IMG/VR virus record: IMGVR_UViG_3300032304_001148
Span: 1 to 37,887 of that record
Length of the DNA: 37,887 nucleotides
DNA from: a virus
Direction: 5' to 3' (one strand)
The translations under genes were made by a program, and so were the position numbers. The notes beneath the pieces were generated by a model. That model ran no database searches. It saw only the letters and a program-made list of their open reading frames with translations, and was not told where the DNA came from. Numbering within the stretch: the stretch's first letter is position 1; each line of letters starts with the position of its first letter. Below, in pieces: positions 1 through 37,887 of the stretch.

Positions 1-36
1 CCCCGCCACCGCCCCCGCCACCGCCCCCGCCACCGC
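1..36 (+). repeat. 12-bp tandem repeat encoding poly-proline
   Basis: The unit CCGCCACCGCCC occurs at 3-14 and 15-26, with a partial third copy at 27-35. In the reading frame of the first gene it encodes eleven consecutive prolines, so it is a coding microsatellite in a linker. The tract may continue to the left of the window. Confidence 0.85.
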
Positions 37-662
37 GTACGGCCGGGCAAGGGCAGGTTATTGCAGCGGCCGAACCGGCATATCCGCACAAACCCACATC
101 TCCAGAGGAGACTTGGCTGGGTGGAACTTTCAGAAAAGGGTTTGACCCCATGGCTATGTTTGCGTACCTGCTGCCCCAGTTTACCCAAGCCGGGCAAGAA
201 GCACAGGCAATATCCGCGCTTCGACAGGCGTCGGGGTTGGATCAACCTCCGGCCGAGCCGCAGGCCTCGCCTTACTACTCGTACGGGGCTGAAGTTGCAC
301 CATCGTTTGCCCCTCCCGGGTTCAAGGCCGGAGGGTTGGCCCAGACTGAGGATTTGCACGCTAAAATAATGGCGTCGCCCCTGATGGCAGCATCCGGCGG
401 CGAAGCGAAGCACAAAGGGTCACACTATGTGCAAGGGGCAGGCGGCGGTCAAGACGATCTCATCCCGGCCATGCTGGCGGACGGTGAGTACGTTTTTGAC
501 GCAGAGATTGTATCAGCGCTAGGAGACGGCTCCAACAAACGAGGGGCTGAAATCTTGGATGAGTTTAGAGCGCGCATTCGCAAACACAAACGGACCGACA
601 ACCACAAGTCGATCCCGCCCAAGGCGAAATCTCCGCTTGAATACTTGAAAGGCCTCAAATGA
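1..662 (+). CDS. Virion-associated protein, 5'-truncated by window edge
   Basis: The frame is open from base 3 with no stop. It reads through a run of prolines before the first ATG at 150, so the true start is probably left of the window. The protein has a Pro-rich linker, a KAGGL motif, and a C-terminal block with GGGQDDLIPAML, LADGEYVFDAE and GDGSNKRGAEIL. I recognise this block from virion-region proteins of many uncultured tailed phages, but its role is not known to me. The C-terminus is basic (RIRKHKRT). The stop overlaps the next start (ATGA at 659-662), which indicates one late transcript with the three genes that follow. Function is unassigned; a structural or internal virion role is inferred from position only. 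Confidence 0.7.
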   Translation, partial: PPPPPPPPPPPRTAGQGQVIAAAEPAYPHKPTSPEETWLGGTFRKGFDPMAMFAYLLPQFTQAGQEAQAISALRQASGLDQPPAEPQASPYYSYGAEVAPSFAPPGFKAGGLAQTEDLHAKIMASPLMAASGGEAKHKGSHYVQGAGGGQDDLIPAMLADGEYVFDAEIVSALGDGSNKRGAEILDEFRARIRKHKRTDNHKSIPPKAKSPLEYLKGLK

Positions 663-1567
663 GCATCCTGCAGGGTGACCCGCTACCTAGTATAAAGACA
701 ACCAAAGACATCGTCACTACGGGTCCTGACTGGTACACGACGTACCTGCAGGACTTGGCCAAGGCGGGGTCGGGGGTTGTAGCGCAGACTCCTGAGCAGC
801 TGGTTGCGGGCTTTTCTCCGCTGCAGCAACAAGCATTCACGCAGGCTCCAGCCACGCTCACTAGCTACAAACCTGAGCTACAGGCCGCACAAAATACAGC
901 GGTGCAAGCAGCGCAAGGCGCCACGCCTGAGGCCATTCAGGGCTTCATGAACCCGTACACCTCGTCCGTGGTTGACGAGATGGCTCGGTTGTCTCAACAG
1001 AGCATGCAGCGCAACTTGTTGCCTTCGCTGCAAGCGGGGTTTGTAGGCAGCGGAGCGTTGGGCGGGCAACGCTATGCGAGCGCGCTAGGGCAGTTGGGCG
1101 CCGACGTGCAAGCCAATCTGACTGGGCAGCAAACCGGGGCGCTGCAAAAGGGGTATTCGGAGGCGCTGCGGGCGGCTCTTGACCAAGCGGGCTTGATGCG
1201 GCAAACCGCAGACACCCAGCGCGGCTTGGCAACTGCGGAGCAAGAAGCCGGGCTGCGAGAGCTTGAGCAGCTGTACAAGCTCGGGTCTGAACAGCAGAAA
1301 CTTGAGCAAGCCAAGATTTTGGCCCCCATCACTTCGGCTACGGGCGCGGCAAACATCTTCTCCAACCTCAAAGTACCTAGTACTGTTTCTGAAGAAGCCT
1401 ACGGCCCTATCCCCGGCGCGTACTCTTCGTCTCCGCTGCAACAAGCGGTCGGTTTGGGAACCTTGTTTGCGTCAGGACAAGGGGGTACCAGCGCAGCGTC
1501 TGGCATAATGGGGGCGCTGAAAGACTTTGGCGGCTGGATAGGCTCTCTAGGTAAAGGGGGAGATTGA
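659..1567 (+). CDS. Conserved virion/DNA-ejection-type protein (302 aa)
   Basis: A 302-residue Gln/Ala-rich protein. The first half carries the FMNPYTSSVVDEMARL segment followed by a Gly-rich stretch (GFVGSGALGGQRYA), then long amphipathic helices rich in Q, A and E, and a Gly/Ser-rich C-terminus ending GGWIGSLGKGGD. Proteins with this NPYT...VVDE plus GSGALGGQR architecture sit in tail or ejection regions of many podovirus-like and metagenomic phages. A role as an internal virion or DNA-transfer protein is therefore inferred, not shown. It starts at the ATG overlapping the preceding stop and is followed after 3 nt by the next gene. Confidence 0.75.
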   Translation: MSILQGDPLPSIKTTKDIVTTGPDWYTTYLQDLAKAGSGVVAQTPEQLVAGFSPLQQQAFTQAPATLTSYKPELQAAQNTAVQAAQGATPEAIQGFMNPYTSSVVDEMARLSQQSMQRNLLPSLQAGFVGSGALGGQRYASALGQLGADVQANLTGQQTGALQKGYSEALRAALDQAGLMRQTADTQRGLATAEQEAGLRELEQLYKLGSEQQKLEQAKILAPITSATGAANIFSNLKVPSTVSEEAYGPIPGAYSSSPLQQAVGLGTLFASGQGGTSAASGIMGALKDFGGWIGSLGKGGD

Positions 1568-1570
1568 CGT

Positions 1571-3166
1571 ATGGCAACTCCTCTTCAGTCAGTTCAAGAT
1601 CTTACACCCTTGCTGGGTGAAGACGAAGAGTACAAACGAAAGCTCACTTCAGCTAGAGAGGCTGAAACAAAACTGGCTGAGATGCTGAAGCGCAGGACCG
1701 AGGGTCCGCGTTTCAACCCGGCTATGCTCGCGTTGGCGGGTGAGCTGCTAGACCCTGGGCGCACAGGCTCTTTTGGAGAAGCTATCGGCCGGGGGGCCAA
1801 GGCGTACTCAGCGGCGCAGTCCGCAATGGACAAAGACGCCGCCGAAGTAGCCATGATGCGTTTGCAGATGGAGCGCGCCGGGTTGGACAGCGCACGTCGG
1901 GCAGCAGCGATGAGGCAGTTGGGTGGCTTGGGAGCACCCGCAGCCGCAGCAACCCCGGCCCAGTCGGGCGCACCGGCGCAAGGCGAAGCAGGCGCTGCGC
2001 CTACGCTGCAGATTAGAGGAGTAGACGTCAATCCTACGATCATCCGCAATATGATGCTGATCGATCCGGATATAGGCAAAGCGCTTGAGACTGAGTACAA
2101 GCTGAGACTTGAGTCTATCAAGACACAGCCGGGCTACATGGTTGATGTGGCTACGGGCAAAGTAACTCCAGTGATTCCTCCGGGACAAGCCGACGTCGAG
2201 ATTCGTTTCCCCGAAAAAGGCGGCGAAGTACTCATGGGGTCTACGGAAGACCTCATTCGCTTGCGCCAAGCTAGAGAGAAGGGCGACGCGAGCGCGATCG
2301 ATGCGGTGTACAACCGCGTCAAGTTCGGCGTGCGTCCGCCCGAGGCCACCGCTCCGGCAGCGCCCACGGGCGCGGCCCCTGCACCTGTGGGAGGTGCCGC
2401 TGCGGCAGCGCCTCCTAGCGTTTCTGGCGCCCCTGGCGCCCCTTCAGTTCAGCAGGCTAAGGTTCGGCAGCAGGCCGAAGAAGCGGCTGCAACTGAAGAG
2501 GCCAAGGCGCTGACCAAGAAAGCCCGGGAGTTTTTGGATGCCAAGTCCGAAGCTACGGCCACGATTGACTCGGCTGATCGCATCATAGCTTTCGTCTCCC
2601 GCTCGCCTGAAGCCTTCGGTCCGCTGGCCAAGCCCGGCGTAGGCACTGCGCTAGCTACGTTGGTCAACAAAGGTATTCAGACGCAGAGCGGCTCTATCAA
2701 GTTGGGCGGACTTGAAGAAGCTATCGTCAAGGCCAACCCCGGCATCAGCCAACAAGCGCTGAACGACGCTATGATGGCGGCGCAAGAGTACGCCAACTTG
2801 GAGCTCCGCCTTGCGCAAACGCAGCGCGGGCTCGGCGCTCTAACTGAAGGCGAACGCGAGATCATTCGTAGAGGTATCGGCGGCATCGGCGATGACCCTA
2901 CGGTTATCATGAAGCGAATAATGCTCACTAAAAAGCGAGCAGAGCTTCAGCGTGACGCAGCCGACGCCTTCTACGAGTACCGTAAGAAAACTGGCAAGAA
3001 CCTTGATGACTTTGAACGTAGCGATGAGTACAAGAGTTTGAAACGCCAGTACGACACTTGGATTCGTAAGACCTTCAATCTGCCAGAGCAAGCAAAACCG
3101 ACTCGGTCTGGCGGTTTGAATTCCAGTTCTATCCAAGAAGAACTTCGCAGACGCGGACTTCAGTAA
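1571..3166 (+). CDS. Large helical virion protein, function unknown (531 aa)
   Basis: A 531-residue protein with a strong Shine-Dalgarno (GGGGGAG) before ATG 1571. The N-terminal 120 residues are helical and charged (LTSAREAETKLAEMLKRR). Two Ala/Pro/Gly-rich linkers (about residues 115-145 and 260-295) bracket a compact middle region. The C-terminal half is predicted helical, with a basic tail. The low-complexity linkers between helical blocks resemble internal virion (ejection) proteins of podoviruses, and the transglycosylase gene that follows fits that setting. I see no catalytic motif. The assignment rests on context and composition, not on homology. Confidence 0.7.
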   Translation: MATPLQSVQDLTPLLGEDEEYKRKLTSAREAETKLAEMLKRRTEGPRFNPAMLALAGELLDPGRTGSFGEAIGRGAKAYSAAQSAMDKDAAEVAMMRLQMERAGLDSARRAAAMRQLGGLGAPAAAATPAQSGAPAQGEAGAAPTLQIRGVDVNPTIIRNMMLIDPDIGKALETEYKLRLESIKTQPGYMVDVATGKVTPVIPPGQADVEIRFPEKGGEVLMGSTEDLIRLRQAREKGDASAIDAVYNRVKFGVRPPEATAPAAPTGAAPAPVGGAAAAAPPSVSGAPGAPSVQQAKVRQQAEEAAATEEAKALTKKAREFLDAKSEATATIDSADRIIAFVSRSPEAFGPLAKPGVGTALATLVNKGIQTQSGSIKLGGLEEAIVKANPGISQQALNDAMMAAQEYANLELRLAQTQRGLGALTEGEREIIRRGIGGIGDDPTVIMKRIMLTKKRAELQRDAADAFYEYRKKTGKNLDDFERSDEYKSLKRQYDTWIRKTFNLPEQAKPTRSGGLNSSSIQEELRRRGLQ

Positions 3167-3177
3167 GGCCTACCGTC

Positions 3178-4620
3178 ATGGACATCTCCAAACTTCCCAA
3201 CGAGCAGTTACTGATCGCAAGCAAAGTGATCAAAGCTGCTGAGGCGGTAGGGCTTGACCCAGACTTTGCGCTGGCTATCGCGTACAACGAAAGCCGGTTC
3301 AACCCAAAGGCGGTATCTCCGGACGGGGCCATCGGGGTCATGCAACTGATGCCCGAAACCGCCAAGGGTTTGAAGGTAAACCCGAACAACGTCGATGAAA
3401 ACATCATGGGCGGGGTTCGGTACTTGAAAGAGCAGATGGACGCTTTCGGGGGCAACAAGTTTCAAGCCTCTGTAGCGTACAACGCAGGCCCTGGGAAAGT
3501 GCAAGAGTACTTGAAGTCCAAAGACCCGTCGGTTATTCCAAACGAGACTCTGAAGTACTTGGCAGCGATTGACAAAGTCTATCCGCTGGACACCGAAGCT
3601 CAACCAGAAGCTGATGCAGAAGATCGTGACGCCGCTGCGTTGAAAGAGCTGGAAGACAAAATGAGGCTGTCTGCCGGGCAGAAGTTGCCTTACGCTTTTT
3701 CACCCGAACAAGACGTTTTGGCTGGGCTGGGCGGGGCCGGAATCGGACTTGGTGCGGGCACCGCAGGTTCTTTGGCTAGCGGCGTAGGGCGTACGGCGTC
3801 TGCGGTGCAGCAGCTTCCCGCCGCAGTTCGAGATCTAGCCGCAGCGCAAGCTGCCGCGCAGCCCGCAGCGCAGGCTCCTTTTGCGCCCCGGTACGGCGGA
3901 GAGAAGTGGGTCAAGAGTTTGAGCGACGTCGCGTTGCCAGGGGCTCAGATGGGCAAGGCGGACTTGGACTTGGCCAAGCAGATGCAAGCGGCGATCGGCC
4001 GATCCGGCGAGCCGGGTTTTGTCGGCGGCAAGATTACCGAGGGCGGTATCATCATCAACCCGAAGACGGCCGCAGAAATGCAAGCCGCCGAAGCTAGCAA
4101 GGCGGCGGCAGCTACGGCCGCTGCTCAACCGAAGCCTCCGGGCGCACTACAGCAGATGGGGCAAGCTGTACGGAGCGGGGCAGGCGCTGTTATGCGCTCG
4201 CCCGTGGTTTCGGGGGCACTGGGTGGGTTCGGCGTTGGGGCCAACGTGGCCGAGGGCGTAGAACGCCAACGGCGCGGGGACCCACTCGGCGTGGGCTTGT
4301 CGGGTCTGGGAGCTCTAGGGTCTGCTATGAGCATGTTCCCCCCGACTGCGCCGGTCGGCTTTCCGCTAGCGATCGGGGCTCCGGCCGCGCTGGGCTTGGC
4401 CGATGCGTATAGAAACCGACGGGTAGCGGACGCTCTGATACCCGAGAAGCCTATCACGCCGGAAGACCTAGAGGCCGCGTCCAGGCCCGCATTCGGAATG
4501 TACCCCGGTGCGGGGCGTCGCCGCCCTGCGGCCTCCCGGCCCAGCCCAGAAAAGATCAGCGGAGCTTTGATGCAGTCGCTTGATCAGCAAATGCAAGAGT
4601 TCTCCTCGTCTCCGTCCTGA
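3178..4620 (+). CDS. Lytic transglycosylase (SLT fold), internal virion type
   Basis: A 480-residue protein whose N-terminal ~130 residues form a goose-lysozyme/SLT-type lytic transglycosylase domain. The catalytic glutamate is Glu38 in AYNESRFN, followed by the family motifs GAIGVMQLMPETA and AYNAGPGK. Such domains cleave the MurNAc-GlcNAc bond of peptidoglycan with 1,6-anhydro product formation. The long remainder is Ala/Gly-rich with possible membrane-compatible helices (about residues 180-200 and 340-415). This fits an ejected virion protein that opens the cell wall locally during DNA entry (compare T7 gp16) better than a holin-dependent endolysin. It is the last gene of this plus-strand block and is followed by a terminator. 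Confidence 0.9.
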   Translation: MDISKLPNEQLLIASKVIKAAEAVGLDPDFALAIAYNESRFNPKAVSPDGAIGVMQLMPETAKGLKVNPNNVDENIMGGVRYLKEQMDAFGGNKFQASVAYNAGPGKVQEYLKSKDPSVIPNETLKYLAAIDKVYPLDTEAQPEADAEDRDAAALKELEDKMRLSAGQKLPYAFSPEQDVLAGLGGAGIGLGAGTAGSLASGVGRTASAVQQLPAAVRDLAAAQAAAQPAAQAPFAPRYGGEKWVKSLSDVALPGAQMGKADLDLAKQMQAAIGRSGEPGFVGGKITEGGIIINPKTAAEMQAAEASKAAAATAAAQPKPPGALQQMGQAVRSGAGAVMRSPVVSGALGGFGVGANVAEGVERQRRGDPLGVGLSGLGALGSAMSMFPPTAPVGFPLAIGAPAALGLADAYRNRRVADALIPEKPITPEDLEAASRPAFGMYPGAGRRRPAASRPSPEKISGALMQSLDQQMQEFSSSPS

Positions 4621-4645
4621 CTTCTCAGTTGCCTGACGGAGTTTG

Positions 4646-4670
4646 CCCCCGCCGCGTGCGGGGGTTTTTT
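4646..4670 (+). terminator. Rho-independent terminator of left late operon
   Basis: A 7-bp GC stem CCCCCGC/GCGGGGG with a 5-nt loop (CGCGT) is followed at once by six T residues. It lies 26 bp after the transglycosylase stop and just before the 3' end of the opposing minus-strand block. The minus strand has no T tract after the stem, so termination is expected only for rightward transcripts. Confidence 0.9.
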
Positions 4671-4671
4671 C

Positions 4672-4875
4672 TTACAGCTTCAACAACAGCGCTGCCGCGC
4701 CTAGTAGCCCCAGCGCGTACAGGGCTACTCCGGCGCGTACTTTGCCGTTGCGGCCCAAGCCTAGCAACGCGAGTTGAAGCCGCTCTTCGTCTAGAGACAA
4801 GTAGGCGGGCTTCTTGGGCGGTTCGTAGCAAGAACCGATGAGCACTTTTCCGGTGTTGTAGGGTGCTGGTCTCAT
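4672..4875 (-). CDS. Small predicted membrane protein (67 aa)
   Basis: A 67-residue protein with a polar N-terminal half (PYNTGKVLIGSCYEPPKKP) and a C-terminal hydrophobic segment (roughly residues 47-67, GVALYALGLLGAAALLLKL) long enough to span a membrane once. Its ATG overlaps the stop of the preceding minus-strand gene (ATGA), so it is translationally coupled and ends the long minus-strand operon. I do not recognise the family. A holin- or spanin-like role is conceivable for a tail-anchored small protein, but nothing in the sequence demonstrates it, and it is far from a typical lysis cassette. Confidence 0.65.
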   Translation of the reverse strand: MRPAPYNTGKVLIGSCYEPPKKPAYLSLDEERLQLALLGLGRNGKVRAGVALYALGLLGAAALLLKL

Positions 4876-5066
4876 TGTCGTTTACCTATGTACTGGGCTA
4901 CAAAATCACCACCCTTCATCTGCTCCATCATAGAGACCACCTCGGCTACACCCCGCATAAGGTTGTCTTGCCAAGTGTCGGTGTTCATGTCTCCGGTCAC
5001 CTCAACCAGCGTGGGCTCGCGTCGGCTGTCGGGGACATTCAGTTCGATTGTGAATTGTGAGGGCAT
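4872..5066 (-). CDS. Hypothetical protein (64 aa)
   Basis: The frame stays open upstream to 5288, but that extension overlaps a better-supported gene. ATG 5066 lies 4 nt after that gene's stop and has a modest AGG ribosome site, so I take it as the start. The 64-residue acidic product begins MPSQFTIELNVPDSR, has a beta-rich first half (FTIELNV, TLVEVTG) and a helical second half (WQDNLMRGVAEVVSMMEQM). No family is recognised. Its stop overlaps the start of the following small membrane protein. Confidence 0.65.
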   Translation of the reverse strand: MPSQFTIELNVPDSRREPTLVEVTGDMNTDTWQDNLMRGVAEVVSMMEQMKGGDFVAQYIGKRQ

Positions 5067-5070
5067 TTGA

Positions 5071-5412
5071 CTACCTATCCTGATCAACGTAAGACGACGT
5101 TGCTTCGCCTTCTTTATCCAACTGTGGGACGGCTTTGGCGGCGTGCTCTTCAACAAGTAGAAGGTACCGACGAAGGTCGCGAATATCGTCAATGAGGCCT
5201 TCGGGCCGCGTATCGGTTCCAATCGCGGTAAACACATCCCAGCCATGTTTTTTGCACTGATTCTCAAGTCTGTCCCACTTACGGGCAAGCATCATAAATG
5301 CGCCCACCCCGCCTCGGTTACGCCAGCTAGTGCCGTAACTTCGCTCGGCTTTGATTAGCCCTTCAATGTCTGCGCGGCAGATGCCGTTCAGACCACGTTC
5401 AAGATCATACAC
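5071..5412 (-). CDS. Conserved phage hypothetical protein (113 aa)
   Basis: A GTG start at 5412 is chosen because AAGGAG stands 8 nt upstream; the start lies within the last codons of the HD-domain gene. The 113-residue product contains WDRLENQCKKHGWDVFTAI and a TRPEGLIDDIRDLRRYLLLVE helix. This pairing recurs in small proteins of many phages and I recognise it as a conserved family without known function. It is likely an all-helical protein. It belongs to the coupled 3' end of the minus-strand operon. Confidence 0.75.
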   Translation of the reverse strand: MYDLERGLNGICRADIEGLIKAERSYGTSWRNRGGVGAFMMLARKWDRLENQCKKHGWDVFTAIGTDTRPEGLIDDIRDLRRYLLLVEEHAAKAVPQLDKEGEATSSYVDQDR

Positions 5413-5914
5413 GATTGCGCTCCTTTTCTAAGCTGTCAAGCAGTTGAAGCCCCACGGCCAGCGGGGAAAGTTGGTGCAAGTAGGCAACGCCTTTGTCAAA
5501 CACCTCAGCCATGTTGGCGTTGCCCAGCCGTAGCTCGTCCAAGCAGTAGTAGCACAGATCGAGCATGTCGGCCCACTTAAGCACTAGACGCTCTTTCTCA
5601 GTCAAGTCGGGGAACACCAAGAAGTTCTCAAGCATCTTGCGGTCCTCAAGCTCCTCAAGTGCCCCGCGCAGCTCAGGCGAGTCCCACTTCGCCGTGGCCG
5701 GCACGTCACCCGTCCACTGCTCGGCGGTGTCGTGCATGAGCACCGCAGACATTAGATGCGAGGACGGCGGTTTGGTATGGCAAAGTGCAAACACGATAGC
5801 CATGACGTTGGCGGTGTGCTCGCCTACGGTTTCTTGGTGGTGCACGCGACGCGTGTGCCAGCGGCGGACGTGGTTACCGTCACGTATGGACTTGATGATG
5901 TGGTAAGCGATCAT
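5405..5914 (-). CDS. HD-domain phosphohydrolase, 5'-nucleotidase YfbR-like
   Basis: A 169-residue HD-superfamily protein. Metal ligands are visible in order: His in the RRWHTRR/HHQE region, His33 in VGEH, the His61-Asp62 doublet in LMHDTAEQWTGDVP, and Asp116 in KWADMLDL. Length and motif spacing match YfbR-type deoxynucleoside 5'-monophosphatases, which dephosphorylate dNMPs. In this phage it could shape the dNMP pool, for example by removing unmodified pyrimidine monophosphates in favour of a modified one; that is inference. ATG 5914 has no Shine-Dalgarno, but a TATAAT box lies 9 nt upstream, which implies a very short or leaderless 5' end. Confidence 0.85.
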   Translation of the reverse strand: MIAYHIIKSIRDGNHVRRWHTRRVHHQETVGEHTANVMAIVFALCHTKPPSSHLMSAVLMHDTAEQWTGDVPATAKWDSPELRGALEELEDRKMLENFLVFPDLTEKERLVLKWADMLDLCYYCLDELRLGNANMAEVFDKGVAYLHQLSPLAVGLQLLDSLEKERNRV

Positions 5915-5923
5915 AGTGAAACG

Positions 5924-5929
5924 ATTATA
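5924..5929 (-). promoter_or_regulatory. Candidate -10 box upstream of HD gene
   Basis: On the minus strand a perfect TATAAT lies 9 nt before the HD-gene ATG. No good -35 hexamer is found at 16-18 nt spacing. A second AT-rich TAAATACAAT run lies ~25 nt further upstream (5950-5965), resembling the TACAAT boxes at 16698, 21326 and 24456. The gap 5930-5966 contains no gene. Confidence 0.4.
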
Positions 5930-5966
5930 GCGGGTTAGAAGTTCGTTACGTTATTGTATTTAACTA

Positions 5967-6434
5967 TCAAACGGACTCGTTTGATTGGGCGACGACTAGA
6001 GGCTTTCGTTTGACTTTGGCTACCCCACGTGGGTAGCGGTGCTCTTTGACCGGCGCGGAGCCCGTCTGCACGCCCCGTGCCCCGGCGGCGGCAAGGCACG
6101 CCTCTTGCATACGCCTGCGCTCGCTCCACAGCTCTAGAATGAGCCCTGACAACGCACGCATACTGTAGCGGGGGTTCAAGCGTTCAAAGTCTTCTGTAGT
6201 CTCCCATCCGTACGACTCGACATAAGCCGTCCAGTCCACGCGCAGCTTGCGAAGCAGCGATTTGACGGCGGCGTCTGACGGGCGGACGTAGTACATTGGC
6301 AGCGTGACTCCGGCGTCTTTAGCCAGGTCAACCCAGTAGTCATCGTCAGCGTGCTTGCGTATGTAGTGCTCGCGCTGCAGCTCTGACTTCTCTCTAGCTT
6401 TCGCGCTAGACTCGGGATCAAAGGGTCGTGTCAT
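5967..6434 (-). CDS. Hypothetical phage protein (155 aa)
   Basis: ATG 6434 has AGGAG 6 nt upstream and overlaps the end of the resolvase gene. The 155-residue product starts with a charged helical region (SSAKAREKSELQREHYIRKHADDDYW), followed by VKSLLRKLRVDWTAYVESYGWE, an Arg-rich helix (LELWSERRRMQE) and a basic tail (KVKRKPLVV). It is probably a soluble, nucleic-acid-proximal protein given its charge and its place in a recombination/replication operon. I do not recognise the family. Confidence 0.65.
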   Translation of the reverse strand: MTRPFDPESSAKAREKSELQREHYIRKHADDDYWVDLAKDAGVTLPMYYVRPSDAAVKSLLRKLRVDWTAYVESYGWETTEDFERLNPRYSMRALSGLILELWSERRRMQEACLAAAGARGVQTGSAPVKEHRYPRGVAKVKRKPLVVAQSNESV

Positions 6435-6906
6435 ATTTACTCCTGAGGTAAGCCGCGATAAGCAAAGCTTCGGCGCGGTCTATGTGTTTCTTTAGATGCA
6501 GCTCCGCGTTGGGGAACATCTTGATTGCCAAGGCACGGGCTTCTTCCTTGTTGCTGGTCAGCTTGAAGTGCCGCTTCCATTCGGCGGGGGTCACGTAGGT
6601 AGTGGGGATGCTGGCGCAGGCCAGCGTAGACCGGCACGCCCCGAACGAGTCGCCCAAGCTGAACACGCTGGCCACGCCTTGCCCCGGCATCGCGTTGACG
6701 CGCTCGAGAGCGGCCACCGGGGGGTGTTTCACCCCTCGGTTCAGCAGCTTGTACAGCCCCTGGGCATCGATCTCGTTTTTCACGGTGCCAGACCCCTTGG
6801 CCATGGTCGGTATGTCGACCACGGTGTAGGAGTCGGGCTCCAGGAAAGCCACCGCACCGCTGAGTCCGGGGTCAACCCCGATGAAGGTTTTCAGTACGGG
6901 TCCCAC
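6418..6906 (-). CDS. RuvC-like Holliday-junction resolvase
   Basis: A 162-residue RNase H-fold resolvase. The RuvC acidic residues appear in order: Asp12 in FIGVDPGLSGAVAF, Glu68 in ALERV, and Asp143/Glu146 in HIDRAEALLIAAY. The family cuts four-way junctions and branched replication intermediates, which a phage needs before packaging. The start is GTG 6906 with GAAGGA 8 nt upstream, inside the last codons of the Cas4-like nuclease. It completes a recombination set with the Sak4-like ATPase, ssDNA-binding protein and nuclease just upstream. The length matches phage RuvC-like enzymes. Confidence 0.88.
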   Translation of the reverse strand: MGPVLKTFIGVDPGLSGAVAFLEPDSYTVVDIPTMAKGSGTVKNEIDAQGLYKLLNRGVKHPPVAALERVNAMPGQGVASVFSLGDSFGACRSTLACASIPTTYVTPAEWKRHFKLTSNKEEARALAIKMFPNAELHLKKHIDRAEALLIAAYLRSKYDTTL

Positions 6907-7727
6907 AGGTCACATCCTTCGTGTTGCTTTTTGTACGTCAGCGCTTCCTTGAACCGCCCGCAGTACCACTCGCCGTTGCTGGTGGTGCTAGCCCACTGGC
7001 AAGTTCTGCAGTTCTGAAGGGGCTTCTCTTGCCGCCAACACACAGCCTTGTTGTCACAGAAACGGCACCGCCAATCGTCTTGTGATTCGGCGATTCGCGG
7101 CGGGGGCATCATGTTGGTAGTCAGCTGCTCCAATTTACGCTGAATGTCAGCTATCGCGGCGTCGTCTTTGGCAACACGCTCGATGTAGAAGCGCTCGTCG
7201 TCTTTGCACACGGCGACGTACAGGGCGCGGTCAAGCCCCGTTAACCACAACCCGGCTTGCATCTGCGCGTAGTGCTGCGGCTTGGCTTTCTGAACCCCGT
7301 GCGTCTGCAACTCTTTGAACCCCTTGACGTTGGACGACTTGATCTCGAGGGTGTGGGGGGTCTTTTCAGCCCCCGGTACCCCCTTCACCACGCCGTCCAA
7401 CTTCGCCACGAAGTGCCCGTCTGCGGCCGTGTACGTCCACTGCTTGCCCGTTTCCGGGTCAACCTCCCACACCTGAAGCCCCGCGTCTTTCAGGTCTTGA
7501 ACTACGCGGTCTTCCTGTATGTAGCCGGTCTTGAACAAGCGCAGCAAGCGCCCGTCAAACGAGCTGAGGCTGCTGCCCCGCCAGTCGTACCAGATGGCCC
7601 GCACGCAATCCTCACCGATACCCGAGGCACCGATGCGAGTGAGCATGAGCTCGCCACTTTCCTTTTTGCTATACGCATCATAGATGCGCTGCTCAAGGTC
7701 AACCAAGTGCCTGGGTATCTGCGCCAC
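6891..7727 (-). CDS. PD-(D/E)XK nuclease, Cas4/RecB-like with Cys clusters
   Basis: A 278-residue protein with a PD-(D/E)XK core: Asp111 in KLDGVV, Glu128-x-Lys130 in LEIKSS and a Gln-rich motif (HYAQMQAGLW, residues 152-161). Cys41 (GEDC) plus Cys221, Cys224 and Cys230 (CRFC...C) reproduce the split four-cysteine Fe-S cluster layout of Cas4/AddB nucleases. A second group, Cys240, Cys243, Cys256 and Cys272, follows and could bind zinc. The likely role is a 5'-3' or end-processing exonuclease that feeds the Sak4-like annealing/recombination system. The start is GTG 7727, with AAGGAG closely upstream. Confidence 0.85.
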   Translation of the reverse strand: MAQIPRHLVDLEQRIYDAYSKKESGELMLTRIGASGIGEDCVRAIWYDWRGSSLSSFDGRLLRLFKTGYIQEDRVVQDLKDAGLQVWEVDPETGKQWTYTAADGHFVAKLDGVVKGVPGAEKTPHTLEIKSSNVKGFKELQTHGVQKAKPQHYAQMQAGLWLTGLDRALYVAVCKDDERFYIERVAKDDAAIADIQRKLEQLTTNMMPPPRIAESQDDWRCRFCDNKAVCWRQEKPLQNCRTCQWASTTSNGEWYCGRFKEALTYKKQHEGCDLWDPY

Positions 7728-7736
7728 AGCTGCTCC

Positions 7737-8261
7737 TTATTCGTCCCAAGGGGCTTTCTTGCCCGCTGCTGGCTTTGCAGCTGCCGGGGCGGGAGCGGGC
7801 GCAGATGACGCCGCCGGGGGCTTCGCTGCTGCAGCCGGAGCCCGAGCAGGGGCGGGCGCGGAAGCAGCCCCCGCCTTGAACCCACGAATCACGTTCTGCG
7901 GGCCGTAGTCGCCGCTACCCGGCTCGGTTCCCACTTCGGCGCTGAAGGCCAGGTTGAGCAGCTCGTCGGTGTCGTTGGCGTTGGGTCGGCCGCACGCCCG
8001 TGCCCACCCAGCCAGCTGCTTGCGCCCGATCTCCTCGGCCTTGCTGCTGGGGTTGTGGATGTTGAAGTTCTGGAAGATCACGCGATTCGCGTTAGTGGGA
8101 CCCAACACGCGGAACTTGGCGCGGATGTACGCCCCGGTGCCCGCCTTAGTCTTGCGCTCCTCGGCTTCCTCACACATGAGCTGGTACTCACCGTCCGGAA
8201 TCGGCTCATACGAGCCTGAGTCGGGTTCGTAGCTGTTGACATCAAAACCAAATCTAGCCAT
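7737..8261 (-). CDS. DUF669-type ssDNA-binding protein
   Basis: A 174-residue protein. The N-terminal ~125 residues (GEYQLMCEEAEERKTKAGTG, AKFRVLGPTNANRVIFQNF, IGRKQLAGWARACG) match the DUF669 family, which accompanies phage recombinases and is thought to act as an SSB analogue. It is followed by a ~45-residue Ala/Pro-rich flexible linker and an acidic tip ending APWDE, the layout of SSB tails that recruit partner proteins. It lies between the Sak4-like ATPase and the nuclease genes, the usual neighbours. The single-strand-binding function is family-based inference. Confidence 0.85.
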   Translation of the reverse strand: MARFGFDVNSYEPDSGSYEPIPDGEYQLMCEEAEERKTKAGTGAYIRAKFRVLGPTNANRVIFQNFNIHNPSSKAEEIGRKQLAGWARACGRPNANDTDELLNLAFSAEVGTEPGSGDYGPQNVIRGFKAGAASAPAPARAPAAAAKPPAASSAPAPAPAAAKPAAGKKAPWDE

Positions 8262-8272
8262 GTCTATTCTCC

Positions 8273-9013
8273 TTACTGTTTGACAGGGATATGCTCAATG
8301 AGCTTGTCGTACACCATTGGCAGGGTGTCCGGGCAGTTGTAGCGGTTCTTCGCTACGTACGCAGGGTTTTCCACCATGTGGAGCAGCCGCTCCCCAGTGG
8401 TGATGCCCCGTGTAACACTGTTGTTGAAGCCCACATCGGACTTCTTGACAATGATCCTAAAGCCGGCAAAGGCCAGCACGTCAACCCACTCTTGCAGAAG
8501 CGCATTGCAGCGGTTCGGCAACTTGGGCTGATACCGATCGTAGGGTTCGGAGCGCGGGTCCTCGTACCGTACGATGTTAGAGTGCGCGATGAGCACGATG
8601 TTCATGTCGCGCTTCTTGCGCAGCACGTCAAACCCGCCCAGCAGCTCGCGGAACGCCTCGGCAATCATCATCTGGCCCTTGCCGTACGCAAGCTCTTTGG
8701 CGTCGTGCTTGGACTCAATGTCAGTGACGATCAGCGGCTCGACCAGCCAGTCCACGCTGTCCAGCACGACGGTCCTGAAGTCATGGTCTTCCTTGATCAG
8801 CGTCCTGATGTTCTGCGCCACATCATCCACGACCTCGGCGCGGGGGAACGAAGTGACGTCTAGCGACGACAAGCCGTCCTCGGTGGAGATGAAGATAGGG
8901 TTCGGGAACTGGCTGGCCAACGTGCTCTTGCCAATGCCGTGCCCACCAAAGATGCAGATGCGGGGCGGCAACTCTTGCTTGCCTACAATGAGGCCGTCTT
9001 TCCAACTCGACAT
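8273..9013 (-). CDS. Sak4-like AAA/RecA-fold ATPase
   Basis: A 246-residue P-loop ATPase. Walker A is GGHGIGKST (residues 23-31), Walker B is RTVVLDSVDWL with Asp85, and VLIAHS fits a sensor strand. This is the layout of the AAA_24/Sak4 single-strand annealing ATPases, distant RecA relatives that work with a phage SSB. A strong AGAGGAGAAG ribosome site precedes ATG 9013. The 65-bp gap upstream (9014-9078) is AT-rich with TATAGT and TTGACG-like segments and may hold a weak promoter. It begins the recombination sub-block. Confidence 0.85.
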   Translation of the reverse strand: MSSWKDGLIVGKQELPPRICIFGGHGIGKSTLASQFPNPIFISTEDGLSSLDVTSFPRAEVVDDVAQNIRTLIKEDHDFRTVVLDSVDWLVEPLIVTDIESKHDAKELAYGKGQMMIAEAFRELLGGFDVLRKKRDMNIVLIAHSNIVRYEDPRSEPYDRYQPKLPNRCNALLQEWVDVLAFAGFRIIVKKSDVGFNNSVTRGITTGERLLHMVENPAYVAKNRYNCPDTLPMVYDKLIEHIPVKQ

Positions 9014-9078
9014 GAAGTCTTCTCCTCTAGTTAAAAGTGGGTTGGGGCGTTAACTATAACGTCAAAGATAACGGAGCG

Positions 9079-9405
9079 CTAGTCAAAATTTAGCGTCATG
9101 GGGCTGTAGGTAAGGCGGTTCTTGTCCCACCGCAGGATATCGCACGTGCCGTGGTTTTCCACCACAAGCGTCACGCAGATAGCGCACAGCGCGGGGTCCC
9201 CCGCCATCACCAAGTAGTCTCCTTCCTTGAATGTGGACAAAACCCGTCGCGCATGCTGCACAGCGCCACGCGGGTCATAGTCCCGGCTGATTGATGAAAA
9301 AACCTCTCGCACTTCGCCAAACTGCTCAGCCGCTGAGTAGTCTCTACGCCGGTCGGCATGCACCAACCAGGCAGTGCGTCGGTTACCTACAGAATCGTCA
9401 GTCAT
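9079..9405 (-). CDS. Conserved phage hypothetical protein (108 aa)
   Basis: A 108-residue protein whose ATG 9405 overlaps the stop of the DNA polymerase gene. The N-terminus is basic and helical (RRDYSAAEQFGEVREVFSS). The C-terminal half contains DYLVMAGDPALCAICVTLVVE and LRWDKNRLTYSPMTLNF. I recognise the MAGDPALCAI...LRWD pattern as a small conserved protein found beside DNA polymerases in many phages, with no established function. Translational coupling to the polymerase suggests a replication-related role. Confidence 0.78.
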   Translation of the reverse strand: MTDDSVGNRRTAWLVHADRRRDYSAAEQFGEVREVFSSISRDYDPRGAVQHARRVLSTFKEGDYLVMAGDPALCAICVTLVVENHGTCDILRWDKNRLTYSPMTLNFD

Positions 9406-11201
9406 TTGATATCTCCATACACTTTGCCCAGCTTGACTTCAGCTTTCACGGGCAACTCAGGCCACCACCGGGGCGGGGTACACATCACGCTTTCGATGTA
9501 ATCACGTGCTGCCTGGCCTTCGTGCTCATCAACCACAGCAACAAGCTCGTCGTGCACAGTGAGCGCGACCGGGTAAGTTGCGTTTACTATGAGCAGCTGC
9601 TCCATGACCACGTGCCGCGCAAGCGACTGCACGATATTTTCAGTGACTAGTCCGCCGTAGATACCGGAGCGCCCCTCGCCCCGCGCCACGTACGACCAGC
9701 GCCGGTCAGCGCTACTGTAGCTGAGCTCAGGGTACATCAAGGGGAACCCCGCCGGCAGCTTGATTTCGTTCTTGCCGGTCATGACCCGCAAGTGATCGCT
9801 GATAGAGTGTTCGCGCCCAGCGTGTATGAACTGCAGTGCGCGGTCGCACTTGTCCCAAAACTGCACGATCTTGTAGTTCTTCTTACGGTACGCCTCGATC
9901 GCTTTCTGGCACATCTCCTTCGACAGGGGCTTGCCTTGCACGCGGAGAAACTCGACGAAGGTGTTAGCGGACATACCGTACCCCGCCCCTAGCACCGTCA
10001 CCTTCCCCAGCCAGCGCTCCGCCTCATCAGCCTTGGTGATTGGCCGGCCGTAGATGAAGGACGCCATGTCGCAGTAGGGGTCAAGTCCTTGCTTGAAAAC
10101 GTCTATCAAGTCCTGCTGCCCAGCTACGCAGGCCAGGGCGCGGGCTTCAATCTGGGAGCTGTCGCCCACGATGAGTGCTTTGCCCGGCGGGGCCACGATG
10201 CCCTTGCGCAGCTTGGAGCCGCGAGTCAGGTTCTGCAAGTTGATGCCGCCCCCGCCGCTGAACCGCCCGGTGTGCGCCCCGTAGTAAAGCAACGGCACGG
10301 GTAGCAACCCGGTCTTGCCGATAGCGCTGAGTCGCTTGGCGCGGGTTTCCTCGATGGTAGACTTGAGCTTCAACCGAGCGCTGACCGCTGTTTGCACTCG
10401 AACGTCGGGATGCTCTAGCAGATCGGTGATGCCCTTGTCGTCTTTGGCGAAGGCGTAGGTAGGCTTACCCGTACGCTCGCTTATCTTCATGGGCGGCTCG
10501 ACCCCCAGCCCCCGGAGCGCCTCGGCGAACTTGGGGTTGGACATGATAGTGTCAAGGGTAATGCCCGCCTCAGCCAACGTCTTGTCGCGGTTCAAGTTCA
10601 GCTCGACCACGTAGTCGTCTAGCATGTCGTGGTCAACCGCCAACAGCGGCTGGGTTACCGCCTTGATAGCCCACTGCAGCAGTAGAAACTCGAACCGGGG
10701 GCAAGCGGCGATGAGATTCTTGTAAATCTCATAGCACAGGTCAACGTCTTTTACGCAGTACTCACCCAAGATGTTGCGCTCAAAGGGCTCAAGCTGCTCA
10801 AGTCGCTTGCCTTTAGCCACCGACAACCCGTCCAGTTTCGCCCCCAACCCCAAGCTGGCAGCTACGCTGTTGAGGCTGTACGACTTCAACCGCAGCTGCG
10901 CCCGGGCAAGCCCTACCGTGTCGGTGAACTCGTCAGGCGACCACCCGTAGTGGTGAGCCGCGATGGCCCCGTCAAACTGCGCATTATGCGCCACGCCGCG
11001 AAGCTTGGTGCCGTAGAACTTGAACGCTTTGCCGATGTCTGCCCCCCACGCCAGCACAGAGGGCTCGTCGTTCAGCTTGAAAGCGCAGCACTGAGCTTGG
11101 AAGCGGGGGTCGCGGATGTACTCGGTCGAGGTCATCTTAGACAACGAGTACCCTTCTGCGGGATCGTAGAAGGTCTCGAAGTCTAGCACTAGAGTATCCA
11201 T
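9402..11201 (-). CDS. Family A DNA polymerase with 3'-5' exonuclease
   Basis: A 599-residue replicative polymerase. The proofreading domain has Asp7/Glu9 (DFET), AHNAQFD with Asp78 and YCVKD with Asp152. The polymerase domain has HTGR (310-313), motif A VGDSSQIEAR with Asp347, the O-helix RWLGKVTVLGAGYG (396-409) and motif C HDE (550-552). There is no 5' nuclease domain, as usual for phage enzymes. The O-helix position equivalent to E. coli Pol I Phe762 is Leu404. ATG 11201 is chosen because it overlaps the TGA of the thymidylate-synthase-like gene and has AGAAGGAAG upstream; an in-frame start 33 nt earlier lacks support. It probably copies modified dUTP derivatives. Confidence 0.95.
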   Translation of the reverse strand: MDTLVLDFETFYDPAEGYSLSKMTSTEYIRDPRFQAQCCAFKLNDEPSVLAWGADIGKAFKFYGTKLRGVAHNAQFDGAIAAHHYGWSPDEFTDTVGLARAQLRLKSYSLNSVAASLGLGAKLDGLSVAKGKRLEQLEPFERNILGEYCVKDVDLCYEIYKNLIAACPRFEFLLLQWAIKAVTQPLLAVDHDMLDDYVVELNLNRDKTLAEAGITLDTIMSNPKFAEALRGLGVEPPMKISERTGKPTYAFAKDDKGITDLLEHPDVRVQTAVSARLKLKSTIEETRAKRLSAIGKTGLLPVPLLYYGAHTGRFSGGGGINLQNLTRGSKLRKGIVAPPGKALIVGDSSQIEARALACVAGQQDLIDVFKQGLDPYCDMASFIYGRPITKADEAERWLGKVTVLGAGYGMSANTFVEFLRVQGKPLSKEMCQKAIEAYRKKNYKIVQFWDKCDRALQFIHAGREHSISDHLRVMTGKNEIKLPAGFPLMYPELSYSSADRRWSYVARGEGRSGIYGGLVTENIVQSLARHVVMEQLLIVNATYPVALTVHDELVAVVDEHEGQAARDYIESVMCTPPRWWPELPVKAEVKLGKVYGDIK

Positions 11202-12181
11202 CAAGCTTCCTTCTCTTTGAGCCAGATCTTGCACGCGGTGCGCCAGTCACTCGCCTTGATGCTGTCAATGTACTTCAACCCGTTGCGCGTGCGCTTGTGC
11301 TCCCACCAGATGAGCGATATGGGCTGCACCACGTCCTGAAAGTACAGCGTGCGGTACTGCTTGTCGTCCTGCGGGTCCACCATGAACTCCTGCAAGTCGT
11401 GTTCCCAGTCCCGCACTGTGCAGTCTTTGAACATGGGGTAGGGCTGCACCAGCAACTCGGCGTACTCGGAGTCGTAGTAGTCAGTAGGCACGTAGGAGGT
11501 GTTCTCCACGTTCTTCCACACCGGCAACTTGGTGTACACGTGAAGCGAGTCAGACACCTGGGTATAGGGGCCGATTTCGTACTCGGTGCGCCCGGCGACG
11601 TACTCTTGCAACATGCTGAAGTGCACCACGTTGGCGCCCAGCTTGCCGTATAGCATGTCGTTAGAGCGGCAGCACACGGTCATGAGCAGCTTACCGTCAC
11701 GCACCTTCCAGTAGATATGCGTGTTGCACGGGTGATCCAGCTTCGACTGCCCCAAATCCAGGTCCGGGCTCCACATAGTGGTTACAACACGGCGATCCTC
11801 AGGGTTCAACTTCAGCAGTGTGATAGCTTTTTCAAGCTGATCAAAGCCCAGGGCGTGCCGAAGGCGGTGGCCGTACGCCCCCCAGAACGTCACCCCGTCG
11901 TCGCTGTACTGCTTCATTTGTGAGTTGAAGTAGTCTAGGAACTCGACGTCGCGGTACCCGCCGATAATCCACAACCCTTCCATGTGGTGAAAGAACGGGT
12001 TACACATGCGGTTCTTGTCAAAGAGCACCCGCTCGGTGGGCCGACGGTAGGTGGTGGCTACCGGCTCGGGGAACTCAAGCACGGGGCCGTTGCGCGAGTT
12101 CCGGGGCATCCCCTTCGCCTTGATCGCGTTGATCTCGAGCGGGAACGCTTGGTTCACGTTGGTGACGTTGAAGACTTCCAT
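11201..12181 (-). CDS. Thymidylate-synthase-like, predicted dUMP hydroxymethylase
   Basis: A 326-residue ThyA-superfamily protein. Landmarks are Arg130-Arg131, WSPDLDL, the nucleophile Cys152 in DHPCN (canonical enzymes have PPCH), RSND (172-175), GANVVHF with Asn184, and VSDSLHVY in place of the DxHIY motif. The overall divergence from canonical ThyA and the neighbouring kinase/pyrophosphorylase genes point to a pyrimidine hydroxymethylase using methylene-THF, making 5-hmdUMP. Asn184, if aligned to the Asn that reads uracil in ThyA (Asp in dCMP hydroxymethylases), favours dUMP as substrate. A true thymidylate synthase remains possible. It is translationally coupled to the DNA polymerase by a 1-nt stop/start overlap. 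Confidence 0.82.
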   Translation of the reverse strand: MEVFNVTNVNQAFPLEINAIKAKGMPRNSRNGPVLEFPEPVATTYRRPTERVLFDKNRMCNPFFHHMEGLWIIGGYRDVEFLDYFNSQMKQYSDDGVTFWGAYGHRLRHALGFDQLEKAITLLKLNPEDRRVVTTMWSPDLDLGQSKLDHPCNTHIYWKVRDGKLLMTVCCRSNDMLYGKLGANVVHFSMLQEYVAGRTEYEIGPYTQVSDSLHVYTKLPVWKNVENTSYVPTDYYDSEYAELLVQPYPMFKDCTVRDWEHDLQEFMVDPQDDKQYRTLYFQDVVQPISLIWWEHKRTRNGLKYIDSIKASDWRTACKIWLKEKEA

Positions 12182-12192
12182 GAGCGATGTCC

Positions 12193-13101
12193 TTAGAAAC
12201 GGGTTTCGGGTTGGTAGTTGGAGCGGGGGCGTCCACCGTTCAGCGCCCGCGCATACTTGTCGTACTCGCAGAAGCAGTTCTGCCAGTCGTGCAGCGTAAG
12301 ATCGTTGAGCTGGCCGTTCAACATGGCGTTGACTTTTTCAAGCGTAAGCATGAGCTCTTGATTAAATCTGTCCTGCGGTATCCGCTGATAAAGCGCACGT
12401 TCGAACACCCGGTTCAGCCCACGGGTTGAGCCCGGACCGATCGGGGCGTAAGTGCGCAGATCGGGAGCTGAGCTCAACACGCTGCTGTAGGTTAGATCGG
12501 CCACGGCTTGGCCGGTCATAAAAGTGCCCCATCCGTACTGCCCCTCAAACTTCGCCATCGACCCACGCACTGTCCTAGTGTCAGGATACGAGCGGGAGAA
12601 GTAATCGCCGATGCTATCGTCTGCAAGCAACGGCTGCAGCACCGTCTTGGCTACCCAGAACCCCTTACCCATACCTTCTGGGACTTGCCTAGCGGTAATG
12701 ATGTAGGCCCCGGTCCAGGTCTTATGCCCTTGCTGCACCCGGCGATCGATCAAGGCTCCGAACGCCTCGGCGTCAAATTCGCCTTCAGGCCACAAGCCGG
12801 CATCCATGATAGCTTGCAGCGTAGGAGGCCAGTTGATCCACCGAGCGCAGCACAGCATAAACCACAACCGGGGGTGGCTGTCGTAGGGTTTGATTATGGA
12901 GTCTATGACCCACTTCGAGACCCGGTCGTGCTTGCGCCGAACATTGCAGAAGCGGTACTGCTGCAATATGAGGTCAGGCGTCCACGGAGCGGGCATGCCG
13001 GTTTCTTTTACAACACGGATACGCTCGCGCTCACTCACAAAGTGAGCCATCTGCTTCAGCCGCCAGTCAACCGGGCTATCTATGACGAGGTCATACTGCA
13101 T
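12193..13101 (-). CDS. 5-hmdU DNA kinase helical-domain (HMUDK_hel-like) protein
   Basis: A 302-residue, predicted all-helical protein. The segment LQQYRFCNVRRKHDRVSKWV (about residues 46-65) and ARWINWPPTL (86-95) are the signature I associate with the helical domain linked to 5-hydroxymethyl-dU DNA kinases, a family related by computational work to HhH DNA-glycosylase folds and thymine hypermodification. Unlike fused forms, it has no P-loop; a kinase is encoded directly upstream. ATG 13101 has AAGGAG 8 nt before it and overlaps the kinase gene by 11 nt, so the two are probably co-translated partners. The predicted role is positioning or flipping modified bases in DNA. Recall of the family name is from memory, unverified. 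Confidence 0.65.
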   Translation of the reverse strand: MQYDLVIDSPVDWRLKQMAHFVSERERIRVVKETGMPAPWTPDLILQQYRFCNVRRKHDRVSKWVIDSIIKPYDSHPRLWFMLCCARWINWPPTLQAIMDAGLWPEGEFDAEAFGALIDRRVQQGHKTWTGAYIITARQVPEGMGKGFWVAKTVLQPLLADDSIGDYFSRSYPDTRTVRGSMAKFEGQYGWGTFMTGQAVADLTYSSVLSSAPDLRTYAPIGPGSTRGLNRVFERALYQRIPQDRFNQELMLTLEKVNAMLNGQLNDLTLHDWQNCFCEYDKYARALNGGRPRSNYQPETRF

Positions 13102-13651
13102 AGCCAAGCTCCTTCAGGATGACGTCAACGGCTTCTTCGGTGCTGACCCAGTGCGGGTTCAACCCCGCTGCGTGCAGCTTCTTGGCTGAGGAAATGTTCT
13201 TCTTGTCGTTGGTCAGTACGTTGTCAGTTTTCTCCAAAGGGGGCTTGCCTTCGGCCGCACGACGCTTGTTCACGTTGGCCACGCACTGCTCGAAGGGCGT
13301 GCTAAGGCAAACCGGCACCAGCCGCGCTCCCACCAGTTTGAGCCGCTCGTTTAGCAGGATTGTAGGCTCGTACACGTTGCCCACGATGACCCCTTCGTAT
13401 ATGACGTTGGAGTGTTCGGCGCACTCGACTACAGCATCCCACACCTGCTTTGGAGTCTTGATGGTGTCGCACCCGCCGCAGACCCGGTCGTACGAGCCGA
13501 GGATGACGAAGTTCTTGTAGACGTTGACCAGTACGCCGTTCGACAGCGTGACCTTTTTGACGAAGTCCGGGTCAGCGCGTTCCATCACCCGACGGGCTAC
13601 CCAGGTCTTGCCCGCACCGTTAGAGCCGCGAATAGAGATCACGGTATGCAT
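13091..13651 (-). CDS. P-loop kinase 1, predicted 5-hmdU DNA kinase
   Basis: A 186-residue P-loop NTPase of nucleotide/polynucleotide-kinase type. Walker A is GSNGAGKT (9-16). LSNGVLVNVYK, GSYDRVCGGCDTIK and VIYEGVIVGN follow, and an Arg-containing lid-like region (NKRRAAEGKPP) lies before the C-terminus. In thymine-hypermodifying phages such kinases phosphorylate 5-hydroxymethyl-dU in DNA. Its stop overlaps the helical-domain gene, consistent with a split kinase. A sigma70-like promoter (TTGTCC-17-TATAAT) lies 27 nt upstream of ATG 13651, and GGAG is 8 nt before it. It is paralogous to the next gene upstream. Confidence 0.75.
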   Translation of the reverse strand: MHTVISIRGSNGAGKTWVARRVMERADPDFVKKVTLSNGVLVNVYKNFVILGSYDRVCGGCDTIKTPKQVWDAVVECAEHSNVIYEGVIVGNVYEPTILLNERLKLVGARLVPVCLSTPFEQCVANVNKRRAAEGKPPLEKTDNVLTNDKKNISSAKKLHAAGLNPHWVSTEEAVDVILKELGYAV

Positions 13652-13674
13652 AGAAGTTCTCCGTTAGCGTTTGA

Positions 13675-14268
13675 TTAGATTATAACGTGCTCGGGCTTAA
13701 AGGACAAGCCCAAAAGCGTCATTGAAGCTATTAGCGCGTCACGCTGCGACACCAGCCTCGCGTCCACACCCCAGGACTTCAGCTTGGCGTGCGCAAGCTC
13801 GACAGCGCGGTACTTGGGCAGCAGCGACTTGCCGGGGTCGAAGGGCTTCTCGTTGCCTGCCAGAGCGCGACGGTTCATCGTTTGCTGAATGCATTTTTCT
13901 TTCGGCGTGTCAAGCGTCAGCGCGTGGAACTCGCCGTACGGGGCGCACGCATCGGCGACGTCTTTGGTCAACTGCTGCAACCCGGACAGTAGCAAGCCCT
14001 CCAGAACGATGTGAGCGTGAGGTATGACCTCGGCGCAAGCCTCGACAATGTCTCGCACGTTACGAACGCGATCTACGCCGCCGGTTACAGCCCCTTCGTA
14101 CAAACCGACGAACGCCACCGTAGCGCCCGCTGGGGTCTTGTACAGATGCATGAAAACCCCGTTGGAGGTCTTGAAGTCTTTGTACGGCGTCAGGTGGCTC
14201 ATCAGCGTTCGCACTACCGTAGTCTTGCCTGCGCCGTTGGTGCCGCGGATGTTGATTACGTGATTCAT
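13675..14268 (-). CDS. P-loop kinase 2, paralogue of the adjacent kinase
   Basis: A 197-residue P-loop kinase with Walker A GTNGAGKT (9-16). It shares colinear motifs with kinase 1: TSNGVFMHLYK, GLYEGAVTGGVDRVR, and IVEACAE followed by HIVLEGLLLSG. An Arg-rich lid (MNRRALAGNEKP) is conserved in position. The two genes are tandem paralogues. Possible roles are a second phosphorylation step (mono- to pyrophosphate), a different modified base, or a heterodimer with kinase 1; the sequence cannot decide. ATG 14268 overlaps the stop of the pyrophosphorylase-like gene. Confidence 0.75.
   Translation of the reverse strand: MNHVINIRGTNGAGKTTVVRTLMSHLTPYKDFKTSNGVFMHLYKTPAGATVAFVGLYEGAVTGGVDRVRNVRDIVEACAEVIPHAHIVLEGLLLSGLQQLTKDVADACAPYGEFHALTLDTPKEKCIQQTMNRRALAGNEKPFDPGKSLLPKYRAVELAHAKLKSWGVDARLVSQRDALIASMTLLGLSFKPEHVII
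13679..13707 (-). promoter_or_regulatory. Sigma70-type promoter before P-loop kinase 1
   Basis: On the minus strand TTGTCC (13707-13702) and TATAAT (13684-13679) are separated by exactly 17 nt, with the -35 inside the last codons of kinase 2. The ATG of kinase 1 lies 27 nt after the -10. This would let kinase 1 and downstream genes (helical-domain protein, hydroxymethylase, polymerase) be transcribed by the unmodified host polymerase. Confidence 0.6.
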
Positions 14269-15056
14269 ACGCGCACCATGTCGTCAGTGGGATCAACGGG
14301 CATATACTGCAGGATGTGATCGGCGATCTCGCCGAAGCCCGCGAGGTCGGCTCGTTTTTCCAAGATGTCCTTACCTATGGGCTTCTTGTTGCCGTAGTAG
14401 GCCTTGGCCATGCAGGCGATAGTTTCGGCTTCGGCTACGCCGCATCGCCTAACGTAGCGCGGCGGGGCGTCCAGGTGGTTGATCTCAGCCACCACCTTGA
14501 GCAGTGCTTCGGCGTAGTTGGCTTTGCGGTTACCGGCCAGCTCAGGAAACAGTATGTCGAGTCCCTGCATGGGCAGCGCCACCATGTGGTGCTCGGACTC
14601 GGTCCAGTCAACGTCGTAGCCAAAGACCGCCTCACGCAAGTCCATGCACTTCCAAGTAAAATAGTGCCCGATCTGCGGGATACCTTTCTGCAACAGTTTC
14701 ATGAAGGACGGCTGCATGCAGTCCTGGAAGAACCGCTCCGGGGTGCCGTAGGTGTTGATCCACGAGCGGAGCGCCTTCTTGCCCGCCTCGCCGCGAAAGT
14801 GTCGCCGCTCGGAAGCGCGGGGGGCGCTGTCGTAGCGGTTCCACAGTTCGGTCCAAAACTCGTCGCCTTGCAGCGTGCACACCTGGCACGCGGTGCCCAT
14901 GTGGTAGTAGGTGACGAACGCGGCGCACCAGCGCATGAGCATGTCTTCAGGCATACCGCTCTTGTGCAGCGCAACGTACACCGGATCTAGGTCATCAGTC
15001 AGCACGGTGTACTGCGCGAACTGCGTCCAGGGCATACTGGGGTCATACGTCAACAT
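14265..15056 (-). CDS. Alpha-glutamyl/putrescinyl-thymine pyrophosphorylase-like (clade 2)
   Basis: A 264-residue helical protein. Recognisable blocks are DPVYVALHKSGMPEDMLMRWC, TYYHMGTACQV, SERRHFRG (82-89), IGHYFTWKCMD, and CGVAEAETIACM followed by KPIGKDIL. I associate this set with the aG/PT-PPlase clade 2 family predicted to exchange pyrophosphate on 5-PP-methyl-dU for an amino acid or polyamine in hypermodified phage DNA. ATG 15056 is preferred over in-frame starts at 15122 (deep inside the next gene) and 15035 (no ribosome site), because AAGGA lies 8 nt upstream. The nucleophile transferred cannot be read from the sequence. Confidence 0.65.
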   Translation of the reverse strand: MLTYDPSMPWTQFAQYTVLTDDLDPVYVALHKSGMPEDMLMRWCAAFVTYYHMGTACQVCTLQGDEFWTELWNRYDSAPRASERRHFRGEAGKKALRSWINTYGTPERFFQDCMQPSFMKLLQKGIPQIGHYFTWKCMDLREAVFGYDVDWTESEHHMVALPMQGLDILFPELAGNRKANYAEALLKVVAEINHLDAPPRYVRRCGVAEAETIACMAKAYYGNKKPIGKDILEKRADLAGFGEIADHILQYMPVDPTDDMVRV

Positions 15057-15807
15057 AGCCGAGGTCCTTGAATTGGTCAAGATGAACGATTGGTCTAGTG
15101 TCGAAGATGTCGCACCAGTCATGGCGCAGCACCTGATCGAACAAGAAGGTGTAGTTGATAGCGTCGTGGGCGCATGCCCGCATGCTGTACCCGTAGTTGG
15201 CGCGGAAGAACGCCGCTACCCCGCGCACGTAGCTCTCGTAGCACTGAATGTTGTAGTTGAAGAAGTTGGAGTAGGTGCGCCGGTGCAAGTGCTCTTTGAC
15301 TTTGGCGCTGTCAACAAAAGCGACGTAGCGAGGCTGGGCGTTGAAAACCGCATCTAGCAACCGGCGTTCCTTCGGGTCTCGCATAGCCCGATAGGTTGTC
15401 ATGGCGTTGAACTCAAGCAACACGTAGTCAAACTGCTTCAACTGGGTGATGACCGGCGCCAACGCGTACGAGTCGCCCTGAAACACCGAGGCTTGCGGGC
15501 GCAAGTGCTTGAACGCCGCGCAACACCCCGGGTCATGGTCAAGCGCTACGTGCTCAATCAAGCGTTCGTTGCCGAAGGGGGCAGTGCTCAGCCCGAAGCC
15601 GCAAAACACCTCAAGCACCGCTAGCGCGTCGTCCGGTATGGTGCGGTTGACGTACCAGACCTGCTCGGCGTAGGTGAGCGTAGAGCGAAGCGAGTCGTTT
15701 AGCCAATGCTGCATACCCACCGCATCAGCCGAGGCGGGGGTATCAGCGTTTTCGGCGGGCACGTAGAACCGAACCCCTTTGTACTCGGCGTGTCGAAGTT
15801 GAATCAT
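15043..15807 (-). CDS. Class I SAM-methyltransferase-like protein
   Basis: A 254-residue protein with a Rossmann methyltransferase core. Motif I is VLEVFCGFG (64-72), the acidic loop is VALDHDP (87-93), FQGDSY (109-114) fits motif III, and DYVLLEFNAM (127-136) occupies the motif IV position. FCGFG recalls cytosine-C5 methylases, but no PCQ catalytic motif or target-recognition domain follows, and no DPPY-type amino-methylase motif is seen. It is therefore more likely a small-molecule or modified-base tailoring enzyme than a restriction-type methylase. It overlaps the genes on both sides (ATGA with the preceding one), placing it inside the modification operon. Substrate unknown. Confidence 0.65.
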   Translation of the reverse strand: MIQLRHAEYKGVRFYVPAENADTPASADAVGMQHWLNDSLRSTLTYAEQVWYVNRTIPDDALAVLEVFCGFGLSTAPFGNERLIEHVALDHDPGCCAAFKHLRPQASVFQGDSYALAPVITQLKQFDYVLLEFNAMTTYRAMRDPKERRLLDAVFNAQPRYVAFVDSAKVKEHLHRRTYSNFFNYNIQCYESYVRGVAAFFRANYGYSMRACAHDAINYTFLFDQVLRHDWCDIFDTRPIVHLDQFKDLGYVDV

Positions 15808-16310
15808 ACAGCGGATAGAGAGCGATTTTCAGGCTCGCGCATGAAAGACGGAACACCCAGCTTCCAGGTAGCAAACTTGCTTTTGTGCAGGCGATAGTAC
15901 TTGCGGTACGCGGAGACAGAGTCGCCGGGCACGCGGCACTCGTCGGGCATAGCTTGAGGCGGCTCGCGCCAAAGGAACTTGCCGGCCAGCAGCGCGGGCG
16001 GGGGCGACGTGAGCACGCCTTTGATGTACTGCTCGCACGCATGCCGACGGCCGTAGCGCACGGCGTACTCGTTGCAGAGGTAAACGCCTAGATCACGAAG
16101 CCAGCTGTACTGGACTTTGGACTCAGCAGCCCACTTGACCGACGGATGATTGACGTGCGTGGGCTTGTACGGCACCGCAGCGCCGTTACCGTGAATGTGA
16201 TGCACGGTGCAAAGGATCTGCGCAGTTTCGAGGATCATTTTGACCACGTGCACATCGCAGTGCATGGCCGCAGCCATAGGGGGAACGTGATGCAGGTAGA
16301 AGATGTTCAT
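15804..16310 (-). CDS. Conserved phage protein, possibly DenV-like
   Basis: A 168-residue protein. MHCDVHVVKMILETAQILCT, YKPTHVNHPSVKWAAES, YGRRHACEQY and QAMPDECRVPGDSVSAYRKYY form a pattern I recognise from a family common in T4-like and cyanophage genomes, usually unannotated. Layout (N-terminal H-x-V/L-x-x-M-x-x-E helix, His-rich core) is reminiscent of the pyrimidine-dimer glycosylase DenV, but this is a fold-level suspicion only. Its place at the head of the base-modification operon makes a DNA-base-related function plausible. ATG 16310; its stop overlaps the methyltransferase-like start. Confidence 0.65.
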   Translation of the reverse strand: MNIFYLHHVPPMAAAMHCDVHVVKMILETAQILCTVHHIHGNGAAVPYKPTHVNHPSVKWAAESKVQYSWLRDLGVYLCNEYAVRYGRRHACEQYIKGVLTSPPPALLAGKFLWREPPQAMPDECRVPGDSVSAYRKYYRLHKSKFATWKLGVPSFMREPENRSLSAV

Positions 16311-16313
16311 GGT

Positions 16314-16613
16314 TTAAGCCCCCTTGCGTGCGGTGACGCGGACGGTGGTGACGTCGGCGGACTTGGTATGAGCGCGGATGAACTGAGGCGACAAGTGCCG
16401 GCGCACGGCTTCCATGTCAAGGGTTTCGCGCTGCGACACGCTGACCGACACGCGGAACATTTCGCCTTCGACAGCGCCCACGCCGACTTCCTCGACGATG
16501 GCGTTTTTAAGCTCGGTTTCTTGCGCTTGCAGCGTGGCGATCTGTGCCTTGATTTGACCCAGACGGTCGATGCGCTGCTCGAGAGACTCGGGAGAGGGGG
16601 TAGCGGTTGTCAT
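16314..16613 (-). CDS. Coiled-coil phage protein (99 aa)
   Basis: A 99-residue protein with an N-terminal heptad-like helix (LEQRIDRLGQIKAQIATLQA, then QETELKNAIVEE). A compact C-terminal half follows (GEMFRVSVSVSQRETLDMEA, RRHLSPQF, TTVRVTARKGA). The helix-then-strand layout, with the FRVSVS...R...D...VRR pattern, recurs in small early proteins of proteobacterial phages. Function is unknown; an Gp157-like or DNA-end accessory role is speculative. CTGGAG precedes ATG 16613, and the GATTAAAAAATACAAT element lies 85 nt upstream, so this may be the first gene of the modification operon. Confidence 0.7.
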   Translation of the reverse strand: MTTATPSPESLEQRIDRLGQIKAQIATLQAQETELKNAIVEEVGVGAVEGEMFRVSVSVSQRETLDMEAVRRHLSPQFIRAHTKSADVTTVRVTARKGA

Positions 16614-16697
16614 GTTGAAGCTCCAGTTAGAGAGTTACGCGTTGGTGCGAAGTGCGCCAACGTGACCTTAGTTTAGGTCAAGTCAGCGCGGTGGCTA

Positions 16698-16713
16698 ATT
16701 GTATTTTTTAATC
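16698..16713 (-). promoter_or_regulatory. GATTAAAAAATACAAT promoter-like box
   Basis: On the minus strand this 16-mer is identical to the one at 21341-21326 and differs by one base from the plus-strand copy at 21518. TACAAT is a near-consensus -10. A TGCTTAGATT box (16725-16716) overlaps its upstream flank by position. It points toward the coiled-coil gene and modification operon (16613 downward). The gap 16614-16732 has no gene. Confidence 0.55.
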
Positions 16714-16732
16714 GGAATCTAAGCACTGATAG

Positions 16733-16831
16733 TCATCCCGGACTCCACACTAGCACATCGAGCGCCAACACCACGAAGGCCAGCGCGTACACCGCAACCC
16801 AGACCACCGGCGACAAGTCTTCGTGTTTCAC
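16733..16831 (-). CDS. Tiny predicted membrane protein (32 aa)
   Basis: A GTG start at 16831-16829 overlaps the TGA of the preceding gene (GTGA), giving a 32-residue product. It has a short polar N-terminus (VKHEDLSPVV) followed by a 17-19-residue hydrophobic segment (WVAVYALAFVVLALDVLVW) and a TGA stop. The exact stop/start overlap and the clean transmembrane helix argue for a real translationally coupled micro-gene. Chance cannot be excluded at this length. No family is recognised. Confidence 0.5.
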   Translation of the reverse strand: MKHEDLSPVVWVAVYALAFVVLALDVLVWSPG

Positions 16832-17085
16832 TTTGCGGCCTCCCGCAGCCCGCGCCAAGGCAAACACTGCACAATGGACGCATTGTCTGGGTTCGCCGCC
16901 CGCTGCATTGCGCGGTCCGGGGCGGAGTCGCCCACGAACCAGTCGCGGCCGTTCCAGTAGGCGTAGGCCTTGAAGCCCCGGTCCGGGCCGTAGTTGACGT
17001 AACTACGTTCGTAGACGCCGGGTCTAGCGGGTACTGCAGACCCTACAAACCACGGGGTAAGCTCGTCATTCCTGTGTCTTGTCAT
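16828..17085 (-). CDS. Small phage hypothetical protein (85 aa)
   Basis: ATG 17085 is preferred to the further upstream in-frame start at 17193 because AAGGAG stands 9 nt before it, and because a coupled upstream gene occupies the intervening DNA. The 85-residue product contains PWFVGSAVPARPGVYERSY, FKAYAYWNGRDWFVGD and CLPWRGL. This W-rich beta pattern (P..PGVYER...F.YWNG..W) is typical of small phage and prophage proteins of unknown function that read like an SH3-like or carbohydrate-binding mini-fold. It is coupled by overlap to genes on both sides. Confidence 0.72.
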   Translation of the reverse strand: MTRHRNDELTPWFVGSAVPARPGVYERSYVNYGPDRGFKAYAYWNGRDWFVGDSAPDRAMQRAANPDNASIVQCLPWRGLREAAK

Positions 17086-17261
17086 TTGTCGGTGCTCCTT
17101 GGTTTGGCGCCCGCTGCTCGCGCTGCGCGTTGCGCCCCTATCAGGGTGCTGTAGGTGTTGTGCCCCACGTAGGCGACTTTTTTCTTCACCCACAAGGTCA
17201 CTTGAAAGCGCCAGCCGCCTCCGCGTTGCAGGCTGTAGATTGTGTCAATCGTGTATTCCAT
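17082..17261 (-). CDS. Small basic protein (59 aa)
   Basis: A 59-residue gene: ATG 17261 is preceded by TAGGAG at 9 nt, and the TGA (17084-17082) overlaps the next ATG. The product is strongly basic: it starts MEYTIDTIYSLQRGGGWRFQ and continues with a WVKKKVAYVGHNTY segment and an Ala/Arg-rich helix (GAQRAARAAGAKPR). It resembles a single beta-sheet plus helix nucleic-acid-binding mini-protein, such as an integrase arm-type fold, but that is only an impression. It is the first gene after the primase-helicase. Confidence 0.65.
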   Translation of the reverse strand: MEYTIDTIYSLQRGGGWRFQVTLWVKKKVAYVGHNTYSTLIGAQRAARAAGAKPRSTDK

Positions 17262-17290
17262 GTTAGCAATCTCCTAGCTCAGTTGACAAA

Positions 17291-17308
17291 GCTCGCGGGG
17301 CTGCGAGC
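17291..17308 (-). terminator. Hairpin between primase-helicase and small genes
   Basis: A perfect 6-bp stem, GCTCGC/GCGAGC, with a 6-nt loop. On the minus strand it is followed by only TTTG, so it would be a weak terminator or an attenuating 5'-leader hairpin 30 nt before the 59-residue gene. Confidence 0.4.
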
Positions 17309-17333
17309 AGCTTAATGACGCCACAGATGAAAG

Positions 17334-19700
17334 TCAATCATCGGCGTCGCTCTTGGCGGCTGTGCCGCCGGTTAGAGACTTGAACTCGCCATAGAAGCGG
17401 TTGGCGTACCCGGCGCGCCACGTCAGGCGGTAGCCGCTGTATTCGGCTCCGCGCACGTTGCCCACTGCGCGCCCTATGGCCACCGTAGACAGCGTTCGCA
17501 TTCGGCCCAACGTAAGCAGCGTGGCCTCAAGGTTGCGGTCGAAACCGATCTTGTCCTGGATGTCGCTAGAGCTGAAGCGCTCGCCGGGCGGGAAGGTGCG
17601 GAACAGCCAGCCCACGAACTCGTCTTTGAGGCTGTAGTCCTCGTCCACGGCGCGAACCCGCAAGTCGTCTCGCATGGGGTCGATGAGCCCGGCGACAATG
17701 ACCGCCCGCCGCACGAATTGATCCCACTCGTAGAAGCGGGACGGGCGGAACGCGGGTACGGCGTCAGCCGGGGCGCGAGCCCCATTCTGCAACAACCGCA
17801 GCACCGCGCACAACACCGCACGGCGACGGCTGAGCGCGTACTCTAGCAGCTGCGGGTGGGTGAACTCCTCCGTGATGCGGCGATCGAACTCGACCACTAT
17901 GGAGCGAGTCATTATTTCCTCGCTGGGGCGGACGTTGATGCCGTTGACAATGAGCGTGGTCCGGGGGGTGAACTGCACGGTGTCGTTCTTGCCAAGTAGC
18001 CGCGCCTTGAACTTGCCGGAGGTGATGAGCTCGGTCAGCGCTTGGCTGTGGAAGCGCCCGTTCTGGTTGTCAAACACCATAACGTCGGGGTCCTCCATGA
18101 AGTACGACGTCAGCTGCTTGATCTGTTCTTCTTCGTTGCCCGACAGGCTGTAGTTGGCGGGCTCTTTGCTTAGGATGATCTGCGGTAGGTAGGACCAGAT
18201 AGTCTTGCCGTCGGCGGGGTAAGGCGACGTGACGATGAAGGCGGGGGCTTTGTCTAGTACTTTCCGGGCCACCGCTGACAGCAGCGTGGTGATGGATAGC
18301 GACAGCCCGATTTCGCGTGAATGGAAGGGGAAGTCGGCGTACAAGTCTTGCAGCGTGGTCAGGGCGTCGGCTACCTCTAGCTTGTCCACCTCCGCCTGGG
18401 TAATGCCCAACCCTTCGCCGATGTAGAAGGAGGTGTCGCGGTTGAAGCCTTCGTCTGTAACGAGGTGGCCTTCTCGGGTGACCAAAGGATACATACACAC
18501 TCCGTTGATGCGCGGCATGCCCCAGTTGATAGACGGGTCCATCATTCGGCGCACCAACCGCGAGTCCGCCTCTATCACTACGTCAACCTTCTCTTTACCG
18601 TCCACGCGCACGAACTGGACGTGCCCCTCAAGGTGGTGCGCGAAGGCGTCCGAGCCGGGGCGTAGCATGACGGTGTCGTTGTAGCCGGGAGCGCCCCGGC
18701 GCATAACCACCACCGCCGACCCCGCGTAGCTGAACAATGTCTTTTCCGAGTCGGGCACTGCGGCTATGATCTTGACGGCCTCGTTTACGGCGTCCTCCAT
18801 GCTGACGCGGGTGAGGTTGATCTTGGGCTTGCCCTCCTTGGCTACCTTGCCGCTTTCCGCGATTTTGGACGGCAACCACTTCTTGACGCGGTCCGTTTCC
18901 CACCCGAACGCCTCCAGCGAGGCGAACCCGGCCACCGGCTTCCCGTCGGCCAGACGCTTGTAGGTGTCGTCAACGTCGCCTTGCTTGTCCTCGTCATCGT
19001 CGATGAGGTAGGATATGGCTTTCACCGCCCGCCGCGCCATCTCGATGGGGACCCCCGCCTTGGCGAAGCCGCCTATCACGCGCAACATCGAGTCGTGCCG
19101 GATGCCGGGGGCAATCGAGTGCTTCACCCATATGACGGTCATCATCACGCCCAGCGCCATCTTAAGGTCGGCTTCGTCGATGAGCGGGGGCTCGCCGGTG
19201 CAGTCTACCCACTGCACTGCGTGCTCGTGGCGCGACGGGGGGAACACCGTCTGGCTGTTGTCGCCTCGGTACTCAATGCACTTGACGATGGCGCCGCCGG
19301 TTTCCTTCTTGGACAACCGCCAGTCCGCCGACGACTTGGTGCCGCCCTCAACGTGGTACAGGTAGTGTGAGGGGATGACGGAGTCGCTTTCGCCGGGGTA
19401 TATGCGGCCGAACCGCCAGCCCGTGGGCGGCAAGAACCAGGAGCCGATCTTGCGGGCTATGGGGTGGTCAAGGTCGATGTCGATGAGGTTCCCGGACACC
19501 GCCCCCAGTTGCACCCCGATGTTGCTAAGCCCCTTGAAGTCGTCCAGGGTGTAGGCGGTGTCCTGCCACCCGGTAAGGCGTATCACCTTGGAGTTGGGCA
19601 GTATTGGCAGGCACTTCCAGCCCTTGGCTGTGTAGGCTTGATAGGCCTTCTTTATGGCGTCGGCGTGAGCGCGAGCTTCGTCTAACGTGGGCGTTGTCAA
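17334..19700 (-). CDS. Primase-polymerase/helicase fusion
   Basis: A 788-residue protein. The N-terminal ~180 residues are an archaeo-eukaryotic-type primase-polymerase domain: GVQLGAVSGNLIDIDLD with Asp74/Asp76/Asp78, SHYLY with His112, and IEYRGDNSQTVFPPSRH (142-158). The C-terminal part is a P-loop helicase-like ATPase with a degenerate Walker A, SPYPADGKT (492-500), and a Walker B-like VMVFDN (540-545) ending in Asn. It is expected to prime and unwind DNA for the family A polymerase. The start is TTG 19700 with AAGGA 7-8 nt upstream; no ATG fits better. It is the second gene of the minus-strand operon. Confidence 0.88.
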   Translation of the reverse strand: MTTPTLDEARAHADAIKKAYQAYTAKGWKCLPILPNSKVIRLTGWQDTAYTLDDFKGLSNIGVQLGAVSGNLIDIDLDHPIARKIGSWFLPPTGWRFGRIYPGESDSVIPSHYLYHVEGGTKSSADWRLSKKETGGAIVKCIEYRGDNSQTVFPPSRHEHAVQWVDCTGEPPLIDEADLKMALGVMMTVIWVKHSIAPGIRHDSMLRVIGGFAKAGVPIEMARRAVKAISYLIDDDEDKQGDVDDTYKRLADGKPVAGFASLEAFGWETDRVKKWLPSKIAESGKVAKEGKPKINLTRVSMEDAVNEAVKIIAAVPDSEKTLFSYAGSAVVVMRRGAPGYNDTVMLRPGSDAFAHHLEGHVQFVRVDGKEKVDVVIEADSRLVRRMMDPSINWGMPRINGVCMYPLVTREGHLVTDEGFNRDTSFYIGEGLGITQAEVDKLEVADALTTLQDLYADFPFHSREIGLSLSITTLLSAVARKVLDKAPAFIVTSPYPADGKTIWSYLPQIILSKEPANYSLSGNEEEQIKQLTSYFMEDPDVMVFDNQNGRFHSQALTELITSGKFKARLLGKNDTVQFTPRTTLIVNGINVRPSEEIMTRSIVVEFDRRITEEFTHPQLLEYALSRRRAVLCAVLRLLQNGARAPADAVPAFRPSRFYEWDQFVRRAVIVAGLIDPMRDDLRVRAVDEDYSLKDEFVGWLFRTFPPGERFSSSDIQDKIGFDRNLEATLLTLGRMRTLSTVAIGRAVGNVRGAEYSGYRLTWRAGYANRFYGEFKSLTGGTAAKSDADD

Positions 19701-19715
19701 GGCGGGGTCCTTACG

Positions 19716-21248
19716 TCAAAAGATTTCGCGCAGTACGTCCATGTGGCCGTCTTTGCGGCGGACGTGAAGCTTGCGCGGGGTGGGCAACGAATAGCATTCG
19801 ATGCGTGCGCGTTGGGCACTGCGGGGAAAGGCAGGGGCGCTACTATAACCGCGCCGCCGCGCCCACTGCTCCGCGTGCCAACGGGCTCCGCCGTCGTACT
19901 CGACGCAAACAAACTGCGTCACGTCCAGGCTGACCCCGGTGTCAGTCTCGCAGTCGTACACCGCCATCAGCAGCTGCTTGCCGGGGAACCGGGCGGAGTT
20001 CCGCACCACGTAGGAGCACTTGACCACGTTGACAAGCAGCCCTTCGGCCGAGCCCAGCATAGGGTCGATGGCTTGCAGCGCCAACTGCTTGACGCCGCGC
20101 CGGGGCGCTTCGCGTTGTTGGGCGTCCTTGTCACCCTTGGTCACTGGCTCAACTTTGCCGCCCTTCTCACGGCTCCAGTTTTCCATGGTGTCCACCCCGC
20201 CCAACCGGGCCAGGTTGCCCACGTAGTCCAGCACCAGGCAGTCGGCTTTGCCGGCGGCAATGCGCATACCCCGTCCCAACATCTGCACCCAAAGAGCGCT
20301 TGACGTTGTAGGGCGCAGGCAGACGATGGCGTCCAGGGCGGGGAAGTCAAACCCCGTGGTCAGGATGTCCACGTTGCACATGAAGCGGAACTCGCCCGCC
20401 TTCCACGCGCCCAGCCGGTCGTCGCGGTCGGGGGTGTCGGCGGTCACATAGTCGGCAGTCTGCCCGTTGGCATTCAACCACTCGCACGCCTTGCGCGCAG
20501 TCTCCACCGTGGGGCAGAACACCAACACGTGCTTGCGCTTCTGCAAGTGCGCCAGCGAGTTGCGCAGCGCGGCGGCAAGCCACCCTTCGGCGTTGATGGC
20601 TTGTTCGGTGCCGGACTGGCTGAAGTCGCCGCCCACCTTGCGCACCCCGCCCATGTCCAGTTGCCATTCGGTTTGCACCCCGCGCAACGGCGCCAGGAAG
20701 CCCTGCTCAACCAGTTCAAGGGCGGGCAGTTGGTAGGCCAGCACATCGAAGTGCTTCTTGTCGCCGTAGATGGCGCCGCCGTCAAGCCGCCATGGGGTAG
20801 CGCTGAGCCCGATGCGGCGCACGCCGGTTTCGGCAATGAACCGGTTGTACATCAGCCCCTCACCGTCCGGCGGAACTAAGTGCGCCTCGTCAATGACCAC
20901 GGCGTTCAACCCGCGCTGCTTGAACTCTTCAGCTCGCTTGAACACCGACTGTATCGACGCGAACACTATGGGCGCGTCCGGTTCGTCACGGTTCAACCCC
21001 GCGCAGCACACCCCGGTGGGGGTGTCCGGGGCGTAGCGCCGCAACGTGGCCTCGTTCTGCTGAACGAGTTCCTTCACGTGCGTCACCACCACGAGGCGAC
21101 CGCCCTTCTGCGCGAACTTGGAAGCCAAGTGCGCAATGACCAGCGACTTGCCCGCGCCGGTGGGCAGTTGCAGAGCGGGGTTCAGACCGTCACGCAGCGC
21201 TTGCACTGCGGCGGTGATGGCGTCTTTTTGGTAGTATCGAAGTTCCAC
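19716..21248 (-). CDS. SF2 DEAH-type DNA helicase
   Basis: A 510-residue superfamily 2 helicase of the RecG/UvsW/Res-III type. Motif I is PTGAGKS (29-35), Ia VVTHVKELVQQN, II VVIDEAH with Asp120-Glu121, III LSATPW, a helicase C-domain VLVFCPTVETARK, V LTTGFDFP and VI QMLGRGMR. A C-terminal ~120-residue extension follows (KDGHMDVLREIF end). It likely remodels forks or unwinds DNA during early replication or recombination. GTG 21248 is the start; the ribosome site is weak. It is the first gene after the divergent control region, so probably an immediate-early gene. Confidence 0.9.
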   Translation of the reverse strand: MELRYYQKDAITAAVQALRDGLNPALQLPTGAGKSLVIAHLASKFAQKGGRLVVVTHVKELVQQNEATLRRYAPDTPTGVCCAGLNRDEPDAPIVFASIQSVFKRAEEFKQRGLNAVVIDEAHLVPPDGEGLMYNRFIAETGVRRIGLSATPWRLDGGAIYGDKKHFDVLAYQLPALELVEQGFLAPLRGVQTEWQLDMGGVRKVGGDFSQSGTEQAINAEGWLAAALRNSLAHLQKRKHVLVFCPTVETARKACEWLNANGQTADYVTADTPDRDDRLGAWKAGEFRFMCNVDILTTGFDFPALDAIVCLRPTTSSALWVQMLGRGMRIAAGKADCLVLDYVGNLARLGGVDTMENWSREKGGKVEPVTKGDKDAQQREAPRRGVKQLALQAIDPMLGSAEGLLVNVVKCSYVVRNSARFPGKQLLMAVYDCETDTGVSLDVTQFVCVEYDGGARWHAEQWARRRGYSSAPAFPRSAQRARIECYSLPTPRKLHVRRKDGHMDVLREIF

Positions 21249-21325
21249 TTGAGGTCAGCCTTCAGTTCGAAGTTACGGCCCATAGTTTAGGTGCGCGGGT
21301 GGGGTCAAACCCGCTTGAGCCAGCC

Positions 21326-21341
21326 ATTGTATTTTTTAATC
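21326..21341 (-). promoter_or_regulatory. GATTAAAAAATACAAT box toward SF2 helicase
   Basis: This exact 16-base match to the box at 16698-16713 is oriented toward the helicase gene, 78 nt before its GTG. CTAT lies 19 nt upstream of GATT, as it does at 16698 (18 nt at 21518). TACAAT would be the -10; no -35 consensus is visible, so an activator or phage factor may be needed. Confidence 0.6.
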
Positions 21342-21459
21342 AACACTGCTGAGCCCATAGTGGTCCTAGATGACGCGAGGCGTGCTTAGGTGCGCTGCGG
21401 CCGATCACCTATGCTTAGGTGTTAGCAACGTCACGATCGGCGCACTACGGCATTTTGCC

Positions 21460-21471
21460 AGGGTTAACCCT
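21460..21471. promoter_or_regulatory. AGGGTTAACCCT palindrome, copy 1
   Basis: A perfect 12-bp palindrome, identical to the one at 24318-24329. It lies 46 bp upstream of the plus-strand promoter-like box, an operator-like position for a dimeric regulator. Confidence 0.5.
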
Positions 21472-21517
21472 TAGATTTGATGGGCTTTTTAGGCTTACGC
21501 TATGACGGCAGAGCTGC

Positions 21518-21533
21518 GATTAAAAAATGCAAT
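21518..21533 (+). promoter_or_regulatory. GATTAAAAAATGCAAT box toward small early genes
   Basis: A plus-strand copy of the promoter-like box with one substitution (TGCAAT for TACAAT). It lies 106 nt before the first plus-strand gene. CTAT occurs 18 nt upstream of GATT, close to the spacing at the other two copies. Confidence 0.55.
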
Positions 21534-21639
21534 GGCGTGCGAGTACACCGGGCACGCCGTTTGCTTAGATTTGCGCTTAAACTAGCGTCAGCGGTTGGCA
21601 AGGTGCAAACCGCACCGGAACTTAGAAATGGAGAGTTAC

Positions 21640-22026
21640 ATGCAAGCCATCACCCAACTGACCCCTGACATGAACGAGCACGGCGGTGCGCTTATGATTG
21701 TTGACGGCCGCAAGTGCTCCTTTAGCAGCGTGCGCAGCTACACGCTGTACAACAACTCGGTGTACGGCGAAGACCGCGACCCCGCCGAGCGCGAAGCGCA
21801 GGCCGCGGCCCGGGGCCACGAGCTTTACTGGATCAACCTCGAGTCCACCACCATCTGCGGCGATCGCGGCTACTACGAGCGCGAGGCGGCCAAGTGGGCT
21901 GCGGCCCCTCGCCTCAACGTGGGCGCAGTGGTTGAGTTCGAAGGCAAGTACTTCCGTATCGAGCGCGCCCCCAACAACAACTTCCGCCCCGTGCAAGTGC
22001 ACGACGTCGCGGTGTTCAGCATCTAA
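21640..22026 (+). CDS. Hypothetical early protein (128 aa)
   Basis: ATG 21640 is preferred over ATG 21628 and a TTG at 21595 because GGAG lies 6 nt upstream. The 128-residue product has CSFSSVRSYTLYNNSVYGED, an acidic helix (PAEREAQAAARGHELYW), and a C-terminal beta region (GAVVEFEGKYFRIERAP, VQVHDVAVF) that looks like a small barrel. It is the first gene of the rightward early block, followed by coupled small genes. Family not recognised; phage early genes of this size are often host-takeover factors, which is inference only. Confidence 0.7.
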   Translation: MQAITQLTPDMNEHGGALMIVDGRKCSFSSVRSYTLYNNSVYGEDRDPAEREAQAAARGHELYWINLESTTICGDRGYYEREAAKWAAAPRLNVGAVVEFEGKYFRIERAPNNNFRPVQVHDVAVFSI

Positions 22027-22045
22027 CCCATAACTGGAGCCTATC

Positions 22046-22297
22046 ATGTACGACCTGAAGACTACGATGATCGACCTTGACAAGCTGCTGGAGGCGGGCA
22101 AGGAAGACGCCGACCAAGGCACCCGCTTCGCTTGCGCTTATGGCCGCGCCTCGGCTTTCCTGTGCTTCTTGCTGGGCGACCTGCCCCCGGACCGCTTCCA
22201 GTACTGGGCGGGGCGGTTGTACATCACGGCCGACGAGCGCCGCGCCGAAGCCGCCGCCGAAGCCGCCGAACGCGCCTTGAAGGAGGCCGCGCAATGA
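22046..22297 (+). CDS. Hypothetical early protein (83 aa)
   Basis: CTGGAG lies 8 nt before ATG 22046. The 83-residue acidic helical protein includes MIDLDKLLEAGKEDADQG, a hydrophobic stretch (ASAFLCFLLGDLPPDRF) and a highly charged Ala/Glu/Arg helix at the C-terminus (RRAEAAAEAAERALKEAAQ). No family is recognised. Its stop overlaps the next start (ATGA at 22294-22297). Confidence 0.7.
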   Translation: MYDLKTTMIDLDKLLEAGKEDADQGTRFACAYGRASAFLCFLLGDLPPDRFQYWAGRLYITADERRAEAAAEAAERALKEAAQ

Positions 22298-22569
22298 GAA
22301 CCCAACCCGACTTTGAGACCGCCGTGGCGGGCATCCCGTGCGGGGTGGTCATTGAAAGCTACACCGCCGTGGCGGGGTCGTTCAGCCGCAACGCAGCCAG
22401 CGACCTTGACTACTACGGCTACACCGAGTGCGACTGGCGCTTGGTGGACCGTCGCGGTTACCCGGCGGCATGGCTCGAGAAGAAGCTGAGCTCCGATGAC
22501 GAGTCGCGCATCGAGGGCGAGATCAGCGCTTACATGCAAGCGAGCAAGTATGACGACTACGACTACTGA
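22294..22569 (+). CDS. Hypothetical acidic early protein (91 aa)
   Basis: ATG 22294 overlaps the preceding stop, with AAGGAGG 7 nt upstream, a near-ideal ribosome site. The 91-residue product has GIPCGVVIESYTAVAGSF, a DLDYYGYTECDWRLVDRRG core, and a Tyr/Asp-rich tail ending SKYDDYDY. The YYGYTECDW...DRRGYPAAWLE block suggests a small beta-sheet domain. It is strongly acidic, which would suit a DNA mimic or anti-host factor, but that is speculation from composition alone. Confidence 0.7.
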   Translation: MRTQPDFETAVAGIPCGVVIESYTAVAGSFSRNAASDLDYYGYTECDWRLVDRRGYPAAWLEKKLSSDDESRIEGEISAYMQASKYDDYDY

Positions 22570-22882
22570 TCTCCGCTCCGCCGTCCAGCAGGCGTTAGAT
22601 GCGCTGGGTAAGTGGAGTAGTGGCCGCGACATGGACGCTGTGCAACTGAACGATCTGATTGCCACGCTTGAGTCCGCGCTGGAGCAGCCGGATGGGCCGT
22701 GCCCCACCTGCGTTGCTTTGGCTCGCACGGTAATGGTGGATCAGATGGAGGTGGGTCAGGACGACCCGGACTTCTATTCCCGCCAGTTCATGCTGGAGGA
22801 ACTCGGTAGCCTGCTGGCCTGGGCGCTCGGCATCTTCGCCGTGGTGGCTCTGCTGGGCTTTCTTGTGGGGGTGTTGGTATGA
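22550..22882 (+). CDS. LRxAxQQAL-module protein with TM helix (110 aa)
   Basis: The frame is open further upstream, but ATG 22550 fits the module boundary and overlaps the previous gene by 20 nt. The N-terminus (DLRSAVQQALDALGKW...LIATLESALEQP) is a helical-hairpin module recurring in phage proteins of beta- and gammaproteobacteria, and again in the next gene. The middle has CPTC. The C-terminus is a strong hydrophobic segment (LLAWALGIFAVVALLGFLVGVLV), so the protein is probably membrane anchored with its N-terminal module in the cytoplasm. Function unknown. Confidence 0.68.
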   Translation: MTTTTTDLRSAVQQALDALGKWSSGRDMDAVQLNDLIATLESALEQPDGPCPTCVALARTVMVDQMEVGQDDPDFYSRQFMLEELGSLLAWALGIFAVVALLGFLVGVLV

Positions 22883-23364
22883 CTGACCTGAGAACCGCCG
22901 CCCAGCAGGCGCTGGAGGCGTTGGAATTTGACGGCTTTACGCCAGAAGATGCGACACATCGCCACTACACAACAAAGGCCATCACCGCCCTCAAGGCCGC
23001 GCTGGAACAGCCGGAGCAGGCCGTTCCCTACGCCGTATGGCGGCAGGGCTTCGATGCTGTGAGGAAATACAAGCAGCAGCCGCAGCAGGAGCCGGTGGCG
23101 TGGCGCACGTTCGACGGTGAAGGCGGCTACGACTACCGGACCCATGCGGACAACGAGGACTACGCCGCCGAGTGGGCAAAACGCAACCCTCGGCACGTTG
23201 GCTGGGTTGAACGCCTCTACACCGCCCCACCCCGCCGCGAGTGGCGCTCGTTGACGGAGGAGGATATTTGGACTTTGGCAGCCAACAGCATGGATAGCGT
23301 TCTAGGCAGGCTTCATTTCGCCCGCGCCATTGAGGCCAGATTGAAGGAGAAGAACCATGAGTAA
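22879..23364 (+). CDS. LRTAAQQALEAL-module phage protein (161 aa)
   Basis: ATG 22879 overlaps the previous stop (ATGA). The N-terminal ~55 residues (LRTAAQQALEALE...AITALKAALEQPEQ) repeat the module of the gene before. Residues ~70-115 (EPVAWRTFDGEGGYDYRTH, ERLYTAPPRREW) match the EPVAW...LYTAPP arrangement often seen in phage and prophage proteins with mosaic C-termini. The C-terminal helix is LTEEDIWTLAAN...ARAIEARLKEKNHE. It is a mosaic accessory protein; function unknown. Confidence 0.72.
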   Translation: MTDLRTAAQQALEALEFDGFTPEDATHRHYTTKAITALKAALEQPEQAVPYAVWRQGFDAVRKYKQQPQQEPVAWRTFDGEGGYDYRTHADNEDYAAEWAKRNPRHVGWVERLYTAPPRREWRSLTEEDIWTLAANSMDSVLGRLHFARAIEARLKEKNHE

Positions 23365-23407
23365 CCTGAGAACCGCCGCCATCGCACGGGCGAAGGGGGA
23401 GGTATGA
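23357..23407 (+). pseudogene. 16-codon stub of the LRTAA module
   Basis: ATG 23357 to TGA 23407 encodes [16 protein letters not shown]. The 17-base string ACCTGAGAACCGCCGCC at 23364-23380 is identical to 22886-22902 at the start of the preceding gene, and then the two diverge. It is best read as the residue of a third module copy lost by recombination. It retains a start codon, and its TGA overlaps the next ATG, so it may still be translated and serve coupling. Confidence 0.5.
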
Positions 23408-23682
23408 CTCGCGACGACATCATCCGCATGGCGCGGGAGGCGTGGAGCCGTGACGAAGATTTTTGGCTGACCCATGAGCAGGTGTTCCTTGAACGCTTCG
23501 CCGCCCTTGTCGCCGCTGCCGCAAAAGAAGAGATGCTCATGGCCGGGAACGACCAATGGCTTGAAGAGGCGCGGAAGGCTGAGCGCGAGGCGTGTGCGAA
23601 GGTGTGTGATGAGATGCACCGCAATCCGAGCGCAGAGCCCGACGAATGCGCCGCCGCCATCCGCGCAAGGGGGCAAGCGTGA
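23404..23682 (+). CDS. Conserved small phage protein (92 aa)
   Basis: ATG 23404 has GGGGGAGG directly upstream. The 92-residue helical protein starts [14 protein letters not shown], continues with [17 protein letters not shown], and then [17 protein letters not shown]...[12 protein letters not shown] recognise the [14 protein letters not shown]...[16 protein letters not shown]...AIRARG family, very common in phages of Burkholderiales and related hosts. Its function is not established; the paired Cys in CAKVC could bind a metal. It is the best host hint in the window. Confidence 0.8.
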
Positions 23683-23975
23683 CGCCGCTGACGGTTGACC
23701 AGATCAAAGGTGCGGTGCACCGGGCGGGGGTGCCTTACGCGCTGCACCACAAAGCGGGACCGTCGAACGTGCCCGGCGGGGCGGACGGCCAATGGACGCT
23801 GCGGTGCGATACGGATCCCCGATTGCTGGTGGCGCGGGCGGTTGAAGCCGCGCACGGCATAGGGGCTGAAACGAAACACGGGGACGGGTGTTGGTCCTGG
23901 GGGCCGCAGCACTACATGTGCGCGTACCGGGAGCTGCGTAGGTTGCGCGAAGCGCTGCAGGATGACGGCAAGTAA
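23679..23975 (+). CDS. Hypothetical early protein (98 aa)
   Basis: The start is GTG 23679 overlapping the preceding TGA (GTGA). The 98-residue product has [40 protein letters not shown] and a C-terminal [19 protein letters not shown] helix. The Trp/His-rich centre ([13 protein letters not shown]) is unusual. No family is recognised. It ends the coupled run of small early genes before a candidate terminator. Confidence 0.65.
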
Positions 23976-24010
23976 CGCCGCTCCGTTAATCTAGGGTGTT
24001 AACAACGTGG

Positions 24011-24037
24011 CGCGGGGGCGGTGCTTCCGCGTCTTTT
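24011..24037 (+). terminator. Candidate intrinsic terminator
   Basis: A GCGG-TGCTT-CCGC stem-loop (24018-24030) is extendable by an outer CGCGG/CCGCG alternative and is followed by GTCTTTT. It is weak but correctly placed between the coupled small genes and the zinc-ribbon gene, and may give partial termination. Confidence 0.4.
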
Positions 24038-24055
24038 GCATGGAGGGTATAGGGT

Positions 24056-24319
24056 GTGAAGTGTTTGCAGTGCGGGGGGCGTGCCGGGGTGCTAACCACT
24101 CGGGTGCTAGACAACGGGGCGCGTACCCGGCGGTACCAGTGTGCTAAGGCGCATCGGTTTACAACGTATGAAGTGTACGCGGTGCGGCCGGAGGCGCTGC
24201 GCGAAACTGAGGGCACGCCGGTGCTAAAAACCAAGCGCCTTGAGAAAGGCCTGGCGCTGCAGCAGGCGTGGTCCAGGATGGGTTCGCTGGGGGGTGCGGA
24301 ATCTAAGGCGGAGGACTAG
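24056..24319 (+). CDS. NrdR-like zinc-ribbon protein (87 aa)
   Basis: GTG 24056 has GGAGG 9 nt upstream. The 87-residue basic protein begins MKCLQCGGRAGVLTTRVLDN, continues GARTRRYQCAKAHRFTTYEV, and has a helical basic tail. The CxxC...RRYxC...RFTTYE pattern is that of the NrdR N-terminal zinc ribbon (and related phage Ogr-like ribbons), which bind DNA. The usual second CxxC is replaced by C-x3-H (CAKAH), so coordination would be Cys3His. There is no ATP-cone domain. It may be a phage transcription factor; AT-rich candidate control DNA follows at once. Confidence 0.7.
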   Translation: MKCLQCGGRAGVLTTRVLDNGARTRRYQCAKAHRFTTYEVYAVRPEALRETEGTPVLKTKRLEKGLALQQAWSRMGSLGGAESKAED

Positions 24320-24329
24320 GGTTAACCCT
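24318..24329. promoter_or_regulatory. AGGGTTAACCCT palindrome, copy 2
   Basis: Identical to 21460-21471, overlapping the stop region of the zinc-ribbon gene. The two copies flank the small early gene block and would suit a shared regulator, possibly the zinc-ribbon protein itself (inference). Confidence 0.5.
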
Positions 24330-24725
24330 GGTTTTAAGATGTTTAAGATTTTTAAGTGGTTTTACGCCCCCCCTATAGTTTTCGAAAAACGCACGTTTTT
24401 TGCTTCTGGATGTTAGGGTTTGCCCTCGTATATTACTGATTGCTTATATATCATCATTGTATTTTTTGCTCTTTTTATACGGAAGTGATTTTTTATTACT
24501 TAAAAAAGTTAAAACACTTAAAAAACTCAATAGAAACAACGACTTACGAACTTTTAAGTAGTTTTAAGATGGTTAAGTACTTGCTATGGCGTTCAATAGT
24601 ATAGTCTTTTAAGTTGTATCTAGATCTAAGAACATCCTAAAACCACTTAAAAGTTAGCAGCTACTAAGTTAGAGTGCTCTGGACCAGTTAAAATTTGCTT
24701 AGATGTACAAACGGAGAACCACAAG
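24320..24725. promoter_or_regulatory. AT-rich non-coding region with TTTTAAG iterons; candidate origin/control
   Basis: About 400 bp with no plausible gene and sharply lower GC than its surroundings. TTTTAAG or its complement occurs at 24332, 24499, 24517, 24552, 24562, 24607 and 24646. Around 24333-24359 TTTAAGATG, TTTAAGATT and TTTAAGTGG are three 9-bp tandem units; around 24552-24580 related units repeat at 10-bp steps, close to one helical turn. AAAAAATACAAT (minus, 24467-24456) and TGCTTAGATG (24696-24705) are also here. This is the look of a replication origin or a multi-site regulator region. It separates early small genes from packaging genes. Confidence 0.6.
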
Positions 24726-25235
24726 ATGGGTGTCTTTTTCAGTCCTGGCCAGAACCCCGCGTACGACGCTGCGGTGGCCCAACGGGAGCAGAAGCGGCAT
24801 GCGCAGTTGGAGCGGGTAGAAGAGAAGCACGAGGCTGAGCGTGAGCGCATCGCGTTGCGTGTGCGGCTGATCGCGGAGCAGACCGAGCTTGAGCGGCTGC
24901 GCAAGCGAAACGAGCAGGCCGCGCTGCGCTTGAAGCAGCGGGCTGAGAAGCTGCTGGCTGCGCACAAGCAGGCGCTGGCGGAGCAGCGAGCGAAGGTTGA
25001 CGAGCTGAAGCGCAAGCTGAGCTCTGAAGATGACCGCCGCCGGGATCGCCAACACGCCTTGGAGTGCCGCAGAGAGGCCGAGGCCACCGGCGCCAAGACC
25101 TACCTAACCGGGCTGGCTTGCCGCAACGGGCACGTGGCGCCTCGGTATGTGTCGTCCGGGGCGTGCGTGGAGTGCGACGCGATGTATGGGAGTCCGGGTT
25201 ATACTAAGCGACGTCAGCTGAAGCAAGTTACCTAA
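24726..25235 (+). CDS. Coiled-coil protein with C-terminal zinc motif (169 aa)
   Basis: ATG 24726; CGGAG lies 11-15 nt upstream. Residues ~15-115 are one long highly charged coiled coil rich in E, R, K, Q and A. The C-terminus (~120-160) has GLACRNGHVAPRY followed by GACVECDAMYG, a C-x3-H...C-x2-C treble-clef-like motif commonly placed beside HNH domains in phages; no HNH catalytic residues are present. It is the first gene after the AT-rich region and two genes before the terminase, so a DNA-binding packaging or terminase-accessory role is plausible but unproven. Confidence 0.7.
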   Translation: MGVFFSPGQNPAYDAAVAQREQKRHAQLERVEEKHEAERERIALRVRLIAEQTELERLRKRNEQAALRLKQRAEKLLAAHKQALAEQRAKVDELKRKLSSEDDRRRDRQHALECRREAEATGAKTYLTGLACRNGHVAPRYVSSGACVECDAMYGSPGYTKRRQLKQVT

Positions 25236-25245
25236 GGAGTCCATC

Positions 25246-25785
25246 ATGGACGTGACCGACCCACGCTACCCGCACGACCACCCCCGCTTCCAGAAGGAAG
25301 TGCACACCATGACGCAGGCAGAGGTGGAGATCTGGATGTCGGACGTCCCTGATGCCCCCGCCCCAGGCGCAGCTGAGCCGTACGAAGTCTTCATGCAGAG
25401 GCAGTCGTACTACACGCAGTACAGCAATGCGGTCATCATGGCGCGGGACGAGTACCGAGCGCAGAGCGAGAAGTTGGCGGTGCCCGCCCCGCCCGTAGGC
25501 GAGGACATACGCGAAGTGGTGGACTGGGTGCAGCGCACCGGCGAGACCCCCATCGAGTTCCTAGCTAAGACCTACCGCTCGTCCTCGGCCAAGACCAGCG
25601 ACCGCATTACCGCCGCCCGCGCTCTGCTCGACTACGTCCACCGCAAGATGCCGCAGACCATCGACGTGAAGGACGACCGGCTGAGCAAGGAGATGGTGGA
25701 GCAGCAGACCGAGCTGATCAAGCGTGTGGAGGAGATGCTGTCGGAGCGCATCCAGGAGAAGAAGCAGTTGCAGCGGGTGAAGTGA
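25246..25785 (+). CDS. Putative small terminase subunit
   Basis: AAGGAG stands 7 nt before ATG 25246. In the 179-residue product a central segment, TGETPIEFLAKTYRSSSAKT followed by RITAARALLDYVHRKMPQ, matches the TPLEFLL...R...AAKAALPYVHRK pattern of phage proteins encoded directly upstream of large terminases. The C-terminal ~45 residues are a charged helix (KEMVEQQTELIKRVEEML). Small terminase subunits are oligomeric and bind pac/cos DNA. Here the call rests on this motif and the position, not on a recognised DNA-binding fold. Confidence 0.65.
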   Translation: MDVTDPRYPHDHPRFQKEVHTMTQAEVEIWMSDVPDAPAPGAAEPYEVFMQRQSYYTQYSNAVIMARDEYRAQSEKLAVPAPPVGEDIREVVDWVQRTGETPIEFLAKTYRSSSAKTSDRITAARALLDYVHRKMPQTIDVKDDRLSKEMVEQQTELIKRVEEMLSERIQEKKQLQRVK

Positions 25786-25967
25786 TGTGGTGCGTGCTCA
25801 AGTGCTGCAACGAGGTACACTTGGTTCCGGTTGACGACTACCGCCTGCACGAAGTAGGCGATGAGGGCGAGTGCTGGTGCCGCCCCGACGTGGACGCCGA
25901 GGGCGTCATCAAACACAACGCACTTGACGGCCGCGAGTGGTACGAGAACGGAGCACCCTTGCAGTGA
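25785..25967 (+). CDS. Small conserved phage protein (60 aa)
   Basis: ATG 25785 overlaps the preceding TGA by one base. The 60-residue protein contains CCNEVHLVPVDDYRLHEVGD, then ECWCRPDVDAEGVIKHNALDGREWYE. The C-x-C-x-P...(V/I)xHxxLDGRE pattern is a recurring small phage protein; the Cys/His set could hold a metal. It lies between the putative small and the large terminase genes and overlaps the latter (GTGA). Function unknown. Confidence 0.72.
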   Translation: MWCVLKCCNEVHLVPVDDYRLHEVGDEGECWCRPDVDAEGVIKHNALDGREWYENGAPLQ

Positions 25968-27352
25968 CCCGCACGCAGGACCTCGTACGGCAGCTTGAGG
26001 GGGTACACCCCGAATGGCGAGCGTTGCTGGACTGGCGGCTGCAGTGGTTGGAGTCGGCCCACTTGTACCAGCTGGCCCCCACCAATGTGCCGTGGGACAT
26101 CTGGATGTTGCTGGCTGGCCGGGGCGCAGGCAAGACCAAGTGCGCAGGCAACGAGCTGGGCTGGCTGGCGCTGTCGAACCCTGGCACTCGCTCGCTGGTG
26201 ACCGCGCCCACCTCCGGCGACATCCGGGACACCTGCTTCGAAGGCGAGTCGGGGCTCATGAACACGCTGCCCCGGTGGACCATAAAGAAGTATAACAGCA
26301 GCCTCAGCGAGATCCTGCTCTTCAACGACTCGATGCTCAAGGGCATCCCGGCCAGCGAGCCCGAGCGGTACCGGGGGCCGCAGTTCCACTTTGCCTGGTA
26401 CGACGAGCTTGCCGCCATGGAGAAGCCCCAGGCCGCATGGGACCTCTCGCAGATGGGCGTGCGGTTGGGCAAGCAGACCAAGACGATCATAACGACCACG
26501 CCGAAGCCCATCCCCATCTTGCGCGACCTCATCCGGCGCGAGGGCGAAGGCGTCATCGTGAGCCGGGCGTCTACGTACCAGAACTTGGACAATTTGTCCA
26601 ACAACTTTCGCAACAAGATCCTGCAGCTTGAGGGCACCGAGCAAGGCCGGCAGGAAATCCACGGCGAGCTGCTCGACCTCAGCGAGTCCGGCCTCTGGAA
26701 GAAGAGCTGGTTCAGGTTGCTGAACGTAGACGACGACACGCCCAAGTTTCAGCACGTGCTCATCTCGCTGGACACCGCGTTCACCAAAGACTCGCAGAAC
26801 GACCGCACTGCGTGCACGGTGTGGGGCGTGTTCTACGACACCGACACCAAGTGCTACTGCGCGTTGCTGCTGGACTGCTGGGCGGACCGTATCAACTTCC
26901 CTGAGCTCCGCGAGAAAGCCCGCGAGCTGTGGATGGCCAGCTACGGGTCGCACGACCAGAAGGCCAACACGATACTGATTGAGGACAAGGGCTCCGGCAT
27001 CAGCTTGCGGCAGGACTTGCAAGCCGAGGGCATCCCGGTCACCCCGTTCAACCCAGGACGGGCCGACAAGATCCAGCGAGCCAACGTGGTGGCTCCGTTG
27101 CTGAAGGACGGGTTCATCTACTTGCCGGAGTCGAAGAAGTACCCTGGGCAGGCCTCCACTTGGACTGACGAGATGATGGAGGAGATCACGATGTTCCCGA
27201 ACGACGAGCACGATGACTACGTAGACAGCATCTCGCAGGCGCTGCACTATTTGAACCAAATGGGCTACTTGCGGTCGACCCTCGGTGTGCACCGGGACGA
27301 CGACGAGGAGCCGTCCTACTGGCGTAAGAAGTACCATCCTTATGCCGCTTGA
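25964..27352 (+). CDS. Terminase large subunit
   Basis: A 462-residue packaging motor. The ATPase domain has Walker A GRGAGKT (52-58) and Walker B-like FAWYDELAAM. The coupling TTTPKP motif follows. The RNase H-fold nuclease domain shows SLDTAF, LIEDKGSG and HDDYVDS with the expected metal-binding acids. It translocates DNA into the prohead and cuts the concatemer. GTG 25964 is preferred: it overlaps the preceding stop and has GGAG 9-10 nt upstream; another GTG at 25937 lies further inside the previous gene. The sequence type is that of phage terminases with NTP-driven headful or cos packaging; which one cannot be told here. Confidence 0.95.
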   Translation: MTRTQDLVRQLEGVHPEWRALLDWRLQWLESAHLYQLAPTNVPWDIWMLLAGRGAGKTKCAGNELGWLALSNPGTRSLVTAPTSGDIRDTCFEGESGLMNTLPRWTIKKYNSSLSEILLFNDSMLKGIPASEPERYRGPQFHFAWYDELAAMEKPQAAWDLSQMGVRLGKQTKTIITTTPKPIPILRDLIRREGEGVIVSRASTYQNLDNLSNNFRNKILQLEGTEQGRQEIHGELLDLSESGLWKKSWFRLLNVDDDTPKFQHVLISLDTAFTKDSQNDRTACTVWGVFYDTDTKCYCALLLDCWADRINFPELREKARELWMASYGSHDQKANTILIEDKGSGISLRQDLQAEGIPVTPFNPGRADKIQRANVVAPLLKDGFIYLPESKKYPGQASTWTDEMMEEITMFPNDEHDDYVDSISQALHYLNQMGYLRSTLGVHRDDDEEPSYWRKKYHPYAA

Positions 27353-27404
27353 TGTAACCAGTTACGGGGTGGCCGCATGCGCGGTGAGCAGGCCCGCTGC
27401 AAAA

Positions 27405-27424
27405 GTTCTAGGTTGCGCTAGAAC
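27405..27424. repeat. Inverted repeat GTTCTAG-N6-CTAGAAC
   Basis: A perfect 7-bp inverted repeat with a 6-nt spacer (GTTGCG) in the 114-bp gap between terminase and the following gene, which also holds a TATAAT at 27453-27458. There is no T tract, so it is an operator or RNA-processing hairpin candidate rather than a terminator. Confidence 0.45.
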
Positions 27425-27466
27425 CACCCCACCATACCCCGCCGAGCACCCTTATAATTGACCCCC

Positions 27467-28531
27467 ATGACCGATGACGAGTACTTGGAACGGTTGGCCG
27501 AGATTCGGCCGAAGTCAGGCCGCAGGCCCGAGCAGCTGAACCAGTCGCGCGACGTGAACATCCCTGCGCAGTTGGCTCGCGGGTGGGCGGCGGGCACGTT
27601 GGGCTTGCCCGGGGACATTGAGGGGTTGGGCCGTGCGGCGCTGAACTTCAGCTTCGGACCGGGGGGCGTCAAGGTAGACCCCACCCCCGCGTTGCCCACC
27701 TCGGACTTCTACAGGGAGTACCTACCCGGTTATGACCCCGCTCCCGCAGCGCGGGCCGCGTCGGGGTTGGGTGCGTTAGCGGGCGGTGCCGGCGCTACGG
27801 GCGCGGTACGCGGCGCAGGCAAAGCGGCAGGGGCGTTGGGGCGCGGGGCGGGCGACGTAGCCAGCGCAGCTTTGACCGGCCCCCGCCCGGGCAGTTTGGC
27901 CGCACAGCGAGGCGTCATCAAGATGCCCGGCGGTAACTGGCTCGAAGGAAGGCTCACCCCAGAGCAGCTGGACTCAATAGGAAAAGGCGAGTACGTTACA
28001 GAGGCTGAGGTACAACGATTGCGAGATGCGTTGAAGGCTACACCAAAGCCCACCGAGCATCGCATGCTGCAGGGGTTCTATCGCGGCTACGCCGGCGAGT
28101 ACGACGCGGCCAAAGCTGCCGAAGACGCCGGCATGGTGTTTGTTTCGCCGCAACGTGCAGCAGGTGAGTTCTACGCGCAGAAGCGAGCCAAGCAAACCGG
28201 CACGGAGCCGCACTTGGAGATGGTGTTGGCGGACCCGTTCGCCGGTTTTGCATACGGGCACAACATACCTATCGGGCCAACCAACAAGAAGATCGACTTC
28301 ACCAAAGCTCGCCAGCTTCAGCCTGAGCACGTACAAGGGGTGACGAAGCTTTACGCCGAAGGCGGCGCAGTGCAGCGAGGCGTGACGCCGCTCGAGGAAG
28401 TCATGCGCGATCGGCTGCTGCGCGGGCTGTTGCCTGCCCCGTTTGCCGAGGGCGGCGGCGTAGGCTCCGAGATCACCGAGCCTGACATGAGCGACGGCGG
28501 CAAGATCATAGCCAGCGCCACACCATACTAA
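27467..28531 (+). CDS. Virion-region protein with possible ADP-ribosyltransferase-like segment
   Basis: A 354-residue protein. The N-terminal ~90 residues (RDVNIPAQLARGWAAGTLGL, DFYREYLPGYDPAP) are followed by a Gly/Ala-rich linker (95-140). Residues ~195-285 form a compact domain: MLQGFYRGYAGEYD (Arg206), MVFVSPQRAAGEFYAQKRAK (223-242), and HLEMVLADPF (Glu251). The order YRG, then (F/V)xSxxxxxAxxYA, then E resembles ADP-ribosyltransferase domains, but the evidence is motif-level only. AEGG repeats occur at 297 and 327. No ribosome site precedes ATG 27467; a TTG at 27458 is an alternative. It lies between terminase and portal. Confidence 0.6.
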   Translation: MTDDEYLERLAEIRPKSGRRPEQLNQSRDVNIPAQLARGWAAGTLGLPGDIEGLGRAALNFSFGPGGVKVDPTPALPTSDFYREYLPGYDPAPAARAASGLGALAGGAGATGAVRGAGKAAGALGRGAGDVASAALTGPRPGSLAAQRGVIKMPGGNWLEGRLTPEQLDSIGKGEYVTEAEVQRLRDALKATPKPTEHRMLQGFYRGYAGEYDAAKAAEDAGMVFVSPQRAAGEFYAQKRAKQTGTEPHLEMVLADPFAGFAYGHNIPIGPTNKKIDFTKARQLQPEHVQGVTKLYAEGGAVQRGVTPLEEVMRDRLLRGLLPAPFAEGGGVGSEITEPDMSDGGKIIASATPY

Positions 28532-28543
28532 GGACACCTGACA

Positions 28544-31036
28544 ATGGCTACTGAGTTTCCCTTGCCGCAGACCGAGTTGCCCGCTGGCCCCGAAGACATT
28601 GAGGGCATGAGCATTGACTTGATGGAGATGGAGTCAGAGGTTGAGGAGTTGCCTGACGGGTCCGCCGTGGTCCGTATGGAGGACGTTAAGGGTCCGGTAG
28701 AGGAGCCCGACTTCTACGCCAACCTGGCCGAGGACATCCCCTCCAACGACCTGTCTCGAATGGCCCAGAACTACCTGGACTTGATTGAGAAGGACAGAAA
28801 CGCACGCGAGGAGCGCGACAAGCAGTACGAAGAAGGCCTGAAGCGCACCGGGTTGGGCAAAGACGCCCCCGGCGGTGCCCAGTTCCAGGGCGCCAACAAG
28901 GTTGTGCACCCGGTAATGGCCGAAGCGTGCGTGGACTTTGAGAGCCGCGCCATCAAAGAGTTGTTCCCGCCGGACGGCCCTGTGCGTACCAACGTGATTG
29001 GCGAAGCGGACGAAGCGCGGATGAAGATCGCCAACCGCAAGCGCGACTTCATGAACTGGCAGCTTACCGAGCAGATCGAGGAGTTTCGGGACGAGATGGA
29101 GCAGATGCTGACGCAGCTGCCCCTTGGCGGTTCGCAATACCTGAAGATGTACTACGATGGGCAGAAGCGCCGCCCGTGCGCCGAGTTCATCCCCATCGAC
29201 AACATCTTGCTGCCGTTCTCGGCGGCGAACTTCTACACTGCGCAGCGCGCCACCGAGCAGCAAGACATCACGCAGATGGAGTTTGACCGGCGCATCAACT
29301 CCGGGTTGTACCGCGACGTGTCAATTGTGCGGGCCTCCATGGAGCCCGAGCCGACACACGCCGAGAAGGCCAACAATCGGATTGAAGGGCGCAAGTCGGA
29401 CGAAAACATCGACGGCACCCGGCGCGTCTACCACATCTACACGTGGATGGAGTTGGATGACGACCCAATTACCAAGGGTGAGCTGGCTCCGTACGTTCTG
29501 ATGATTGACGAGCTTGACTCGGAAGTGGTGGGGTTGTACCGCAACTGGGAAGAAGCCGACGAGACGATGACCAAGCTCGACTGGGTGGTCGAGTTCAAGT
29601 TCATTCCGTGGCGCGGGGCGTACGCTATCGGCTTCCCGCATCTGATCGGCGGGTTGACCGCAGCACTGACCGGTTCACTGCGCGCACTGCTGGACACTGC
29701 TCACATCAACAACTCGGCCACGATGCTGAAGTTGAAGGGTGCGAAGATCAGCGGCCAATCGCAGAACGTGGAGATTACGCAGATCACGGAGATTGAGGGC
29801 GCACCGGGCGTGGACGATGTTCGCAAGATCGCCATGCCCATGCCGTTCAACCCCCCGTCGCCTGTGTTGCTGCAGCTGCTCGGCTTTTTGACCGACGCGG
29901 CGAAGGGCGTAGTGACCACTAGCGAGGAAAAGATCGCTGATGTGAACGCGCAAGCTCCGGTGGGCACCACGCAGGCGCTGATTGAGCAAGGCGCGGCGGT
30001 GTTCAGCGCCATTCACGCTCGTTTGCACGCCAGCCAAGCGCGAGTGTTGCGCATTCTGAACCGGTTGAACCGGTGGTACTTGGACGAGCAGGTCCGGGGC
30101 GAAGTGGTGAAGGACCTGGACGTTGAGCGATCTGACTTCGCCACCGCCACCGACATCATCCCCGTCTCCGACCCGCACATCTTCTCCGAAACGCAGCGCA
30201 TGGCGCAGGCCCAGGCGATCATCGCTCTGGACAAGCAATACCCTGGGGTCATGGACCCGCGAGCCATCGTGCGCCGCACTTTGAAGCAACTCAAGGTGCC
30301 CGACACGAAGGAGCTGATGGTCAACGACCCCGAGCCGAACGAGCTGAACGCGGCCGAAGAGAACGTAGCTATGTCGCTGGGTCGGGCGGCGTTCGCTTAC
30401 CCGCATCAGAATCACTTGGCGCACTTGCAAGTGCACTTGGACTACGCGCAGAACCCCATTTACGGTGGAAATCCGCTGATCGCACCGCAATTTACACGTA
30501 ATGCGCTTGAGCACGTGAAGCAGCACTTGGTTTTGTGGTACTCGAACCACATGAAGCAGTACGTTGAGGGGGCGTTGGGCCACCCGATTGAGGATTACGA
30601 CACTCCGGCCATCACTTCGCAGGTAGACAAACTGTTTGGGCTGGCCTCGCAGCATACAAATCTCGACTCGCAGAAGGTTTTCGAGCGTCTAATGCCCGTT
30701 TTGCAGCAAATGGCGCAGATGGCAGCGCAGTTTAAGCCCGAACCGCCCATGGAGCCGGGCGATCGCGCACTGCTTGAGGCGGCAAAGGCCGAAACAGCAC
30801 GCAAGGCCCAGCGTGACCAAGCGGACATTGCGCTGAAAACCGCCAAGGACCGCGCCGACAACATTATCAAGACCCGTGATCAGCAGATCAAGGTGGCGCT
30901 GAACGCCGTGGACAACCTGACCGAGGAGCGTATGCACTCCCAGCAGATGTCAGAGGACGCCGCACGCGTTCAGCAAGAGCAACAGCGGACCGCGCTGACC
31001 GCACTTCAATCAGCGCAAGGTAAACTAGGAGCATGA
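28544..31036 (+). CDS. Portal protein (podovirus type)
   Basis: An 830-residue protein. After an acidic N-terminus, GGAQFQGANKVVHPVMAEACVDFESRAIKELFPPDGPVRTNVIG is the start of the portal core (the P22/phiKMV-like FxGxxKVxHPxxxEA...ELFPP.GPV pattern). The mid-region (GAYAIGFPHLIGGLTAALTG, then ARLHASQARVLRILNRLNRW) fits the stem and crown. The C-terminal ~120 residues are a long Gln/Ala/Arg coiled coil (about 710-825). The dodecameric portal forms the DNA channel. AAGGA precedes ATG 28544. The length suits podovirus portals rather than siphovirus ones. Confidence 0.9.
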   Translation: MATEFPLPQTELPAGPEDIEGMSIDLMEMESEVEELPDGSAVVRMEDVKGPVEEPDFYANLAEDIPSNDLSRMAQNYLDLIEKDRNAREERDKQYEEGLKRTGLGKDAPGGAQFQGANKVVHPVMAEACVDFESRAIKELFPPDGPVRTNVIGEADEARMKIANRKRDFMNWQLTEQIEEFRDEMEQMLTQLPLGGSQYLKMYYDGQKRRPCAEFIPIDNILLPFSAANFYTAQRATEQQDITQMEFDRRINSGLYRDVSIVRASMEPEPTHAEKANNRIEGRKSDENIDGTRRVYHIYTWMELDDDPITKGELAPYVLMIDELDSEVVGLYRNWEEADETMTKLDWVVEFKFIPWRGAYAIGFPHLIGGLTAALTGSLRALLDTAHINNSATMLKLKGAKISGQSQNVEITQITEIEGAPGVDDVRKIAMPMPFNPPSPVLLQLLGFLTDAAKGVVTTSEEKIADVNAQAPVGTTQALIEQGAAVFSAIHARLHASQARVLRILNRLNRWYLDEQVRGEVVKDLDVERSDFATATDIIPVSDPHIFSETQRMAQAQAIIALDKQYPGVMDPRAIVRRTLKQLKVPDTKELMVNDPEPNELNAAEENVAMSLGRAAFAYPHQNHLAHLQVHLDYAQNPIYGGNPLIAPQFTRNALEHVKQHLVLWYSNHMKQYVEGALGHPIEDYDTPAITSQVDKLFGLASQHTNLDSQKVFERLMPVLQQMAQMAAQFKPEPPMEPGDRALLEAAKAETARKAQRDQADIALKTAKDRADNIIKTRDQQIKVALNAVDNLTEERMHSQQMSEDAARVQQEQQRTALTALQSAQGKLGA

Positions 31037-31185
31037 CCACCATGGCTAAAGACGACAGCAAGCTGCCCGCCAAGGGCAATGACGCCGCCCAGAAGGGCCA
31101 GGACGTTCCCCAGCACAAGCGACTGGCGCAAGGCGATCCGCTGCCCGCCAACCAGCAGGGCAAGGGCGTTCAGAACGCCAAGTAA
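31033..31185 (+). CDS. Small Lys/Gln-rich protein (50 aa)
   Basis: ATG 31033 overlaps the portal stop (ATGA); an in-frame ATG at 31042 is the alternative, with better spacing to the GGAG at 31027-31030. The 50-residue product is hydrophilic and disordered-looking: it starts MTTMAKDDSKLPAKGNDAAQ, continues KGQDVPQHKRLAQGDPLP and ends QGKGVQNAK. Small KxxAKGxDAAQKGQD-type proteins occur next to portals in related phages. A structural or head-assembly accessory role is inferred from its place. Confidence 0.65.
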   Translation: MTTMAKDDSKLPAKGNDAAQKGQDVPQHKRLAQGDPLPANQQGKGVQNAK

Positions 31186-31196
31186 CCAAACACGCT

Positions 31197-31385
31197 ATGC
31201 GCTACGTCAGCGATTTCATAGGTGCGGTGAAAGCCGATCAGCAGCGCATAGCCGAATCATTGGTGTCTGGTAACGCAGCCACCCATGAAGCCTACCAACG
31301 GTTGGTGGGTCAGCACCAAGGGCTCGCACGAGCTCTGGAAATCTTGAACGACCTTCTTAGAGAAGAGGAAAGTAATGAGCGATAA
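31197..31385 (+). CDS. Small helical protein (62 aa)
   Basis: A 62-residue helical protein: MRYVSDFIGAVKADQQRIAE, then HEAYQRLVGQHQGLARALEI and LNDLLREEESNER. No clear Shine-Dalgarno precedes ATG 31197, but the 3' end overlaps the next gene by 11 nt within a head-gene operon. The size and the QRLVGxxxGLxxALEILxxLL pattern match short helical proteins between portal and capsid genes in other phages. Function unknown. Confidence 0.65.
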   Translation: MRYVSDFIGAVKADQQRIAESLVSGNAATHEAYQRLVGQHQGLARALEILNDLLREEESNER

Positions 31386-31809
31386 CACGCGGGACGCTTC
31401 GAACGAAGCAGCGTTGCGGGAAGCATTTCCTGCTGTAGACCCGGGAGCCCTACCTGTGGGTGGGCGCATTTTGGTGCAGTGGCGCCAGACCAAGAAAACG
31501 GTCACCAGCTCGGGCATCGTATTGGTTGAGGAAACCAAAGAAACCGAGAAGTGGAACAACCAGGTGGCGAAAGTTATCGCTATCGGGCCGTTGGCTTTCA
31601 AGAAGCGAGACTCGTTGGAACCGTGGCCCGAGGGCAACTGGGTCAACGTGGGCGACTACGTCCGTATGCCCAAGTGGGGCGGTGACCGGTGGGAAGTTCC
31701 CTTCGGTGACAAGGACTTGGGCGAAGTGGCCCTGTTCTCCATCTTCAACGACCATGAAGTCATCGCCAAGGTGACAGGTGACCCCTTGAAAGTGAAGGCC
31801 TTCCTATGA
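31375..31809 (+). CDS. GroES-like co-chaperonin
   Basis: A 144-residue protein with a Cpn10-type beta barrel: GALPVGGRILVQWRQTKKTV, TSSGIVLVEETKETEKWNNQ (the mobile loop region), AKVIAIGPLAF, VNVGDYVRMPKWGG, EVALFSIFNDHEVIAKVTGD. A phage-borne co-chaperonin could replace host GroES in folding the capsid protein, as gp31 does in T4. GAGGAAAG precedes ATG 31375. It sits between portal and scaffold genes, where capsid folding help would be needed. GroES residue identity is low, so the call is fold-pattern based. Confidence 0.75.
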   Translation: MSDNTRDASNEAALREAFPAVDPGALPVGGRILVQWRQTKKTVTSSGIVLVEETKETEKWNNQVAKVIAIGPLAFKKRDSLEPWPEGNWVNVGDYVRMPKWGGDRWEVPFGDKDLGEVALFSIFNDHEVIAKVTGDPLKVKAFL

Positions 31810-32774
31810 AAAGCACTGAGAAAGCAGAGCTGCAGATTTCTGAGGACGTGGACGGGTCGGCAGTGGTGCAGATGCCCGCTGACGAGCTGCCCAACGCCGT
31901 TGACGATGACGCGGGCGACGACCGCCCCGCAGCGTCTGTAGCCGACGATAACGAAGCGGATGACGGCTTGGATAATGATCCGAACCGTGAAGCTATTCGT
32001 GAAGCCCGACGCGAGGAACGCAAACTGAAGAAGCAGTTGCATCGCGAGAAGGCCAAAGAGTCGAACCATCTGATCAACACGCTGAAGCGCCAGAACGAGC
32101 AGATGGCGGAGCGGTTGGCAGTGTTGGAAAAACGCACCGCCGGAGCCGACGTGGCCCGGTTGGACAAAGCCATCGAGGACGGCCACCTGCGTATGCAGTA
32201 CGCCAAGATGAAGGTGGCCGAAGCGACCAAGAAGAGCGACGGGCAGGCGCTGGTCGAAGCGCAGGAGTCGTGGTACGAGGCGAGGCGCAACTTGGAGTCG
32301 TTGGAGGCGTTGAAGCGCAAGGCCAGCGCCGAACCCACGCAGTCTGCAGTGCCTAAAGCACCGGACCCTCGGCTGAAAAAATTGGCCAGCGACTGGATGG
32401 CGCGCAACGATTGGTACGACCCCAACGGCAAGAACACCGATTCGAAGATCGCCATCAAGATCGACGAAGAACTTGTTGAAGAGGGTTGGGACCCGACCTC
32501 CGAGGACTACTGGCAAGAGCTGGACACTCGGTTGTCGCAGTACCTGCCCCACCAGTACAAGGGCCGCGCTGAGCCGGGCCGCACGTCGCGCCCGCGTGCG
32601 CCGGTCACGGGCTCGGGTCGCGAGTCCGCGCCCACTTCCCGCCCCGGCGAGTACCGCCTCAACCCCGACCGGGTAAAGGCGATTAAGGAGGCGGGCAAGT
32701 GGGACAACCCGGTGGAGCGGCAGAAAATGATCCGCCGCTACGCCGAGTACGACCGTATGACGGGCGCACGCTAA
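31806..32774 (+). CDS. Putative scaffolding protein
   Basis: A 322-residue, highly charged protein overlapping the co-chaperonin stop (ATGA). An acidic disordered N-terminus (residues ~10-60, rich in D) leads into a long coiled coil (EAIREARREERKLKKQLHRE to ~170), a linker (AEPTQSAVPKAPD), a WYDPNG-containing region and a basic C-terminus (RPGEYRLNPDRVKAIKEAG, MIRRYAEYD). This composition and the position between portal and capsid are classic for scaffolding proteins, whose basic C-terminus binds the capsid protein. Confidence 0.8.
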   Translation: MKSTEKAELQISEDVDGSAVVQMPADELPNAVDDDAGDDRPAASVADDNEADDGLDNDPNREAIREARREERKLKKQLHREKAKESNHLINTLKRQNEQMAERLAVLEKRTAGADVARLDKAIEDGHLRMQYAKMKVAEATKKSDGQALVEAQESWYEARRNLESLEALKRKASAEPTQSAVPKAPDPRLKKLASDWMARNDWYDPNGKNTDSKIAIKIDEELVEEGWDPTSEDYWQELDTRLSQYLPHQYKGRAEPGRTSRPRAPVTGSGRESAPTSRPGEYRLNPDRVKAIKEAGKWDNPVERQKMIRRYAEYDRMTGAR

Positions 32775-32843
32775 ACTCCCGAAAAAACGAGCTAAAATTT
32801 CAATCAACCCAGCCCTTGCGAACGCAGGGGCGAAGGAACCCAA

Positions 32844-33386
32844 ATGAGTGACGAACGTCTCAAGAAAGATCTTACCGCCGGTGGTCGCGAGTCCCGCGCA
32901 ACGCAGGACAGTCGCCGCGCTCCGGCATCAGATGAGCTGGCGAGCGCGCAGGAGCGTCGTAGGATGTTCCGTACGGAGTGGATTCAAGAATCTCTTCCGA
33001 AACCCCCGGACATTCCCGGGTATCACCTGTGCTGGCTTTCGACCACCAACGGCTACGACCCTATCCATAAACGCATGCGGATGGGTTATGAGCCGGTCAA
33101 GATTGAAGAAGTACCTGGCTTTGAAAACTACAAAGTGAAAGCCGGAGAACATACTGGATTCGTAGCTTGCAACGAAATGCTGCTCTACAAGCTTCCTTTG
33201 GATATCTACCAGCAACTGATGGAGGAGCTGCATCACTATGCTCCCCAGGAGGAAGCGGACAAGATCCGCGTCCAGGTTGAGAACATTCAAGGGGCACGCG
33301 ACAGCAACGGCAGGCGTCTTGGCACGATCGAAGGTGAAGGCATTAGTGACCTTGACAAACCCATGCCCGTACCTGTATTCCAGTGA
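32844..33386 (+). CDS. Conserved head-region protein (180 aa)
   Basis: GAAGGAACC precedes ATG 32844. The 180-residue protein has a charged N-terminus (SDERLKKDLTAGGRESRA), then PGYHLCWLSTTNGYDPIHKR, MGYEPVKIEEVPGFENYKVK, GFVACNEMLLYKLPLDIYQQ and an acidic helix. The HLCWLSTTN-x-YDPIHKR...GYEPV block is a pattern I know from virion-region proteins of podovirus-like phages. Its exact role (head completion or minor capsid) is not established. The 69-bp gap upstream has an imperfect CCCTTGCG/CGCAGGGG hairpin. Confidence 0.72.
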   Translation: MSDERLKKDLTAGGRESRATQDSRRAPASDELASAQERRRMFRTEWIQESLPKPPDIPGYHLCWLSTTNGYDPIHKRMRMGYEPVKIEEVPGFENYKVKAGEHTGFVACNEMLLYKLPLDIYQQLMEELHHYAPQEEADKIRVQVENIQGARDSNGRRLGTIEGEGISDLDKPMPVPVFQ

Positions 33387-33418
33387 CGGGAAATCGAACC
33401 TGACTTTGGAGTAAGACC

Positions 33419-34021
33419 ATGTCTTCTACAAATGCTCCGTTCGGCCTGCGCCCCGCTTTCCATCCCTCTGGTCTGGATCGCGCTCAAGCGCTGGCTAACG
33501 GTATTCAAGCTGTCTCTACGAGCGGCAACGTCTCTGCTGGCTATGCCACGACTATCCTGAAGGGTCAGCCCGTCAAGATGGACACTGGCGGCTATATCGT
33601 GGTTGCCGCTGCTGGCGATGCGTTCCTTGGCGCCTTTGCGGGTGTTGAGTGGACTGACTCGACTGGCCGTCGGCGTGTGTCTAACTACTGGCCTGCGAAC
33701 GAGTCGTTCCAAGTCGGCTCTGTCGTTGCCTATTTCTACAGCGATGCCAACATCGTGTATGAAATCCAGGCTGACGGCACGCTGGCTCAGACCTCGATTG
33801 GTGCCGAAGCTGATCTGAGCAACACGACTGCTGGTTCTACGACCACTGGCCTGTCTGCTGCAACGCTGTCAACCACGTTGGTGGCTTCGCCCAACACTGC
33901 GCAAATGCGCATCATTGACATTGCCCCGTACCCCGACAATGCTTGGGGAGACACTTACGTAATCGTCCGTGCAACCATCGCCGAATTCCAATTCGCCGGT
34001 GTTGCTGGTACGGCTGTTTAA
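33419..34021 (+). CDS. Capsid decoration/minor head protein
   Basis: A 200-residue beta-rich protein. It begins with NAPFGLRPAFHPSG and continues with YATTILKGQPVKMDTGGYIV, AFLGAFAGVEWTDSTGRRRV, FQVGSVVAYFYSDANIVYEI and a Thr/Ser-rich loop. The NAPFGLRP...G...ILKGQPVK...G.FAGVEW pattern is recurrent immediately before major capsid genes and fits a decoration or head-stabilising protein. CTTTGGAGTAAG precedes ATG 33419. It is followed after 17 nt by the capsid gene, which has its own AAGGAGGGAG site. Confidence 0.75.
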   Translation: MSSTNAPFGLRPAFHPSGLDRAQALANGIQAVSTSGNVSAGYATTILKGQPVKMDTGGYIVVAAAGDAFLGAFAGVEWTDSTGRRRVSNYWPANESFQVGSVVAYFYSDANIVYEIQADGTLAQTSIGAEADLSNTTAGSTTTGLSAATLSTTLVASPNTAQMRIIDIAPYPDNAWGDTYVIVRATIAEFQFAGVAGTAV

Positions 34022-34038
34022 TAAGGAGGGAGTGAACC

Positions 34039-34953
34039 ATGGCCGCTCCGATGCGCAGTACTGACTTTAGGTCAGTCGTTGAGCCTATCCTGAACGAAGT
34101 CTTTGACGGGGTCTACGACCAACGCAAGGACGAGTGGAGCCGCGTGTTCCGCGAAGAGCAGGGTATCCCCCGCAACTACCACGAAGAGCCGGTTCTGTAC
34201 GGCTTTGGCGCGGCTCCGCAGTTGCCTGATGGCACTCCGGTTTCGTACCAGCAGGGTGGTGTGCTGTTCCTGAAGCGCTACGTGTACAACGTGTATGGCC
34301 TGGCCTTCGCGTTGACCAAGGTACTGGTCGAGGACGGCGATCACATTCGTATCGGTCAGACCTACGCCAAGCACTTGGCGCAGTCGCTGATCGAGACGAA
34401 AGAGACGCTGTCGGCCAACGTGCTGAACCGCGCCTTCAACTCGTCGTACCCCGGTGGCGACGGCGTGCAGCTGAACTCGGCTTCGCACCCGATCGTCAAC
34501 GGTACGTTCTCCAACCTGCTGACGACCGCAGCTAACCTGTCGCAGACCTCGCTTGAGCAGATGCTCATCCAGATCCGCCAGGCTGTGGACAACAACGGCA
34601 AGAAGATCCGTCTGGTGCCCCGCCAACTGGTGGTGGCCCCGGGCAACGTCTTCCAAGCCGAAGTGTTGTTGAAGTCGGTGCTCCGCGCCGGTAACGCCAA
34701 CAACGACATCAACCCGATCAAGTCGATCGGCTTGCTGGACGAAGGCGCTACCGTTCTGTCTCGTTTGACCAACGCCAACGCCTGGTGGGTTCAGACCGAC
34801 GCTCCCGAGGGAATGAAGCTCTTGATGCGCCGCGCTCTGGAGAAGACCATGGAAGGCGACTTCGAGACCGATTCGATGCGCTACAAGGCCACCGAGCGTT
34901 ACGACGTGGGTTTCACCGATCCTCGGGCGATGTACGGCACGCCGGGCGTCTAA
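34039..34953 (+). CDS. Major capsid protein
   Basis: A 304-residue protein with a very strong ribosome site (AAGGAGGGAG) before ATG 34039, consistent with high expression. The sequence fits an HK97-fold capsid: an N-terminal helix (FRSVVEPILNEVFDGVYDQR), an E-loop/P-domain region (LTKVLVEDGDHIRIGQTYA, LIETKETLSANVLNRAFN), SHPIVNGTFSNLL, LIQIRQAVDNNGKKIRLVPR, LVVAPGNVFQAEVLLKS and a final YDVGFTDPRAMYGTPGV. Its location after scaffold and decoration genes supports the call. No cleavage propeptide is seen. Confidence 0.9.
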   Translation: MAAPMRSTDFRSVVEPILNEVFDGVYDQRKDEWSRVFREEQGIPRNYHEEPVLYGFGAAPQLPDGTPVSYQQGGVLFLKRYVYNVYGLAFALTKVLVEDGDHIRIGQTYAKHLAQSLIETKETLSANVLNRAFNSSYPGGDGVQLNSASHPIVNGTFSNLLTTAANLSQTSLEQMLIQIRQAVDNNGKKIRLVPRQLVVAPGNVFQAEVLLKSVLRAGNANNDINPIKSIGLLDEGATVLSRLTNANAWWVQTDAPEGMKLLMRRALEKTMEGDFETDSMRYKATERYDVGFTDPRAMYGTPGV

Positions 34954-34959
34954 ATCTCA

Positions 34960-34979
34960 GAGGGGGCTTCGGCTCCCTC
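34960..34979 (+). terminator. TTCG-loop hairpin after capsid gene
   Basis: GAGGGGGC-TTCG-GCTCCCTC pairs over 8 bp with one G-U wobble and a stable UUCG tetraloop, 6 bp after the capsid stop. Only a mixed CTCCTTC run follows, so it is a weak terminator or an mRNA-stabilising 3' hairpin. Confidence 0.6.
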
Positions 34980-34998
34980 TCCTTCAAGGAGAAAGACG

Positions 34999-35445
34999 AT
35001 GGCACAAACGTATTTTGGTAGCACTGTTCGCGCCGGTTCCGACACTCTGACGGACTCGGTTGACGGTGGCTTCATGGTGCTGACTCAGACGACCACGGTG
35101 ACTACCCTCGCCGATGGTTCTGCTGTCACCAGCACGCTGACGCTCCCAATCGATTCGCAGATCCTGAACTTCTTCATTGATTGCACGACCACTCCGGTGG
35201 TTGGTGGTGGCACGGCGACGACCGTTCCTATCACGATTGGCACTGCTGCTGCTGGCACGCAATACCTGTCGTCCACCAACGTCATCTCTGGTGGCCGTGC
35301 TTCTTTGTCGTTCACTGCGGCTCAGTTGGAAGCCATGCGTGACATTACCAGCACTACGCTGGCGTTCACGGTTGACCCCAACGGAACCGTTTCTACCACC
35401 CAAGGTGTTTACCGCTGCACAGTGGTTTACGCCCAGAAAGTTTAA
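34999..35445 (+). CDS. Minor virion/decoration protein (148 aa)
   Basis: A 148-residue Thr/Ser/Val-rich beta protein: MAQTYFGSTVRAGSDTLTDS, GFMVLTQTTTVTTLADGSAV, LPIDSQILNFFIDCTTTPVV, VPITIGTAAAGTQYLS and VYRCTVVYAQKV. The alternating pattern and lack of charged helices indicate an immunoglobulin- or jelly-roll-like beta domain, usual for phage surface decoration. AAGGAG precedes ATG 34999 after the UUCG hairpin. Function is inferred from composition and location. Confidence 0.72.
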   Translation: MAQTYFGSTVRAGSDTLTDSVDGGFMVLTQTTTVTTLADGSAVTSTLTLPIDSQILNFFIDCTTTPVVGGGTATTVPITIGTAAAGTQYLSSTNVISGGRASLSFTAAQLEAMRDITSTTLAFTVDPNGTVSTTQGVYRCTVVYAQKV

Positions 35446-35456
35446 GGAGGTTCGAT

Positions 35457-36089
35457 ATGGGCCAATTTAAGCCGATGGTGAAGATGGAGACCACCGAGCC
35501 GTCAGTCATTCTGAAGTTGAAGAAGGGCGGCTCGGCCACCCGTGAACGGCTCATGAAGGACGGCGCCGAGTCCGGCTTCTCGCCTATGGCACGCCCCATG
35601 GCGCGTCCTATGCCCCCCGCTCCAATGGCGCGACCCGCGATGGGTCGTCCCATGATGAAGAAGGGCGGCAGCGCTGAAACTCCCGCGATGCATAAAGCCG
35701 AAATGAAGGCCATCAAGGGAGTTGACGAGAAGCTGAGCAAGCACGCCGACAAGCCCGCATCCAAGGCCCACAAGGGGCTGAAGACCGGGGGAGTGGTTAT
35801 GGGCCAGGGCGGCTTCAAGAAGGGCGGCGCGGCGTGTTACGCCAAGGGCGGCGGGGTGGAGGGCAACGTGTCCTCGGCCAAGCCGGGGGTGACCGGCACC
35901 TCCACGGGCGATGTTCGCAAGAGCAACGCTGGCGGCTACATGAAAGGTGGTGCCGCAAAAAAAGCCTATGCTACGGGGGGCGCAGTTGACACTGGCCGTC
36001 CCGTAGCGATGCCCAAGAAGCCGCCTTCTACACCAGTCTCGATCAACCAGCTATCTGGTACGTTCAAGAAGGGTGGGAAGGTCTGCTAG
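35457..36089 (+). CDS. KGG-repeat low-complexity protein (210 aa)
   Basis: AAGGAGG precedes ATG 35457. In the 210-residue, basic, low-complexity product the motif K-x-GG or KGG recurs (about 22-25, 68-71, 109-112, 121-124, 130-133, 163-164, 205-207), and a Met/Ala/Arg/Pro repeat (MARPMARPMPPAPMARPAMG) spans about 44-63. It ends KKGGKVC. Proteins of this type occur in virion regions of many uncultured phages. They may be disordered, DNA-contacting or head-interior proteins; the function is not known. The first gene in the window has a related KAGG motif. Confidence 0.7.
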   Translation: MGQFKPMVKMETTEPSVILKLKKGGSATRERLMKDGAESGFSPMARPMARPMPPAPMARPAMGRPMMKKGGSAETPAMHKAEMKAIKGVDEKLSKHADKPASKAHKGLKTGGVVMGQGGFKKGGAACYAKGGGVEGNVSSAKPGVTGTSTGDVRKSNAGGYMKGGAAKKAYATGGAVDTGRPVAMPKKPPSTPVSINQLSGTFKKGGKVC

Positions 36090-36093
36090 ACAA

Positions 36094-36113
36094 GCGGGGG
36101 CTTCGGCCCTCGC
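36094..36113 (+). terminator. TTCG-loop hairpin with short T-rich tail
   Basis: GCGGGGGC-TTCG-GCCCTCGC pairs over 8 bp with one G-U wobble and is followed by TTCAGTTTTG. It is similar to the hairpin at 34960 and probably a partial terminator that lowers expression of the following genes relative to capsid. Confidence 0.6.
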
Positions 36114-36141
36114 TTCAGTTTTGATACATTAGGAGGCGTCT

Positions 36142-36468
36142 ATGCGTCCTGTAAGAGTCTCGGTTTCTTCGCAAACAGTTTCTAATCCGATTCCTTTAGA
36201 CGTAAATGTTGACCCGTTCAGCGTCGGCATAGGAGTAGCTGTAACTGGCGGGGCGACCCTGACTTACACCGTACAGCACACCTTTGACGATGTGTGGGCG
36301 TCAAACTTCAGTCCTGCTACTGCTGTCTGGTATCCAAACACCAGTTTGTCTGCTAAAACAGCGTCATTGGACGGGAACTATGCTTTTCCGATAACTGCTG
36401 TCAGGCTCAATGTGACTGCTTGGACAAGCGGCACGGCGACCATGACAGTGATTCAAGCCGGTATCTAG
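36142..36468 (+). CDS. Small beta-rich virion protein (108 aa)
   Basis: AGGAGG lies 6 nt before ATG 36142. The 108-residue beta protein begins MRPVRVSVSSQTVSNPIPLD and continues NVDPFSVGIGVAVTGGATLT, YTVQHTFDDVW, FPITAVRLNVTAWTSGTATM and TVIQAGI. The pattern of a short Ig-like domain (VQHTFDDVW...AVRLNVTAWTSGTATMTVIQ) recurs among phage head or tail decoration proteins. Lower local GC than in its neighbours is noticeable. The role is inferred from fold-like features and location. Confidence 0.7.
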   Translation: MRPVRVSVSSQTVSNPIPLDVNVDPFSVGIGVAVTGGATLTYTVQHTFDDVWASNFSPATAVWYPNTSLSAKTASLDGNYAFPITAVRLNVTAWTSGTATMTVIQAGI

Positions 36469-36477
36469 GGGTAAACC

Positions 36478-36996
36478 ATGGCTGTCGATATTGGAGCGTT
36501 GCGTAAGTTTCAAGATCTGTGGGGGCCGGTGCTTGAAAGCATCCCTGCAGTGATTGATGCTTCTGCCAAGCAGGACGATCTGGCTCGAGCCATTGCGGCG
36601 CAGGGTAGGGCGCTGGACAAGGCCAAGCAAGAAGTTGATGCCGTCTACGAAGAGGCGGACAAGCGGATTGCTGCTGCGAATGCGGAACTTGAGAGTGCAA
36701 AGGCGCAGAAGGTTCAAATCTTGAACAGCATCGCTGACGAGCGGCTGAAGGCCAAAGATGCTGCTGATGCTGCCATGACGTCTGCTCAGGAACTCCTGGA
36801 CGAAGTCAACAAGCAGGTATCGCAGGCCGCGGCGAAGCTCAGCAGCATTGAGTCTGACTATGCAGCCAAGCTCTCGAGTGCTCAGGCTGAGCATGATGCA
36901 GCGCTGAGCAAGATGGCTAGCGAAGCCAAGGCGATGGAAGACCGGCAGTCAAAGGCAGAAAAGGCTCTTGAAGCGCTGAAGGCAAAGCTGGGGTAA
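36478..36996 (+). CDS. Coiled-coil virion-region protein (172 aa)
   Basis: A 172-residue protein. A short N-terminal region (ALRKFQDLWGPVLESIPAVI) is followed by a continuous Ala/Lys/Glu/Gln coiled coil from ~35 to the end (AKQEVDAVYEEADKRIAAAN, ... SKAEKALEALKAKLG). GGGG lies upstream of ATG 36478. A long rigid rod in the late block could be a tail, fibre or internal scaffold component. No family is recognised. Confidence 0.68.
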   Translation: MAVDIGALRKFQDLWGPVLESIPAVIDASAKQDDLARAIAAQGRALDKAKQEVDAVYEEADKRIAAANAELESAKAQKVQILNSIADERLKAKDAADAAMTSAQELLDEVNKQVSQAAAKLSSIESDYAAKLSSAQAEHDAALSKMASEAKAMEDRQSKAEKALEALKAKLG

Positions 36997-36999
36997 GCC

Positions 37000-37254
37000 G
37001 TGTCGGTCAGCGGGGTAACCCAGTCCTACCCAGTACAGGCCTACTACCTCAACAATTTTGTTGATGGTGACCCCTTGTACCTGGGCAAGGTGAGCAACGT
37101 AAACACATGGCTCATACAGAAGTTCAGCACCTCAACGGGTGTGATGCTGTGGGCTAACGTGTCTACCAACCCTGCTTACACGACCTATGCGTCTGCGTGG
37201 GCCAACCGTTTAACTCTGACGTATTCAGAGTTTCAAGATCTCAGCCATGTGTAG
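37000..37254 (+). CDS. Hypothetical virion-region protein (84 aa)
   Basis: The start is GTG 37000, 3 nt after the preceding stop; ribosome-site support is weak (GGGG ~7 nt upstream). The 84-residue product has an aromatic, beta-rich character: VQAYYLNNFVDGDPLYLGKV, NTWLIQKFSTSTGVMLWANV, YASAWANRLTLTYSEFQDL. The DGDPLYLGKV...TWLI.K....G....WAN...NP.Y..Y..AWANR.TL.Y pattern is recurrent in late regions of related phages. Unknown function. Confidence 0.68.
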   Translation: MSVSGVTQSYPVQAYYLNNFVDGDPLYLGKVSNVNTWLIQKFSTSTGVMLWANVSTNPAYTTYASAWANRLTLTYSEFQDLSHV

Positions 37255-37263
37255 AGGTAACCG

Positions 37264-37695
37264 ATGGCAAAGTCAATAACCACTTGCAACAACCTGCTCA
37301 AGCTTATCTTCAATGCGACGGCTTGGGCAAACATGGCGGACAACGCCTCCTCGTCGCCGTACACCAATCTGTACGTTGGCTTGTATACGGCGGATCCTGG
37401 CACGGGCAACAACCAGACCACCAACGAGACTTCGTACACCAACTACACCCGGATCGCGGTTGTGCGAACGTCGAGTGGATGGACGGTTTCAACCAACACG
37501 GCAGTGAATGCTGCGCTGATCCAGTTCCCTCAGTGCGGTGCCACGGGCGCTACACTGACGTATGTGGCGATTGGGACGGCTGCGAGTGGTGCGGGTAACG
37601 TGCTGTACGCTGGCGCGTTGAACAGTTCGCTGGCGGTTGCGTCAGGCATTCAACCGCAGTTCAATGCTTCGGCTCTGACCGTCACGGAGACTTGA
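37264..37695 (+). CDS. Tail/fibre-region protein, Gp80-like pattern (143 aa)
   Basis: GAGG precedes ATG 37264. The 143-residue product opens with CNNLLKLIFNATAWANMADN, then NLYVGLYTADPGTGNNQTTN, YTNYTRIAVVRTSSGWTVS and a beta-rich C-terminus. The (L/V)xLYTxDPG...E...Y.R..V pattern resembles a phage late-protein family that in mycobacteriophages is called Gp80, found near tail-fibre genes. The homology is a recall-level impression. It is likely a trimeric or baseplate-proximal structural protein. Confidence 0.7.
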   Translation: MAKSITTCNNLLKLIFNATAWANMADNASSSPYTNLYVGLYTADPGTGNNQTTNETSYTNYTRIAVVRTSSGWTVSTNTAVNAALIQFPQCGATGATLTYVAIGTAASGAGNVLYAGALNSSLAVASGIQPQFNASALTVTET

Positions 37696-37866
37696 ATGGA
37701 CCAGCCCAATCTTGCCAAGGGCGAGTTGCCCAAGTATTTGTGCGCTCAGTGCAATGAGCCGGTGTTTCTTGTGCAGCACATCGTCTACAAGCCCTGCGGG
37801 CACAAGGACGCGCCGGTCTTGGCTAACATGGAAGCTGCTTTGCGTGGCACCAGCGCGGTAACGTAA
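37696..37866 (+). CDS. Small zinc-ribbon-like protein (56 aa)
   Basis: A 56-residue gene starting one base after the preceding stop, with GGAG 9-12 nt upstream (GGAGACTTGA). The product carries CAQCNEPVFLVQHIVYKPCG followed by HKDAPV: C-x2-C...C-G-H, a compact zinc-ribbon or rubredoxin-knuckle pattern. It ends MEAALRGTSAVT, and TAA is followed at once by the next ATG. A small metal-binding accessory protein in the tail gene block; function unknown. Confidence 0.7.
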   Translation: MDQPNLAKGELPKYLCAQCNEPVFLVQHIVYKPCGHKDAPVLANMEAALRGTSAVT

Positions 37867-37887
37867 ATGGCTATCAACTCGTTCAAA
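37867..37887 (+). CDS. Start of next gene, cut by window edge
   Basis: ATG 37867 follows the previous TAA with no gap and reads MAINSFK to the window end. Only seven codons are visible; by context it is likely a further tail or fibre gene. Confidence 0.5.

Follow-up and report, generated by a model that had tools for sequence, protein, structure and literature searches.

A predicted thymine-hypermodification operon with a methyltransferase-like gene at its tailoring end

Introduction

Which base would a virus place in its DNA with seven tightly packed genes that end at its DNA polymerase gene? The genes lie on the minus strand, from 16310 to 11201, of a 37,887-nt stretch of IMG/VR record IMGVR_UViG_3300032304_001148, and the window referred to here is the whole of these 37,887 nt. 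A sequence-only reading had proposed that they form a thymine-hypermodification operon next to the polymerase gene, in which a hydroxymethylase, a DNA kinase and a transferase act one after the other, and this was upheld by profile matches, a transferase relative of solved structure and synteny with phages M6/YuA and PaMx11. From these sequence comparisons, it is very probable that the operon encodes the complete core set of the described family of pathways leading from 5-hmdU to aminoacyl-thymidine, of the M6/YuA/PaMx11/PhiW-14 kind. The novelty is confined to the tailoring end, that is, to a methyltransferase-like gene (MT) and a second kinase, the core being already described.

Results and Discussion

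Organization and conservation of the locus

The seven predicted ORFs and polA were all found on the minus strand at the positions claimed for them. From 16310 to 11201 the order is DenV-like, MT, AADT, K2, K1, HMUDK_hel and ThyA, followed by polA (9402..11201, minus strand), which encodes a family A DNA polymerase with 3'-5' exonuclease (PF00476, E 2e-25; PF01612). The genes had been described as overlapping, which is true of four junctions: DenV-like/MT (4 nt), MT/AADT (14 nt, counting AADT from the ATG at 15056), AADT/K2 (4 nt) and K1/HMUDK_hel (11 nt, counting HMUDK_hel from the ATG at 13101). It is not true of K2/K1 and HMUDK_hel/ThyA, which are separated by gaps of 23 and 11 nt. The 1-nt overlap said to couple the operon to the polymerase is present, as ThyA and polA share one nucleotide in TGATG (polA ATG at 11201). 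Shine-Dalgarno-like AAGGA(C/G) sequences are found upstream of several of the chosen starts.

A megablast search of positions 9400-21250 against phages gave no match, and the comparisons were therefore made at the protein level. The same core gene order was detected in 14 IMG/VR contigs, with protein identities of 55-83% and pN/pS values of 0.14-0.43 in the gene pairs tested, indicating purifying selection; the operon is thus not a chance assembly.

The first gene (15804..16310, minus strand) encodes the DenV-like protein, which matches phrog_624 ('DNA binding protein', E 2e-55) and has relatives in 610 phage records. The label derives only from phrog_624 and the annotations of these relatives, some of which are called pyrimidine dimer glycosylase and two endonuclease V. 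No match to the PDB was found for this protein, and its fold model (pLDDT 43) is too poor for a fold comparison with T4 endonuclease V.

The ThyA homologue and nucleotide supply

The last gene before polA (11201..12181, minus strand) encodes the divergent ThyA homologue that had been proposed, and the profile search confirmed this assignment (PF00303, E 7e-19; phrog_5131, E 3e-104). It is 41.5% identical to the M6 homologue and 40% identical to that of PaMx11, and the closest protein of solved structure is a CMP 5-hydroxymethylase. We aligned it with the M6, ViI and SPO1-like enzymes, using the thymidylate synthases (TS) of E. coli, phi3T and T4-like phages as controls. The alignment revealed PCN adjoining the catalytic Cys, the (G)AN motif and a protein that lacks the TS C-terminus, features by which it is predicted to be of the phage dUMP hydroxymethylase type. 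A plain thymidylate synthase was rejected, since the motif is PCN and not PCH/PCV and the C-terminal A-V/I closing segment is absent. Outside the operon, a gene at 5405..5914 (minus strand) encodes a YfbR-like 5'-deoxynucleotidase of the HD type (PF12917, E 8e-18). In PaMx11, YuA and P26218 a homologous HD gene comes after ThyA (33% identity to PaMx11 gp52, E 2e-16), and the product of the present gene probably trims the canonical dNMP pool. The proposal that the operon feeds the polymerase applies to the ThyA step only, since the kinase and transferase steps of such pathways act on DNA after replication.

Two kinases and a helical partner

The HMUDK_hel gene (12193..13101, minus strand) encodes the helical partner of the 5-hmdU DNA kinase, as had been suggested (PF18723, E 9.3e-42, residues 18-288). 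Its product is 33-36% identical to the M6/YuA/Sonora homologues and 32% identical to that of PaMx11; the ATG at 13101 was chosen as the start, while the longest ORF opens at a TTG at 13107. Annotators also use the name aGPT-Pplase1 for PF18723 proteins and aGPT-Pplase2 for PF18724 proteins.

Both P-loop kinases that had been claimed were recovered. K1 (13091..13651, minus strand), a predicted 5-hmdU DNA kinase, matches PF18748 over the cut-off (39 bits), is 33.7% identical to PaMx11 gp49 and adjoins HMUDK_hel, as in M6 and PaMx11. K2 (13675..14268, minus strand), which lies between AADT and K1, scores under the cut-off of the same profile (19 bits) but is a paralogue of K1 (29% identity, E about 1e-20), and the Walker A, GGxD and EG motifs are intact in both proteins. 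In the tree, K2 falls in a clade apart from K1, together with the only kinase that P26218-type operons possess (support 89/91 and 90/88). A second kinase is not peculiar to this phage, given that 11 of the 84 AADT loci outside this group have two or three kinases, belonging to several kinase lineages.

Two kinases in one operon call for an explanation, and a division of labour between K1 and K2 in this phage may be inferred. K2 could be a nucleotide kinase converting 5-hmdUMP to 5-hmdUDP for dNTP supply, a role that would be compatible with the rest of the pathway; a pool-side kinase would be of use, judging from general knowledge of SPO1-like phages. We consider this role of K2 unlikely, since K2 keeps the GGxD and EG motifs of K1, it is most closely related to the lone kinases of AADT-kinase-ThyA operons, where a DNA kinase role is expected, and extra kinases are spread over several lineages of the family.

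The amino acid:DNA transferase

AADT (14265..15056, minus strand) is a predicted amino acid:DNA transferase, which matches PF18724 (ADDT) over the cut-off (35.4 bits) and, in the PDB, 8z2m glycinyltransferase (E 4e-15) and 25qc AADT (E 5e-13). Its ATG start at 15056 is the point at which the homologues start, and its ERR/R and ExETxxC residues are invariant. The protein earlier labelled 'aG/PT-PPlase-like' is this amino acid:DNA transferase. Profile matches across 11201-15056 are to families of the pathway. The transferase tree places the clade of this phage apart from the M6/PaMx11 clade, so that it does not indicate which amino acid is used, and shows no specific grouping with the PhiW-14 enzyme.

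Since ThyA-like genes occur without AADT in some phages, this phage might stop at 5-hmdU in place of T, or keep T, its downstream genes being idle or otherwise employed. This is highly improbable, because the kinases, HMUDK_hel and AADT retain their motifs under purifying selection (pN/pS 0.14-0.35) and the genes remain together in the 14 contigs.

The tailoring end

Lee et al. reportedly distinguished, in 2022, the known classes of thymidine tailoring enzyme, namely radical SAM, PLP, flavin and acetyltransferase. The whole record was scanned with the Pfam models Radical_SAM and PALP and gave no hit, and tblastn searches of the window with the YuA PLP and radical SAM proteins and the PaMx11 FAD and acetyltransferase proteins gave no match; as the viral sequence on record is possibly not complete, such an enzyme might be encoded beyond its ends. 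The known tailoring enzymes (radical SAM, PLP, FAD lyase, acetyltransferase) are common in the group but not universal, and so are not strictly defining.

MT (15043..15807, minus strand) has no curated family, with no match over the cut-off in Pfam, PHROG or NCBIfam, and the methyltransferase-like character claimed for it is supported by its AF2 model (pLDDT 75, pTM 0.80), which has a Rossmann methyltransferase fold. The model has 419 PDB matches at E <= 0.001, and the top ones listed are SAM methyltransferases, with TM-scores of only about 0.3-0.6. The GxG loop and the acidic residue (D) after strand 2 do not vary among seven members whose identities go down to 20-33%; D-S, L-H and Y residues are conserved as well. 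These features, together with its linkage to AADT operons, suggest that MT is a class I SAM-dependent methyltransferase-like protein and a candidate tailoring enzyme.

A narrow MT profile had no match in the PDB; a further profile search matched the SAM methyltransferase 8vyd (E 0.0014), with spermidine synthases among the hits at noise level (1iy9, E 0.084; 1uir, E 0.4). The latter would agree with a transfer of a non-methyl group, such as aminopropyl from decarboxylated SAM, so that the side chain would resemble a polyamine, as it does in PhiW-14, whose DNA contains alpha-putrescinylthymine (PMC5977210). However, 8vyd is the better match and AADT has no specific affinity to the PhiW-14 enzyme, which makes this reaction quite improbable.

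The distribution of MT is uneven. No homologue was found by tblastn in phages or in a search of genome contigs. Eight close relatives carry it and five, whose operon is otherwise the same, lack it, indicating that it is not essential. In four other contigs, distant relatives of MT adjoin AADT operons. The MT-family alignment found 12 loci, 11 of them with an AADT operon, the exception being an MT at a contig end. Known tailoring genes were detected in none of the 11 MT-bearing loci, which represent only about three lineages, versus 41 of the 87 MT-less loci. The terminase-related phage MW202545 has no MT and, in the stretch read, no listed hypermodification gene.

MT might also lie outside the pathway, methylating another base or RNA or serving as a non-catalytic Rossmann subunit, in which case the final base would be an aminoacyl-thymidine without tailoring, for example N-alpha-glycyl-T, as would be expected of P26218-type phages, which have only AADT-kinase-ThyA. 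The close relatives without MT, the 46 of 98 loci in which both MT and known tailoring genes are missing, and a weak similarity of MT to phrog_116 DNA methyltransferases (best E 7e-5), by which MT could methylate another base, are in favour of this. Nevertheless, the MT family adjoins AADT operons wherever flanking DNA exists, and the DNA methyltransferase motifs PCQ (C5) and DPPY (amino) are missing. A C5-cytosine enzyme was rejected because the PCQ position is LEFN/LEYN in this group and DPT/DFP/DQM elsewhere, and an amino (N6/N4) enzyme because no member has (D/N/S)PP(Y/F). A role of MT outside tailoring is consequently doubtful, though a serious possibility.

Comparison with known systems

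PaMx11 and YuA both display the arrangement AADT-[tailoring]-kinase-HMUDK_hel-ThyA-...-polA seen in this phage. PaMx11 gp46-gp51 are AADT, an FAD-dependent enzyme, an acetyltransferase, a kinase, HMUDK_hel and ThyA; the core genes and their order are the same through ThyA, HD nucleotidase and polA then follow, and the AADT of our phage matches the glycinyltransferase 8z2m. The window, however, has no homologue of the FAD-dependent enzyme or the acetyltransferase, and K2, MT and the DenV-like gene stand in place of the PaMx11 tailoring genes. The M6/YuA operon, that of 5-NedU, comprises AADT, a PLP enzyme, a radical SAM enzyme, a kinase, HMUDK_hel and ThyA, again with the same core in the same order (ThyA 41.5%, HMUDK_hel 33% identity). 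It differs in that neither a radical SAM nor a PALP domain occurs in the window, where tblastn with the YuA proteins was also negative, and in that our AADT falls outside the M6 clade.

The closest named AADT relatives are those of Rhodoferax phage P26218 and MW202557 (32%) and of Delftia phage PhiW-14 (30.5%). The P26218 and MW202557 operon is AADT-kinase-ThyA-HD, with the nearest kin of K2 as its kinase and no known tailoring gene nearby, but these genomes lack HMUDK_hel and MT and have a single kinase match in the record. PhiW-14 possesses HMUDK_hel, but it lies about 22 kb from AADT in a 157 kb genome without MT. Hence the earlier statement that the gene complement matches no single pathway is valid at the tailoring end only, where MT and the second kinase replace radical SAM/PLP or FAD/acetyltransferase enzymes; the core is the described route.

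The bacterial tRNA MnmEG/MnmC pathway (cmnm5U, nm5U, mnm5U) also combines a glycine-derived side chain at C5 of uracil with its subsequent SAM-dependent methylation (PMC9626948). The scheme is alike on paper, but the substrate is tRNA U34, the chemistry is that of methylene-THF and FAD, and in MnmC a flavin cleavage precedes methylation; MT has no demonstrated homology to MnmC.

Proposed pathway and significance

We lean, by somewhat more than even chances, towards the core pathway plus tailoring of the attached amino acid by MT. All the reactions assigned to this phage, as well as the amino acid and the substrate of MT, are given as we infer them. The ThyA homologue would make 5-hydroxymethyl-dUMP, and the phage polymerase would incorporate 5-hydroxymethyl-dU triphosphate in place of T, for part of the thymine. 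K1 with HMUDK_hel, and K2, would phosphorylate 5-hmdU in DNA at its 5-hydroxymethyl group. AADT would then exchange this phosphate for a free amino acid, possibly glycine, attached through its amino group, giving aminoacyl-methyl-dU. MT, predicted to be SAM-dependent, would probably alkylate the attached amino acid at its amine or carboxylate, perhaps like tRNA MnmC, and the modified T may shield virion DNA against host restriction. That MT represents an undescribed SAM-dependent family alkylating a thymidine-linked amino acid, as the DNA counterpart of MnmC, and yields an undescribed base such as an N-methylated aminoacyl-methyl-deoxyuridine, is proposed tentatively, at less than even odds. 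It is possible that the final base is undescribed.

A family of MT-like proteins that accompanies AADT operons in distinct lineages of phages, and is variably present among close relatives, offers a direct way of testing for a new DNA base and, through its presence or absence, for what tailoring gains a phage that faces restriction. The second kinase, which is also recurrent, similarly renders the phosphorylation step, and the need for two phosphates, testable.

Organization of the operon and predicted core enzymes

The seven ORFs of the operon (16310-11201) and the family A polymerase gene polA (9402-11201), all on the minus strand, lie at the coordinates proposed by the sequence-only reading, in the order DenV-like gene, methyltransferase-like gene (MT, 15043-15807), amino acid:DNA transferase gene (AADT, 14265-15056), the P-loop kinase genes K2 (13675-14268) and K1 (13091-13651), HMUDK_hel (12193-13101), ThyA (11201-12181) and polA. 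The starts of AADT at 15056 and of HMUDK_hel at 13101 were chosen by homologue starts and Shine-Dalgarno-like sequences. The genes are closely packed but do not overlap throughout, as that reading described: neighbours overlap by up to 14 nt or are separated by up to 23 nt. The 1-nt overlap claimed into the polymerase gene is present, one base being common to the stop codon of ThyA and the start codon ATG of polA (TGATG at 11201). This coupling is not kept across the window's group of related contigs, since some relatives have small extra genes at the ThyA-polA or the AADT-K2 junction (L003:4902-5564, L002:13852-14223 and L032:7824-8177). An HD nucleotidase gene (5405-5914) is located farther downstream of polA.

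Pfam searches recovered the families anticipated from sequence: ThyA (PF00303), HMUDK_hel, the helical kinase partner (PF18723, E 9e-42), and, both above cut-off, AADT (PF18724, amino acid:DNA transferase) and K1 (PF18748, 5-hydroxymethyl-dU (5-hmdU) DNA kinase). K2 scored below the PF18748 cut-off but shares 29% identity with K1. Annotators alternatively name PF18723 proteins 'aGPT-Pplase1' and PF18724 proteins 'aGPT-Pplase2'. By sequence, AADT also matched two solved structures, 8z2m ('Glycinyltransferase', E 4e-15) and 25qc ('Amino acid:DNA transferase domain-containing protein', E 5e-13).

We aligned ThyA with the homologues of M6, YuA, PaMx11, ViI and an SPO1-like phage, using the thymidylate synthases (TS) of E. 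coli, phi3T and T4-like phages as controls. The window protein reads PCN at the site occupied by PCH or PCV in TS, carries the (G)AN motif typical of the phage group, has Asn at the uracil-reading position of TS, and lacks the TS-type C-terminus. Together with 41.5% identity to the M6 protein, these motifs support its prediction as a dUMP hydroxymethylase.

Two kinase modules

The kinase tree placed K1 and K2 in two separate clades. K2 clusters with the sole kinase of P26218-type operons (support 89/91 and 90/88), and HMUDK_hel is absent from the P26218 and MW202557 genomes; K1 adjoins HMUDK_hel, as in M6/PaMx11. Because of this kinship of K2 and this position of K1, the operon looks like two joined modules, AADT-K2-ThyA and K1-HMUDK_hel. 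The Walker A, GGxD and EG motifs are retained in both kinases. Given that modification in PhiW-14 passes through a pyrophosphate intermediate, it is plausible, as a speculative division of labour, that K1 and K2 would add successive phosphates.

Comparison with characterized phages and survey of AADT neighbourhoods

The operon of PaMx11 reads AADT, FAD enzyme, acetyltransferase, kinase, HMUDK_hel, ThyA, HD and, after further genes, polA; that of YuA reads AADT, PLP enzyme, radical SAM, kinase, HMUDK_hel and, each after further genes, ThyA-HD and polA. These roles are assigned by homology and from the literature, and the records label several such genes otherwise (threonine dehydratase, DNA repair photolyase, terminase small subunit). 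In 2022, Lee et al. reportedly described side chains of amino-acid origin, with flavin, radical-SAM, PLP and acetyltransferase steps. A domain scan of the IMG/VR record (37,887 bases, possibly incomplete) found no radical SAM or PALP domain, and neither the YuA PLP and radical SAM proteins nor the PaMx11 FAD and acetyltransferase proteins had a match within the window. In M6, ViI and PhiW-14, hypermodified T derives from 5-hmdU via 5-hmdU DNA kinase (PMC6449724).

We typed 98 AADT neighbourhoods from IMG/VR and isolates with HMMs built for this analysis. The window's group comprises 14 contigs (AADT identity 57-74%), all 14 with two kinases, HMUDK_hel and ThyA. Among the 84 loci outside it, 11 have two or three kinases and 41 have a known tailoring gene (radical SAM, PLP, FAD-dependent or acetyltransferase enzyme). 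Two AADT operons (L141, L139) contain three 5-hmdU DNA kinase family members each. The commonest survey arrangement was a compact AADT-kinase-ThyA operon without HMUDK_hel (L009, L011 and about 20 IMG/VR loci, L079-L094 and others), and the helical partner is therefore not universally needed.

DenV-like gene and other features

The DenV-like protein has a match to phrog_624. Its relatives occur in 610 phage records, including many from cyanophages and vibriophages, so the gene is not specific to the hypermodification pathway. Weak relatives were also detected within or near the AADT operons of six other contigs, and a glycosylase-like protein may take part in such AADT pathways. In these contigs (L127, L130, L105, L114, L082 and L117, all outside the window's group) they lie between AADT and the kinase or near AADT. 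Upstream of the DenV-like gene, L002:5043-6368 (also L004:6369-7049) appears by eye to encode two fused glycosyltransferase domains, a protein without a match in the window; the modified base of these two phages might be additionally glycosylated.

Elsewhere in the window, a 499-codon ORF (25838-27337, minus strand) overlaps the terminase large subunit gene (25937-27352, plus strand) in antisense; it had no Pfam match and probably just reflects the 60% G+C composition. Repeated CCCCGCCACCGC units open the record (1-36) and may mark where the assembly stops or belong to a longer repeat.

The methyltransferase-like protein as a candidate tailoring enzyme

MT had no match above any curated cut-off among curated family profiles. 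Its AlphaFold2 model (8 sequences, pLDDT 75, pTM 0.80) has, by structure comparison, a class I SAM methyltransferase fold, and the two top viral structural matches are annotated AdoMet_MTases. A wider MT profile matched the SAM methyltransferase 8vyd (E 0.0014), and spermidine synthases at noise level. The family alignment shows full conservation of a GxG loop, several acidic residues, a D(S) motif, an L-H pair and two Tyr, but neither the PCQ nor the DPPY motif that marks DNA base methyltransferases. The pN/pS values between the window and three relatives, rough because pS is near saturation, were 0.14-0.43 over all pairs tested and 0.33-0.37 for MT.

Within the window's group MT is present in eight of the 14 contigs and absent from five, in which the DenV-like gene abuts AADT; the remaining contig is truncated. 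No MT was found along the entire 51.6 kb contig behind L006. Four more, distant members occur beside AADT operons at L085, L101, L123 and L157, the last recovered by the MT search and not by the AADT search, with its MT shortly after AADT-kinase-HMUDK_hel-ThyA. The MT-alignment search returned 12 loci, of which only L163, where MT is at the contig end, has no visible AADT operon. Known tailoring genes were present at none of 11 MT-bearing loci versus 41 of 87 MT-less loci, the MT loci representing only about three lineages.

Our best functional guess is that MT would act as a SAM-dependent alkylator of the attached amino acid. The tRNA enzyme MnmC methylates an aminomethyl group on C5 of uracil (PMC9626948), a comparison that we offer as analogy alone, claiming no homology.

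We conclude that the window carries a real thymidine-hypermodification operon, as the sequence-only reading had proposed, and that it is a variant of the described pathway type. Homology lends good support to its predicted core reactions, and a tailoring role for MT is moderately supported by its linkage, its fold and its apparent exclusivity with other tailoring genes, the latter across only about three lineages.

Follow-up and report, generated by a model that had tools for sequence, protein, structure and literature searches.

The replication origins oriL and oriR of the Bacillus phage SPP1 consist of direct repeats and an AT-rich unwinding element, and in the portion of the SPP1 report cited here pac adjoins the terminase genes, where it overlaps with gene 1 and the late promoters (PMC6316719). 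According to the same portion, the late promoter PL1 lies in front of TerS, combines a good, canonical -10 element with a poor, atypical -35 element and depends on an early factor of unknown identity (PMC6316719). For the PrimPol/SF3/winged-helix proteins of pRN1 and of BPP-1-type phages a start at a stem-loop of about 100 bp has been proposed (PMC4234260). Head-to-tail filaments of the winged-helix proteins BldC, RdfS and Xis assemble on 9-bp AT-rich direct repeats, with one repeat for each protomer and a variable number of repeats (PMC5859096, PMC11963761). We analysed a viral sequence of 37,887 nucleotides (IMGVR_UViG_3300032304_001148; this whole stretch is called the window) in which an AT-rich gap precedes the terminase genes, as in the cited description of SPP1 pac/PL1 and oriL/oriR (PMC6316719). 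In contrast to SPP1, to which no sequence relation was shown, one element could combine the different roles here, and convergent pairs of arrays with 9-10 bp steps are not described in that portion of the SPP1 report (PMC6316719).

The gap is located at 24320-24725 (406 bp), is non-coding and has 33% GC in a phage of 60% GC. An earlier note on this DNA had described about 400 bp of low GC, and the GC profile bears this out with a drop from 0.60-0.67 to 0.24-0.43 across 24320-24700. We found no conserved ORF spanning the gap and no known RNA family in the island. Eight exact copies of TTTTAAG/CTTAAAA are present, five on the plus strand (24332, 24350, 24552, 24562 and 24607) and three on the minus strand (24499, 24517 and 24646). 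The cluster of this motif described in the earlier note is thus real, although its count of seven was one too low: when the island itself was dinucleotide-shuffled 2000 times, the mean was 0.57 and the maximum 4 copies, and only one exact copy lies elsewhere in the window, at 16505. Pairs of TTAAG on the same strand with a distance of 9 or 10 bp occur four times against 0.025 expected from island shuffles, and are absent from the remaining 37.5 kb of the window.

The sites are organized in four arrays with steps of 9-10 bp, A and C on the plus strand and B and D on the minus strand. They form two convergent pairs, A/B and C/D, and no other closely spaced inverted repeats of the whole window are as long as these two. 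Arrays B and D and this convergent arrangement had escaped the earlier note. Array A (24332-24356) contains three TTTAAG with TTAAG at 24334, 24343 and 24352; these steps of 9 and 9 agree with the threefold 9-bp tandem reported before, which is also found among the TRF repeats. The spacer between A and B (24357-24497), with a GC content of 0.24-0.39 per 100-bp window, is a candidate unwinding element. Array B (24498-24530) comprises CTTAA at 24499, GTTAA at 24508, CTTAA at 24517 and a weak CTCAA at 24526, in steps of 9. In array C (24549-24578) TTTTAAG at 24552 and 24562 is followed by GGTTAAG at 24571. The existence of an array at 24552-24580 had been recognized correctly, but not its uniform 10-bp steps, which are 10 and then 9 (TTAAG at 24554, 24564 and 24573). 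Array D (24626-24655) consists of CTAAG at 24626, CTAAAA at about 24636-24637 and CTTAAAA at 24646, with steps of about 10 and 10. Arrays C and D are the left and right arms of an inverted repeat that in the window matches at 91% over 23 nt and encloses a loop of 61 nt. One additional TTTTAAG is located on the plus strand between them (24607-24613). A CtrA-type TTAA-N7-TTAA arrangement with 11-bp spacing was rejected, as the TTAA spacing in the arrays is 9 or 10 and an 11-bp step leads only to a CTTAG element.

The placement of the island at the boundary of early and packaging genes, also stated in the earlier note, was confirmed. To its left are minus-strand genes for replication and DNA modification (DNA polymerase A, PrimPol, helicase and hydroxymethyluracil DNA kinases) as well as short rightward genes that differ between clades. 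The PrimPol replication protein (788 aa, PF09250; 17334-19700, minus strand) shows Walker-type and SF3/D5-like motifs, as read by eye only, had no match among PDB sequences and is 77-79% identical across the window and the related contigs G003 and G006. A DEAD/ResIII-type helicase is encoded at 19716-21248, also on the minus strand. On the plus strand, a terminator-like hairpin with a T tail (24009-24033) is located upstream of a gene for an NrdR/Ogr-like zinc ribbon of 87 aa (24056-24319). The late operon to the right of the island encodes a coiled-coil protein of 169 aa with a C-terminal CRNGH..C..C zinc module (24726-25235), a TerS-like protein (25246-25785) and the large terminase TerL (25937-27352), all on the plus strand, and the portal. 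A set of genes for thymine hypermodification (11201-15122, minus strand) is conserved in G001, G003 and G006; it comprises a thymidylate-synthase-like protein, an HMUDK helical protein, two HMUDK-like kinases and an ADDT-like amino acid:DNA transferase.

Relatives were identified with TerL, TerS and DNA-pattern scans in 2.9 million viral contigs, and all of them are uncultured contigs. One (G002) is identical to the window over the island stretch. The G001-type contigs (G001, G003, L004, L005 and G005) have 84-85% identity in TerL and G004 has 79%; G006, a fragment with synteny in the replication genes, stops shortly past the coiled-coil gene. Given the close relationship among the five G001-type contigs, the independent support amounts to about four clades. 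In every relative of the group the same four arrays are found immediately before the coiled-coil/zinc gene. The steps of array A are 9 and 9, and those of array C 10 and 9, in all eight contigs. The CTTAG element 11 bp past array C is present in most contigs and mirrored at D in several, and G004 also has a similar extra site between C and D. In the order window, G001-type, G004 and G006, the spacing from the first site of A to the first site of C is 220, 220, 221 and 211, from the first site of B to the first site of C 55, 54, 54 and 54, and from the first site of C to the last site of D 92, 91, 92 and 112; the A-B spacer measures 138, 139, 140 and 130. The deviations in G006 correspond to about one and two helical turns, which in a single lineage is weak evidence when taken alone.

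Each of the arrays A-D is more alike between every pair of clades than in all 200 shuffles. The DNA between A and B is not clearly above shuffle likeness when the window is compared with G001 (23/200) or with G004 (40/200). A spacer that retains its length while its sequence diverges in this way is stronger evidence than the helical-turn deviations of G006. Each island holds 4-7 phased pairs; none occurs in the rest of these records, and about 137 kb outside the islands contain no TTAAG pair at 9 or 10 bp. In the viral collection the three-site pattern is confined to this phage group, and looser matches in other viruses lack the arrays, except for G006. A host-derived or widespread motif was rejected: 84,980 bacterial genomes gave 5 exact matches, all single triplets without a surrounding array. 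The longest contig of the group, L161 (IMGVR_UViG_3300010885_021982, 51,323 bp), was found by its PrimPol (78%). This contig has the PrimPol gene close to one of its ends, and TerL, the coiled-coil protein and the island were not found on it; its island is therefore probably located in an unsequenced gap.

Taken together, the sequence comparisons show that the island is a real, conserved and phage-specific non-coding cis element with selected spacing. Loss of the spaced motifs in relatives had been named in the earlier note as the result that would speak against a functional cluster, and the arrays are instead kept in four clades. Through this conservation, its general reading of helically phased sites for an initiator or a cooperative regulator is well supported. 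As the four-cluster layout is kept in distant relatives, the island is almost certainly a docking site for protein, most likely a start of DNA copying and/or a switch for the late genes. For an uncultured phage group that replicates with a PrimPol system and is predicted to hypermodify thymine, this provides a defined, testable cis-acting element. An arrangement of two convergent array pairs, phased with the helix and at almost constant spacing, is unusual and suggests a large nucleoprotein machine.

We favour the interpretation that the island is the replication origin of a PrimPol-type replicon, with a probability of roughly 0.4, because iteron-like repeats, the AT-rich A-B spacer, a PrimPol system and the C/D hairpin fold occur together. 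A phage-encoded protein would bind head-to-tail along each array, and arrays on matching faces of the helix would join in one nucleoprotein complex. An initiator, probably the conserved PrimPol-helicase protein or a partner of it, would then load on the arrays and melt the very AT-rich A-B spacer, and/or the C/D inverted repeat would be extruded as a hairpin of about 105-135 nt and primed. Located directly upstream of the late operon, the element may at the same time act as the switch of a late promoter. Should it prove to be an origin, an iteron-bearing example would join the few PrimPol-type origins proposed for phages. Plasmids and lambdoid phages with iteron origins likewise have short direct repeats beside AT-rich DNA. 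Iterons of the classical kind measure about 18-22 bp and are usually situated within the initiator gene or adjacent to it. The repeats described here differ from these by their 9-10 bp steps and alternating orientation and by the lack of an adjacent initiator gene, as PrimPol and helicase are encoded 3-5 kb away on the minus strand.

The combination of a putative PrimPol-helicase protein with an inverted repeat able to form a hairpin of about 105-135 nt resembles the PrimPol replicons of pRN1 and BPP-1 type, and arms of 23 nt with a 61-nt loop in the window compare with a 21-nt stem and a 58-nt loop in pRN1 (PMC4234260). Unlike in pRN1, phased direct repeats build up the stem, which is separated by 4.6 kb from the PrimPol gene instead of lying just 3' of it, and the pRN1 origin is without iterons (PMC4234260). 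As single-stranded DNA the C/D region folds better than shuffled sequences in the four clades (z of -3.2, -7.4, -5.4 and -7.0). Outside the core positions, the match of C and D is only marginally better inside a genome than across genomes (the observed value is attained in 2/24 and 46/720 permutations), and so weak an excess does not point clearly to selection for a hairpin as such. In the GC-skew check proposed in the earlier note, neither the overall nor the third-position skew switches at the island, which speaks against an origin, but the skew is weak everywhere.

It is also possible, though rather doubtful, that the island is primarily a late promoter, at which an activator or repressor fills and loops the arrays and array D contacts RNA polymerase at a promoter without a -35 element, thereby turning on the late operon (24726). 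No other gap separates the early rightward genes from this operon, and an intrinsic terminator directly before array A in the G001-type contigs implies that a late promoter is needed here. TATAAT follows array D after 19, 41 and 39 nt in G001-type, G004 and G006, with a joint chance of roughly 0.11 x 0.012 x 0.02 in segment shuffles; a sigma-70 -35 partner for these elements was not found, which recalls the atypical -35 of SPP1 PL1 in the cited portion of that report (PMC6316719). The window itself has no TATAAT in this position but only TAAAAT (24689-24694, plus strand), a weak candidate -10 element in front of the first late gene. At least 12 sites are distributed over 320 bp. This is far more than phage activators are known to need. 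In addition, the distance from D to the start codon varies (80/55/88/72), whereas that between the arrays hardly does, and a conserved small activator gene was not found.

A pac- or cosB-like function is unlikely. In such a scheme the TerS-like protein (25246) would bind the phased arrays, wrap the DNA and position TerL to cut the concatemer. The location fits, with the island 0.5 kb upstream of the TerS-like gene; the cosB site of lambda is likewise located at the terminase genes. Clades with the arrays also share 71-74% identity in TerS, which is undetectable in relatives that lack the arrays. Against this, the island does not mark a contig end in the window, G001 or G003, all of which extend through it, no HTH family was detected in the TerS-like protein, whose structural model was of low confidence and not usable, and the TerL relative Caulobacter phage RLK has direct terminal repeats of 2.9 kb. 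RLK (TerL 41% identical) and MW202545 (TerL 46% identical) lack any TTAAG pair at 9 bp, also when one mismatch is allowed. The absence of PrimPol from these two island-less relatives is confounded: the TerS-like and coiled-coil genes were also undetected, and since all three are missing together the two phages cannot separate an origin from a packaging site. Origin, late-promoter and packaging roles may also be combined in one element.

We consider a centromere or nucleoid-type site, serving a partition adaptor or nucleoid protein or acting as a structural element of curved DNA, to be very unlikely. In their tandem 9-10 bp repeats the arrays recall centromeres of the ParR/TubR type, but no ParA, ParM or TubZ was found among the genes tested. 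Curvature, computed with a wedge model, exceeds composition shuffles in the islands of G001 and G004 but is not unusual in G006, and neither in the window nor in G001 does the maximum fall in the island; intrinsic curvature was rejected as an explanation because of this inconsistency across clades. Even more speculative is an origin combined with an early-to-late switch in which a filament protein reads TTTTAAG differently before and after hypermodification of thymine; in this reading replication, by producing new modified DNA, would itself turn on late transcription or packaging. Chance or a compositional artefact, which might be suspected as motif and gap are both AT-rich, is practically negligible, since shuffles of the island composition never exceed 4 sites, the arrays are kept in four clades and phased pairs are absent elsewhere.

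Whatever its function, each array is very probably occupied by a protein at one site per helical turn, with the arrays acting together. BldC binds 9-bp AT-rich direct repeats in this manner (PMC5859096); the steps of 9-10 in all arrays, one per helical turn, correspond to those of BldC and Xis arrays. The motif differs, TTTTAAG here compared with AATTNNNNC. Among the window genes scanned with Pfam no BldC/excisionase-like or MerR/HTH_17-like gene was recognized, several small genes being without family. PrimPol, helicase, the coiled-coil/zinc protein and the TerS-like protein are present wherever the record of an island covers them. The two neighbouring proteins put forward in the earlier note as binders fared differently. 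Its zinc ribbon (24056) is an unlikely binder, as it is absent from G001 and G003, lacks an equivalent in front of the island in G001-type contigs and is thus not universal. The coiled-coil protein (24726) adjoins the island in every contig reaching this far, but apart from the zinc module at its C-terminus no part of it looks related to DNA. AlphaFold predicts one helix of about 110 residues and a small zinc module, and a fold search with this model gave no matches. A 57-aa protein that combines a GRP arm with an HTH was rejected for the same lack of universality as the zinc ribbon: it occurs in G001 and G003 and is absent from the window and G006.

Some further observations concern these proteins and other parts of the genomes. 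Residues 115-153 of the coiled-coil protein form a CRNGH..RY.SSGAC.EC zinc module, joined in this protein to a long coiled coil, with relatives among phage proteins that carry an endonuclease VII/HNH annotation. The zinc ribbon is otherwise found only in G006, at another place (9434-9859 of the reversed record), and is NrdR-like without the rest of NrdR. The 57-aa protein is encoded just downstream of PrimPol (G001 reversed, 19344-19517; G003 reversed, 8919-9092), and its HTH resembles the DNA-binding domains of resolvases or of sigma region 4. The window lacks a second AT-rich island that relatives have at divergent early promoters (G001 reversed, 23400-23750; L007, 900-1350; L005, 1-400; L006, 1200-1650). 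This second island contains isolated TTTTAAG and the palindrome GGTTTTAAGGGTTTAACCC without phased arrays, and in G001 it holds the highest predicted curvature of the record. At the left contig end of the window, positions 1-36 are a tandem of CCCCGCCACCGC (3 x 12 bp) located in an open frame.
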